Shown one piece after another: positions 1 through 64,000 of a DNA stretch of 64,000 bases. Within the stretch, counting starts at the first letter, position 1, and every line of letters starts with the position of its first letter. A model generated the notes under the pieces. That model did no database searches, was not told the origin of the DNA, and saw nothing but the letters and a program-made list of their open reading frames with translations. Location: the NCBI RefSeq assembly GCF_040954645.1, contig NC_092809.1:78446935-78510934 (forward strand), given 5' to 3'. The translations under genes were made by a program, and so were the position numbers. Origin of the DNA: Diabrotica undecimpunctata. Taxonomy: Eukaryota > Arthropoda > Insecta > Coleoptera > Chrysomelidae.

Positions 1-560
1 GAACTTGTTAGTACCACGATCAAACCTAGAATCACTCTCTTTCCGTCGTCTTTCCGAACACTTGACAACTTGACACACGGAGATCACCGAATAATACCGA
101 GATTCAAACATTTAAATTTTATGATCCCAATTCTTCCAAGATGACTCTAGAAAGAACGATCTAAATTAGTTTCTTCACAAAAAGAGGACGTTTTCCCTTA
201 ACTTCAGCACAATTTGGCAGACATTACCCCTATTTGAAAACTACTAATTTTATAATCGCCACCTTGCTTTTAATATATTATAGGCAACCACTCTTACACG
301 TCTAGAATTATTTAAATTTTAATAAAATAGAGGTGGGACTTTCTACTTTAAATTTGGAACGTAACATATTAAGGATAATTTTAGATTGTAAGAACTACAC
401 AAATAAAATATGTATGATGCAAAACTTAAACCTTTTGTATGTACAACAACCACGGGTTTCAAAGTATTATCTTTATTTACAAAGATTATTAATAACTTGT
501 TATCAACTCATCTATTAAAATATTGCACACTTCAGTAAAGGATATTCATAATCATAATAT
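1..560. other. AT-rich stretch, no gene seen
   Basis: No coding domain, RNA gene or repeat boundary was recognised here. Short open frames occur but have no recognisable motif. The region ends where the 3' end of a minus-strand RTE-like element begins. Confidence 0.5.
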
Positions 561-585
561 GGAACTCATCATCGTCATTCTGGCT

Positions 586-1553
586 TTATAACCCTGTGTG
601 GGTCCTAGCCTCCTCAAGAATTTCTTTCCAGTCGTCCCTATTTATCGCCTTTCTCCGCCAAGCACGTATATCCATGTTTCTCATGTCTTCATCGATGTTC
701 TCAAGGAACCTTGTTCTGGGTCTTCCTCTTCTTCTCTGACCAATGGGTCTACCGAGGAGCGTTTTTCTAGCTGAGTCCATTTGTTCCATCCGCATTACAT
801 GTCCTATCCACCCAAGCCGTCCTATCTTAATATGATTTACAATATCAGGTTCCTGGTATATTCTATAAAGTTCGAAGTTGTATCGTCTTCTCCACACTCC
901 ATTGTCATTCACTGCTCTATAGATTCGCCTTAGTAATTTTCTTTCAAAACATCCTAACATGTTTTCTGGGCGTTTAAGACGCAAGTATTATTGTTTTGTA
1001 GAGTTTTATTTTTGTATTTCTCGATATAATTGTAGATTTAAGGAGGAGATTGAGCCCAAAACAGCATCTTTTGGCCGTGCAAATTCTGCGGTTTATCTCT
1101 GCGGTTAAGTGAAAAATTTCAGTGTTAACGAGCGATCCCTTAAGGAGGTATAAAAATTCGTTCACTGCTTCGATGAACTCGTTTTTTATAACGAGTGGTC
1201 GTAGGATTTGTGGTTGCTTGCTTATTTTCATATACTTTGTTTTGTTGGTGTTTATTATTAAACCCATTTTTGTAGCTGATTCTTTTAATGCTACATACGC
1301 CTCTCGTACAGCGTTTTCCGTTCTTCCAACAATATTGATATCATCAGCATAGATCAGGATTTGCACTGATTTATTATATATTGAACCAGTGGTTGTGATT
1401 TGTGACATACGTATTACTTTTTCCAGAGCCAAATTGAACAGTATACTGGAGAGAGGATCTCTCTGGCGCAGCCCATTATTTGTTTTAAAAGGTTCACACA
1501 GTTGCCCCTAAATTCGTACTCTACATTCAACTTTTTCAAGAGTTAGTTTTGTC
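586..1553 (-). pseudogene. RT palm/thumb and C-terminus of RTE copy A
   Basis: The minus strand encodes a reverse transcriptase palm with the catalytic box IYADDINIVG, a run on mutability-like positions toward LYKTII, and a C-terminal tail of the kind IGRLGWIGHVMRM followed by RRRGRPRTRF. That tail is typical of APE-type LINE ORF2 ends. The two parts lie in different frames (586-984 and 974-1432), so at least one frameshift separates them. The homologous part of copy B is at 31102-31990. No function is expected from this remnant. Confidence 0.8.
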
Positions 1554-1557
1554 AAAT

Positions 1558-2624
1558 TGTAGCATCAAGTACTTACAAATTTATATCCAAGGCCACAGGT
1601 TGCTCCTGTCGGAGAGAGATGGGCGTGGTTCTTTCAAACATATATAAAAACTGTATTATTTTAGAACTTATTATTGGGCACCACCCCTGGTTATTCTCGA
1701 AGGGGGACGAGAAGAAAAAAATTAAAATTTGGGAAAGTTTTAAAACACACTTTTATTTCTAAGTAATTAACAATAAAGACAATAATAAAAGATATCACTT
1801 TAAAAGTTACGTCATTCCAAAAAGACATTAAAATATCAACTTATGTTTACATTATTTGGTTGTGAGAAGTGTTTATATAAAGTTAATTTTAGAATCGTAT
1901 GTAAACAAACGTTCTAATATCACGATGTTAAACTCAGAATGAATTTTATGTATTATCCCAAATTTCGAAATTCGTTCACATTCAAAGAAATATAGTTATT
2001 TATTAATTAAGAATATCTATTATAATTTTAGATAAAAATAAGTCACTTTACTAATAATAAAAATTCATAAATATTCCTCGCTTGCTCAATAGAGAATAGA
2101 AATATGAAATTTGGTACAACCTGATTTATCCAACTGCTGGTGGTTAGGAAGAAAAGGCTATTTTTACCCTCTAAGTATTGATTGGATTAAACCATTTTAT
2201 TAGGAATCCTTTTATATCATTAGGTATTACTGGACTGAGTTTAGAATGTGTTACTTCGAGTCAAATAAGTATATTGTTTAACATCTCTAGCCTCACGATA
2301 AGGGTCTAAAAATAAATATTTATCTGAAAATATAGAAAGGAAAAGGATTTTTTTTGTTTACCTCTTTTAAGAGACCACAAAACAAAATCACGTCTTAACA
2401 GTTTGACGTTTTAAGAGATAAAAGAAAGATGGTACCTCCTGTCCCTAAAAATTGAGACGATTGACAACTTAATGAACGTTCTCATCTAACGGATATATTT
2501 GGAATTACAGAAGAATCCTTGAGTTAATTAAAGTACTTGGCGGAAAGATGGGGGAGGAATTTTATTTTAAAAAAATATTAATCGAAATTATAATGAATTT
2601 TCTAAATCTTTTGAAATGGTTACA
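1558..2624. repeat. Solo LTR inserted in RTE copy A
   Basis: The 1,067-bp insert begins TGTAGC and ends GGTTACA, the TG...CA form of an LTR, and is flanked by the 4-bp direct repeat AAAT (1554-1557 and 2625-2628). Deleting the insert and one AAAT restores the sequence seen uninterrupted in RTE copy B near 29355-29370. A TATA-like run lies near 1638. No coding sequence is present, as expected after LTR-LTR recombination. It does not match the LTRs of the two gypsy families in this window on inspection. Orientation is not determined. Confidence 0.75.
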
Positions 2625-2628
2625 AAAT

Positions 2629-3780
2629 TTACCAACTGATTTGGTATTCCTAGCTCTTTCATTGCTTTCAACATTTCTCTTCTATTCACAGAATCGTAGG
2701 CTACTTTGTAGTCTATAAATATGTGATGAGTATCAATGCCATATTCCAGTGTTTTTTCCAAAATTTGTTTCAGGGTTGCAATCTGATGAATTGTCGATTT
2801 ACCACCTCTGAAACCAGCCTGGTATTTTTCGACTATCCGTTCTGCATATGGTGCCATACGGTGACATAGTACTGTGGACATGGTTTATACACTGCATTTA
2901 GAAGCGTAATTCCTCTGTGGTTAGAGCATTCAAAGATATCTCCTTTTTTGTGCATGGTGCAAAGTATTCCAATTATTGGGGAGGGATTTCTGTGTCCATA
3001 TTTCTTTGATAAGCTGCTGCAATGCCGTAATGGTATCATGGCTACCTCCTTTCTATAATTCAGCTAGGAGATTATCTATTCCGGGTGATTTGTTTCTGGC
3101 TAGTTTTTTAACTGTATCTTTAACTTCAAGAATCATTGGTGGTTACTCTTCCCTCTCGTCTTCTCCCTTACTCATAGTTTTCGTCTTCCAGGTTATCTTC
3201 TTCTTCCTCCATATTAAGTGTCTGGTTACAGTATTCCACCCATCTACTCAATATATCTTTCCTTGTTGTTAATAGGTCGCCATTCTGACTTCTGCATTGT
3301 CTTGTAGTTGCCTTGAATTCTTTTCTGTAGATGTTAACCTTCTTATAGAATGCTTTGCACTCTTTCTCTCTGTTAAGGTTTTCTATATATTTAAGTTCCG
3401 TATTTAGGTGGTTTCGTTTTTTTCTTTTGTGTATCCTCTTTTCTTCTCTTCTCTTTGTCTGGTAATTCTCTACAGTTGTTCTAGTTCATCGAGTAAGCAT
3501 CTTTCTGTAGGCTTCATTTTTTTCTTTTGTTGCATTCGTGCATTCATCGTCAAACCAATGATTTTTACGGGCACAAATTTCTGTTCCTATTTCATCTTTC
3601 GCTGCTGCTTCAATGTCTTCCTTTATTCTAGTCCAGTAGAAGGCTATATCTGTCTGGCCTTCTTCATTTATATTTTGATTCCTTAGCCTGTTGGTGATGT
3701 TTTCCGAGTATCGTTCAGCAATTGTCGCATCTCTCAGCTTTTGCACATTCCATTTTTTGTATCCATTTTATTTTCTTTAC
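2629..3780 (-). pseudogene. N-terminal RT part of RTE copy A
   Basis: Minus-strand frames encode early RT blocks: a CTMHKKGD/NHRGITLLN-like segment (2833-3039), then a GFRGGKSTIHQIATL and DSVNRREML-like segment (2588-2881), and upstream a linker ending near 3746 with RKNHWFDDEC. The equivalent plus-strand segments of copy B are at 21314-21934 and 29064-29423. Several stops and frame changes show it is inactive. Confidence 0.75.
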
Positions 3781-4660
3781 AGGTGTTTGAAATTCTAGCC
3801 CTCAATGTTGTGATCACTAGGCAATGATCTGAGTCTATGTTTGCGCCTCTATAACTTCTGCAGTGGAGAAGTACGTATTACTTAGGTTAATTATGCAAGG
3901 GAAGATACAAGGTAAGAGAAACCCAGGACGAAGCAAAATATCCCGACTAAGAAATTTGGGAGAGTGGTTCGGTTGCAGCTCATTAGAATTATTCAGAAGC
4001 ACGGCCAATAAAATTAAAATAGCGATGATGATTTCCAACCTCCGATAGGAGAAGGAACCTGAAGAAGAAGAACTTCTGCAGTTTATTACGTTTGTTCCAT
4101 ACCTTAAATCTATTAAGATGTGATTAATCTGAATTGTTGTTTTTCCACCAGGAGAGGCCCAGATTATCTTGTGTATGTTCTTGTGTTCAAAATAGATGCT
4201 AGCGACTGCCATATTGAGTGCTGCTGATAAGTTTATCAGTCGTAATCCATTATAGCTACTGATGTTGTGTAGGCTTTGCTTTCCTATCGTGGGTATAAAA
4301 ACTCGCTCTCGTTCTATTCTTGCATTCATGTCATCTAAATGTCATTTCTGGGACATCTCCGGTAGACTTGATCTAAATCTTCGAAGAACTGTTCTTTTAT
4401 TTCCTCTGGTTTATCATCAGTTGGAGCATGTGCATTGATCAAACTGTAATTAAAAGAATTTCCCTTTCAAGCGCAAATTGCATATTCTTTGTCTGTAGGC
4501 TTTAAAGTCAATAATTAGACCTTTTGTTCTTCGGTTTACAATAAATCCCATCCCATGTATGTATTGGCTTTCATTGCAGCTATATTATATGGAATGGGTT
4601 CTCTTGTCAAGAGGGCCAGTTCACGTCCACCGCATTTCCTGCAGTGCTAAAACATCCACT
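3780..4660 (-). pseudogene. APE-type endonuclease domain of RTE copy A
   Basis: On the minus strand, pieces of an exonuclease-endonuclease-phosphatase fold are readable: LALQEMRW near 4640, SLINAHAPTDD near 4430, and the C-terminal HCLVI-type block near 3800. These are the conserved blocks of LINE APE nucleases, which nick target DNA for target-primed reverse transcription. Frames shift several times and a 207-bp fragment is inserted at 3864. The domain cannot be functional. Confidence 0.7.
3864..4070 (+). mobile_element. 5'-truncated LINE 3'-end fragment with 11-bp TSD
   Basis: A 207-bp plus-strand fragment encodes only the last residues of a LINE ORF2 (MQGKIQGKRNPGRSK ... MMISNLR) and ends in GAAGAAGAAG. 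It is flanked by the perfect direct repeat AACTTCTGCAG (3853-3863 and 4071-4081). The homologous site in RTE copy B (about 21194-21210) is uninterrupted, confirming a true insertion by target-primed reverse transcription. Confidence 0.85.
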
Positions 4661-4984
4661 TTGTATTATATGTGTTCACTATGTCTAATCTCAGTTCCAT
4701 TTTTCGTTGGCAGAGACGTCTTCGTGAGTTCCGTCCAGCTAATATTTCCTGTGGTTCCGTAACATATGTTTTTTTACAAGAAGAGGTTGCTAGCCTAAAG
4801 CCTAAGCCCCAACCTGGAGGGCCAGGAACTCTTCTGTTAGGGTTGCCATACCTAAGTCTGTTTTGGTTCGCGGTTCGTATTTTTATTTCCCAGCTACCCA
4901 CCGGTCCTATGACCGGTTAGGGCATTCCCCTATCCAGCACTACAGCTGTTTCGGCTGAGTGCCATTCTCAAGTGAGACATTTTT

Positions 4985-7232
4985 GTTATGCGTCCAATAC
5001 ATTATAGTCCTTAACTAAACAAGTTGAGGAGGGCAGAACTGTTTGTCTCAAAATGGTTATTCAGAATGATGTCTATATTTTTTAATTTTTCGAAAAATGC
5101 TGTCTCTTTGAGTTATTTGCAATTTTTTGTTGAAAAAATGCCTTAATTAGTGATTTTTGGTTTTTTTTCTAAAAAACAGCTTTTTTTATATATGGCTTCG
5201 GCAGTTTGCCATACATCCAGTTACATGATCTTTTAATCTCATTAGGCGCAGTAAAAAGTTTTTGAATTATATAAATTTAAAGTTGGGAAATCAGTACAAC
5301 AATTAATAAAAAGAAGAGAAAAAACTGCTTAATGAATTACAATTCTACAAAAAGCTTTATTATCTTTAAACCTTCACGTATAAGTAAGAATATGTAAGAA
5401 AAAGTATTTATTCGATGAGATACGCCTAAAAAAATTGAAGTCAAAACTATTCGGGAAATTGATATTTTGTTATGTTATTTTTTGTTAATAACAATTTCCG
5501 GCGTACTTGGTAAAAAAAATACATTTGAACTAGAAAAAATATAAAGAATCGAATAAAAAAGGTTTGATGCTCTGCTTATAGGGGTAAACATCTCCCCTAT
5601 TATTAAACAGACGATTTTATATTGTTGTTAATTAGATGGGATGATATTTATGACTTTTGACATTTATGATAAATTTTGACGTTCGAGAAACGTTACGAAT
5701 CGAATTTTAGCATCGACCTTGTATTTTTTTGGTTGTTTTACTATCTTTTATTGAAAGATATACTTTTCATTTTTTACTCTTCATTTAAAGTCTGTATTGT
5801 GTTAATTATTTTTCATCTAGTTTTAAATTTAAACCTGCTTAGGGTAAAATATGATGACTTGATCGAGAGTAGTGAATCGATGTGAAGACCCAATATTCCA
5901 TGACGCTAGTCGGGACGACATTTTGTAGCGCTAATGCCGTTACGCATGCCTCAGCATTTCACTATAGAGAAAAAAGTCAAATACAACACCAGTGTAGAAG
6001 CTTTGCTTCAATAATACCTGGTTACAATATGAACTGCTTGTTATCTCGTTGACAAACTTAAAAAAATTATAATACCAAGTGCCATTGATAAATACATTTT
6101 TTGTTTCTCTCTGCACTTCTCTGCACATTATAAATACCGTAAAGTTTAAATAAAATACATATAAGTAAATTATTTTTCTTTTTCTTCTTCTTCAGCAGCT
6201 TTTCGCTTTTCAGGGATCATTATTCCTTATATTTTATAAATATATATTATTTATAAATTTCAATAATATGCAATAACATTGATGCTTATTTTTAAAAGAA
6301 AAAGAACACTCATACAAAACCTGTTAAGATTTTGTTTAATTTAGTTTTAAACATATATAATTAAGATTTAAACAGTATTTTGTTATCTACTGGAACAATG
6401 ACGGTGTTACCGTAAAATAGTATAACACAACCTAATGTTTATCTTAAACGTGTATAATGCATTGATAAAATACGTATCATTGAGATAATATTTAAATTTA
6501 TTTTATATTTATAAATAGTAGGTAATCTAATTTTATTTGCACTTCTCTGATACCCTTCGGATGCATTTGAGTACATCTTGTTTTCTATTGCAGCATTATT
6601 TAAAATTAAAAATAACTTGTTTGCTACTATACCTAGTACCTACTTAGAAGAGTTAATAAGTAGCAAAGATGGAAATGACCAAAGAGAAATATAATCCCCA
6701 TCCACGGGGGAAAGCGAATATTTTATCAGTACTATTTTTTGGGCAAGTATTAATTTTTTTGGTGTTGAAATTATAAAGCTGTGTATATATAAGTCGGTAA
6801 TACCTGGGATATAGAGTATTGGTCAAAACTCACAATTCGTTTAAATGCTGTTTATTACGATGATCCTCGCATCTTCAGGTCGATACAGTGATGTTCTTTG
6901 AGATGAATTATCCCCTTTTCGAGCGATTTTGGACAGAAAATGGGCAAAAGAAATTTTTGCATCAAAATGAGGAATATTTATATATTTATAATATTTTATT
7001 TTCAGTACCTATACTTTCAGTACCTTGTACTTATTTAATTTATACAACTGTGCCATCTATCGGCAAAGTTACTAAGATTTCAATGGAGATTTGATGGTAT
7101 AAATTCTTAATTTTATTGCTTTTTAATTATAGTGTTACGATAAATCCTGACCCAAAACGGTAAACATGTTTATTACTAATATGCTTATTCATTCGAGTAT
7201 TTTCTAGGTAATGTCTACCTGACACATGATGG
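4985..7232. other. AT-rich stretch without recognised genes
   Basis: About 2.2 kb of AT-rich sequence lies between RTE copy A and the left LTR of Gypsy-1. Only short open frames without recognisable motifs are present. It could be intron of the ABCC gene or flanking DNA; no exon with ABCC similarity was found. Confidence 0.4.
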
Positions 7233-9205
7233 TGTAACGAGTCCGTCACTTCAATAATTCTTTATTCACTTTAAATAAAATTTTTAAATCCATATCCTCT
7301 TAATAATTTCCTTAATTCTTAAATTTTAAGTTGGTATTCAACAGAGACACCAAGCGTCTATATTTGCAATCATAGTTTAGCTAACTCAAAACAAGTGCTG
7401 ATTGCTCACTTCTGCTTCGACGTTCGGTAGAGACACTTGGGTTTAGAGGTAGGGGCCAGAGAAGGCATAAAAGGTTTTTATTTAGAATATTAAAATTTTT
7501 TTAAGAAGAAGTTGCAGGAAGTTTTGATTTGGTTTTTTTTGTGTCCTCTTGGTTTATAACCACTCTGAGCCGGTAAGTTTATCCAATTATCAATAAAATG
7601 AAAATATAAAAACCATCAGCCATTTTTGAGATTCTCCAGTATTGTCATTTTTCATTTGATTCGATATATTTATCTGAAATGTTTCCCATCATTTCATTAA
7701 GAAAATTCAACATATAAATCGAAGGTGTTATTGATATAAAATCATATGGATTTTAATTTTACTTCCCGGCCCTAAAAAACATAATTATCTATATTTAAAA
7801 CAATTTATTATCTATTAAGAGTATCGATAAAAATATTTTGTCGTATACCGTTCATTATATTATAAAATATATTATTATCCATATCATGCTTTTCGTTAAA
7901 ATTGTCGATATAATTAATCCATTTTACTTAAAATACGGTCAAGCCATACGAAGGTCACATCATTTACAAAATCATTAAGTTTTTGCTTCCACACTTCATA
8001 AGTAACCTTTATAAAACCTGTCAAGGTTCATAAACCTTGTTTTTTTCCATACTCGGTATCAAGAGTAAGAAAGAACTCTAAAACAAATGTTTTTTTAGCC
8101 TACCTCTGGGAGTCAAGCAGAAGTCGAGGGAAGAATGTTTGATTTTGTTTTTTTTTTGGATGTTTTAAGAAGAATTTTTAAGTTAATACCTGGTCGGAAG
8201 TACACCTGGTTCCAGAGTTGATTTTTTTTTGGACGTGGCTGTTCCCTAGAGGTCCAAATCTGGCCTTGTTATTCTCGGACAATTTGAGAAAGCAGCGAGA
8301 AGTATCTTCCTCCTTCAGAATATAAAATCTCGTAAACCTGTATTAAGTTTATTAGTTTTAATCTTTTTTATATTTTTTTTTACTTTAAATCATACTATTT
8401 TAAAATAATAATAAAAAAAACCATCAGTTTTTTTTCTAAAATAATATTTAATCATATTTAGGGACTAAGTAGGTTGAGGTTTTAAATCCTCCCGTTTAAC
8501 TCATTTGTACGATTTCTTGTGTACACATTTAATCTGAGAGTTATTTTTTTTTTGATATTTTATTATTATTATATATTTAAACCTTTGGACATCTATCCCT
8601 TCAGGATAGTGTCCTTATTACTTGTTAAGACATTTAATTGAAAGCCGAAATACAGAGTTACATCTCTAGTAGGCAAGTAAATTACCTTTTTAGGTATAGT
8701 CATTAAATTGGTACCTATATTTTATTATTTTTAAATTCAGTTTATCAAGGATCAGTTGTGTGTAACCAGGGTATTTTTCTTTGTATATAAGTAACTAGAT
8801 TAACTGTACATAATTGGTGGTGGGTAGCTATAAAAAAAATTATATTGTATATACTTGGATAGGGATTAAAATTTGTGGTGAATACTAAATATTTTAATTA
8901 ATACCTGTTTCCCGTTTATTGCAGCAAACAGCTTTACAAGATACCTTGGAAGGTATATGTTAATACTTTCCTGGCGCCCAATCATATCTTAGAGCAACTT
9001 CCATAATTTACCACTTTCATTTACTTAATTTCTATTTTTTTTTTAAGTATCCTGTCCTTCTTATTCTCACTTTACGGTCTATGTAGGGCATGCAAATTGG
9101 CCGAATCCTCTTTTTGAGTGTCAAGTAATCATTCTCCGGCACATTCAGCTAGCCAGCTTTAATTTATTTGTTTTTGTTACATCAACCCTATTTGTTTTTG
9201 TTACA
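7233..9205 (+). repeat. Left LTR of Gypsy-1
   Basis: The LTR starts TGTAACGAG and ends GTTACA, giving inverted terminal hexamers TGTAAC/GTTACA. Its first roughly 640 bp are nearly identical to 16562-17192. At 1,973 bp it is long for an insect gypsy LTR. The end is set by the inverted terminus and by a primer-binding-like sequence that follows immediately. Confidence 0.8.
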
Positions 9206-9225
9206 TTGGCGGTCCCAACGTGGTG
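9206..9225 (+). other. Putative primer-binding site of Gypsy-1
   Basis: Directly after the LTR end lies TTGGCGGTCCCAACGTGG, which has the TGG start expected for a tRNA 3'-end complement. The matching tRNA was not identified by inspection. Confidence 0.5.
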
Positions 9226-9816
9226 CCTATTCTCAGTTAAGACCGTAACTTATATAGTTATTTTCTTTTCATTGCATAACATTTCTTACTATTTTTGATT
9301 CTTTCTTGTTGCTCCTTGTAACTTATGTATTAATTTTCTTTCTTTATTGGATTTACTATTTTAAGGTATACTTGTATTGCTGCAGTTATAGTCATATTTA
9401 AACCCTCACCTATTTTGATATCATTGTGTACAGTTGACTAGTTATTTACTATTTTTGTATGATAAAAAATTTAATTATTTAGACATTGCTATTTTTATAT
9501 ATTAGCCAATCTTAGTGTATTTTTGGTATTTAACTGCTGGTTGACCATATATTTGTGAAACCACTGTATGTTGCTTTAGGGATTCAACTTTAAATATTTA
9601 ACTTAACTTTACTTAATTCTTTTTAAACACTTAATTATATATAGATATATATTTTTTGGATAACTTTAGTTCCTTGATTGATTTTGTGGTGTGTTGGTAC
9701 ATATATATTCATATTTTTTTTAACTTTAGATTATTCTTCGATTGACTTTGTGGCGTGTTAGTACATTATTTCTTTTGTCTATCCTATATATTCATCTATT
9801 TTTTTTTGTTTTCATA

Positions 9817-11229
9817 ATGTCTGCATTTAAGGTAGAACATTTGTTAGTGAAGGAATTGGATTACGAGTTAAGGATTAGGGACATCAATATTGATGAGTCT
9901 TCCAATGTTGATCTGAAACGCAAAATATTGCGTGGAGCTTTAAGGCAGGAAGAAGGAAACAGGAGTTTTCGACAGATTTCCGCCTCAAATATTCCTTGTG
10001 AGGTCCAACAACAGGAGATTGAAGAGACTGTGGATGATTTGGCGAAAAGGATAGCCGATTTTAGAGGGACTGTCCAAGATAGCCTATATTCCAGGCTAAT
10101 ATCACGCCTAGCTCACATCTCAGGTCGTGTGCATTTATTATCTCGTTCAGATGATGCACAACAAATCTTCCAACGCTCTGTCTCTGTCCAAATCCTAAGT
10201 CTAGAGGGCGAACTTGATTCTCGAGTGAGTCCAATAGCAACATCAACTCCAATCTCTTCTGTCCAAGCGGCAAATGCATTTCTACAACCCAAACCTGTTC
10301 AGGTTCATAAATGGGGCATTACATTTTCTGGTGAAGGTCATTATGACCAGGTTATTTCCTTTTTGGATCGAGTGGAATGTCTTCGTGTATCGAGAGGAGT
10401 GAGTGAAGATGATCTCTTCGCAGCGTCTGCAGAATTGTTTTCAGGTGCAGCTTTTACGTGATTTATGAATAACCGCAATAATTTTTCAAATTGGTCTGAT
10501 CTAGCTCAGAAACTTAAGTCTGATTTTCTACCTTATTCTTTTCAAGACGACCTTTTAGATCAAATTAAAAATCGTAAACAGAAGCCACACGAGTCTGTTA
10601 CGATGTTCATTAATAATATTTTAGGTATGTGTAGTCGCCTTGAAACACCTCTGACAGATTCAAAGATTAAGATCATCCTGAAATGTCTATTGCCATTCTA
10701 TCATCAGCAGTTGGCACTAGTAGAGATCACTAGTATAGCTGATATTACAGAGAAGTGTAAACGTTTAGAAGAAACTTTATCTTGGTCTTCTCACCTTCCA
10801 TCTACTTCTCGACCTTCTTCTTTTAACTCTTCACGTCACCTAGATACTTCCAAACACCGTTCTTGGCAATTCAAAGGTTATGAACGTAATATTTCCGCAT
10901 TAAGTTCTGTAGTTTGTTGGAATTGTCGTGAGTCTGGTCATACTTTTTATGATTGCGGTATCCCTCGTACCCGTATTTTCTGCCATGGTTGCGGTAAAGA
11001 AAATACTCTCAAACGTAATTGTTTTAAGTGTTCGGGAAACGAACGATCGGAGGTCCGTCCCCTGAGCGTTTCTCCGTCCACACCCCCATCAGGGAGCCAA
11101 ACCGATCCACCAAACACAGCAACTGTTCCAACCACGTCCAACCATTCAAACCCATCTTCCAGTCGAAAAGAAAAAGGGGTTTACACGAAAAAACCAACAC
11201 ACACCACACAAGATCACTCAAAAAAGTAA
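9817..11229 (+). pseudogene. gag of Gypsy-1, interrupted by an in-frame stop
   Basis: The likely start is the ATG at 9817 (MSAFKVEHLLVKEL); an upstream ATG at 9742 would add a hydrophobic leader in the same frame. The frame runs to 11229 but has a TGA at 10459-10461. A capsid-like middle (FSNWSDLAQKLKSDFLP, from about 10485) is followed by a zinc knuckle CWNCRESGHTFYDC (CX2CX4HX4C, near 10917) and a degenerate second Cys cluster ending in CFKC. Gag would package the RNA into virus-like particles. The C-terminus is Ser/Thr/Pro-rich and overlaps the pol frame, which lies at -1. Confidence 0.85.
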
Positions 11230-12884
11230 CCTCCCAATCTAAAGCATTTGATTCGCATAGATTATCTTCCCCAAATTTTAGTGTTAAACGTGATAGTAGT
11301 AGTGTAGTAGTTCCAGTATGTATACCAGAGTCTACCACAGGTCAGAAGGATTCTTTTATTTATGATTCTTCTTGTTTTCCTATTGCATCCTCTGATTGTG
11401 TAGGTAGAGATAATAAGTTTAGTTTGGTACCATTTAAAATTTTTGACCAATCAGATAATGGTTGTTTTGATTTGAATTCATTATTAGTGAAGAAACATAA
11501 TGATAATAGACCTTATCTTCCTATTAAGATTTTAGGACAATCTTATTTAGCTCTTTTAGATAGTGGCTCAAACATTTCTGTGATAGGTTCACATTCATTA
11601 GCTTTATTGAAAAAGGCTGAGATTTCTATTATGCCCATTTCTTCTCTGCATGTATCTACTGCAGATGGTACAGTTCAGTCTATTACAGGCAAATTTGAAA
11701 CTGAAATCACAGTAGCAGATTTATGTAAGCAAATTACATTCTACATTATTCCCTCAGTTCAGAATTCTATCATTTTAGGTATTTATTTCTTAAATGCTTT
11801 TAATAGCACACTAAATTGTTCTAATTTTTCTTTTTCTGTTTCTCAATTTAATCTGTCTGTACTTAGTACTATTCAGGACTTTTCGAGTTTATCTAGTCTC
11901 GAACAAAGACAATTAGAGAATATGATCTCTAAATTTGTATCTCTTTCATCAAAAGACAAGTTAGGTCGTACCTCCTTAATATCTCATACTATCGAGGTGG
12001 GAGATACCACACCTTTTCGATAATATCAGTATCCTATTCCTCAGGCATGGCAAGTTGACTTGGAAAAGGAAATCGATTCCATGTTAGAGTTGAAAATCAT
12101 TGAACCTTCCACGTCTTCTTACTGTAGTCCGCTGTGGTTAACAAAGAAAAAAGATAGATCTTTTAGGGTCTGCTTCGATGGTCGAAAGTTGAATAGTATT
12201 ACTTCAAATCGGGATGCTTATCCTATTCCCCGAATAGATGTCATTTTAAGTAAACTTCAGAATGCTAAGTACATTTCTTCTATCGACCTATCTAAAGCTT
12301 TTCTTCAAATACCTTTAAGTGAAGAAAGTAAAAAGTATACAGCTTTTGCAGTCAGTGGGAAAGGATTATTCCAGTTTGTCACTATGCCTTTCGGTCTTGT
12401 TTCAGCTCCTCAGACAATGTGTCGTTTGATGGATTTAGTCATTGGTCCTCAATTAGAGCCCTATGTTTTTTATTATTTGGATGACATTTTGGTTGTCACT
12501 CCTGATTTTTCACTTCATATGGAAATTTTAGACAAGTTGTTTTTACGTCTCAATGAGGCTAACTTGACTATTAATTTAGATAAGTGTCAGTTTTGTCGTC
12601 CTAGTCTTAAATTTTTAGGATATTTAGTCGATCGTAAAGGTTTAAGGACAGATCCTGATAAAGTTACAGCCATTAAGGATTTTCCTATACCTAAGACTAC
12701 CACCCAAGTCCGTAGGATATTGGGAATGTGTGGATATTATCGTCGGTTTGTTCCGTCTTATTCTACTTTGTTGTCCCCCCTTACAGATTTGCTTAAACAT
12801 AGGAAAAAAGGCCAAACTATTACATGGACTTCAGAAGCCGATGATGCTTTCCGGCGTATAAAAGAAGCTCTTACCGAATCTTAA
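11028..12884 (+). pseudogene. pol of Gypsy-1: protease and reverse transcriptase
   Basis: The frame is -1 to gag. The aspartic protease is marked by LLDSGSN (about 11555) and IILGIYFLN. The RT follows, with LTKKKDRSFRVC, SSIDLSKAFLQIPL, MPFGL and the catalytic box YYLDDILVV near 12474, then the connection segment FLGYLVDRKG and MCGYYRRF. A TAA at 12021-12023 splits protease from RT within one frame, and the frame is lost near 12877 just before RNase H. Protein length and domain order are otherwise normal for a Ty3/gypsy pol. Confidence 0.9.
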
Positions 12885-12892
12885 AAGAAGCT

Positions 12893-14387
12893 CCGAATTT
12901 TAAAGAGCATTTTTACCTCATGACAGATTGTTCCAACACTGCTTCAGGTGGTGTACTATTTCAGATAGAGGATGGTTCGGAACACCCAATAGCTTATACC
13001 AGCAAAAAGCTTAATAAAGCACAAAAAAATTATTCCACCACAGAAAGAGAACTTCTTGCAATTATTCATGGTCTTGATGCCTTTCGATACTATCTTGAAG
13101 GTCGTAAGTTTACTATCATTACAGATCATAGTTCTTTATTATGGTTACATTCTATGAAAAATCCGTCACAGCGTTTGTCCCGTTGGATTTGTAGGCTTTC
13201 TGTTTTTGAAGTGTTGAAAACCTTTCATGATGATGTGACATCAGGTCACTTTGGTTTCTACAAAACTTTTAGTAAGATAGCTGAGCTATATTACTGGCCT
13301 GGTTTGCGCAACTCAGTTAAGAAATACATTTCGAGATGTAGAGTCATGCAAGCCGAGTAACCTACCTCAAGCTGGTTTGCGCAACTCAGTTAAGAAATAC
13401 ATTTCGAGATGTAGAGTTTGTGCAACATGCAAGCCGAGTAACCTACCTCAAGCTGAATTAATGGGTTCATTTAGGAACATTAATTTTCCTTGGCAAATGA
13501 TATCTTTAGATCTTATTGGACCATATCCACGTAGTTATTCAGGTAATACGTATTGTTTGGTTGTTGTAGATTACTTCACCAAATTTCCTTTAGTTTGTCC
13601 TCTTCGAAAGGCTACAACTCCAGCCATATTGAAATTCTTAGAGGAACAAGTTTTCTTGCTTTTTGGTACTCCACAAATAGTTTCGTGTGACAATGGTCCA
13701 CAATTCATTTCAAAAGCCTTTAAAGATCTTTTGAATAAATATAAGGTCCAAAAGATTTTCTACAATGCATCTTATCATCCGCAAGCTAATCATACTGAAC
13801 GGGTAAATCGCAGCATTGTTACTGCTCTTCGATCTTATACCTACACTGATCATAGGGCTTGGGATGAGTATATTCATTCAGTCGCTCAAGCCATTCGAAC
13901 TTCTGTTCATGAAGTTACCCAATGTTCTCCAGCTTATGTTAATTTTGGTAGACATGTTCCTTTGTCAGGTGATTATTTTGGATTAATTTCTGAGAATTCA
14001 ACAACCCTTCCTCAAGTTTCTGAGAAACTTCATCGTATGGATGATCTCCAAAATTTACCTCCAATCTTCGCTGACATTAGGAAGAAGTTGAAAGCTTCTT
14101 ACCTTAGAAATCAGAGTCAGTATAATTTAAGGAAACAAAACATGTGATTCTTTATTGGCGATCGAGTTTTAAAGCGAAATTTTGTAAAGTCAAGTAAGGG
14201 TGATGCCATTTCTGCTAAGTTCTGCCAGAAATATATTCCTTGTACTGTCGTTCGAGTAATATCTCCTTTAGTATATGAATTAAAAGACAATTCGACAAAT
14301 AGACGAATTGGTCAATTTCATATAAAGGATTTACTTCCAGACAATACCGTAGATGACTTAGCATCCTCTTCCTCAGATGAAGATTAA
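12893..14387 (+). pseudogene. pol of Gypsy-1: RNase H and integrase with rearrangements
   Basis: RNase H begins MTDCSNTASGGVLF (12920) and includes the KNYSTTERELLAIIHG block. After RWICRLSVFEV the sequence jumps to the integrase HHCC region (HDDVTSGHFGF), so a segment normally between RNase H and integrase is missing. A direct duplication (13299-13371 and 13372-13453) disrupts the zinc-binding CRVCATCK segment. The integrase core has the DDE residues in DLIGPYP, SCDNGPQF and HTERVNRS. An in-frame TGA at 14145-14147 interrupts a tail that continues to a final stop at 14385-14387. Confidence 0.88.
13299..13453 (+). repeat. Direct tandem duplication inside Gypsy-1 integrase
   Basis: The segment beginning CTGGTTTGCGCAACTCAG is present twice in direct succession (13299-13371, 13372-13453). 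The first copy lacks about 8 bp next to GTAGAGT that the second retains. The duplication changes the reading frame of the integrase N-terminus. Confidence 0.9.
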
Positions 14388-16551
14388 CTTAAGTTTGTCT
14401 AATAAAGTTAATCTACCATTGTGATTATTATTGTTTTGGCTCGGTTTTGATTACGATTTGGTATTTTCTTGGAACTTTATTATTAATCACCAGATACTGT
14501 ATATGTTCAGCTTATTCCTTGCTTATTATTTGGTTATATAAGTTTAAATTATTAAGCCTTTTCATTCTTATTATTAGGTACACTTATCTTTGTTTACTTT
14601 ATACTGGTATGGAACGATATTAAATACTACTATTATATATTTTGTTTGTTAATTTGATTATCATCTTTTGTTTATTTGGTTTGCCATTTTGGAAAGAATG
14701 TTGTGATTTTTTTTGTGTATAGATTTAATCACTTTATTGGTCATAGTCATACTTTATTTTAATTAATATTCTGATGTATATATGGGATGATTCTAAAATC
14801 AGTTACTAGGAACTATTTATATACTTAATTTTTAGGTTTTTTTGGTATACCTACTCTTAGGTCATATGGACTATTTTGCCTGTGTATATTTCATTGAATA
14901 TGTGGGTTCGAAGTTGTTGTTCAAACAAGTTGGCCACTATTGTTCAATGGATTTCGTAACTCCTCATTTTCATGGGAAAAATATACAGATGACTGGGCAG
15001 TACGATGTTTCATTCTTAATTAGCTAACGATCTTCAATTTGAATTCTATTTTGAACATTTTAGTTTTAATCTTGAGTCTTTCCAGACTATGTTCAATTAT
15101 AATTACAAAAGATTTCCTTTAGCTGATTTCTTATTCTCACTTATGTTAAGATATTCTTGACATTGCTACCTCTATGGCTAGCATAGTTAGATTGCTTTCT
15201 TTTTAGTAATTTATATTTTAGTCAACAAATGACTGTTTACAGTTACATTTACTTCTTTCCTTAGGCATTCACTTATTGATTTTGGATTTAGAACTAGAAC
15301 ATATCCTGTTCTTTCTTAGTAATGTCAGAACGAATAAGTAATTTGCAGTTTCTACAGAAATTGGCCTGTTCGTTCTTGATATTTTGTTTGTTGATTACTT
15401 ACTTATTTACTATTTACTTGATTACTTACTTCTTTAACTATTACTTTTTGGATATGTTGAGTAGTTATTATTGGTTTACTAAATGCCTTGTAACTCACTT
15501 ATGTCTGATATTCTTATAAATCTGTTGTAGCTACCTGATATAGTTAGTGAATATCAGCATGAAATTATTTGTTTGATGTTGATATAGATTCAATGATTTA
15601 GTCTATGAATATTGTGGTTTAGGCACATATTACCGGATGTGGGTATATGTTGACCTAATTTATTTAGATTATTTGATTAGAGTGTGAGTTGGTTACCCAT
15701 TTGCCTGGTCGATTATACCTTTGGATATGCTATTCTATAAATCTGTTGTCCACTGGTTGATCACTTTTGGATTTAGTGCCCAATTCAACACTTAAATTGG
15801 TTTATATATATCTGGCATTTTTCTTATTGTTACTTTCTGGATTATTTGATTAGAGTAGGAGATTGGTGACTCATTTGCCTGGTTGATTATATCTTTGTAT
15901 ATGCTAATCTATAAATCTTTTGTCCACTGGTTGATCAATTTTGGATTTAGTGCCCAATTGAATACTTAAATTGGTGTATATATGTTTGGTATTTTTTTTT
16001 ACTTATAAATTGTGAATCGATCCACACTTCTGCCTGATTGATTATCTTTGGATATGCTACTATAAATCTGTTGTCCACCGTATAGTCAATTTTGGAATCA
16101 GTGTCCAATTTCACATTATTTTGAGATATAGTATTTGTCTTTACGACTATTTTAGGCTACATGAAAGCTTTAATGTAGTTTATGTACTTTAGATAATACG
16201 TGACTTGTAAGTCACTTAGTAATATTTGGTTATCTTTGGATGTCTCCTCCTTTCTACATCATTGATAATCTGTGGTTAATTGTAATCTTGCGAATCGATA
16301 TGGATTGTTCGGAAGTGAGTTTTTAAGTTAGTGTTTTTAGCTACATTTGGCAAACTAGTGCCATGGCTAAAAATTTAAATTTTAGATTGGTTTGTATCAT
16401 TTGCTTCTACTACAATGATGGAAACTTTGGCTAACAAACAGTTAAGCGTCTGTTCGAGATATTGCCATGACGCACGGTTCATACCTATTCTATGATTGTT
16501 GTTAGATATGAAAAAAAAAAAATTTCATTTAAAATTTTTTTTTCTCCGAGT
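14388..16551 (+). other. Long noncoding 3' region of Gypsy-1 with 173-bp repeats
   Basis: Over 2 kb separates the pol stop from the right LTR. No envelope-like ORF is present; open frames are short and lack a recognisable motif. A direct repeat with period 173 bp begins at 15667 and 15840 (shared GATTATTTGATTAGAGT and CTTTTGTCCACTGGTTGATCA-like blocks), and a shorter third unit follows at about 16015-16115. The region may have once held an extra gene or may be a cis-acting spacer. Confidence 0.7.
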
Positions 16552-16561
16552 AAGAGGGGAG
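16552..16561 (+). other. Polypurine tract of Gypsy-1
   Basis: AAGAGGGGAG sits immediately before the right LTR start (TGTAACG at 16562), the position and composition expected for the plus-strand DNA primer of an LTR retrotransposon. Confidence 0.8.
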
Positions 16562-17203
16562 TGTAACGAGTCCGTCACTTCAATAATTCTTTATTCACTT
16601 TAAATAAAATTTTTAAATCCATATCCTCTTAATAATTTCCTTAATTCTTAAATTTTAAGTTGGTATTCAACAGAGACACCAAGCGTCTATATTTGCAATC
16701 ATAGTTTAGCTAACTCAAAACAAGTGCTGATTGCTCACTTCTGCTTCGACGTTCGGTAGAGACACTTGGGTTTAGAGGTAGGGGCCAGAGAAGGCATAAA
16801 AGGTTTTTATTTAGAATATTAAAATTTTTTTAAGAAGAAGTTGCAGGAAGTTTTGATTTGGTTTTTTTGTGTCCTGTTGGTTTATAACCACTCTGAGCCG
16901 GTAAGTTTATCCAATTATCAATAAAATGAAAATATAAAAACCATCAGCCATTTTTGAGATCCTCCAGTATTGTCATTTTTCATTTGATTCGATATATTTA
17001 TCTGAAATGTTTCCCATCATTTCATTAAGAAAATTCAACATGTAAATCGAAGGTGTTATTGATATAAAATCATATGGATTTTAATTTTACTTCCCGGCCC
17101 TAAAAAACATAATTATCTATATTTAAAACAATTTATTATCTATTAAGAGTATCGATAAAAATATTTTGTCGTATACCGTTCATTATAATATAAAATATTG
17201 AAA
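16562..17203 (+). repeat. Right LTR of Gypsy-1, truncated
   Basis: Matches the first roughly 640 bp of the left LTR with only scattered differences, then stops at the LTR of Gypsy-2b. The remaining 1.3 kb of the LTR is not found beyond the far edge of Gypsy-2b, so the junction involved a deletion or rearrangement as well as an insertion. Confidence 0.85.
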
Positions 17204-17594
17204 TGTTATTTATTTATGTCTATTTAATTTATAATGTCTTTATCAAAAGGTCCTTATTTTAATTTATTGAAAAGCACGATAATTTATATCAACAATTTAT
17301 TTGATTAATAATTACATAATTTATGTATCCGAACGGTACAAGTAAATTCGCGACCGCGAGTCTTCAGACTTAACTGGCCCTCCATATAAAAATGTTGTAT
17401 TTATATACGAAATTCTGATATACTGGAACATTCGAGAGTAGCGTTGTCTTGCATCGAAAGATCGAGAAGCTTAGCCGGGCTCATTCACCATAATTTTGGT
17501 TCTAGACCTCCACCGAAACTTCTACAACAAAACAGAATTAGTGAATAAAAACATGTTTACAGGTTAAAACTATGACTCATATTTTTACGTAACA
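17204..17594 (-). repeat. LTR of Gypsy-2b
   Basis: Starts TGTTATTT and ends CGTAACA on the plus strand, homologous to the two LTRs of Gypsy-2a. The purine-rich tract on the minus strand (plus-strand TTGCCCCCCTCTC, 17595-17607) adjoins it. Confidence 0.85.
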
Positions 17595-18605
17595 TTGCCC
17601 CCCTCTCAAAAGATGGTTCCTCCTGGAACCTTGTCGGGACTAGAACTGGAACGGTATGCTGGTATCGGCAACTGGACCCTCTTTTACAACTTCCAGTTGT
17701 ATAAAAATGACAAGGGACGGTTTTCTCTCCGCACCAGTAACTATGCGGATTGCAACAGACTAACACCTGGACTTCGGTGTCTTTAAAGATCTCCTCCACC
17801 ATATTTCGGATAACCCTCCAATCTAATTGGCGGCACTCCAACTTTGGCATGGCTAACTTTTGCACGTCGGACTCTAGTACGTGCCCTCTCAATTGAAGTA
17901 AGGCTTCCCATACATCTCGGTAGGTACGTTGGTCACGGGCAGTGTCTTTTGTTACCAGGTAGAAAAGGTAACGTGATGCATCTTGGAGTTTCAAGGTTTT
18001 ACCGGGAGCTGGCACTTGGCATTGAAGTTCTGCAACTCGACCAAACTTCCTTCGAAAGACGATGCCAACCCTGGTGCGTCTTTGATACTGGCCGGGATGG
18101 TAAGGGCCAGCGAGTGGTCATCGGGGAGCGCGAGTAGATCTTGCTTTTCTTCAGTGGTAACACCATGTCTTGCTTTACCGGTACCTCCATAGGCACCCAT
18201 GAATTCCTCAAACGTGAGGTCAGACACATCGTGGACTTGGTTTACTTCCACTTCTTCATCTACGTCGTGGTCACCTTCGAAAGACGCCAACCGGTTATGG
18301 TGTACTATCATCGGCTTTCCCCTCGGAATCTTGCTTATTCGGTAGATGACATCGTTGATCTTCTCCATGATGAGGTATGGACCTTCCCAAAACTGCTGCA
18401 ATTTGGGAGAACAACCTTTTCGCTTCTTGGGATTATACAGCCATACTTTGTCGTTCTTCTTAAAGCAACCCTTTTCGGCTTGTGTATCGTACTGTTTCTT
18501 CATTCAGCCGCTAGCGATCTGAAGGTGGGAACGGACCAACTCATGTACATCGTCCATTCTTCTTCGTAATTCGATCACATAATCTTCACCTGCTACATCT
18601 TCTCC
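17557..18605 (-). pseudogene. Gypsy-2b pol tail with macro-like domain and CCCH zinc finger
   Basis: After the integrase a tail shows the GPYLIMEKINDVIYRI block, then a region (about 18128-17752) whose order of motifs resembles OARD1/TARG1-type macro domains: ALPDDHSLALTIPAS, DAPGLASSF, RYLFYLVTK, TYRDVWEALLQLRGH, MPKLECRQLDW and MVEEIF. TARG1-type enzymes remove ADP-ribose from acidic residues. The loop that holds the family's GCGLD motif is shortened to ECRQLDW, so catalysis is doubtful. A CCCH finger follows: C-HFYTTGS-C-KRGSS-C-RYQ-H (CX7CX5CX3H, about 17712-17653). The frame runs through the polypurine tract and stops inside the LTR at 17557. One frameshift lies near 18000. Confidence 0.72.
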
Positions 18606-18608
18606 AGG

Positions 18609-19219
18609 TCAACACCCAAACTCTAGATCACAAGGTAGTCGCATTTCGCGTCCGAATAGGACTCTGGCTGGTATCTGGCCTGTTGATTCGTTAACAGCAG
18701 ATCTGTAGGCCATTGTGAAGAACGGAAGGTATTGGTCCCAGTCTCGCTGATGATCGGACACCATCTTTGTCAAATACTTGCCAACTGTCCTATTCATTCG
18801 TTCTACCATACCATCCGATTGCGGATGATACGCGGTAGTTCTTGTTTTCTTCATGCCTAGTCTATCACATATCCCTTGGAATAGATCACTTTCGAAGTTC
18901 CTGCCTTGGTCACTATGGATCTCCAAAGGCACTCCAAATCGGCTGATATATTCTTGGATCAACTTATCTTCAACGGTGGCGGCCTTCTGGTCTGGAAGTG
19001 CGTAAATCTCGACCCACTTAGTAAAGTAATCCATTACTACCAGCATGTACTTGCCTCCATTTTCACTTTCTGGAAATGGCCCAGCGATGTCCAAAGCTAT
19101 TCTTTCAAACGGGCTTCCAACATTATATTGTCTCATAGGAGCTCTCCTTTTTCGGTGAGGCCCGTTACTCGTAGCACAAATAGTACATTTCTTACACCAG
19201 TCTTTTACGTCGTCGGTTG
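18609..19219 (-). pseudogene. Integrase of Gypsy-2b (N-terminus missing)
   Basis: The frame encodes the zinc-binding end (DVKDWCKKCTICATS) and a full catalytic core: LDIAGPFP, HSDQGRNFES and DGMVERMNRT hold the DDE residues, followed by FFTMAYRS and FGREMRLPCDL. It ends at an in-frame TGA (18609-18611), which is at the same place in Gypsy-2a (23280-23282). The N-terminal part is replaced by unrelated LINE sequence from about 19220. Confidence 0.9.
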
Positions 19220-19600
19220 TGCTCTCTTGTCTGTTGTTTTGTTCTAGGATTTCTTGTACTTGTTTTTTCAAAGCCTGCTATTTCTTGTGTTTCTTGGAAG
19301 TTGGAAGTTTGCCTTTTTTCCTCTACTGTAGTTCTGCATTCTTCGTCATACCATTCCGTATTTCTTTGCCTTTTGACTTTTCCGACAGAGTCCTCTGCAG
19401 ATTCCGTTATTATTGTTTTTAATTGTTTTCATTCTTCCTCTGCAGTATCTTCATCTCTGATTCCGTTGAGTTTTATTTGCAGAGTATTTTGATATTCTTC
19501 TGTCATTGTTGGACTATTGAATTCTATTTTTTAATTTGGCTATTTTTCCTTTTTGCCACCGTCGCGATTTTTTGCCTTAATTTTGGCCCATAAGATAGTG
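19220..19600 (-). mobile_element. LINE fragment between endonuclease and RT
   Basis: On the minus strand the reading SPTMTEEYQNTLQIKLNG ... NTEWYDEECRT is similar in layout to the RKNHWFDDEC linker of the RTE-like copies. It abuts the broken edge of Gypsy-2b directly. Too short for clade assignment. Confidence 0.55.
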
Positions 19601-20314
19601 ATTTGCGTCAGAGTTTGCCTCGCGATACGTTCTGACAATAATTATGTATGTTGCCCATCTTTTACATAACTACAACTACATAGTTATTTGTTGTGCAAAT
19701 TGTGCAACCCTAAGTCCATTTTGACTGGTTTCATTATGCAAACTATGTTTCCCAAATATGTGATATGGGATATGTTTATTGTACCAAAAAACTGGATATG
19801 CGAGATTAGTGAGGATTTTTGCAATGTTTGTGATAATTCCTATTTAAAGTAGGTGGCATTTATAATGACTTATTGCTTTATGGATATAAATATTTGTTAA
19901 TGCTAAAGACAACACAACTGAATTATGTTGAATTTATGATACTTTTCTTGAATTTATGAACCAAATATATACATCCAAAGAACGCTAACATAAGAATATT
20001 ATTCATGTGTTTTACCACTAGTCTAAACTGTGTATTCACAACGGTTGTCAGAAGAATGAATTGTGAAATAATTTGGCAACGAGCACCTCTGTTGATCCAG
20101 TTACAAACTTGTTTTATTGACAATTAAAATGTACCACTATCGTTTTCATAAGCGTTAACCTTTTCCTAGGGTCTGTATTCGTTGGTACATTATTGCACTT
20201 TTTGCACTGTCCTAATCTTAATATTCATTATTTGCATTGAACGTAGTTTTGACAAATTATCTGTTAACTGTACCTAGTAACTACACATTTGACCAAACCC
20301 TAATATTGTTTTAG
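19601..20314. other. Intron upstream of the first visible ABCC exon
   Basis: AT-rich sequence with no recognised gene. It ends in a pyrimidine-rich run and the splice acceptor TTGTTTTAG at 20306-20314. Confidence 0.5.
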
Positions 20315-20606
20315 CCTACACCGGAAAGTTATCTGCAAAATACAGAAAACAGACAGCTTCAAAAACAGATGAGAGAGTCAGGCTAATGGACGAAATCATA
20401 TCAGGAATTCAAGTAATGAAAATGTATGGGAAATACCTTTCAGAAAGATTATAAGAATTGCTAGACGAAATGAAATAAAAATCATTACAAAATCCGCGTA
20501 TGTGAGAGCTGCATTTATGGTATTAAACTTATTCACCACTAGATTGGCAATGTTCTGTACTTTGTTCACTGTAGTTTTGTTGAAAGGACCAATAACCACC
20601 TCAACT
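20315..20606 (+). CDS. ABCC exon: end of TMD1, with frameshift
   Basis: Begins after TTGTTTTAG and ends before GTAAGT. It reads GKLSAKYRKQTASKTDERV, RLMDEIISGIQVMKMY, then in another frame IIRIARRNEIKIITKSAYV and LNLFTTRLAMFCTLFTVV up to GPITTST. The conserved ABCC motif KMYAWEKPF follows KMY in the family; here about 4 bp are missing right after KMY (near 20428), which shifts the frame. With 4 nt added, the exon length fits the downstream phase exactly. The family uses this segment as the intracellular loop and membrane helices of TMD1. Confidence 0.9.
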
Positions 20607-21021
20607 GTAAGTTTTGATGTATTCAATCTGTTTATGTAGGAAATATAGAATAAGTTGGTTAAAGAGGTAAACAAAATTAAAATGTATATGAAAGTAAATA
20701 TACAAACAATTCAAACAACTTAACACAAATATCAGCACTGAATGAGACCACTTACTATTTGTTGTTGCAATTATCACTGTACGAAATATCGGAATTTGGG
20801 TCAGGAACTGCAGAAATGCGTTGTGCTGTATCAGCAGAATTGATGTTTCGCGACACAAGGTGGGAAAGATTCTAATATTCTTGGCAGAACTAGCTATTTA
20901 TGATCGTTCTCGGTTGACAGCCGTATCGAAGTAATAAGAAATCAAAAACACTTGTGAGTTTTTTGATACGGCCAAAGTATACGATTCGGTGTTAAAATTA
21001 ATGATTTTTTCACATGTATGC

Positions 21022-21934
21022 TTCTCAGATTTACGACTAATAAACTTCAGCAGCATCACTAAACATGACAGTCTCTAGCACCTACTTTGAACACAAGAAC
21101 ATACACGAGGTAACCTGAACTTCTCTTGATGGAAGAACAACGAGTCAGATTGATCACATCTTAAAAGATTCAAGGCATGGAACAGACGTAATAAACTGCA
21201 GAAATTATATAGGCGCAAACAGAGACACATATCATTGTCTAGTGATCTTAACATTGAGGGCTAGAATTTCAAACACCAATAAAAAAAATAAAATGGATGG
21301 AAACAAATAAAATGTGCAAAAGCTAAGAGATGCGACAATTGCAGAACGGTATTCCGAAAACATCACTAACAGGCTAAGGAATCAAAATGTAAGTGAAGAA
21401 GGCCAGACAGGTATAGACTCCTACTGGATCATAATAAAGAAAGACGTTGAAGCAGCAGCGAAAGATGAAAAAGTAACAGAAATTTGTGCCCGCAAAAATC
21501 ATTGGTTTGACAATGAATGCAAGAATGCAACAAAAGAAAAAAATGAAGCCTACAGAAAGATGCTTACTCGACGAACTAGAACAACTGTACCAGACAACTG
21601 TGAATTACCAGACAAAGGGAAGACAATAAAAGAGGATACCCAAAAGAAAAAGACGAAACCACTTAAATAAGGAACTTAAATATCTAGAAAACCTCACCAG
21701 AGTGAAAGATTTCAGAGTATTCTATAAGAAAGTTAACATCAACAGAAAAAAACTAGCCAGAAACAAATCACCTGGAATAGATAATCTACTAGCTGAACTA
21801 TATAAAGAAGGTGGCCACGATACCATAATGGCATTACAGCAGCTTATAAAAGAAATATGGACACATAAATCCCTCCCCAATGATTGGAATATTGAAATAT
21901 TTTGCACCATAAACAAAAAAGGAGATATCTTTGA
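21022..21934 (+). pseudogene. Endonuclease end, linker and RT start of RTE copy B
   Basis: Includes the GTDVINCRNYIGANRD-type end of the nuclease (about 21176), the linker from 21314 containing KDEKVTEICARKNHWF, and the RT entry KLARNKSPGIDNLLAELYKEGG (about 21735) leading to INKKGDIFEY, where the Gypsy-2a LTR interrupts. At 21194-21210 it preserves the empty site of the fragment inserted in copy A. Confidence 0.8.
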
Positions 21935-21938
21935 ATAC

Positions 21939-22346
21939 TGTTACGAATTTATTAATTATAATTTATTATATTGTTCTTATTTTAATTTTTTAAAAAGCAA
22001 GATAATTTATATTAATTTATTTACAACAATTTATTTGACTAATAATTACATAATTTATGTATATGACCTTAACGTGACAATTAAATCGCGACCTTCGCGA
22101 ATCTTCAAAATTAACTGTCCTGTTCTTTAAAAACTTTCGTATTTATATAAAAAGCACCGTTAACTAGAATCTCGTCGAAGGATGTCGACCTGACCCTTGG
22201 CGAAAAAATCTAGAAGGTCACGCCATACTGGTTTTCCCGTCGACCCGTCGATCTTCTTATTAGAAAATACTCGAATGAATAAGCATATTAGTAATAAACA
22301 TGTTTACCGTTCTGAGTCATACGACACGTCACCATCTATCGTAACA
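21939..22346 (-). repeat. 3' LTR of Gypsy-2a
   Basis: 408 bp, starts TGTTACG and ends CGTAACA. On its inner side the plus strand reads TTGCCCCCCTCTT, i.e. a minus-strand purine tract, which marks this as the 3' LTR of a minus-strand element. Confidence 0.92.
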
Positions 22347-22414
22347 TTGCCCCCCTCTTAAAAGAGGGTTCCTCCTGGAACCTTGTCGAGACTGGAACTG
22401 GAACGGTATGCAGA

Positions 22415-23279
22415 TATCAGCAACTGGACCCTCTTTTACAACATCCAGTTGTATAAAAATGACAAGGGACGGTTTTCTCTCCGCACCAGTAACTATGCGG
22501 ATTGCAACAGACTAACACCTGGACTTCGGTGTCTTTAAAGATCTCCTCCACCATACTTCGGATAACCCTCCAATCTAATTGGCGGCACTTTAACTTTGGC
22601 ATGTCTAACTTTTGCACGTCGGACTCTAGTAGAAAAGGTAACGTGATGTTTCTTGGAGTTTCAAGGCTTTCCCAGGAGCTGGCACTTTACATTGAAGTTC
22701 TGCAACTCGACCGAACTTCCTTCGAAAGACGGATGCCAACCCTGGTGCGTCTTCGATACTGGCCGGGATGGTAAGGGCCAGCGAGTAGTCATCGGGGAGC
22801 GCGAGTAGATCTTGCTTTTCTTCAGTGGTAACACCATATCTTGCTTTACCGGTACCTGCATAGGGACTCATGAATTTCTCAAACGTGAGGTCAGACATAT
22901 CTTGGACTTGGCTTACTTCCACTTCTTCATCTACGTCGTGGTCACCTTCGAAAGACGCCAGCCGGTTATGGTGTACTATCATCAGCTTTTCCCTCGGAAT
23001 CTTGCTTATTCGGTAGATGACATCGTTGATCTTCTCCATGATGAGGTATGGACCTTCCCAAAACTGCTGCAATTTGGGAGAACAACCTTTTCGCTTCTTG
23101 GGATTATACAGCCATACTTTGTCGTTCTTCTTAAAGCAACCCTTTTCGGCTTGTGTATCGTACTGTTTCTTCGTTCGGTCGCTAGCGATCTGAAGGTGGG
23201 AACGGACCAACTCATGTACATCGTCCATTCTTCTTCGTAATTCGATCACATAATCTTCACCTGCTACATCTTCTCCAGG
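22415..23279 (-). pseudogene. Gypsy-2a pol tail with degenerate macro-like domain and CCCH segment
   Basis: The frame from 23249 shows the integrase C-terminal block EGPYLIMEKINDVIYRI and VHHNRLASFEG, then from about 22801 the macro-like start ALPDDYSLALTIPAS and DAPGLASVFRRKFGRVAEL, close to the phosphate-loop region of OARD1-type macro domains. Relative to Gypsy-2b, 82 bp are missing between two GTA triplets after RYLFY (removing the YLVTK...HVL part), which shifts the frame. The remaining MPKLKCRQLDW ... MVEEIF and CHFYTTGCCKRGSSC follow at 22617-22417, with a TGA right after the third Cys of the finger. Non-functional in this copy. Confidence 0.7.
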
Positions 23280-24715
23280 TCAACACCCAAACTCTAGATC
23301 ACAAGGTAGTCGCATTTCGCGTCCGAATAGGACTCTGGCTGGTATCTGGCCTGTTGATTCGTTAACAGCAGATCTGTAGGCCATTGTGAAGAACGGAAGG
23401 TATTGGTCCCAGTCTTGCTGATGATCGGACACCATCTTTGTTAAATACTTACCAACTGTCCTATTCATTCGTTCTACCATACCATCCGATTGCAGATGAT
23501 ACGCAGTAGTTCTTGTTTTCTTCATGCCTAGTTTATCACATATTCCTTGGAATAGATCGCTTTCGAAGTTCCTGCCTTGGTCACTATGGATCTCCAAAGG
23601 CACTCCAAATCGGCTGATATATTCTTGGATCAACTTATCTTCAACGGTGGCGGCCTTCTGGTCTGGAAGTGCGTAAATCTCGACCCACTTAGTGAAGTAA
23701 TCCATTACTGCCAACATGTACTTGCCCCCATTTTCACTTTCTGGAAATGGCCCAGCGATGTCCAAAGCTATTCTTTCAAACGTGCTTCCAACATTATATT
23801 GTCTCATGGGAGCTCTCCTTTTTCGGTAAGGCCCGTTACTCGTAGCACAAATAGTACATTTCTTACACCAGTCTTTTACGTCATCGGAACTGTTCATCCA
23901 ATAAAACCGTTCCCGAATTCGCTGAAGGGTTTTCTTTACACCAAAATGCCCTCCTGATGGACTGTCGTGTAACTGACGAAGTACTTCGGCTATTCTGCTC
24001 TTTGGGATTACCAACTGTCTTCTCTTCTCTGAACCGTCATCATTTTCCAGGACTCGTTTGAGCAAGCCATCTTCCATGATAAATGAGTCCCACTGATCCC
24101 AATACGTCTTAACTACTGAGCATAGGTTTGATATTTCTTGCCAAGGTGGTCGACGCTTTTCCTCTTTCCATTTTCGAATTTTCTGTATAACTGGATCTCT
24201 TTCTTGTTCTTCTCTGATCTTAGTAGGCGTCCAGTCGTTGTTGACCATCGTTGTTCTTAGCACTGCTGCTTCCTTGGATTCCGTTTTGTTGCAGTGGGAA
24301 CACACTACTGGGCATGGCCTTCTGGAAAGAGAATCAGCGTTTCTGTGGTTAACTCCGGCCCAGTGCTTAATCTTGAAATCGTATTCTTGGAGTCGTTCGA
24401 TCCATCTGGCTATCTGATCCTCTGGATTCTTAAACTGCGTCAACCACTTAAGGGCGGCATGGACGGTTCGGATTAAAAACTTCCTTTCATAGAGGTATTG
24501 ATAGAAGTGCTCTACTGATTTTACTACTGCCAGAAGTTCTCTTCTCGTGACGCAATAATTCCTTTCAGGTTTTGAAAGAACTTTACTAAAATATCCGAGG
24601 ACTCGTTCCTGTCCTTGAATCTGAGACAGCACTCCTCCAATTCCCACATTACTTGCATCTGTATCTAAGATGAACTCTCCTTCTGGCAGTGGATACCCTA
24701 AAATTGGTGCAATGA
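23280..24715 (-). pseudogene. RNase H and integrase of Gypsy-2a
   Basis: Starts in RNase H (DTDASNVGIGGVLSQI, VTRRELLAVVKSVEHF, HRNADSLSRRPC) and continues without break into the integrase zinc-binding domain (HDSPSGGHFG ... CKKCTICA) and DDE core (LDIAGPFP, HSDQGRNFES, DGMVERMNRT). The frame of 1.37 kb is open from 24647 to 23280, ending at the TGA also present in Gypsy-2b. A frameshift near 24720 separates it from the RT. Confidence 0.92.
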
Positions 24716-26160
24716 TTAAATGCTTTTTAAGGTCTCAAAAGCATTTTGGCAGTCTGTATCCCAGCGGTAGTCTCTTGCTTCCTCTGTAAGTCGCGTTAAT
24801 GGCTTAGCGATATCTGCAAACTTCTTAATAAACCTCCGGTAGTAAGTACATAGTCCAAGAAAACTTCTCACTTGATGTTTGTCAGTTGGTTTTGGCCATT
24901 CCTTAATGGAATCAATTTTTCCCTTATCCACGGCCACTCCTTCTTTACTGACTATATGACCCAGATAATTGACTTTACCTTGAAATAGCTGGCTTTTCTT
25001 GGGGTTTAACATCAATTGGGTAGCTTGAAGTCGATTAAAAACGTTTTCTAAATTCTTCAAATGTCTCCCCCAAGACGATTATGTCATCTAGATAAACCAG
25101 GCATGTTTTCCAAGATAACCCCCTCAACACATTTTCCATAAGCCTCTCAAATGTCGCAGGAGCATTACAGAGTCCAAATGGCATAACGTTGAATTTCCAC
25201 AATCCAGATCCTGTGGTGAAGGCTGTCTTCTCTTTATCTACTGGGTCCATTTCTACCTGCTAGTATCCAGACTTCAAATCCAAAGTAGAAAACAATTTAC
25301 TTCCAGCCAATGTGTCCAATGTATCGTCGATCCGAGGCAGAGGATAACTATCTTTCTTGGTAACGTTGTTCAGCAAACGGTAATTCACACAGAACCTCGT
25401 CGTTCCGTCTTTCTTTTTAACCAGGACCACCGGAGAGACCCATGGGCTCGTAGAAGGTTCTATCACCCCGTCTTTCTTCATTTCCTGAACAATTGTTTCA
25501 GCTTCCTCTCTTTTCGCCTGTGGTAATCGTCGAGCTGTTTGACGAATTGGCTTAGCATTACCAGTATTAATTTTATGCTTAACAACGGTAGTTCTTCCCG
25601 TCTTTCCTCCTTTCGGTACGAAAATATCACGATACTGCCGAAGAAATTCCCTTAATTTCCTTTTCTCAATCTGATTCAGAGACTGTCCAGCAACTGCAAC
25701 CATTTGGTCGAATTTGTCGTTGGAATTATCAGATGTTGTCGTCTGACGGATTATGGATATCACAGGTACACAAGTTCCTACTTTTGTCTCTTTCTTGATG
25801 GTTACTGGGTAGTCATTGACATTGATAAGTCTCACAGGAATTTCTTTAGCCGCAGTCATCAATTCCTTTCCAATTATGATTGCACGGCCAACCTCATCTA
25901 CGTGGTTCCAAGGCTCCATCCTAACAGGTGCCCCTTCGTCCACAATTCCCTGTAGCCGCGCTACTATGATCGTTTCGCTTCTCGCAGGCACGACTGTATC
26001 TTCTTTAATGGCTGCTTGCACAGTGTTGTCATTATGTGGATGGAGATGCCAACTTTGATTACCTTATTCTTAAAATCCAATTGGAATCCATGCATATTCA
26101 TTACGTCCATTCCTAATATAACATCCTCTTCGATGTCAGCAACTATAACGGTATGGACAA
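24716..26160 (-). pseudogene. Protease end and reverse transcriptase of Gypsy-2a
   Basis: From 26160 the protease tail VADIEEDVILGMDVMN is readable. The RT follows with [37 protein letters not shown] and STLDLKSGY, then a TAG at 25257-25259, then MPFGLCNAPATFERLME and the catalytic box YLDDIIVLG near 25080. A frameshift near 25045 leads to the connection block KVNYLGHIVSKEG and FLGLCTYYRRF. All standard Ty3/gypsy RT blocks are present but split over three frames. Confidence 0.9.
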
Positions 26161-26175
26161 ACTTTTCTGCTCCAA

Positions 26176-26314
26176 ATCGGTAAGATAGTTTCGAAACAAA
26201 TTCAGATTTCTGCTTTAATCTGAACCTTCTATAAATGCAAGGTATAACAGACGTTGATAAAGATGTTAATAGAGATATGGGGAATCTAAAATTTGCATTC
26301 CACGACATGTCTAT
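26176..26314 (-). repeat. Inverted partial copy of the 397-bp hammerhead unit
   Basis: Reverse complement of the start of the direct units, from CATGTCGTGGAATGC to CTTACCGAT. It lacks the ribozyme part. It faces the first direct unit across a short spacer containing another CATGTCGTGGAATGCAT copy. Confidence 0.9.
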
Positions 26315-26597
26315 CAACTAAGCAGATTTCTGGTCTGCATGTCGTGGAATGCATGAAAGAGCATGATTTCTGCTCTTTCTAAGCATGTCGTGGAATGCAA
26401 ATTTTAGATTCCCCATGTCTCTATTAACATCTTTATCAACGTCTGTTATACCTTGCATTTATAGAAGGTTCAGATTAAAGCAGAAATCTGAATTTGTTTA
26501 GAAACTATCTTACCGATTTTTTTATCAGATGTCGCTATTGCGTCCATAACGAACCCATTTTATTGTTGCTTCTTAAAAGACAGAAAAGATTATTTTT

Positions 26598-26685
26598 CAC
26601 GTTGAGAACGGCTATGAATAACTGTTCTGATGAGACTTATTAAGTCGAAATACGTATCAACAGATACATAGACGCTTTGAACGTG
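26598..26685 (+). ncRNA. Type I hammerhead ribozyme, copy 1
   Basis: Core elements are in order: CTGATGA (26627-26633), stem II GACTT-ATT-AAGTC (26634-26646), GAAA (26647-26650), a minimal stem III from the self-complementary ATACGTAT, and the cleavage site after the C of ATC at 26658. Stem I pairs CTGTT (26622-26626) with AACAG (26659-26663), CTATG with CATAG, and the outer CACGTT (26598-26603) with AACGTG (26680-26685), with internal loops between. All conserved core positions are met. The short stem III suggests cleavage in dimeric form. Confidence 0.88.
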
Positions 26686-26994
26686 AAATCAAATCTTTTC
26701 TGTCTTTTTCATTTTATTCGGATCTAGTCTGTATGACTACAAGAAACAAATTCGTTAAGGATTTCTGCTTATTTGATAGACATGTCGTGGAATGCAAATT
26801 TTAGATTCCCCATGTCTCTATTAACATCTTTATCAACGTCTGTTATACCTTGCATTTATAGAAGGTTCAGATTAAAGCAGAAATCTGAATTTGTTTCGAA
26901 ACTATCTTACCGATTTTTCTATCAGATGTCGCTATTGCGTCCATAACGAAGCCATTTTATTTTTGCTTCTTAAAAGACAGAAGAGATTATTTTT

Positions 26995-27082
26995 CACGTT
27001 GAGAACGGCTATGAATAACTGTTCTGATGAGACTTATTAAGTCGAAATACGTATCAACAGATACATAGACGCTTTGTACGTG
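26995..27082 (+). ncRNA. Type I hammerhead ribozyme, copy 2
   Basis: Identical core to copy 1: CTGATGA at 27024-27030, stem II GACTT-ATT-AAGTC, GAAA at 27044-27047, cleavage predicted after 27055. Stem I inner helices CTGTT/AACAG and CTATG/CATAG are perfect; the outer helix has one change (CACGTT against TACGTG). Cleavage at both copies would release a 397-nt unit. Confidence 0.88.
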
Positions 27083-27121
27083 AAATAAAATCTTTGCTGT
27101 CTTTTTCATTTTCTGCTCCAA

Positions 27122-28633
27122 TTCCCAATTGTACCTGGATTTCTCCATGAATGTTGGCATTTTCACCTGTGGCGGTCCGAAGTCGCAACCTCGTTGGTAA
27201 CAGTTTCTTACGGCTGTTTATAACTGTCGGGCGTATAATGGTTCTGGTCGCTCCGGTATCCACCAACAAAGTTTGCTTTTTACCATTTATTTCTCCATCT
27301 ACATATACACTGTCTTCACGACATTTCAAAGAAGCTATTAGTATAAAAGGGTGTTTGGAAGAGTTCCGGGTCAAAGCTGCCCCCCTAAGGCTGACTCGTT
27401 CTGGTTTTCCTGATGGTGAGTTTCTTGATTTTATGGTCTTCTGTTTCTTGCATGTAATACTTTTCATCATATTAACGAGCCTGTCAAGTTTGTCTTCATC
27501 TCCTTCCTCTTTTACAGTCCTAACTTTACTGTAACCGCCAGAGGCCTGCGTAGCTGACTCGTATTCGAGGGCGGCGGATAAGACATCAACCAGCGTCTTG
27601 TGACGAGCTAATCGTAGTGTTCTCTGCATTTCATGATCACGAAGACCATCAATAAACGTTTGAACAGCCAACTTTTCCATCATGTCTTCGGGAGCTGTTG
27701 GATAAGCATATCGTACTAATCTGGCAATATCTACCTCATATTCTTGAAGAGTCTCATCTTTCTTTTGTCTTCGATTTTTAAGCTGCGATTGATATGCATG
27801 CTCCAAATGTTCGCGGCCATATCGCATATTTAACCTCTTCTTCAGTTGTTCGAAATCATCCGTCTCTTCTACGGCTATGGTCTGAAGCACATCTAAGGCA
27901 TCTCCTCGAAGAGCGATAGTCAGGTTTACAGCCTTTTCTTTTTCAGACCATCCATTCGCTCTTGCAGCTGATTCGAACTGTTTCCTGTAGTTGTTCCATG
28001 ACGATTTTCCGTCGAAAGTTGGGACTTTGACATGCACAGAACTTCCACTTCCTTCAAATTTCGGCCGTGTCTCCAACTTACATTTTGTTTCGTCTTCTTT
28101 TGTCTCTGCTGCAATTGGATTGTTTCCTCTCTCTGCTGTCCCTGTTTCCTCCAGCTTCCTTTCCATTTCTTTCATCCTTTCTTCGAAGGCCAACTTATCG
28201 GCAGCAACTTGGTTTTTTAACGAAGATATTCTATCGTCCAGGGCAGACATCTCAGAAGTAACTTTAGAGATTTCCGAAGAGATGTTAGCGGAAACTTTGC
28301 TTTCCAGAGAAGAAATCTCGTTAGAAACTTTGTTTTCTAAAGAAGCGATGTCGCCGGAAACTTTCGAAATATCGCCAGAAACTTTGTTCTCTAATGATGC
28401 GATGTCACCAGAAACTTTTGAAATCGACGAGAGGACAGCATCATGTCGTTTGATGCTGTTTGATGCTTTGTCACGTTCGCTTCAAATATATACGTTTCTG
28501 GATTAAACCTATCTTCCTCCAAAGCGTTCTTTAGTCGTTGGACTAACTCAGCCTTTTTTCCGGTAAAAGCTTATTCACTGTCCTCGAGATGTCTTCTTAA
28601 ATTCGTCACTGTGAGCTCATAAATCGTCGTCAT
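27122..28633 (-). pseudogene. gag and start of protease of Gypsy-2a, with N-terminal SAP-like motif
   Basis: The minus-strand ATG at 28633 begins MTTIYELTVTNLRRHLEDS, then a TAG-type break, then GKKAELVQRLKNALEED: this pattern (LxxxLxxRxLxxxGKKxELVxRL) matches a SAP motif, a DNA-binding helix pair. It is followed by repeated KVSGDISKVSGDIASLENKV segments with heptad spacing, likely a coiled coil, and a capsid-like region with FDGKSSWNNYRKQFE and YEVDIARLVRYAYP (ORF from 28250). A zinc knuckle is not visible; it may be deleted. The aspartic protease signature LLVDTGATRTIIRP follows near 27270. The frame then runs into the hammerhead-bearing insertion at 27108. Confidence 0.82.
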
Positions 28634-28659
28634 TTTCACAATTTTACTTCTAACACCAC

Positions 28660-29059
28660 TGTAATGTCTTTATTAATTTATAATTTATTATATTGTTCTT
28701 ATTTTAATTTATTAAAAAGCACGATAATTTATATCAATTTCTTTACAACAATTTATTTGACTAATAATTACATAATTTATGTAGATGAACGTGACAATTA
28801 AATCGCGACCGCGAATCTTCAAAATTAACTGTCCTGTTCTTTAAAAACTTTCGTATTTATATAAAAAGCACCGTTGACTAGAATCTCGTCGAAGGATGTC
28901 GACCTGATACTTGGCGAAAAAACCTAGAAGGTCACGCCATACTGGTTTTCCCGTCGACCCGTCGATCTTCTTACTAGAAAATACTCGAATGAATAAGCAT
29001 ATTGTAATAAACATGTTTACCGTTCTGAGTCATACGACACGTCACCATCTATCGTAACA
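28660..29059 (-). repeat. 5' LTR of Gypsy-2a
   Basis: 400 bp, starts TGTAATG and ends CGTAACA; homologous to the 3' LTR along its length apart from small indels and substitutions. The differences suggest the insertion is not very recent. Confidence 0.92.
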
Positions 29060-29063
29060 ATAC

Positions 29064-29423
29064 TCTAACCACAGAGGAATTACGCTTCTAAATGCCGCGT
29101 ATAAAATATTTTCCATAGTACTATGTCACCGTATGGCACCAGATGCAGAACGGATAGTAGGAAAATACCAAGCTGGTTTCAGAGGTGGTAAATCGACAAT
29201 TCATCAGATTGCAACCCTGAAATAAATATTAGAAAAAAACACTGCAATATGGCATGGATACTCATCACATATTTATAAACTACAAAGCAGCCTACGACTC
29301 TGTAAATAGAAGAGAAATGTTCAAAGCAATGAAAGAGCTAGGAATACCAAAACAGTTGGTAAATTTAACAAAACTAACTCTTGAAAAAGAATGTAGAGTA
29401 CGAATTCAGGGGGAACATTTATT
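29064..29423 (+). pseudogene. Middle RT segment of RTE copy B
   Basis: Continues the RT after Gypsy-2a: NHRGITLLNAA-like, GFRGGKSTIHQIATL, then IFINYKAAYDSVNRREMF and KAMKELGIPKQLVNLTKLTLEKECRVRIQG. Stops and a frame change are present. It shows the uninterrupted sites of the solo LTR in copy A. The segment ends at AGGGGGAAC where the jockey-like element begins. Confidence 0.82.
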
Positions 29424-31100
29424 TTTTATCGTATGGCACTTGACCCATTTACATTTAAATTTACATATATTTTGTAGAAAACATTACATATATGTTTAGG
29501 AACGAAGTTCTAACTTACTTATATATTCTATCGACTCTGGAGTCGCCATTAGAAAATCCTCTGACCTGCCTTGATAGGATCTTGTGGGACACTGTTCTGT
29601 AATGTGACAGATGGTTTGGGGTTGTCCGCAGTCACAGAGTGGGGATGGTCGTGTACCCCATTTGTGCATCATGTAACCGCTATTTTGTTGTTCCATTCAT
29701 TATCGAGTCCAAGTGGTCGTTAAGTTGAACTCATTTTCCACAGCAATCTGTGCTGTTTTTATTGGTGGTCGTTTGGAGCGTAAACGGTTACCGTTTTCAG
29801 CATCTATATCTTTATGAATTGGCAGAATCTCGTTACTAAGTATCTTTTTGTACTCACTAGTGAGGAAGTGTATGAGCCGAGTTTGAGTGGTGGAATGTGG
29901 CTCAGTACTGGAAGCCATTGCGTAGGGGTGGATTTGATAACACCAGCAATCATTCTTATTGTATTGTTCAATTGGGCATCTACTTTGTGTATATGTGGGC
30001 TGTTAAGCCAGGCTGAAGAGCAGTATTCTGCTGTTGAGAAGACAAGGCCCAGGGCAGATGATCGTAAGGTGGAAGCCGATGCTCCCCATGTTGTGCCGCA
30101 CAGCTTCTGGATGATGTTGTTTCTGGATGTAAGTTTTTTCGCTGTTTTTGACAGATGTTCCTTGAAAGATAGGGTTCTGTCAAGAGTCACCCCAAGGTAC
30201 TTTGGTGTTTTATTGTAGACGAGTGTGGTGTTTTCGAATTGGATGCTCAGTATTCTTCCTGCAAGCTTGTTATTTAGATGAAAACTGGAAACCTCTGTTT
30301 TGATAGCGTTTGTTTGGAGCCTCCATTTACGGAAATACTTTCCCACTGTGTGTAAGTCTGCCGTAAGGATTTCTTCTGTTTGTTCAAATGACTTACACCT
30401 TGTTGCAAGGAACCAGTCGGCATAACCAAATTTCCTTGATCTGGTTTCTGGTATAACAGCGATGTACAGGCTAAAGAGAAGAGGAGCTAGGACAGATCCC
30501 CGAGGCAGTCCATTCTTCAGTTTTCTTGGAGTGCTGACGTCGGTTCCCATGACTACTTGAATCGTTCGGTCGGCTAGCATGCTGTTGATTATTCGAGCGG
30601 TGGATTTACAGGAGATTGTACGGAGGAGCTTGTATATCATGCCTTCTCTCCAGACTGTATCGTATGCCGCTGTTACATCTATAAATGCGGCTGCAGTTTT
30701 AAGTTTTTTCTGGAACCCTGCCTCAATAAATGTGGTAAGTGAAAGAACCTGATCTCTGCAGCTTCTTTTCGGTCGGAAACTTGCCTGATCAACCGGTATT
30801 GATTCAAGTAGCTTTGGACTAATTCTGTTATAGATAAGTCGTTCTAGTAGCTTGAACGTTGCCGATAGTAGGGCTATTGGTCTGTAGTTCCTAGGGTTGT
30901 TATCATTTGATTTTCCTGGTTTTAATATGGCAATGTGCTATAGTGACTTTTTCGCAAGTGAAAGGGCGAGAGTATTCGGTTTCTGCAGATTGAAATTTTA
31001 AAGTTTTGAGCTCTCGTTTTACCTTGATTGTGTGGGGCTTGTCTTTCGGGGCTCTAGATGTCGATACCAGATGTGAGGCAATAGTGTTTGGATTAAAGGG
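29424..31100 (-). mobile_element. Jockey-like non-LTR element fragment
   Basis: The minus strand encodes, from about 31100 down, SPNTIASHLVSTSRAPKDKP-like sequence, the RT entry (KPGKSNDNNPRNYRP, RPKRSCRDQVLSL, AAFIDVTAAYDTVW) and an 837-bp frame (30640-29804) with GLPRGSVLAPLLFSLYIA, KFGYADWFLATRC, KTPKYLGVTLDRTLSF and YCSSAWLNSPH. The tail includes PSPLCDCGQPQTICHITEQC, a C-terminal zinc-finger-like segment. The catalytic box reads YADW, so one of the two aspartates is missing. It interrupts RTE copy B, with some target sequence lost at the junction. No TSD was found. Confidence 0.82.
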
Positions 31101-31101
31101 A

Positions 31102-31990
31102 GACCTTCTCTCCTGTATAGTGTTCAATCTGGCTCTGGAAAAAGTAATACGTATGTCACAGATCACAACCATTGTTTCAATATTTAATAAATCAATGCAA
31201 ATCCTTGCCTATGCTGATGATATCAATATTGTGGGGAGAACGGAAAACGCTGTAAGAGAAGCGTATGTAGCATTAAAAGAATCAGCTACAAAAATGGGTT
31301 TAATAATAAACACCAACAAAACGAAGTATATGAAAATTAGCACGCAACCAGAAATCCTACGACGACTTGTTATATAAAACGACGTCATCGAAGCAGTGAA
31401 CGAATTTGTATATCTGGGAGCGCTTAACACTGAAAATAATACTACCGCAGAAGTTACACGGCTCACAGGTGCTATTTTGAACTTAATCTTCTCCTTAAAT
31501 CTACAATTATATCGAGAAATACAAAAATAAAACTACAAACAATAATACGCCCAGTCTTTACATACGGTTCAGACCCCTGGACTCAAAAAAAATGTAATGA
31601 AAACATGTTAGGATGTTTCGAAAGAAAAGTAAGGAGAATCTATGGAGCAGTGATTGACAATGAAGTGTGGAGAAGATGATACAACTTCGAACTTTATAGA
31701 AAATGCCAGGAACCAGGTATCATAAAACATATTAAGATAGGACGTCTGAGGTGGATAGGACATGTAATGCGGATGGAACAAAATGACCCAGCTAGAAAAA
31801 CGTTTCTTAATATACCCATTGGTAAGAGAAGAAGAGAAAGAACCAGCACAATTTTCCTTGATAATATCGATGAAGAGATGAAAAATATGGGAATACGTGG
31901 TTGGTGGAGGAAGGTGATGGATAGAGACGACTGAGGAGAAATTCTTTCGGGGGCTAGGACCCACGAAGGCTTGTAAAGCCAGAATGATGA
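31102..31990 (+). pseudogene. RT end and 3' tail of RTE copy B
   Basis: Contains FNLALEKVIRMSQITT, QILAYADDINIVGRTENAV and the C-terminal GRLRWIGHVMRMEQ-like stretch near 31740, ending with the CCAGAATGATGATGATG tail that also ends copy A. The frames are broken after 31377. Confidence 0.85.
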
Positions 31991-32193
31991 TGATGTGGTT
32001 CTCAGATTGCAGTTTTCATAAAATGTGTAGATGTCATTTTTAAAGCGAGAAATTTAAAGAAAATAACACACAATGAAATATAGTAATGACCTGAATTCAC
32101 CTGTTGTCAAAGGTAGTGCGCAATCAACTAGTTTTTGATATCGGCTCTAGGTGAATCTGGCATACACAAATGTTTGACCCAACTTACCCAACA

Positions 32194-32196
<3 letters not shown>

Positions 32197-32260
<64 letters not shown>
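32197..32260. repeat. (TA)n microsatellite
   Basis: About 60 bp of TA dinucleotides following AATAAATA. A simple repeat with no other signal. Confidence 0.97.
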
Positions 32261-32262
<2 letters not shown>

Positions 32263-32650
32263 AGCGTTTTATATTTGGTGGAATATTTTCGTTTTTCTGT
32301 TTGCAAATGAATTTTAAAACGCAATAAACTGGAATGTTTAAAAGTTGTTTCGAGTCCCCTAATATAATATTGCAAGTCAGGTATACGGTTTTTCTAAGAC
32401 GTATTAACAGAATATTTTTTTGTCTTTGTTTACATTAATATTCCCCTATTCTCTGTATGTATTGTGAGGTAAAAAATTTCCAGTTAACCAATTTAAAAGT
32501 AAATACTCAAGAAGTTTTTTGTCGGTTCGTTGCTAAGAACGAGGTCAAAAAAGGGTAGATTGTTTGTTTTAAGTTTGTAGGCAAAAACTAGCTGTGAGAC
32601 GTAAAGGGAAATTTATTTTGCGTTGAAATTTGTAAAATGTAAGGCATCGA

Positions 32651-33020
32651 GGAGTCGACATTTAAGCTCCAAGCAGAGCAGACGTGCTACGGTTTTCTTC
32701 TTTGTGTTATGTTTTAAGACCGGTTAAGGTGATAATACTCTCTGCAATATGGCAGTTTAGAAAAGAGTAATCACCATAAGATTTGTGAACCGGCGGTGAA
32801 AAAATTTTGTTAAAATGTTTATATAGGAAGGAGTCGACATTTAAGCCCCAAGCAAAGCAGACAGAAGAGATTTTGAATCGCGAGTCGATTCAATTTTTTT
32901 GTGTAATATCTTAAGACCGGTTAAGGTGATGATACTCTATGCAATGTGGCAGTTTAGATCAGAGTAATCACCCATAAGATCTGTGCAGTACACCGGCACT
33001 GATGAAATTTGGAAAATGTT
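32651..33020. repeat. Direct duplication with period about 179 bp
   Basis: GGAGTCGACATTTAAGC-type starts occur at 32651 and 32830, followed in both units by AAGACCGGTTAAGGTGAT, GCAATATGGCAGTTTAGA-like and GAGTAATCACC-like blocks. The units differ by substitutions and small indels. No coding capacity was seen. Possibly part of an unidentified transposon or satellite. Confidence 0.85.
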
Positions 33021-34002
33021 TATATAGAATGTCCCCGTCGACAGCTTGATTTCCTCCATCAAGTTTCTATTCCAATCGTTCCTGCCTACGTATGGAAATG
33101 GTTTATTTTTATTCAAGTTGAGAGTTATGTCCTTTGCAGCTCCAGTCCCATAGATGTTAACAAGTTTTTTTTGAAAGTTAAGTGCTAAACTGTGAATCCA
33201 GGTAACAATTAACATTTTAATTTTTAAAGTAAAGACAGACAATTTTTTTGATAATTATTAATAATTGGTTTCATTAAAATTTAAAGGATTTGTAATAAAC
33301 AATAAATTGTAAATTTTATGGTTTAACAGCTGTCATTTTAATTGTTTTTTTAATATATTGTTATCATATGACAGCTAGCTTTGTTCTTTTTAATATTCAT
33401 TTGTTTTGTTTGTTTAAAAAAAGGTTAATCTCTGTGCGATAACATTTGTAAGTTTTGTAGTATCTCCAACCCCTTTGTAAACGAAGTTTGTAAACAGACA
33501 CATATAAGTTTTTTATTCTGTATTTGGCAACTATTTATATAGTATATTTTTTGTGCCATTTTTATGTTTGATAACTGTTTGTATGAGACAAAAATAAACG
33601 TTTGATTTGTTTCTCTGATCCTTTGTTTCTTTTAGTTTAGAAAATCTCCTAACCCTTGTATGTATTTTTGATTTTAGGGAAGAAGAAATTTTCTTTCTTT
33701 TTCCAGCAGGAAGTTTTCTTCGAAGCGGCGTCCAAATTTAAATAGCTAGAGGTAACCTTGTCTGCCATATCTTATTTCATTTTGTCCAGGAGATTTATGT
33801 AAGTACCCTTTCATTTTTTTTTGTAGCTGCCCCAATCCGACCCATTTATTTCACTTATCCACGACCCCAGCTCTCCAACAACCAACTGAGTGTCGTACGC
33901 ACTAGTAGCGTTTATTTTGCTTGCCCTATCTTCGCCCCATAGTTTTTGTCCCCTATTTCTACCCCTATGTTCGTACCCTGAGGTAGGCAAAATATTTTCG
34001 TT
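33021..34002. other. Intron sequence without recognised gene
   Basis: AT-rich intron between the duplicated repeat and the TA tract. No conserved coding segment was recognised. Confidence 0.4.
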
Positions 34003-34003
34003 T

Positions 34004-34082
<79 letters not shown>
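34003..34082. repeat. (TA)n microsatellite
   Basis: About 75 bp of uninterrupted TA dinucleotides just upstream of the exon at 34167. It produces meaningless Ile-Tyr open frames on both strands. Confidence 0.97.
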
Positions 34083-34084
<2 letters not shown>

Positions 34085-34166
34085 GCAAAGAATGCAATAA
34101 AGTAAAAATCCTATTATTTTCATACATTAGAAGTTTTTGAACGAAATAATTCGCTGTTGTTTTCAG

Positions 34167-34578
34167 GTTTTCGTTGTAATGTCGTACTTCATCGTTCTCT
34201 CAATCGCTATGTTATTAATGTTCACTAGAGGAGTATCTGAAATAGCTGAAGGTTTGGTCGCCATTCGAAGAATCAAAGGTTTTCTTCTAAGCGAAGAATA
34301 CGATCTTAATAAAACAAATATGCATATGAATGGTATTGTGAAAAGTGTAGACGATTTTAACGATATTGTAAGTTTGAAAAATTTGACTGTAAAATGGAAT
34401 GTAAGCTTCAGCGACAATGCTCTTGAGAATGTAAATTTAAATATTCCTGCTGGACAGTTGGTTGGAATTATTGGACCTGTTGGTAGTGGGAAGAGTTCTT
34501 TATTGCAAACATTACTAAACTCTATCCAACGAGAAGAGATAGTGCGCCAAAACAACAAGGCGTTGCCAAATTTGCCAG
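34167..34578 (+). CDS. ABCC exon: last TMD1 helix and NBD1 Walker A
   Basis: Starts after TGTTTTCAG in phase with the previous exon (VFVVMSYFIVLSIAML) and contains LVAIRRIKGFLLSEE, the NBD1 start SLKNLTVKWNVSF and Walker A GPVGSGKSS (34473-34499). The expected junction is LLQ-x-x-L-GELDITHG, but no donor occurs there. The only phase-1 donor seen is CAG|GTCCGG at 34578, which would insert about 20 extra residues (NSIQREEIVRQNNKALPNLP). The 3' boundary is therefore uncertain. Confidence 0.8.
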
Positions 34579-34739
34579 GTCCGGATTTAACGTTTGCTAA
34601 TACATACTTTTTTAAACATATTTTTTTGGTAAATTGGAAATCCAAAATTAATAATATGTTGTACTTATCTGGATTCATCTTGTTGGTTTTATGCAAAAGA
34701 AATTTTTCCATTTTAAAAATAAATAGCAATTTGTAACAC

Positions 34740-36400
34740 GCTCCTATTTACAATGAAATAAAACACCGCCACTGTTAACACTGCCATAATCAGTTACTGT
34801 TTGATTTTGTTTGAACCAACAAATACTGTCGTCAGCAAATTCTTGCGTGTATAAACTCGCTATAAGTTCAGTTGATAAAATAGCTTTCGTGGTAATAATT
34901 GTACATTTCGGCGCGTTTAATCGAACTTAGCGGGTGTTTATTTATGCTTTCTATTGTTTGCTTTTATATTTATTTTTTTACACTGTTTACAGTTTGCTGT
35001 CTAATTTTCAGTTTTACAAACAATGTCGAGTTCTACAGATTCTGCCGAGGAATTAACTCCAAAAAAGCGTTCAAAATTACGTGCATTTAGTAGTACGGAA
35101 AAAAGCGTTATATATAATATTTATAAATCGACAACGGAATCGCGTCCTGAAGCTTTAATATCGGAAATAGTTAAACAAACTGCTTCTACCAGCGGAGTAG
35201 GTGAAGCTTCTGTGTACAGAATTATTAGGGAACAGAAAAGTACAGGAGGATTTTCTTCACCGAAAAAGAACAAACCCAGAAAAACCATACTTCACAAAAT
35301 AGACGATTTTGATAAAACTGCTATTCGTCGAATTGTACATCAATTTTTTTTTCGCAACGAAATACCAACTATAGACAAAGTTCTTGCAGCTGTTAACGAC
35401 GACGAAAGCTTGCCAAATTTTAAACGCAGTACTTTCCATAAATTTCTAAAATCATTAGATTTTAAATACGTACGTAGGGGTAGAAACAGTGCTTTATTAG
35501 AACGAGAAGAGATTATTTTATGGAGGCGAAATTTTTTAAAATCCATTAAAAAATTTCGGGAGGAAAACAGGAAAATTTATTATTTAGATGAAACGTGGGT
35601 AAATGCAGGACATACAAAATCTCATGTGTGGGTTGACGAAACGGTGAAATCTTCCAGGCAGGCGTTTTTGTCAGGTCTCTCAGCAAGTCTCAAAAATCCA
35701 TCTGGCAAAGGAAAAAGAGTGATTCTTACACATATTGGGAGTGAAACAGGTTTTGTAGAAGGTGGCCTATGGACGTTTGAATCAAAAAAGAGTGGCGACT
35801 ATCACGAGGAAATGAACTCAGACGGTTTTGAAAAGAGGTTTGCAAATATTTTGCCCCTTTTAGAAGACAACTGTGTCATAGTTCTCGATAATGCTCCTTA
35901 CCATTCGCGAAAAAGTGAGAAAGTACCGACTACAGCATGGATAAAGCAAAAAATAAAAGACTGGTTACGATCAAAAAATATCGACTTCGATGAGGACATG
36001 CTTAAAGTTGAACTCTTACAATTAGTGGCACCGCGTAAGGCTGAATATAACAAATATATTATCGATGAACTCGCAAAAGCTCAAAATAAAACCGTTTTAC
36101 GTTTGCCACCCTACCATTGCGAGCTCAATCCTATTGAGCTGATTTGGTCTGATGCTAAAAATTTTGTTGCTGCCAACAACAAGACTTTCAAATTTGCAGA
36201 TGTTAAAATCCTTTTAAATGATGCCCTTAACAACATTACCCAGGAGAAATGGAAAAACTGTGTGAAGCATGTGCAGAATACAGTAGAAAAAAAGTTCTGG
36301 GAACTTGATCATATTATTGAGGTCATGGTTGAACCGTTAATTATAGAAATTGGTAGTAATCGTGATAGTGATAGTTCAAGTTTTTCCTAATTGTTTTTAA
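34740..36400 (+). mobile_element. IS630/Tc1/mariner-superfamily DNA transposon (boundaries approximate)
   Basis: An intact transposase gene lies in the intron between ABCC exons at 34167 and 39474. Terminal inverted repeats and a TA duplication were looked for by eye in both flanks and not found, so the limits given are only those of the gene plus nearby sequence. Confidence 0.5.
35023..36390 (+). CDS. Intact DDE transposase, IS630/Tc1/mariner superfamily
   Basis: A 455-codon ORF begins MSSSTDSAEELTPKKRSK and has an N-terminal helix-turn-helix-like region (residues about 20-75) with basic SPKKNKPRKT linker, then a DDE_3-like catalytic core: YYLDETWVN (D189), VIVLDNAPYHS (D289) and CELNPIELIWSDAK (E372). 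Transposases of this fold cut and paste DNA. The second and third acidic residues are separated by 82 residues, far more than the 34-41 usual in Tc1/mariner families. The extra segment holds Trp-rich WIKQKIKDWL and a helix ending in LPPYH. No frame damage is seen, so it may be recently active. A diverged relative lies at 63535-64000. Confidence 0.9.
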   Translation: MSSSTDSAEELTPKKRSKLRAFSSTEKSVIYNIYKSTTESRPEALISEIVKQTASTSGVGEASVYRIIREQKSTGGFSSPKKNKPRKTILHKIDDFDKTAIRRIVHQFFFRNEIPTIDKVLAAVNDDESLPNFKRSTFHKFLKSLDFKYVRRGRNSALLEREEIILWRRNFLKSIKKFREENRKIYYLDETWVNAGHTKSHVWVDETVKSSRQAFLSGLSASLKNPSGKGKRVILTHIGSETGFVEGGLWTFESKKSGDYHEEMNSDGFEKRFANILPLLEDNCVIVLDNAPYHSRKSEKVPTTAWIKQKIKDWLRSKNIDFDEDMLKVELLQLVAPRKAEYNKYIIDELAKAQNKTVLRLPPYHCELNPIELIWSDAKNFVAANNKTFKFADVKILLNDALNNITQEKWKNCVKHVQNTVEKKFWELDHIIEVMVEPLIIEIGSNRDSDSSSFS

Positions 36401-37559
36401 CGACAACAAGGTAAGCCATCTTAGTAGCCACGTTTTTTTTCCCAAGTTAGCTATAAAACGGAAGGCGAACGATTTTTTTGGCATGTAAGCCTCGTTTGTT
36501 TGTATTTATTTTCATAATTATCCCACTAATCTCAATTATTATTTGTAAATCTTTTTTATAAGAATAATGCATAACATACATTTTCCTCAAGTTTGATTTA
36601 TTATAATTTTACCAGACTGATTAACGGAAATAGAAATAAGTGCACAAAATATAAAGGGTTTGAAAAAAAAACTTATTTTAAATGTCATTCCATATGCATT
36701 GCAAAATGTATGTGCTCATTTTTCATAATTGTCAACAAATGGATTTAAAATCTATGTAGCACAATAAAATATAACAAATTGGCAACAGCGCAATAACAAA
36801 TATCGTCTAACTGTGGCTAGGGATGCATCTTTATCGTTCGACTTCTCTTCAAATACTAATTTAATGGAAGTTACAGCAGTACAGCTGTGTACAGTGTTGT
36901 CAGTTGATTTAGTATTAGTATTTAATTTAAAAATACAAACAAAAAATTGTATAATGAATATCTATTCCCAAGTTTATGACATATGGGATGAGAAAAACAT
37001 TTATTGCCGTATTTGTATGTGCATTGAATCAAAAATGTTCTATTATTTAAAAATATATATTCATAAATATCACTTAATTTTCGTAATACAGATCTGAAAT
37101 AGGCGGAGAGAGATCTAAACGCCAGCCAATTAAAACGTTTATAACCCTACACGCGTATATTTCGTTGTTTACTGGCACTATCGCTTCTCGGTGGATAGAG
37201 TTTAGGTACGTATTCAATGATTTAGAAAGAATTAGATGCAAGCAATACAATTTTCTAGAAGAATATTTCTCATAGAAAATTTGAGCATTTCAAGATTCAT
37301 AATAAAATAGAAAGTTTTTATGTTTGATAAATCTATAGCATAATCATTTTTAAGAAAAGTTATAACCTACAATCAAAGAAATGCTAATGTATAAGGTACA
37401 ATTAACTTTGGGAGTCAATCTGTAGCATACAACCAACGATTTCGCCGATTATAGCCATCTCAGAGGTTCTCAGAGATAAATTCGATCTTCACCAGAAGAC
37501 ATCTTGCTCAAATTACAGGAGCAATAAGTAAATATGTTATTTATAGTAGTTCGAGGGAA
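36391..37559. other. Intron sequence, nothing recognised
   Basis: AT-rich sequence downstream of the transposase gene. No coding similarity recognised; transposon ends could lie here but were not identified. Confidence 0.4.
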
Positions 37560-37890
37560 ACCATTGCATCTATCTGACGTTACTATCGATCTGCCTATTT
37601 TTTGTTTGTTTATGGGCCTTCCACGTTAGTTTGGGTCCAATATTAGTCCTAGATCCTTCTCCTCAGTCCTAATCCCTTTTAGGAATACAGTGATGGTAGT
37701 TGAGGATTGCTGTTTACTGCAAAATACCATTGTCGAAGTGTCTGCCGTGAATATCAGGCATAAGAATGGGTCAAGCACCTTACCTTGTGGTACACCAGAT
37801 TTTATTGGATGATGTTTGGATGTTTTAAGGTTAAACTTAGTTTGGAAAAAGCGACAAATGAGGTATGATTTGAATACTAGTAAGTAATAA
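37560..37890 (-). mobile_element. Degenerate non-LTR RT fragment
   Basis: The minus strand reads SGVPQGKVLDPFLCLIF ... TADTSTMVFC ... KGIRTEEKDLGLILDPN, which follows the RT block around GVPQGSVLGP and the KYLG-like thumb start of LINEs. The YADD box is unrecognisable. Frames are broken. Confidence 0.6.
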
Positions 37891-38299
37891 TAATAATATC
37901 GTGTGGCATTTTTGCCGAGAAGATCGTTTTAGATTGTTCCGGCGCCAGTTGCATCTTTAATCCTGTTTCAGGTTATTGTGCAGACTAGACTAGGGGACTA
38001 ATGGTTTTACGTGCTCTTCGAAGCACGGGGACGGCTTATTTTCATTTTTGCAAATGAATATGCCGTTGTTGGTACCGAGAATAGAACTCATGCGCTTAGC
38101 TTAGACGAACAGTGTCTTGGTCGCTTAGCTACGGTTGCCCCACTATGAGTAATTGGTTGAGACAGAGTTTTTTATAAAGTAGTCTATGATGCCATACACG
38201 AATGCTTTCTGTACGTCCAAAAATGTTGCATTGCGTACTATGTTTTGATATAGACTCTATTATTTAGTTTATGGTTCTATAGGAGGCTGTTATATAGTA

Positions 38300-38540
38300 G
38301 AATTCTCTAACAACACGTAACGAATGAATCAGTTCTAAATAACATAAACAGAGAACTAGAATTATTATCAAGGATTAAGAAAAAAAGACCTCGTATTCAC
38401 ATAATGAGAAATGACAAAACTAAGACTAATAATTGAAGGAAAGATATATGACGGCAGAGGCCATAAGAGCAATGTTCAAAGAATTAATAAGAGTGGCGCA
38501 GAATAGGGATGATTTTAATGTAGTGATCGATCGAAGAAAA
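38300..38540 (+). mobile_element. LINE 3'-end fragment
   Basis: Plus-strand frames give LLSRIKKKRPRIHIMRNDK and a following basic segment similar to the KKRKxxYxGHIMR...IIEGKI tail of LINE ORF2 ends seen elsewhere in the window (for example 52700). Short and degenerate. Confidence 0.5.
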
Positions 38541-39473
38541 AGCAAATAATATTAAAATACGCATAAGATGGTTTAAAATAAGGCGAAAAATCAAAGAACT
38601 GCAAATTCAAACACTAATTTCCCTGGTAACTGGAAGTTGAGATAATTCTTAGATTTTACTGAAAATAAAATGAGTATGGAAAGCTTAAATATCATTGAGC
38701 AAAATGTTTAACGTCAAAAGGCATGGAAAAGTGAGAGGTTATATGAGTCTAAAAAGAGTCTATGAAAGAAATAAATATTACCGTTACAAGACAGCAGGTA
38801 CAAAAAGTTTATACAATTATGATATTGTAACTTGAATATCTAAAATACATGTTAAGTCTAAATATTTTACTCAAAATAGAGATACTTAAATAATGCGTAG
38901 GCAGTTGAGTTATGGTTTCACAAGCTATTTAAGAGAATGTAGTGAGCAATTTTGAATGTAACACGTGTCAAGACTTACAGATAAGTGAGACTTTCTACTA
39001 AAGTTAGTGACACATCATCTACAATTATACATAATACATATACAACATACAATATATAAACATTTAATACACAAATACATAATACATAAACCTACAAAAC
39101 AATCACAATTTGATATCATCCTGAGGGTACAAACACCACCCGAGATGTTTCAACACTAAAATGGTATTTGCCTACAAGATCGGGATCAAGTAAGTCACTC
39201 GTCAATTTGCAAACATAACCGCCAGACAACTATTGGTTATAGTTATAACAAGTCACCAATTTAAAATATAAAATAATCTATTTTGAAACGGATTTCTTGA
39301 ACGGAAATAGAAACGTCAAATAAGGTCAATTACAATCAATGGTGGCTTACTCTCATTTAAATGGAATATTTAACTTAATCTTTCACTTTTCATATGCGTG
39401 TTACACAATTTCAGAACCTGCAGTCTAAATAAATGTTATGTAAGTGTAAGTCTAATTTTACAATATGTTTCAG
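38541..39473. other. Intron before NBD1 second exon
   Basis: AT-rich sequence without recognised features, ending in the acceptor ATATGTTTCAG. Confidence 0.45.
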
Positions 39474-39680
39474 GTGAGCTTGACATTACCCACGGTGAAA
39501 TGCGAGTTCAAGGTCAAATATCGTATGCTTCCCAGGAGCCGTGGGTGTTTGCAGCCAGTGTTCGTCAAAATATTCTTTTTGGTCAAGAGTATGACAAAGA
39601 GAGATACAATGACGTTATCAAAGCTTGCTCTTTAGAGAAAGATTTTGAACAGTTTCCGAACGGCGATTTGACTCTTGTAG
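39474..39680 (+). CDS. ABCC exon: NBD1 Q-loop region
   Basis: Acceptor TTTCAG precedes GTGAGCTTGAC. The exon reads GELDITHGEMRVQG, ISYASQEPWVFAASVRQNI and CSLEKDFEQFPNGDLTLVG. SYASQEPW is the Q-loop of ABCC NBD1. The length of 207 nt fits a phase-1 start and phase-1 end. The donor is GTGAGA. Confidence 0.93.
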
Positions 39681-39753
39681 GTGAGAAAATGGATCAACAA
39701 CTAACACATATTTTTGAAAACGTTTCCTTAACGAAAAGTACATCTGTTTTTAG

Positions 39754-39989
39754 GCGATAGAGGATTATCTTTGAGTGGTGGCCAAAAGGCTAGAATAAAT
39801 TTAGCGAGAGCTGTGTATAGAGAAGCCGATGTCTATCTCTTGGATGATCCGTTATCCGCTGTAGACATACATGTTTCCAAACATCTATACGAAAAGTGCA
39901 TTAACGGTTATTTGGCAAGCAGAACGAGAATTTTAGTTACCCACCAAGTACACTATTTGAAAAATGCTAGCATCATTATTTTAAACAAT
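39754..39989 (+). CDS. ABCC exon: NBD1 signature, Walker B and H-loop
   Basis: Reads [20 protein letters not shown] (ABC signature LSGGQ), [12 protein letters not shown] (Walker B) and [11 protein letters not shown] (H-loop), all intact. The exon ends at AACAAT|GTAAGT in phase 0, but the next exon requires one more nucleotide, because a phase-0 join gives Asp-Val-stop. A single base is therefore missing at or near this splice site, or an unusual donor is used. Confidence 0.92.
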
Positions 39990-40539
39990 GTAAGTATACT
40001 TAAAACGAAAAGTTATTTTTTTAATAAAATATTGAAAACAACTTTGTTATGATTTTTTTCTAAATTATATCCCTAAATTATAACACTATTCTGAAAAATT
40101 CTTTTAATATGATAAAGAATTGACTACAGGAACTAAAATATTCACACAATTCGTGAATAATACATAATCAAATGGTCTTAGAACTATAAGTAGTTCAAAG
40201 GAGTTTTACTCAACTTGAATATAAACTTTATGGTAGTAGGGTGATCAATATTATTTTAGATGAATTTACCAATTCACCAGTAAAATATATCTTTCGGTCA
40301 GTTGTAATCAAAACCTTTTCAATAACAGATGCATAAGCACAAATGAGAACATATATGAATGATGGAATCAGTAGCTTAAATAAATAACCAAGAACTGAAA
40401 GAAAAATTAAAATTAAAGATGTACAATATAAAGAAAATCTAAAGAAAAGTAAATAGGATACACGGCAATTACGATTGTATTCGTATGAAAATCGTTGGAT
40501 TGTTTCGATTGTTCGTTGGAAAATTGTCTGAAATATAGA
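39990..40539. other. Intron sequence
   Basis: No recognised feature in this part of the intron. Confidence 0.4.
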
Positions 40540-41090
40540 TTTAACGAAGATTCTAGGATGAATGCCAATTGTAGCTTTGTAAACTGCTGCACTTAAGATT
40601 TCTGCAGATGAGCCGTCAAACCATCTCCTCAGGTCTTTCAGCCATGAGTTATGCTTCTTCCTACTGATCTTGTCTCTCTACTTTACCTTCCAATATAATT
40701 CGGAGTAATTCATATTTTACACTTCTCAACACATGACTCAATTATTGTATTTTCCTCTCTTTGATCATGCTTAGTAATTCTTTTTGTTTACTCATGCGCC
40801 GAAGTACCTCATCGTTGGTAAGTTTTTGTACCCATGGAATTCTCAGCATCTGTTTGTACATATACATTTCAAAGCCACCTATTATTTTTGTTTTAGTGTC
40901 TATTATTCAACTTTCACAGCCATACAGCAAGACATAGATAACGTACCATCTGATCATTCGGATTCTGAGCTCCAGACTAAGGTCTGATCTTGTAAAAAGT
41001 GTTTTTATGTTCATGAGTGTTTTCCTAGCTTGTTGGATTCTTGATAGGATTTTTTTTTGGTTACACTGTCTGTTGATACTTGCTAACAAA
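40540..41090 (-). mobile_element. LINE ORF2 C-terminal fragment
   Basis: The minus strand reads KKILSRIQQARKTLMNIKTLF, LELRIRMIRWYVIYVLLYGCES, then IGGFEMYMYKQMLRIPWVQKLTN and MVWRL/ICRN-like ends. This is the standard thumb-to-C-terminus of APE-type LINE RTs. Stops break the frame after the YGCES block. Confidence 0.75.
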
Positions 41091-42090
41091 TATTATTATA
41101 TTTTATAGCCTTATATATTTATAATATGATTATATATGCCTATCCAATAGCCGACGAACTCATTTCAATGGGGGTTGTCTAGAGGTTTCACAATTTAAAT
41201 CTCGAGCCAGAAAAACAAAAAGTGTAACTTTGTAGTTTAAAATCCAAAATTGATCTACGACTTTAACTAGAATTTATGCCGGTATTTATACGGTAAAGGC
41301 TGAGAGCTTACGACTTCGTATTATTTATTTCAATTTATCCCTACCAGAAGGAGGTGAGACGCTATATAACCGAAAATGTGGCCCTCTTTCATTTATTTCC
41401 GTTTATACCTTTCTTCCATTGGTCTTTTCCATATTGGACCTAAGCTTTGCTCAGCGCATTCGCTACTGGTTTCGCGCCAACGCTTGGTTTCGTTATTTTT
41501 GTTTGGTTCCAATCACTCTTGAGCGCATAATGTTTACAATAATAACAGCTTTCTATTAAATTAAAACCTAGGTAAATATTGTTATTTTTCGTCTGCAGCG
41601 AATGAGTTTGTATAATCTTTTGATCTTATTTGCGAAAAACTTCTTGATTTTTTGCGGCATAGAGTCTTCAGCTTTTGGCCGTTATCCATTTCAATTCTAT
41701 ACCGTATTCGGCAGCACCTGTTGCTTTAGTTTTCTCCTACCTTCCCCCATTTCCACCCTGTATCATATTTAACAGCGTCTGTTGTTTCGGTTTTTTCTTA
41801 TCTCCTTATTTTACTTTCTGGTAAAAGTTTTGTAAATGGGAAAACGTTATTTCATTCTAAAAACAAAATACGTGCTTATATTTATCATATTCAAAAACTC
41901 ATAATAGTACAAAATACGTACTTACATCGCAATTAATGATTTGTTTCTTAATTTTAAATAAACTTTTTAATTAATAAAATTAAGAGCATTAGGAATAAGT
42001 AGTTACATAATTATTAATTTTATGTAATATAAATTATATATTAGTATTTAAATTATTGTACGTTATTATAAAGTATTATATATTTTTAAG
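41091..42090. other. Intron sequence
   Basis: About 1 kb of intron with no recognised gene. It ends in the acceptor TATTTTTAAG. Confidence 0.4.
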
Positions 42091-42227
42091 GACGTGTAGA
42101 GCAAGAAGGAACTTTTAACAATTTGGCAAACAGCGACAATGTCTATGCAAAACTCTTGACTGCGGAACCAGAAAATGAAGACAAAAAACAAGATAGATCA
42201 AAATATCCTAGACAATTATCACAATGT
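42091..42227 (+). CDS. ABCC exon: end of NBD1 and linker
   Basis: After the acceptor, the frame with two leading bases reads RVEQEGTFNNLANSDNVYAKLL and then an acidic/charged linker (EPENEDKKQDRSKYPRQLSQC). VEQEGTF is the conserved post-H-loop segment of ABCC NBD1. The 137-nt length fits phase 1 in and phase 0 out. The donor is GTAAGT. Confidence 0.88.
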
Positions 42228-42309
42228 GTAAGTATATTACATAATCAAATTTAGCACATTTATTCTTTAAGTTAAATGTTTTATATTTTTATTTGTATTT
42301 TATACTAAT

Positions 42310-43030
42310 ATTTACTAATTTTTCACGGAACTAATTATCAGTGTAAATTATTACCGACCTTCTCTAGCAAAAGAGTATATCGACAAACTGTTTCGGATTC
42401 CTTTGGATCTCTGAATCTCTTTCGATCCGTGGATCTTCTTTAGACGGCGTCTTCAATGGACGATGGCGATGAGGTAATGACTTCTGCAAATGCATCTCTA
42501 TTTTGCGGTTTTCTTGTTAAGGTTTGGAGGTCTAGTCCTTTTCTTGCCTTAATGGCAATCAATATATACTAATTTTTCACAGAAATAATTATCAGTGTAA
42601 ACTGTTACCGCGCTTCTTCAGCAAAAGAGTCTATCGACAAACTGTTTCGGTTCTTCTGGATTCCTTTGGATCCCTGGATCTCTTTGGATCCGTGGATCTT
42701 CTTTAGGTGGCGTCTCCAATGGAGAATGGCGATGAAGCGATGACTTCTGCAAATTAATCTTATTTTAAGCTTTTCTTGTTAAGGTTTGGAGGGCTAGTTC
42801 TGTCCATGCCTTGATGTTACGCAGTCATGTCATTTGTTGTCTGCCAGAACTGCATTTTTCTTCTATTTTTTCTTCCATTATTGGTTGAACGAAGTTATAT
42901 TGCTCATGTCTGAGTATATGTCCAAGATAAAATGTTTTACGTTTGTTTAATAATTTCAATACAGTGAAATATCCACATCTCAAAGTTTTCCAGGCGTCAT
43001 AATAAGCTAATTGTCAACGTCAGGGCTTTC
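42310..43030 (-). repeat. Direct duplication (about 258-bp period) with LINE-like tail
   Basis: TACTAATTTTTCACRGAA-type starts occur twice (near 42308 and 42566) followed in each by CGACAAACTGTTTCGG, GTGGATCTTCTTTAG and GGCGATGA blocks. Downstream (42780-43030) the minus strand resembles the C-terminal tail region of LINE ORF2s found elsewhere in the window. Probably two nested or tandem 3' ends of one LINE family. Confidence 0.6.
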
Positions 43031-43239
43031 ACGCTATGTAGTAAGATACTGTGTATATAACATTTTATCGTTCCATATGGTAGACTTAAAATTATATAGA
43101 TTTTCCACCGGTTGGTGAAAAATTGTTTTATTTTTCTTCTTCCTTTGCCCTATCCGTTTCGGACGTTGGCTATTAACAAGGCTATTTTGACTTTGTTTAC
43201 GGCACCTCTGAACAGTTCGGTCGATGTTAGTCCGAAACA

Positions 43240-44640
43240 TTATCGCAGGTTATGCATCCATGAGTGTCGTCTTCTTCCCGGTCCCCTCCTACTGTCGATT
43301 CTTCCTTGGACTATTAACTGTAGCAGCCGGTACTTAGTATGCCTCATGATATGGCCGAAGTACTTAAGCTTCCGTTTCTTTACGGTGAAGATTATTTCTT
43401 TGCTTTTGCCTATTCTCTGCATTGCTTCCACGTTAGTAATGTGGTCTGTCCAGGATATCCGAAGAATACGGCGATATATCCACAGCTCAAAGGATTCTAG
43501 TTTCTTCAAGGTGGCTTCCGTTGTGGTCCATGCCTCTGCTAAACAGAACAAGACCGGGAAGACATAACACTTGACCAGTCTTAATTTTAGTTCCATTGAG
43601 ATTTTGCTTGTGAACCACTTTTTCATATTGTTGAACGCGTTTCGCGCTTTTTCAATTCGTGATCTTATTTCTGTTGACTTGTCCCATTTTGTGTTGACTG
43701 TGGTTCCAAGGTATGTGTATGTCTCCACTTGTTCTATTTTTCGGTTGTTTAATGTCAATTACATCGGAGGTTGTTGTGTTCTGCTGATGAGTATGCATTT
43801 AGTTTTAGTTGTATTGAGTTCTTAACCATATTCTTGACTTGCTGTGTGTATGCTTTGCATGAGTCTTTGAAGCTCGTTGCAGTCATTTGCGATAATAACT
43901 GTGTCGTCAGCATATCTAATATTATTGATTACCTCTCCGTTTACTTTGATACCCTCCGAAACTTTTCCCAGTGCTTCTCTGAAGATTTGTTCAGAGTATA
44001 TATTAAACAGGAGCGGCGAGAGGACGCATCCCTGTCGTACACCCTTTTTAATATCTATCTTCCCACTGTGTAAGTTGCCCATCTTTATCTCAGCACTTTG
44101 GTTCCAATAGACACATTATTATGCGCAGATCCTTGCCATCAATATGCATCTTCCTGAGCATTTCCATGAGTTTATCATGTTTGACCTTGTCAAACGTCTT
44201 GGAGAAGTCGATGAAGCACAAGTGGACGTCCTTGTGCATGTCTCTGCATCTTTGAATTAAAATTTGCAGACTGAAGATCGCCTCTCTTGTGCCCAATGCG
44301 CTTCGGAATCCGAACTGTGACTCCGATATATTTGCTTCGCATTTGTTATATATTCTATTGTGTATGATTTTGGTGAAAACTTTGGTAATGTGATTTATCG
44401 AGCTTATTAAGCGGTGTTGATCACAGTGTTTTGCACTGGGTGTTTTAGGTATGGCTACAAAGGTCGATCGAAGCCATTCCTCCGGAATCTCCCCTTTGTC
44501 GTAAAAGGTGTTAAAAAGGCCTGTCAGAAAATCTAGGAAGTGGTCATCCGTTTCGCATAGGAGTTTTATGAACTCGCCCTGTATGTTGTCGGGACCTGGT
44601 GTTTTGTCGTTTTTTAGCGATGAAATGGCTTTTTCCACTT
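43240..44640 (-). mobile_element. LINE RT, largely complete but in three frames
   Basis: Minus-strand frames 44638-44090, 44082-43822 and 43758-43240 give LKNDKTPGPDNIQGEFIKLL, DQHRLISSINHITKVFTKII, SQFGFRSALGTREAIFSLQIL, CFIDFSKTFDKVKHDKLM, then VRQGCVLSPLLFNIYSE and IRYADDTVIIAND (catalytic box intact), then TYTYLGTTVNTKW and the tail YFGHIMRHTKYRLLQLI with RRGPGRRRHSW. Two frameshifts split it. Related to the copy at 51590-52720. 5' truncated; no TSD was found. Confidence 0.88.
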
Positions 44641-44849
44641 CAGACCTTAGTATTTCGAGTTTTATTTTTAGAAATGTGTTTCTGGCCTACGTAGCCTAAA
44701 TTTTACTTGTTTTGAGCCTAAGGTCTCATGTATCCAGCATACTAGATATTTAAACTTTTAAACTTGCACCTTGGCTTAACCAGCTGACACGACCCGGTGT
44801 TCCTGGTGGTATGCTGGTGTTCGGTTTCTCTTAGGAACTCTCAGTTTGC

Positions 44850-45245
44850 AATCATTGCAAGTTTAATATTAGCCATTCTAACAACTCGGATGTTGTGAGC
44901 TCAATTTCAATTGTTGTCGTTTGCTGCAAATATAGTTCTGAAATAATTCTTAAGTCTTGTTCGTCAATTCCGGTTGTTGTCAGAATTTTCATCATCATTT
45001 GATGGTTAACGCAGTCAAATGTTTTTTGATAATCAATAAAATATGCATATACATCTACATTCATGTCTCTGTCATCTGTTGTGTTAACACATTTAAGGCA
45101 AAAAAAGCGTATCGTGTTCCCAATACGTTTCGAAATCCGAATTAAGTGTCACTCATCAGAAACTCGCACTTCATGTAAACTCGTGTCTGGATGATTCTGA
45201 GAAAAGTTTTAAGGATATAAGACATCAAGTTTAATATTCGATAGG
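44850..45245 (-). mobile_element. LINE RT fragment of a related family
   Basis: The minus strand reads FGFRNVLGTRYAFFALNVL, VYAYFIDYQKTFDCVNHQMM and LRIISELYLQQTTTIEI, the RT blocks around the first catalytic aspartate. Only this part of the RT remains. It lies directly beside the larger LINE remnant. Confidence 0.75.
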
Positions 45246-45249
45246 AATC

Positions 45250-46520
45250 GCATTGTGAGGCATTAAATTTTTTTGGTAATGTTATGAATGTTGATTTTAG
45301 CCAGTCTCATGGTATTAAAGTTACCTGGGGACATCTTCCTTATGTGAGCAGTTGTAGGCCAGGGCTCGCCGAATGCGTACTCTCGTATTGACGGTAACTC
45401 CGGACATTCACATAGGACATGCTCTAGAGTTACGTCTTCTCGTTCACACTTCCTGAATGGAGGTGTGTCTACTAGCCAAAGTGTGTGGAGGTGTTTGCTT
45501 AGTTGACAATGACCAATTAAAAAACCAACTGTCAAGCGTAGATTTTTCCTGATTTTTCTTAAGTACTTCTTTGATGCTGACTCTTTAAGGTTACTTAGAA
45601 CATCAATAAGTCTACATCCTTGCTCTTCTTCCCACCTTTTTTTATGACTTGCATGTGGGGGTTTTATTTGAGAATTTCCTCGATTTTTGCAGTTGACTAT
45701 CGAAAAAGGTCCTCAAACTCTTAGGCGTGCTACCTTCCTAGCTAGTTGGTCAGCTATACGGTTGACTTTATTCCTATTCTGTCCTGTAACAAACTTCAGA
45801 ATGATGTTATGACCATCCGAAGCTTGAGTTAGTGACTCGCGACATTTCATTACTAACCCTGATGTGACACGTGGTCTATTCAAGGTTAGTAGCGCTTATC
45901 TGCTGTTAGTGTAGATTATTATGGTTTTGCCGGCTATACATTTTTGGCTTATCTCTTTTGCCACTACGGAGATAGCAGCCAGTTTCGTCTGAACTACATT
46001 GGCATTTTTGCTCACACCCCACTCTATTCGTAGGTTCAGTGATCCGCAGTGATATGCCGCATCCCAAGGTTTCTTCCAGTTTGGAGCCATCGGTGTATAT
46101 GTAATACGAATTTGCCACGTTTGACTCCCTATACTGTTTTGTTTCGATTTTATAGGGTTTTTCAAAAACAAACCTGCTTATTTTTTTGATTGCTGTTGTC
46201 TGTAGCACTTTTGGTACCCAAGCAATAGCTCCGTAAGTTAGCATTGGCCTAATGACAGCAGTATAGATCCAGGTGACCACCCTGGGCCAAAGGGCGCGTC
46301 CGACCGTTCGTCGACCCTGCACATAGGCAATATATGCTCTATTATTTCTTCCTTTTCTTTTAGCTCTACTATCTTAGTGGGAGTTCCATGTTAACTTCCT
46401 GTCAAGGGTAATACCAAGGTATTTCACCTCGTCAGAAAAGCTTAGCCTGTAGTTTAGAATTATTGTGGGTATTAAGCCCGTAATTATTCTTTTACCGCTT
46501 TCAAAATGCTATCTAGTTCA
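45250..46520 (-). mobile_element. LINE with RNase H domain, 3' half
   Basis: The minus strand encodes an RT thumb (SFSDEVKYLGITLDRKLTW near 46430), WIYTAVIRPMLTYGAIAWVP, an RNase H start YYIYTDGSKLEETLGCGI, and a C-terminal FRKCEREDVTLEHVLCECPEL finger-like segment near 45430. An RNase H after the RT points to an I/LOA/R1-group LINE rather than RTE or jockey sensu stricto. Frames are split into at least three pieces. Confidence 0.75.
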
Positions 46521-47045
46521 TGCTATCATGTCAATAAAGTTTCGTTGCGTAGGAATGAACAACCCTTTAAAATGCAGACATTTTCTTTACGATTTGGGTG
46601 TTTTTCTATTTCGATAGCTTTGCTATACATCCGTGAATCCGCGTCTTGTGCTTCTTTATATAACATTTGATGGTTGTCTTTTGTGACGTTATTCTCTAAA
46701 ATTCCTGATTTTTCACAATAAACAAGGAAGCAGTATTATTCCTCTTGCTTCTAGTTAAGCACGTAGTTTGGTTACATTGAACCACAGTAATGGGAAATGC
46801 AATAAATTCCTGAGGTGGGCAACGGTTCTCTTGGTTATTTGGACGATCTTAGCCTTTCTCGCATTATTTTAGTTGGTTTGAAGGAAGACTTGACGTCAAG
46901 ATTTCACTTACTTTCTTTTGTGTAGACTGCTGTATCGACCCTAGAGAAAAGGGAAGATAAATTTGATATTTCTTTATTATTAGGTTTAAAAATATTAAGT
47001 TGTCCCTAAAAAAATATTAACGTATTCTTTAAATTTTGTTTTTAG
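46521..47045. other. Intron sequence
   Basis: No feature recognised. Ends in the acceptor TTTGTTTTTAG. Confidence 0.4.
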
Positions 47046-47277
47046 AGCCGACAAAGTTCGATGTCAAGTGTAGTAAGTGAATTAAGTATAGCGGACACAC
47101 TTATGTCAAATGAGAATGACTTTGAAGAGGAGGCAGCTGAAAAAGAATTAGAGTTCCAAGTCAAAAACCTTCAAGAACAATCTTCAAAAGGAAAAGTGGG
47201 TGGTTCACTGTTGTTAAAATACATATTGGCAGGTTCTAATGTATTGGCTGTTTTGATATTAGTTATATTATTTTTAG
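47046..47277 (+). CDS. ABCC exon: linker and first helix of TMD2
   Basis: Reads SRQSSMSSVVSELSIADTL, an acidic stretch (NENDFEEEAAEKELEF) and GGSLLLKYILAGSNVLAVLI followed by LVILFLG, the first membrane helix of TMD2. The RQSSMSS part looks like the phosphorylatable linker of ABCC proteins. 232 nt fits phase 0 in and phase 1 out; the donor is GTAAGA. Confidence 0.88.
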
Positions 47278-47503
47278 GTAAGAAAGACTAACTTTTACTG
47301 TTGGCATTTAACTGTTTTTTTGGCAAATTGGCCTTTACCAAAATCATCTAGTTAAGTAAAAAAAACTTTTTTTTGTTAATAATTTGGTATGGTATATTCC
47401 TATTATGGTAATTTGATACCGGTAGGTTTATACAATTCTTGATTTTTGTGAACCTATAATGCTTGAGAATTTAGCTAGAATGAGAATTTAAATTATTTTG
47501 CAG

Positions 47504-47889
47504 GAACACAGCTAGCTGCGAGTGGGGTGGATTACTGGGTAAGCTATTGGGTCAATGTAGAAGAATTCAGGAACTCCACCGAATCTTTTAATTCTACTAT
47601 ACCTAAGTTCATAATCCCGTCGATTGAATCGACAACAAATAATTATCTTTACATATATGCAGTTCTGCTAGGAAGTCTTTTTGTTCTTGCTATGAGCAGA
47701 TCTTTCTTCTTTTATAAACTAGCTATGTTAAGTTCCCAAAAGCTGCATTCCACATTTTTTATTAATATAATTGGTGCTACAATGAGATTTTTCGATACCA
47801 ATCCTGGAGGAAGAATTATTAACAGTTTTTGTAAGGATATAGGTGCTGTCGATGAATTGTTACCTAAAGCAATTTTGGATTCTTCACAG
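47504..47889 (+). CDS. ABCC exon: TMD2 helices
   Basis: After TTTTGCAG it reads TQLAASGVDYWVSYWVNVEE, an extracellular loop with N-glycosylation sequons (NST, NSTIP), the helix YIYAVLLGSLFVLAMSRSFF, LSSQKLHSTFFINIIGATM and RFFDTNPGGRIINSFCKDIG. The last motif is the conserved intracellular coupling segment of ABCC TMD2. Exon length fits phase exactly. Confidence 0.93.
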
Positions 47890-48194
47890 GTAAGACTTAG
47901 GTTTATTTTAGGTAAGACTTAAATTTATTTTTAAGAATATTTTATTAATTATTAATGATAAATCTTCATTTAATATTAGTATTCATTTTTATTGTAATAA
48001 ATTGATCATTTACCTTCACATCCGAACATTCATAGACTTGTGATTTCCAATAGCAGTTGTAAATCAAGCAAAAAATTTTGAGAATCTCCAAAGTCTTTAC
48101 CTATTATTCTTCTCACTTCTGCAATTCATCAATATTTCTCGATAAGGTTTTGCAATGTCTCAAGGGCTTCCATTAATCTTCTTCTTGGAAGATG

Positions 48195-48229
48195 TGTACA
48201 GAAGATCATGGCACATGATCTTCTGTACA
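48195..48229. repeat. Perfect 16-bp inverted repeat (hairpin)
   Basis: TGTACAGAAGATCATG and its exact reverse complement are separated by GCA. It would form a stable stem-loop in RNA or single-stranded DNA. It lies at the edge of a LINE-like remnant. Confidence 0.95.
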
Positions 48230-48239
48230 AAAAAATATG

Positions 48240-48600
48240 TATGATACTAGGACTGGGATACATACCAAAAGCCTGTAAACTCATAAGGCTGGCTTTTATG
48301 GAGGATTATGTATACTAAGGGCTATATGATTAGAATAAATAGACTTGGTTGAAAGTTCGCTACATCAGGGACGGTATATATAGGTATATCGAGCATGAAT
48401 CTCTGCGGAAACGATAATACAAGATCTCGTAGAAGGGGTGGAGTACATTCTTGAAAACCAAGAGTGTTTTTGATATAGGTAGAGTATTTGACAATACCTT
48501 CTTCGAAGCAGTCACAAGGGTGATTAGTCTAAAAGGAATGTACAAAACAAGTTGCAGATTAGTAGACTGCATGCTGCAGCTTACCAAAACGTAAAACGGG
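48240..48600 (+). mobile_element. Degenerate LINE RT fragment
   Basis: The plus strand reads IPKACKLIRLAFMEDYV, RYIEHESLR and TKSVFDIGRVFDNTFFEAVT followed by RVISLKGM, resembling the RT segment with the catalytic DIEGAFDN block of R1/I-type LINEs. The frame is broken by stops. Confidence 0.55.
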
Positions 48601-49115
48601 ACACTGACATTAATGAATTGACAGAAGTAAAAATTGATATCCGATATCTCATGGTTTACTGTCATTAGTATATAAGTATTTTTATATGGGCGTATCGTTG
48701 GTGTTTTCGAAAAAGGTGAAGTGGAGATATGTTTTGATTTTAAGAGTTTTTTATGGTGTTATATTTATTATTATTTAAATCAGATTAAAATATATTTTAT
48801 TTAGGTTCTGTGTATCTTTTTTGTCATTGATTGCGTTAGTATTTCTTTTTATTTCTATTCGTATATCTCCCTTTTCTTTTTGTTTTGTTCGGTTTTTAAA
48901 ATTCAAAGTAAAAGAGTTTGTGTTTTTAGTTTAGTTAAATATTTATTTAAAAGGTTGTTGCCTTTGTGAGCCACTGTTATGTTATATTTGGCTAAAAGAT
49001 TTGTTAGTTATTCTGATAAACCTTTTATATATGGAAGAGTTGTATACGTAGTCTTGATACGATACAGGATTTTATAATATTTTGTCTTGGATATTCTCAT
49101 AGCTTTATTTTTCAG

Positions 49116-49266
49116 GTTCTTCTATCAATGGCTGGATCTCTCGTGCTGATTGTTATAGTCAATCCTTTCTTTTTAATTCTCATTGGAGCATTAAGTGTAG
49201 TGTTCGGTTTAATTCGGCATACCTACTTAAAATCTTCGAAGAATATTAAGAGGTTAGAGGGAATAA
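49116..49266 (+). CDS. ABCC exon: TMD2 helices 3-4
   Basis: Acceptor TTTTTCAG, then VLLSMAGSLVLIVIVNPFFL, ILIGALSVVFGLIRHTYLKS and SKNIKRLEGI. 151 nt fits phase 0 in and phase 1 out. Donor GTGAGT. Confidence 0.9.
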
Positions 49267-49398
49267 GTGAGTATAATGTGTTTAGTTAATTCTGTTACCT
49301 TTATTATATGCTCATACTACATTGAGTTGAATGTATTGAGATGTCACAAACGATATTTTGCTTTTTACTAGATAAAATTTTTCTATTTTGTATTTTAG

Positions 49399-49629
49399 TG
49401 GGAAGTCCGGTTTTTACACATTTGAGAGCTACCATTGAAGGTTTGACAACTATAAGAGCTTTTGGAGCTCAAAGTATTCTTACGGACGAGTTTGATCACC
49501 ACCAAGATTATCATTCAGGTGCACGGTACATGTTTATAGTTTCCAGTGCAGCATTTGGATTTTATCTGGATTTTTTCTGTACCGTATTTTTGGCTGTACT
49601 TACTTTTAGTTTATTACTATTCGCAGAAA
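49399..49629 (+). CDS. ABCC exon: TMD2 intracellular loop and helix
   Basis: Reads GSPVFTHLRATIEGLTTIRA, FGAQSILTDEFDHHQDYHSG and a membrane segment FGFYLDFFCTVFLAVLTFSL. SPVFTHLRATIEGLTTIRAF is a hallmark of ABCC TMD2. 231 nt fits phase 1 in and phase 1 out; the donor is GTAAGC. Confidence 0.93.
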
Positions 49630-50370
49630 GTAAGCTTTTCTTTGTAAATTCAATAAATACACAATATTCAATAAATACAAGCAACTTAAGTAATTCACAG
49701 TAGTGAATCCTGTGACAAAATTAATTTAACTTGTTTTCAAATTTATTATATTTAGGAAACCCAAACAGCAGTGATTCTTTGTTATATTTACTGAAATTCT
49801 TAAAATCAGCTGATAAAGTCTGTTGTTGTATCTGTAGCAACAAGCTAATTACGAATAATTAAACTTTTGTATTTAAAAATTAAATAAAACGATCTCATAT
49901 TAAAATTTACATTTTCGCAATTGGGCATACACATAAGAAATAGAAATGAAATAAAAATTGAAATGTGTTTCTCAATATGTTTATTTATTATACTACAGAT
50001 ATGGTGCACACTTTAATTATACATTTTGAGTACGTTGCATTTTTTCATTTATGAGAAACGAAATATAATACAAAATAAGCAATGACATCACAAGAGACCA
50101 GCCCGATAATAAAAGTTTATCGTCTGACTTTTAAAAACAAAGAATGTTTTTATATATATACATAGCGTCACTATCGAAAGAGAAATTGACTATCGTATAG
50201 TACATTCTCGTAGACAGCTGATGTCAAAATTTGAGCAGAATAGGACTTTTGTCCTATTTAGTTTTTTAGGAATGTAGTTTTGTTTTGACCGCTTGTGAAA
50301 GCGGTATATCCGCGGATTTTAGAATCTTGGAAGGAGATAAATATCGGTCAGTGACCCGATTCTTGTTTTT
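49630..50370. other. Intron sequence
   Basis: AT-rich intron; no recognised element until the mariner relic. The ends of the mariner element may lie in the last 200 bp but inverted repeats were not confirmed. Confidence 0.4.
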
Positions 50371-50379
50371 GTAAAGGAA

Positions 50380-51140
50380 ATCGCGCAGCAAAACTAAAGA
50401 GCGTTTGAATGCTGTGTACGGTGAGTCTTCTTCTTCGATGGTCTCCGTCAAAAATTGGTTTAACGAGTTTCAACGTAGTCGCATATCGGTTTTTGATGAG
50501 CCACATCCAGGTGCCTCGAAAATGACTATCAAGGAGGCTAATCTGGCAAACAGCCGTATCAACATCTCGTATTGACAGACCACCAATCGGGGAGATCTCT
50601 CTGGGAATATTCTGCATTAAATTGTGAGCATGAACAAGCTATGGACGCAATGGCTACCGTGTTTGCTCACTGCGGGCAATAGGTGTAACTGTCAAATCAC
50701 TTCAGAAAAGTGTTTATCTTTGTTTGAGCGCAATCTGAATATTATGCGTCGTAATTGTCGACGAAACATGGATCAACTGGTACACACTGAAGCCAAGGAA
50801 CAGCCAAAACAGTAGACTACACACGGCGAACATCTTCTATCGGTCACCGTTTTCTGGGATTTACAATTTGTGATCTACATTTAGAAGGGCTAAACGGTCA
50901 TAGGGCTTTGCTATGTCGAATTATTGAGCTAAAAAAGTGCTACCATATCTACCGTATTTTCCAGATTTGACCCCGTGCGACTTCTTTTTATTTCCAAACT
51001 TAAAGTCACTGGTTGGGCAGAAATTTGAGTCGAATGACCTTGAGCAAACGTATTTTTCAGACAGATTAAAGAACTTGGAGCTTAATCAAGTGTCTCGAGC
51101 TAAAAGGAGATTGTGTTGAGAAATAAATCGGCACATCCAA
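50380..51140 (+). pseudogene. Mariner transposase relic
   Basis: Plus-strand pieces in different frames match the order of a mariner transposase: LFERNLNIMRRNCRRNMDQLV and HTEAKEQPKQ around the first aspartate region, LLSVTVFWD, then LPYLPYFPDLTPCDFFLFPNL with SLVGQKFESND. YSPDLxPxDxxLFP is the mariner signature around its third catalytic residue. Many frameshifts and stops; the element is long dead. Confidence 0.8.
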
Positions 51141-51589
51141 AGTTTTCGTTTTTCTTTTGTAGGCTAAGTTCGTCATAAGTCTGCCAACTTGTTTTAAATG
51201 ACAACAGTGAGAATTTCTTGACCGTTTAAAAATTTTTATTAACAGCAATAAAAACAGAAATTGTACACTACATTAAAAGAAAACATTTGCATTTGAAGAA
51301 AAAAACACATTTATGTTTAATTTTTAATATTTGATTCAATTATAGTACTTTATATATTGGAAATGACAGAAAATCACCTAATGAAGTCTGTTCTTTTATA
51401 TCAAATTAACCGTTCTTTCTATTCTTCTCAAATATCGGTCGCTTTAAAAACATTCAGTCAGTTTTTCTAATCATACACACAGCTTTTCAATGTGATAGGG
51501 ATTTTTTCGTCATCTCCAAGCATCTTAGAATATTTAACAGGGTTTTTTCTTTTAAATTAAATAGGTACAGAACACCAGAAAACAACTCA
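51141..51589. other. Intron sequence
   Basis: No recognised gene or repeat. Confidence 0.4.
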
Positions 51590-52720
51590 ATACAGGCATA
51601 GTTGTAGGCATTGATGACCAGATTTTGACTACCATTGAAGATAAATTACGAAGATGGAAAGAATATATGCAAGAATTATTCGAAGACGCAGCTCGAAGTC
51701 CGACTGAAATAAACAATCCTTACGGCCCAGAAATAACAAATGAAGAAGTAACTATGGTCATTAACGGATTAAAGATGGGAAATCACCAGGACCTGATAAG
51801 TGCATAGTGAAATTTTAAAGCTATTAGACGCACACCAAATCACAGATCTTACGAAGCTATTGAACAACATCTACGAGACTGGTTACTTACCAAAAGACTG
51901 GCTACTATCAATATTCATTCCACTTCCTAAAAAATCCAATGCTAGAAAAGGTGAAGAACATAGATTAATTAGTTTGATAAGCTATATACTTAAAGTACTC
52001 TCGCGCATATACACCAAATTAGAAGAACACCTGAGTGAAGTTCAATTTGGCTTCAGAGCAGGACTCGGAACGAGGAAGCACTCTTTAGTTTGCAAATTCT
52101 AATACAGAGAGCCAGCCATTTCATTGATTTCGAGAAGGAATTTGATAAAGTCCCACATGGGAAACTAATCGGTATACTAAAAACGGACTCGATGGTAAGG
52201 ATATAAGACTGGTCTCAAACTTATATCTCTAACAAAAAGCAACAGAGCGATTAGAAAATGAACTGTCCTAGATCTTCACATTCGAAAAAGCAGTTAGACA
52301 TTGTCACCGGCATTATTTAACATATACACGCTGAAAACATCTTTAAAGAGGCCTTAGACGAATCAGAATATGGGATTGCTGTAAATGGCCAACTTATAAA
52401 CAATATTAGATATTGTTTATATGCAATATTAATGTTTATATTGGCTGCAAAATTAGTGGTACTATCGTTGAGGTATGTTGAGTGTCTCATATATACACCA
52501 CAGAAGTAACATAACTATTCTCCAGAGGCTCAGAAAAGACAAAGAAATTATTAACACCGTAAAGAACAGAAAATTGGTTTACTTCGGCCACATCATGCGT
52601 AGTAATAAATACCGACCTTTACAGTTGATTATAAAAGGCAAGATTAAGGCTAGGAGAGGCCCTGGACGTAGACGTATATCCTGGATGGCCAATCTTAGGA
52701 GTGGACTGGTCTAACATCAA
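51590..52720 (+). mobile_element. LINE RT relic, plus strand
   Basis: Frames at 51625-51807, 51800-52102 and 52475-52714 give LRRWKEYMQELFEDAARSP, ITNEEVTMVINGLKMGNHQD, LPKDWLLSIFIPLPKKSN, EHRLISLISYILKVLSRIY, QFGFRAGLGTRKHS and the tail LVYFGHIMRSNKYRPLQLII with RRGPGRRRISWMANLRSG. The central RT (around YADD) is degraded. It is related to 43240-44640. Confidence 0.82.
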
Positions 52721-53484
52721 CTGATCTATTTCGAGCTGCAGTAAATAGAATAAATTGTGTCAATGTGGTCGCATTGTCTAGAAAATAGGCACATTTAGAA
52801 GGAGAACATAAGATTGAGGTCCAGTTCTACATTTCCGACAGAGATTACTAGATTTTCTCAATAAGTACACTTAGGTTATACTTTTTTCTCTGTATTAAAA
52901 AACCCCCACTTTATAATTATTCGCACTGAGTTTGAATCGGAGTCGGCTGTATTCGTTTTCCGCTGACATAACATTCTAGGAAACTGCACCTTTTTTTTTT
53001 TTTTTTTTGATGAGGGTGGAAATGTTCTAAACACCATAGCATTGCTCGGCGTGTGTTGGATTCAGGGCAGAGGAAAACATCTGAGCCCATTTCCCCCTAT
53101 GTAGAGGAGGTCCTGCAAACGGATGCCTTTCTGTTGCCCTGCCTACCAACTAAAACCACCCATTCTTCGTCAAGACACCCCCGTACGTGTTCAGTTAGCG
53201 AACGAAACTTAGAGATGCCTTGCGCTGCCTGAATTAGTAATAAGGTTTTGTTGCTGGTTCTTAGCTAGAAGCGGTAAGGAACCAGAAGAAAAATGTATGT
53301 AAAATAGGCCCATATGTAAATGGCCTTGCCGATGGTATTACCTAAGAGCGGTAAGGAACCAGGGGGAGAGTATATGGATTGTATAGGTATACAAGGTAAC
53401 AATAAGGTGTAAGAATATTTGGTATTAGGTAATACTAGGTAACAATAAGTAAGTATACATACGTATGCAATAAACAAGTGTATT

Positions 53485-53575
53485 ACACACATATACACAC
53501 ATACATACGTACATACACATACACACCTACGAACACACAAATACACATATACACATATTTACATACATATTCATA
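53485..53575. repeat. ACAT/ACAC-rich microsatellite in the R1-like 3' UTR
   Basis: Imperfect runs of ACACATAC and CATA units lie between the ORF stop and the poly(A). A simple repeat. Confidence 0.85.
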
Positions 53576-53621
53576 CAATGATAACTAGTTTTAAATGGAG
53601 TTGGATTGCCCCAGATCACTC

Positions 53622-56226
53622 TCATCCTGTCTCAGTTTCTTTCTCTATCATGGACTTTCTCTTCATAATTTTTGTTACTTGGTCTACAAGAAATTCAAAG
53701 TTCTCTCTGCTTTCCATAGCGACACGTATCAAGTTGTCAGAGGATATCTCTCCTAGCTTTGTTCGCATTATGTGTTGTTCCGACGCAAACACCTTGCACC
53801 TAAAGATACAATGCTCCGCATCGTCTTCTACTTTACATATGACACAATTATCATCGCTGGTTTTTCGTATACGATACGTGTAAGACCTGAAAGATCCATG
53901 TTCGGTCAGGAACTGCATAAAATAAAAATTTACTCGTTTGAACTTACATTTGTACCACTCTATCACATTGGGTATTAGTTTTTTGGTCCATTGTGCCTTG
54001 TCTATCTGTGCCTCCCATTCTGCTTGCCATTCTGTTAGTAATTGTTCTCTAATGGCGGCTCTGGCCTGAGGTAGGTGGCCGTCTCGAGAGTTATAAAGCA
54101 TCTGCCGTTCTTTAGCTAGGAGGTGAATAGGGAGCGTGCCCGCTATTACCTGTAGGGCCATCGTTGAAGTGGTCCTGTACGCACTTGTAACTTTTAATAG
54201 AGGCTTTCGCTGGGCTCTGGTTATCATGTCTCTGTACTTTTTGTAATTTAGTACGTCTGCCCAAATGGGGGTTCCATATAATATAGTTGACTGTACCACT
54301 TGCAGGTACATTCTTCGTTTTTGGCTGCTTGGGCCTCCTATATTCGGCATGATTCTTTGTAGGGCTGCCGTTCTTTCTTCCGCCCTCTGGACTACATTTG
54401 TCAGGTGTTTTGTGAACCTTAGGCCTGTGTCGATGTATATGCCTAGGTATTTTGCACAATTTGTAGGGGTTATAATAGTACTACCAATTTGAAAAGTCAT
54501 CTCGGGTCTTCGTCGTGGTCCTTTTAGTATGACTACTTCCGTTTTGCTTCCTGCTAGTTCGAGATCGTTTCTAGCCATCCAGCTGTTGACTTTTCTGCAG
54601 CATGTGTTGACTTTGTCTTCGATTTTCCAGTTCATGTCAGTCATGACTAGTATCGCCAGGTCATCTGCGTATGAAATAGCTAGAGTATCTCTACCATAGT
54701 CTATTTCTAATACCCCGTTATATAATATATTCCAGAGTGTCGGACCTAATACAGAACCTTGCGGTACGCCGGCTGTTAACTTCTGTTCTGTATTTTTTGC
54801 CACTGTAACGTATCTATTAGTAAGATACCTTTTAATGATATTGATGAGATATCCTGACACTCGTGCTGATTCCAGTTTTGTTATGATATGTGCCCAGTTG
54901 GCAGAGTTGAAGGCATTCTTTACATCAAACATAACCAGTATAGCCCATCTTTTCTTTGTGTTTTTTACAGTATCGGTTAAACTTTTTACCGCGTCTATGG
55001 CTGATTTAGCTTTTCTAAATCCGTATTGTCTGTTGGAGATAGTCTCTCTTTCACTTAATTCATCTTCTAGGCGATTTTTGACAATATTTTCGTATAGTTT
55101 TCCCAGACAATCTAATAAACATATAGGCCTGTACGAATTGGCTTCGTCCGGGTTTTTACCGGGTTTATGTATTAGTGTAAGTTTAGCTAGTTTCAGCTGG
55201 TCTGGAAATTCTTGTCTTGTTAGCAGCTCATTGAGTGCTATTCTAGTAGCTTTTGGGCATTCATTCACTAGTATTTTTATCGCCTCTGGTGGCACACGGT
55301 CCGGTCCAGGGGATTTACCTATTTTGATGGAATTGGCGGCTCTGGTGAGTTCAGCCGCCGTTAATTCTTTGGGACAGTTCTCATCGTCTCTAATTAGGAA
55401 GTCGTTTATAGGCTTGTTAGGAAACAGGGTATTCGCTATTTCCCTTCTTTTGTCATCGCATAGGTTATATGGGGTCTCTGACCTCAGCGTCTTAGTGGCG
55501 ATCCTGTATGCTTCGCCCCATATATCGTTCTCCAATGCCTCGCACAAGTTCTGCCAGCATGTACGTTTAGCCCATTTGATCAATTTATTGAGTTCCTTTT
55601 TGGCGTTCTTATACTCTTTAACTTGCTGCGTCCTATTTCTCTGTGCCGTACGCCTGATTCTAAGACATTCTGTCCGCTTTTGGTGAATGTTTTCATTCCA
55701 CCAGTATGGTATTGTGTATGTGACATGTTTGCTTTTGCTGCTCGCTTTGTGTGCTTTTATTATGTTGTCTCTAAAGTTATTAAAGTTGGTAGTTTCTTCT
55801 TGTAAGTTCCGTATCTGATTCCTGAATTTGTTCTTATCGAACTCGAGTAATTTCCTGCCGTGCCTGGTTGTGACCTTAATGCCGACTTCGTATGAGATGT
55901 ACTTGTGAAACGTAAAGATGTTATCATCAAGCACATCCCATCCCGAGATCTTCTTGGCGCAGTTGTTGGTTGCTAGTGTAATGTCTATGTGACTTCGCGA
56001 CTCACCTCTTTCGAATGTGGGTTTACCATTGTTTAGCACAGTCAGGTTTGCGGAGGAGATCCATTCGTTCCAAATTTCTCCTCTTTTGTCATTTTTTGGG
56101 GACCCCCAAAGAATAGATTTGGCGTTTATATCACCAGCAATTATGTATGTTGTTTCTCCCTGTGACGCCTCAATGATTTTTTTAACCCGCTCAGCATATT
56201 GTGTCATGGTTATATTAGGTAGGTGC
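53622..56226 (-). CDS. R1-like ORF2: endonuclease (partial), RT, CCHC finger
   Basis: The frame enters at LHLPNITMTQYAERVKK and shows the rest of the APE nuclease (YIIAGDINAKSILWG, RSHIDITLAT), then the RT: IGKSPGPDRVPPEAIKIL, KLTLIHKPGKNPDEANSYRP, YGFRKAKSAIDAVKSL, LVMFDVKNAFNSANW, AGVPQGSVLGPTLWNILYNG and ISYADDLAILVM (near 54660), the thumb KYLGIYIDTGLRF, and a C-terminal CVICKVEDDAEHCIFRC finger near 53800. This order fits the R1 clade. The frame is open for over 860 codons up to a stop at 53622. The ATG at 56261 lies in host flank and is not the native start. Confidence 0.93.
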
Positions 56227-56414
56227 AGGAAACTGCACCTTACGCATCCTACTGAAGCCAATCAGTTTAAGAAAAAGATTAATAAGTAGAAAAAATAATA
56301 ATTGGTACTATGATATAAACGTAACCAATTGAATATAATTAGTAATAAATATTTTCCTAATATACGTTTTAAGTAACATAATATTATGTGTAATTTTCAC
56401 TTCTTGATTTTTAG

Positions 56415-56713
56415 CCTTTAACTTAAAGGGTGGTGAAGTCGGTCTGGCCATTACCCAAGCCACAGCACTAGCAATCTACTTACAATGGGGCATGCGCCAA
56501 TCGGCAGAAGTAATCAATCAACTTACAAGCGTAGAAAGAGTACTAGAGTACGAAAGTTTAGAACAAGAACCACAACCAATCATACCCCAGAAACCAGCTA
56601 AGGAGTGGCCACAGAAGCGAGAAATTACTTTTGAGGATACTTGTTTAAGATACTTTGCAGGTGGACCATTGGTTTTGAAACATCTTAATCTAAGAATTCA
56701 ACCCAAGGAAAAG
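56415..56713 (+). CDS. ABCC exon: end of TMD2 and start of NBD2
   Basis: Acceptor GATTTTTAG. Reads GEVGLAITQATALAIYLQWG, MRQSAEVINQLTSVERVLEY, a linker EQEPQPIIPQKPAKEWPQK and REITFEDTCLRYFAGGPLVL followed by KHLNLRIQPKEK. The VERVLEY and PLVLKHLN segments are typical of ABCC entry into NBD2. 299 nt fits phase 1 in and phase 0 out. Confidence 0.93.
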
Positions 56714-57299
56714 GTAACTTGAATTTTTATTTTGTGACTTTGTACTTTGTTTGTAATCTAAAACTATGAACCTTCACTTAATAATGAATCTCATATTAAA
56801 TATTTGCATTTTACTTTGAATGTTGTGGTCAGTTTTTGTTCAACCCTGTGAGTATATGATGAAAATGGACTCTTACAACACTGATGAATTTTCATTTCGA
56901 GCCACCTTACGTTGAAGTGTCTTATGTACTCTTATGTCTTATGATTCTGTATCTATCTTATACCTTTTATAATGTTGAAATTGAGCTTCAGACCAAGTGT
57001 TCCATTAATATTTTTCAAATTACCTATTATGAACTTCAATAAGAGAAGAACACACTAAGTACATACATTCTAGATTGGTCTTTAGTTTTTCAAAAATGGT
57101 TGGGCTCTATTAAAATGTAGTATTCAGGTGAGAGTTTGTTAGCTCATTCAACACAGTTCAATTTTGTTACCAATTTTTCTATAAACAAAAGTTATTATAA
57201 ATAATAACTGTATGTAATATATTATATTACCTTTATAACTGTACTACAAGTACACGAAGTATCAATATTACTTTAAGCAAAGGTTTTTTTCTGATTTAG
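56714..57299. other. Intron within NBD2
   Basis: Starts GTAACT and ends CTGATTTAG. No element recognised. Confidence 0.6.
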
Positions 57300-59419
<2,120 letters not shown>

Positions 59420-59693
59420 AACTGACGCTTTAATTCAGAAAACCATCCGAAAGAAGTTCTCAGATTGCACTGTGATAACCGTCGCACACAGGTTAAACAC
59501 CATCATGGACTCTGATAAAGTATTAGTTATGGATGCTGGACAAATATCAGAGTTTGATCATCCTCATTTACTGCTTCAAAAGAAAAACAGAGTTTTTTAC
59601 AATATGGTTGCTGAAACCGGTAGAGCAACTGCTGAACAGCTCAGAAAAATTGCTTCAGATAGTTATCAAAAGCTAAATGCATTACCAGAGTAA
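59420..59693 (+). CDS. ABCC terminal exon: NBD2 H-loop and C-terminus
   Basis: Completes TDALIQKTIRKKFSDCTVIT, VAHRLNTIMDSDKVLVMDAG (H-loop His) and a C-terminal tail ending RKIASDSYQKLNALPE with the stop TAA at 59691-59693. The tail length is normal for MRP4-like proteins. Confidence 0.94.
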
Positions 59694-59716
59694 TTAGGAC
59701 TGTTTTATTGAGTTAA

Positions 59717-59735
59717 AATAAAATAATTTAATAAA
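59717..59735 (+). promoter_or_regulatory. Polyadenylation signals of the ABCC gene
   Basis: AATAAA occurs at 59717-59722 and 59730-59735, within 45 bp of the stop codon, giving a very short 3' UTR. Which one is used cannot be told. Confidence 0.6.
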
Positions 59736-59739
59736 GTTA

Positions 59740-60675
59740 ATAATAAAAATTACTTAATTGTTGTTACCATTAAATATTTTTATGTGATGTTCCTATATTT
59801 TTAGATTGATTATATTAACTTAAACTAAATTTAAATAATAAGTTCTCATTTAACTGCCAACCTTAAATGACGTAGTCCAAAAATGCGTATTTACACTATT
59901 TTATAGTATACCAATGTATCATTGGTATAAAAATATTAATTAAATTTTTTTAATTATTTTATATGTCTCTATTACTATTAATTCCCCATTGATAATATAA
60001 AAAAAGCAACAATCATCAAATAGAGCAAGCCAAATTTCAGACAGAACCCACAAGTCTGTATAAAAATTTGTCTGTAAATTCAATTCATAAGAATGAAAGA
60101 GAGTCCCCCTTTATATCTGTTAATAAACATGAATCGCCGAAATGTTTCTACGGGCATCAATGCAGAACGACTGCACCAAATTAGATAATTATTTTTTTGT
60201 TGTGTTTCTTATTCTCAGCAGAAGGTTTGTATACAAGATAATTTTCACAAAATTATACGGAAAGACCTTAAAAACAGTTTTTCTGTCATTTTAAATCGCA
60301 ATGTAACTATTAAATGGCGCTATATTATGCCTAACAAAGAAAGCTATGATTAACAAAATAAATCTCAGTATTGACAAATTGACATAATGGCATAGCCTTA
60401 AGTATTTAGTATTGCGGCTCCAAATAATAACGATAAAGTTTCAACATATCAGATGGGAAGATATGGCAATGAGGTGATTTGGAGATTCTCTTCATTTTCC
60501 ATTCACAAACGGCATCCCACTGTAGTTAATTTAGCTGTTTACCTGGCGGATGAACGACGACTTTATTTCAAAATCAATGACAATATTAAAATGTTACCTT
60601 TTCTTAAAGGGAGACTTGACAACGTATTATATTATTAGTTAAATTTTAAGTTCAGCGATAAGTCAGAATCTGTTT
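59740..60675. other. Downstream flank, nothing recognised
   Basis: AT-rich sequence with only short open frames. Confidence 0.4.
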
Positions 60676-60679
60676 ATTA

Positions 60680-60825
60680 AAATAAGATAAAATAGAATTA
60701 AATAGCGTAAAATAGAATAAAATGGAATATAGTAGAATAACATGAATAAGATGAAATGAAGTGAAATAAAATGAAATGAAAGGAAATGAAATGAAATGAA
60801 ATGACATGAAATGAAATGAATGCGA
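60680..60825. repeat. ATGAA/AATAG-type pentanucleotide repeat
   Basis: Imperfect AAATAGAAT units grade into ATGAAATGAA units. The tract ends at GCGAGACGC, beyond which base composition becomes more GC-rich. Confidence 0.9.
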
Positions 60826-60829
60826 GACG

Positions 60830-61158
60830 CAGGTGCACCGCACCTTTTGGAATATAACCTTTAGCGAATCCACTGCCCCTACGAGTCCGACACAATTTGG
60901 GGGTGGAGCTGATTATGAGCGTGGGGCTCCACCTCCGGTAGTACCTGCGTTGCTACATGAACACTCGTCCGTTATCTCAATCATGGGCGGACAGGTCAAC
61001 GCAAGTAGAAATAAAATCCCAACCTCGCACGTTTGGCAGGTTGCCGTCGAGAATGCTCATCTGCCACTCATCTCCACAGTGGGCACGTACCGCAAGCTCA
61101 CGTCCAGCTCGTAGCTAAACTTATAGAGTTATAAGTTTGTTTAACTGCACTTAGGTTA
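60830..61158 (+). other. GC-richer segment, possible 5' part of a LINE
   Basis: A short open frame (60833-61114) lacks a recognisable domain. The GC content is clearly above its neighbours, and it precedes the LINE remnant on the same strand, so it may be that element's 5' region. The function is unknown. Confidence 0.35.
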
Positions 61159-61159
61159 T

Positions 61160-61840
61160 GTGGAATGAGAGTACAGTGGCCCTACGTGAGCTTGTCTCGG
61201 GAACTAGGAACGTACGAAGATGGGACAATTACGTACAAGAAATGGAGGAACAGGATTTAAATATGTATCATGTTTGGAAGCTTCAAAGAATATCAAGAAA
61301 CGACATAAAACCCATCCCCCACCACATTAAGAAAATGGTGTCGTCTAGATCATTGAAGAAAAACCCGAGGTGATGAGAGTGTATACTCTCGAGAGTATAC
61401 ACTCTCGAGAGAGTGTATACTAAATTATCACCAAGACGAAGACTTCATCGAAGAAGTCGAAGAACACCTAGAAATGCCAGAAGAACCAGACGAGATAATC
61501 ACACCCACGTCTCTACAAGAAATAAACGAATTGTTCAAAAATTGTTCACCGAAAAAAGCACCTGGTCTAGACGAAATTTCAAACAGAGTTTTAAAATATC
61601 TGCCAGCGAAAGTAATGGTATTTTAAATAAACATCGTTTATATATTTTTAATATCACAAATGCGATAATCACATATTGGCTCCTCTCAAACCAAAAGAAG
61701 GAAGCTCACGTTATTATGATTTCAAAGCCAGGCAAAAACCACACATTTACAAACAACAATAAGCCGATAAGCCAGCACATAGCACTGGCAATTTTAACAA
61801 TCACTAATGATATTCCTTTTTAGACATCTCTTAAAAAAAT
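61160..61840 (+). mobile_element. Jockey-like LINE fragment
   Basis: The plus strand reads HQDEDFIEEVEEHLEMPEEP, PTSLQEINELFKNCSPKKAP and GLDEISNRVLKYLPAKVMVF, the start of a jockey-type RT, then VIMISKPGKNHTFTNNNKPI in another frame. Only the RT entry is preserved. Confidence 0.78.
61378..61420. repeat. Palindrome AGTGTATACTCTCGAGAGTATACACT plus partial second arm
   Basis: A perfect 26-bp palindrome spans 61378-61403, with a further TCGAGAGAGTGTATAC arm to 61420. It sits inside the jockey-like remnant, where it breaks the frame. Confidence 0.95.
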
Positions 61841-61859
61841 TACAAAAAACTCAAAACCC

Positions 61860-62100
61860 GGGCACACTTATAGAGAGCTCCTATCGCGCTTCAAAATGCT
61901 ATAGGGGTGAAAGGGATGGTCTGGAGCATTGGGACTCGTTGGAGTGACTCCTGATTATACGAGTTAATCTTCCTCGTCCCAATGAATTGTAACACCCGAG
62001 CTTAGTTCTAAGGGGTGTACAAGGCTCACAGGCTGGGTTACATTAAATTGCTTGCTTGCTTGTTAAGGCATTGCTTGAAAAAGGCATTAACATTAATGGT
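61860..62100 (+). other. Possible repeat edge, not assigned
   Basis: Sequence between two LINE remnants with no recognised coding segment. Confidence 0.35.
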
Positions 62101-62104
62101 TTCC

Positions 62105-62640
62105 TATTAATAACCGAAAATATGCTGACAATACGGCCAAACTAGCGGACAATATAGAGGAGCTGCAAAAAGTGAATTGCAGTAACGCTCTAACAATTTC
62201 AAAAATGGAGTACGGGCTAATATCGACATAGCAAAAAGCAAATATATGGTAATCAGGACACAATCCGATTTAAAAGCTCAGTCGAATGTAAATAATAGAG
62301 CTTATGAAAGGGTTAAAATATTTAAATATCTTAGAGCTACATTAAACAGCAAGTAGAACTGTAAGATAAGATAAGGGTAGCAATGTGCGGGGTCGATAGA
62401 GTTAGAAATAAGAAGATTATTAGATGGCTGAACCAAACAACACAACTGGTCAATATAATAAAGAAACGCAAGGGAATACTTCGGTCACACTATAAGACAT
62501 CCTAAAAAATATGAACTTTTGCACTTGATTCTTCAGGTAAAGATGGTCAAGATAAACGTGGTCCTAATAGAAGAAAAACAATATGGCTAAAAAATCTAAG
62601 AAGAACTAGAAGAAAAAGCATTGTGTAGAAACGCCTTCGT
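62105..62640 (+). mobile_element. Degenerate LINE RT and C-terminus
   Basis: Plus-strand pieces read KYADNTAKLADNIEELQKVN (the YADD box has become YADN), SKYMVIRTQSDLK, YERVKIFKYLRATLNSK and a GRRQ-like C-terminal tail. It is an old relic. Confidence 0.65.
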
Positions 62641-62779
62641 TAAATTTGATAAATACCTCCTTCACCGTGAAGTTTCTTTAATCCTTAGATTCCTAGTCTG
62701 GAAATGTTACATATGGTCCATTCTGATATCGGAAGTGATACTTGTCATTTAAAGTGAGATCTCTGAATCTTATGGAGGT

Positions 62780-63010
62780 TTTCTCGAAATATGGTGTCTC
62801 AGAAGGGTACTTATAACTACGTGGGTGGACCATGTAACGAATTATGGGTACATGGGTCATATTCTACGAAATAACAAATATAATATCCTAAATGTCATCT
62901 TAACGTGTAAAGTTGAAGGTTGAAGAGACCCTGGGCGAAAGGAAAATTCATGGCATAGAGACATAAGAAACTGGTGTGGCATACCATGTCAGTATGATAA
63001 TAAGAACAGC
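62780..63010 (+). mobile_element. LINE 3'-end fragment
   Basis: Reads TTWVDHVTNYGYMGHILRNN and KYNILNVILTCKVEG, then DPGRKENSWHRDIRNWCG, the usual C-terminal tail of LINE ORF2s in this window. It ends with AAGAAGAAGAA near 63090. Confidence 0.65.
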
Positions 63011-63099
63011 AGAAGAAGAATCGCTGTACATTCGACAACCCGCATGAACTCCTACATGCTGCATAGCTACAACACCCAAAGAAGAAGAATTTATTTTCG

Positions 63100-63530
63100 A
63101 TTATTAGATCGAAGTTTAGTAATCTATTACATAATAGTTAAACCATATGATGAAATAATACATAACACAATTATCAGACTGATACAATAATCTCTATAGT
63201 ATACTTTTTACAGATAAGGTACCATGTATTTTGTATTAAATAATGTTTTTATATACTTAAAAAAAATAAAAAAAAGTGTTATCGTTTCGTAAATAGGTAA
63301 ATATGCAATAAAATAAAATAAATTTGAAATGAAACTTCTCATGAATTTCATACTCGTTCACCGTTTTCTCAAATTAAATATCTCACGTGTTGTTGTACGT
63401 ATAACTTGTGGTGTACAGTATTCTGTTAACTAGATTCTAAAATGTGAATTCAGGTACACCAAAGTAAGTTGCATTAACAGTGATAGAAAATTTATTCGAC
63501 CCCATGTAATACATCCGTAATAATCATCCT
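63100..63530. other. AT-rich sequence, nothing recognised
   Basis: No coding similarity seen. It may contain the 5' end of the transposon whose transposase follows. Confidence 0.35.
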
Positions 63531-63534
63531 GGCA

Positions 63535-64000
63535 AGATGATTCTACCAAATGCTATTCGAGTACTAGTGCGAGTCATGGCAAAAGATATATTATATTGCA
63601 TGCAGAAAATACGGAAGGTTTTATACCCAATGCTAGTCTTATATTTTCTTCGACAAAAAAAACTGATGATGAAGAAACCACGGAAATATGGACGCCGATA
63701 TTTTTGCACATTGGTTTGAGGAAAAATTATTAAAGAATCTGGAAAATCCGTCATTAATAGTCTTAGACAATGCTTCGTATCACACCAAAGAGGAGGAAAA
63801 GTTTCTCACAAGCAGCTGGAAAAAAGAAGGCTTAAGAAAGTGGCTGTCGGAGAAAAATATAGAACACAAACATCTAGTTTTAAAAGCTGAATTATTAAAT
63901 AAATGCAAAGAACACGATACTGAGAAAAAATTTGTCGTTGACCAAATGGCACTAAAATATGGTCATGAGGTCCTAAGACTACCACCATATCACTGGTAAT
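63535..64000 (+). pseudogene. DDE transposase fragment related to the 35023 gene, runs off the window
   Basis: One frame reads GKRYIILHAENTEGFIPNAS and a second (from 63688) MDADIFAHWFEEKLLKNLEN, LIVLDNASYHTKEEEKFLTS, WKKEGLRKWLSEKNIEH and EVLRLPPYHW. The aspartate of LDNASYH and the LPPYH block match the 455-residue transposase, with a similarly long segment between them. A frameshift near 63680 and a stop at 63997 show it is inactive. The first catalytic aspartate lies upstream and was not identified. Confidence 0.8.

Follow-up and report, generated by a model that had tools for sequence, protein, structure and literature searches.

Two hammerhead ribozyme motifs lying in tandem in the genome of the beetle Diabrotica undecimpunctata raise the question of what kind of element carries them and by which route it entered the DNA. 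The window considered here is the whole analysed stretch of 64,000 nucleotides (contig NC_092809.1, positions 78,446,935 to 78,510,934). On its plus strand there are two type I hammerhead cores, with CTGATGA at 26627 and 27024 (spacing 397 bp), each having a 5-bp stem II (GACTT/AAGTC) with an ATT loop and then GAAA; the ATC cleavage sites end at 26658 and 27055. The core CTGANGA...GAAA...TH was found together with stems I, II and III and open at stem I, which is the type I arrangement. Both strands of the window were searched with a type I descriptor including all three stems and just these two copies matched, against 4 matches in total over 100 simulated windows that kept its dinucleotide transitions. 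The tandem pair, its core elements and its cleavage positions had been proposed in an earlier note on this DNA, and all of these were confirmed at the same positions.

With the long stem I included, hammerhead 1 occupies 26575-26708 and hammerhead 2 occupies 26972-27105 (both plus strand, predicted cleavage after 26658 and after 27055). Stem I of hammerhead 1 extends into 45-nt arms (26575-26619 and 26664-26708) with a complementarity of 82%, so it is longer than the earlier note described; the CACGTT/AACGTG helix is perfect in copy 1, as claimed there, and has TACGTG in copy 2. Folding of the 141-nt hairpins against shuffles gave z values of -8.55 (copy 1) and -5.31 (copy 2). Stem III can fold as two pairs with the palindrome ACGU as cap, and forcing it costs 3.2 kcal/mol; the active junction lies above the best fold by 5.8 kcal/mol in an 81-nt piece and by 1.7 kcal/mol with the long stem I. 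The minimal self-complementary stem III recognized earlier is of the weak palindromic form, which would favour dimers. Since amphibian retrozymes also have a weak palindromic stem III and work better as dimers (passages of PMC7229834), the comparison suggests that these hammerheads act as dimers, and self-cleavage can be predicted at the two sites. The check by covariance models that had been advised turned out negative: in the window no Rfam family reached its gathering score, the best hammerhead model being RAGATH-1 with 21.9 bits of the 56.3 required, and two microRNA models scored about equally, likewise below threshold.

The extent originally noted (26598-27082) is merely part of a 933-bp insertion (26176-27108) in which both hammerheads sit; the inverted arm, the target-site duplication (TSD) and the fixed ends had been missed. 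The TSD consists of exact 13-bp copies, TTTTCTGCTCCAA, at 26163-26175 on the left and 27109-27121 on the right; its first four bases may equally belong to the element at its right end (microhomology). Between them stand an inverted partial copy of the unit as left arm (151 nt, 26176-26326, minus strand, complementary to 26766-26916), a scrambled joint between the arms (26327-26383, with unit sequence recognisable again from about 26365) and, as delimited by repeat comparison, direct unit 1 (397 nt, 26384-26780, plus) and the incomplete direct unit 2 (26781-27108, plus), which shares 97.6% identity with unit 1 across 332 nt, the 4 nt common to the TSD among them. The 397-nt unit postulated before is supported as one of retrozyme type. 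The direct units differ at 8 of the 329 compared positions, none of them within 26600-26679, and this unchanged 80-nt core is weak evidence at 8 changes in 329 nt overall. The inverted arms 26176-26326 and 26766-26916 are about 99% complementary; judged from this arrangement, a read-through transcript would form a long double-stranded hairpin, a possible source of small RNA.

A Ty3/Gypsy element on the strand opposite to the hammerheads (22626-28481, minus), whose gag, protease, RT, RNase H and integrase frames were recognized by Pfam matches, has its protease gene split by the insertion; if the insertion and one TSD copy are removed, the protease frame is free of stops across the junction. 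The location in an insect intron assumed by the earlier note is unsupported: the element sits in this protease gene, and although an intron may enclose the whole, no partner exon was detected in the plus frames of 1-28,502. An exon-like frame of an ABCC-type transporter does lie about 7 kb from the insertion (34131-34736, plus; best matches MRP4 and MRP1) and spans the end of the first membrane domain and the start of the first nucleotide-binding domain. No partner exon for it came up when all plus frames of 1-28,502 were scanned with Pfam, and scans of the three plus frames of 28,500-41,101 and one plus frame of 41,000-55,999 returned a single ABC-transporter stretch (at about 34.4 kb) and no partner exon; short exons could escape any of these scans.

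Other mobile sequences were also observed in the window. Besides the host of the insertion, Ty3/Gypsy-type stretches are found at 9730-14147 (plus) and 17557-19277 (minus), and the frames at 17557-19277 and 22626-24734 resemble near copies of one another. The repeats 7592-7663 and 16920-16991, 9,328 bp apart and each with short unit matches, are possibly the ends of an intervening Gypsy element. A 461-aa frame (35005-36390, plus) contains a stretch with a DDE_3 transposase match, and two long minus-strand frames, 53622-56261 (879 aa) and 29804-30937 (377 aa), look by eye like LINE reverse transcriptases.

As to the kind of element, no frame of at least 80 aa was found wholly within it, hence it has no protein of its own, and an RT plus GIY-YIG frame of a Penelope-like element is absent from the insertion according to the ORF list. 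The type I hammerhead, the tandem units in the range of about 170-400 nt, the low GC (32.5% in the unit), the TSD above 4 bp and the lack of LTR and own protein agree with the metazoan non-LTR retrozymes, insect ones included, as portrayed in parts of PMC7229834. Stem III differs: it is palindromic here, as in amphibians, unlike the two-pair stem III given for invertebrate retrozymes in the same parts of that source. The plant LTR retrozyme, with a type III hammerhead in its LTRs and a 4-bp TSD, was ruled out by the type I stem order, the 13-bp TSD and the presence of inverted and direct copies together.

The motif CTGATGAN5ATTN5GAAA was searched for in the whole genome (1.74 Gb, 2,867 contigs) and occurred 6,469 times (3,163 and 3,306 on the two strands), compared with 46 (28 and 18) for the reversed pattern. 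The family was sampled in 50 stretches around the first of 100 listed motif places, all on one contig (C1), plus the window; the last six stretches of the 100-place list were left out. Eighteen of 20 tandem units measured 396-402 nt, the other two 303 and 413 nt, with identities of 77-100%. In a stem census of 50 loci, with one motif from each, the window included and the duplicate L012 excluded, stem II appeared as GACTT/AAGTC (14), GCTTT/AAAGC (11), GGCCT/AGGCC (8), TGCCT/GGGCT (4) and other forms (13), and stem I as CTGTT/AACAG (24), CCGTT/AGCGG (9), CTATT/AATAG (6), CCGTT/AACGG (5) and others (6). Stem III was the palindrome ATACGTAT in 47 of the 50, and the cleavage base was A in 32 and C in 18. 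The cells of the 48 distinct rows of the alignment were paired to 98.3% in stem I, 97.9% in stem II and 86.1% over the whole structure. None of 500 shuffles reached the covariation score of the alignment, and the number of pair types showed no excess (278 of 500 shuffles). Stems I and II covary and are kept by compensating changes. At gathering score, Rfam gave no hammerhead in 17 retrozyme loci, and a scan of viral contigs with the core and stem III yielded zero matches. One further hammerhead copy, at 3604 of L024 (minus), has insertions in stems I and III. Taken as read from the genome, the family has a unit of about 397 nt with a predicted type I hammerhead, thousands of core motifs, TSDs and two-armed insertions.

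The outer ends of these insertions follow a rule. Unit coordinates start at the C of CTGATGA (u1), with predicted cleavage after u32. Most outer ends in the first 40 loci lay close to u90 (site A) or u290 (site B), 200 nt apart, and the intervals u83-93 for A and u283-301 for B were chosen after the data had been seen. A TSD of at least 10 bp was present in 31 of 54 elements from 51 loci (length 11-14 bp), the remaining 23 giving none; an earlier scoring had found TSDs in 24 of 43 elements versus 4 of 129 mismatched pairings. One insertion is represented twice, by L011 and L012, and with L012 excluded from the later counts 30 TSD-bearing elements remained. Both outer ends could be placed in 21 of these and the outcome was A/B in all 21, with A/A and B/B both zero (probability about 5e-7 under independent even choice); A was on the left and B on the right in 16, the reverse in 5. 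The window copy obeys the rule, its left arm ending outside at B (u287) and direct unit 2 at A (u85). In the other nine TSD-bearing elements one end was placed and one match was weak, and from their sequences these appear to be single-armed insertions or ones with very short second arms.

Ten loci were fetched after the rule had been noticed, and both ends were placed in 5 elements, all 5 being A/B, although L056 obeys solely because the B interval was drawn to u301. L050 fits A/B with a weaker match, L057 has one placed end, L051 has B at one side and an unplaceable other end, and L052 and L053 have no TSD. By BLAST alone, the A and B intervals contained 44 of the 50 outer ends of 25 two-armed elements (exceptions at 16, 244, 303, 303, 309 and 313) and none of the 50 inner ends; unlike the outer ends, the inner joints are scattered over the unit. 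The orientation of neighbouring cores less than 2 kb apart in the 100 listed places was minus-minus in 16 cases, plus-plus in 11, minus-plus in 14 (two of which are the duplicate pair) and plus-minus in 0, so that inverted neighbours diverge in 14 cases and converge in 0. Thus within the 50 stretches of one contig and the window, as placed by their sequences, two-armed insertions with both ends placeable each carry two fixed outer ends, one A and one B. No poly(A) or other 3' tail was seen at the element ends. The TSDs have 84% A+T, the flanks 71%. The DNA end and the RNA past the start site shared on average 2.2 nt of microhomology (51 ends) versus 0.77 nt for shuffled TSDs, a value as high in none of 1,000 shuffles and inflated by the choice of the longest TSD.

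What served as template can be judged partly from the arms, which could be compared in 12 elements. They were identical in three (L015 over 266 nt, L037 over 826 nt and L055 over 496 nt) and differed by 1.0-5.3% in nine, for which age or two different templates have to be allowed for. In L019, L023, L048 and L058 another element was at least as similar as the own second arm, and the best matches between elements reached 93.3-100%. Over 1,809 nt the direct units of L055 show no difference, and arms continue across the cleavage junction without a break for several units. The identical arms and units of the youngest-looking copies fit a single circular template copied for several laps; the older copies may stem from one template or from two, and a homogeneous multimeric transcript may fit as well.

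When 24 units were folded as circles, all were more stable than their shuffles (z from -2.2 to -7.3, 20 shuffles each), with 56-66% of the bases paired. Stems I and II were both in the single best fold of 14 circular units, and 10 were without one or both. In the consensus fold two rods, that of the hammerhead and a second one at about u117-u271, are connected by a short helix, which in the window copy is formed by UCGG (u92-95) with CCGA (u284-287). Of 77 cells from 22 distinct units 89.6% are paired in this predicted helix and 12 are changed on both sides, in a fold that itself came from this small alignment. Site A immediately precedes the first helix strand on its 5' side and site B immediately follows the second on its 3' side, so the two starts would be half a circle apart yet neighbours in the fold, and being adjacent across the helix they could let one RNA serve both DNA ends together.

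A candidate for the inserting enzyme is provided by the Penelope-like elements, which parts of PMC7229834 name as strong candidates for retrozyme mobilisation, without direct evidence. Among 150 scored of 6,686 candidates in the genome there were 73 matches to GIY-YIG domains, and L071 and L072 have RT and GIY-YIG in one frame, the RT of L071 being slightly below the Pfam cut-off. One type of hammerhead core occurs in 5 of 14 Penelope-like (RT/GIY-YIG) loci; in L061, L063, L065 and L067 it lies on the GIY-YIG strand and downstream of that domain, in L066 on the opposite strand. Similarity between L066 and the other four ends 100-107 nt after the C, where the retrozyme A end is at 83-93, and other pairs among the five stay similar further, into AT repeats; L067 and L071 are divergent copies themselves. 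Comparison of the A-site regions with Penelope-like 3' ends was not significant (20 comparisons, the best equalled by 18 of 500 shuffles), the B-site comparisons were near shuffled means (highest 21.0 versus 14.9), and a full-unit profile search of the 14 loci found nothing. Downstream of the RT/GIY-YIG frame, L071 (4038) and L072 (3777, both plus) contain a hammerhead-like core, CTGAAGA...GAAA, with an extra base before stem II. A possible lead is a hairpin in the duplicate loci L059 (584-625) and L060 (632-673, minus), on the strand opposite GIY-YIG and beside a broken Penelope-like frame; its 20-nt loop, ATGCAAATTGTAGATTCCCC, agrees with the retrozyme's second rod except for one mismatch. 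Head-to-head arms, short TSD and presumed internal start sites agree in architecture with a Penelope-like mode of insertion, which may apply here, the sequence link being not significant; on this architectural likeness a Penelope-like enzyme is probably the inserter.

The comparison can be extended to two systems. Penelope copies of Adineta vaga (passages of PMC3846280) are likewise inverted head to head, with short TSDs (8-10 bp) and outer ends that can differ owing to an optional tail on one inverted end; they are autonomous, with an RT/GIY-YIG frame, and the tail is of about 31 bp, whereas the retrozyme ends are about 200 nt apart. For the Anolis Poseidon protein, a predicted dimer with a preference for AT-rich DNA, parts of PMC11167929 describe cutting and extension of both strands, starting at two internal sites. 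Its starts lie 85-92 nt past the hammerhead cut, site A 51-61 nt past. They are adjacent, the same on both strands and without homology to the cut DNA, and hammerhead mutants insert like wild type; indifference to the strand, the lack of homology to the cut DNA and dispensable hammerhead activity are unlike, or not required by, a model with one A and one B.

Our preferred reading, to which we give a probability of about 0.7, is that the element is a non-autonomous retrozyme of the metazoan type, inserted by two-strand target-primed reverse transcription from A and B of one, probably circular, RNA by a Penelope-like enzyme. Multimeric transcripts would be cut by hammerheads acting in pairs, since a palindromic stem III depends on a second copy, and the resulting monomers would circularise. 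A dimeric Penelope-like RT with its GIY-YIG endonuclease would then cut both strands of AT-rich DNA 11-14 bp apart, leaving 3' overhangs, of which one would prime at A and the other at B of the same RNA circle. The length copied from the circle would differ between cDNAs, from about ten nt up to several full turns, and the pair would be joined head to head. Our confidence was slightly lowered by the non-identity of most arm pairs and by the differing strand-choice data from Anolis. A more specific proposal is that both sides of a symmetric insertion are copied from a single RNA circle, with A and B opposite on it, brought close by the fold and assigned one to each DNA end of a staggered break, so that one A and one B would be obligatory in every two-armed insertion; this is tentative, and we put its chances somewhat short of even.

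The template could instead be an uncut linear multimeric transcript on which two enzymes start at A and B in different repeats. Arms crossing the cleavage junction unbroken for several units would be expected from it, and the hammerhead mutants that leave insertion by the Anolis protein unaffected (parts of PMC11167929) speak in its favour; the identical units of L055 (1,809 nt) and arms of L037 (826 nt) are most simply explained by a circle, though a homogeneous parent array would be equivalent, and we regard the linear template as unlikely. Self-priming on an antisense template was put forward in 2013 to account for Penelope copies lying head to head with palindromic joints (passages of PMC3846280): the head-to-head copies and traces of snap-back, such as the scrambled joint at 26327-26383, would suit it, but it predicts one fixed end, whereas two different fixed outer ends and scattered inner joints were observed, so we consider it very improbable.

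The fixed ends also bear on twin priming by an ordinary LINE enzyme, in which internal priming of the second strand on the same RNA leaves the 5' part inverted. LINE-type RT frames are present in the window, and twin priming of L1 does produce divergent arms inside a single TSD; there, however, the second start is variable and the 3' end has poly(A), whereas here 44 of 50 outer ends fall into two narrow intervals and no poly(A) or other 3' tail was seen, which leaves this route with very little probability. A satellite repeat spread by recombination and inverted later would account for tandem arrays of near-identical units and for the 23 of 54 elements lacking a TSD; dispersed insertions, TSDs of 11-14 bp, fixed ends and the reading frame restored when the window copy is left out make it hardly credible.

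It should be added that metazoan retrozymes and divergent Penelope arms are already known; the A/B end rule appears to be new. No account of retrozyme insertions that diverge and end at two fixed sites, one of each kind, was found in the retrozyme and Penelope literature, as far as the available parts of its texts go, those of PMC7229834, PMC11167929, PMC3846280, PMC7761336, PMC8969392 and PMC11722881 included. The end rule, with two start positions on one RNA and one for each DNA end, makes it testable by which RNA form and which enzyme animal retrozymes return to DNA, and the thousands of copies in this genome allow a large-scale check of it. It is also a genomic counterpart of the two-strand extension from internal sites by a Penelope-like protein in vitro. 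If the shared circle is true, it would mean strand-symmetric target-primed reverse transcription on a circular template.
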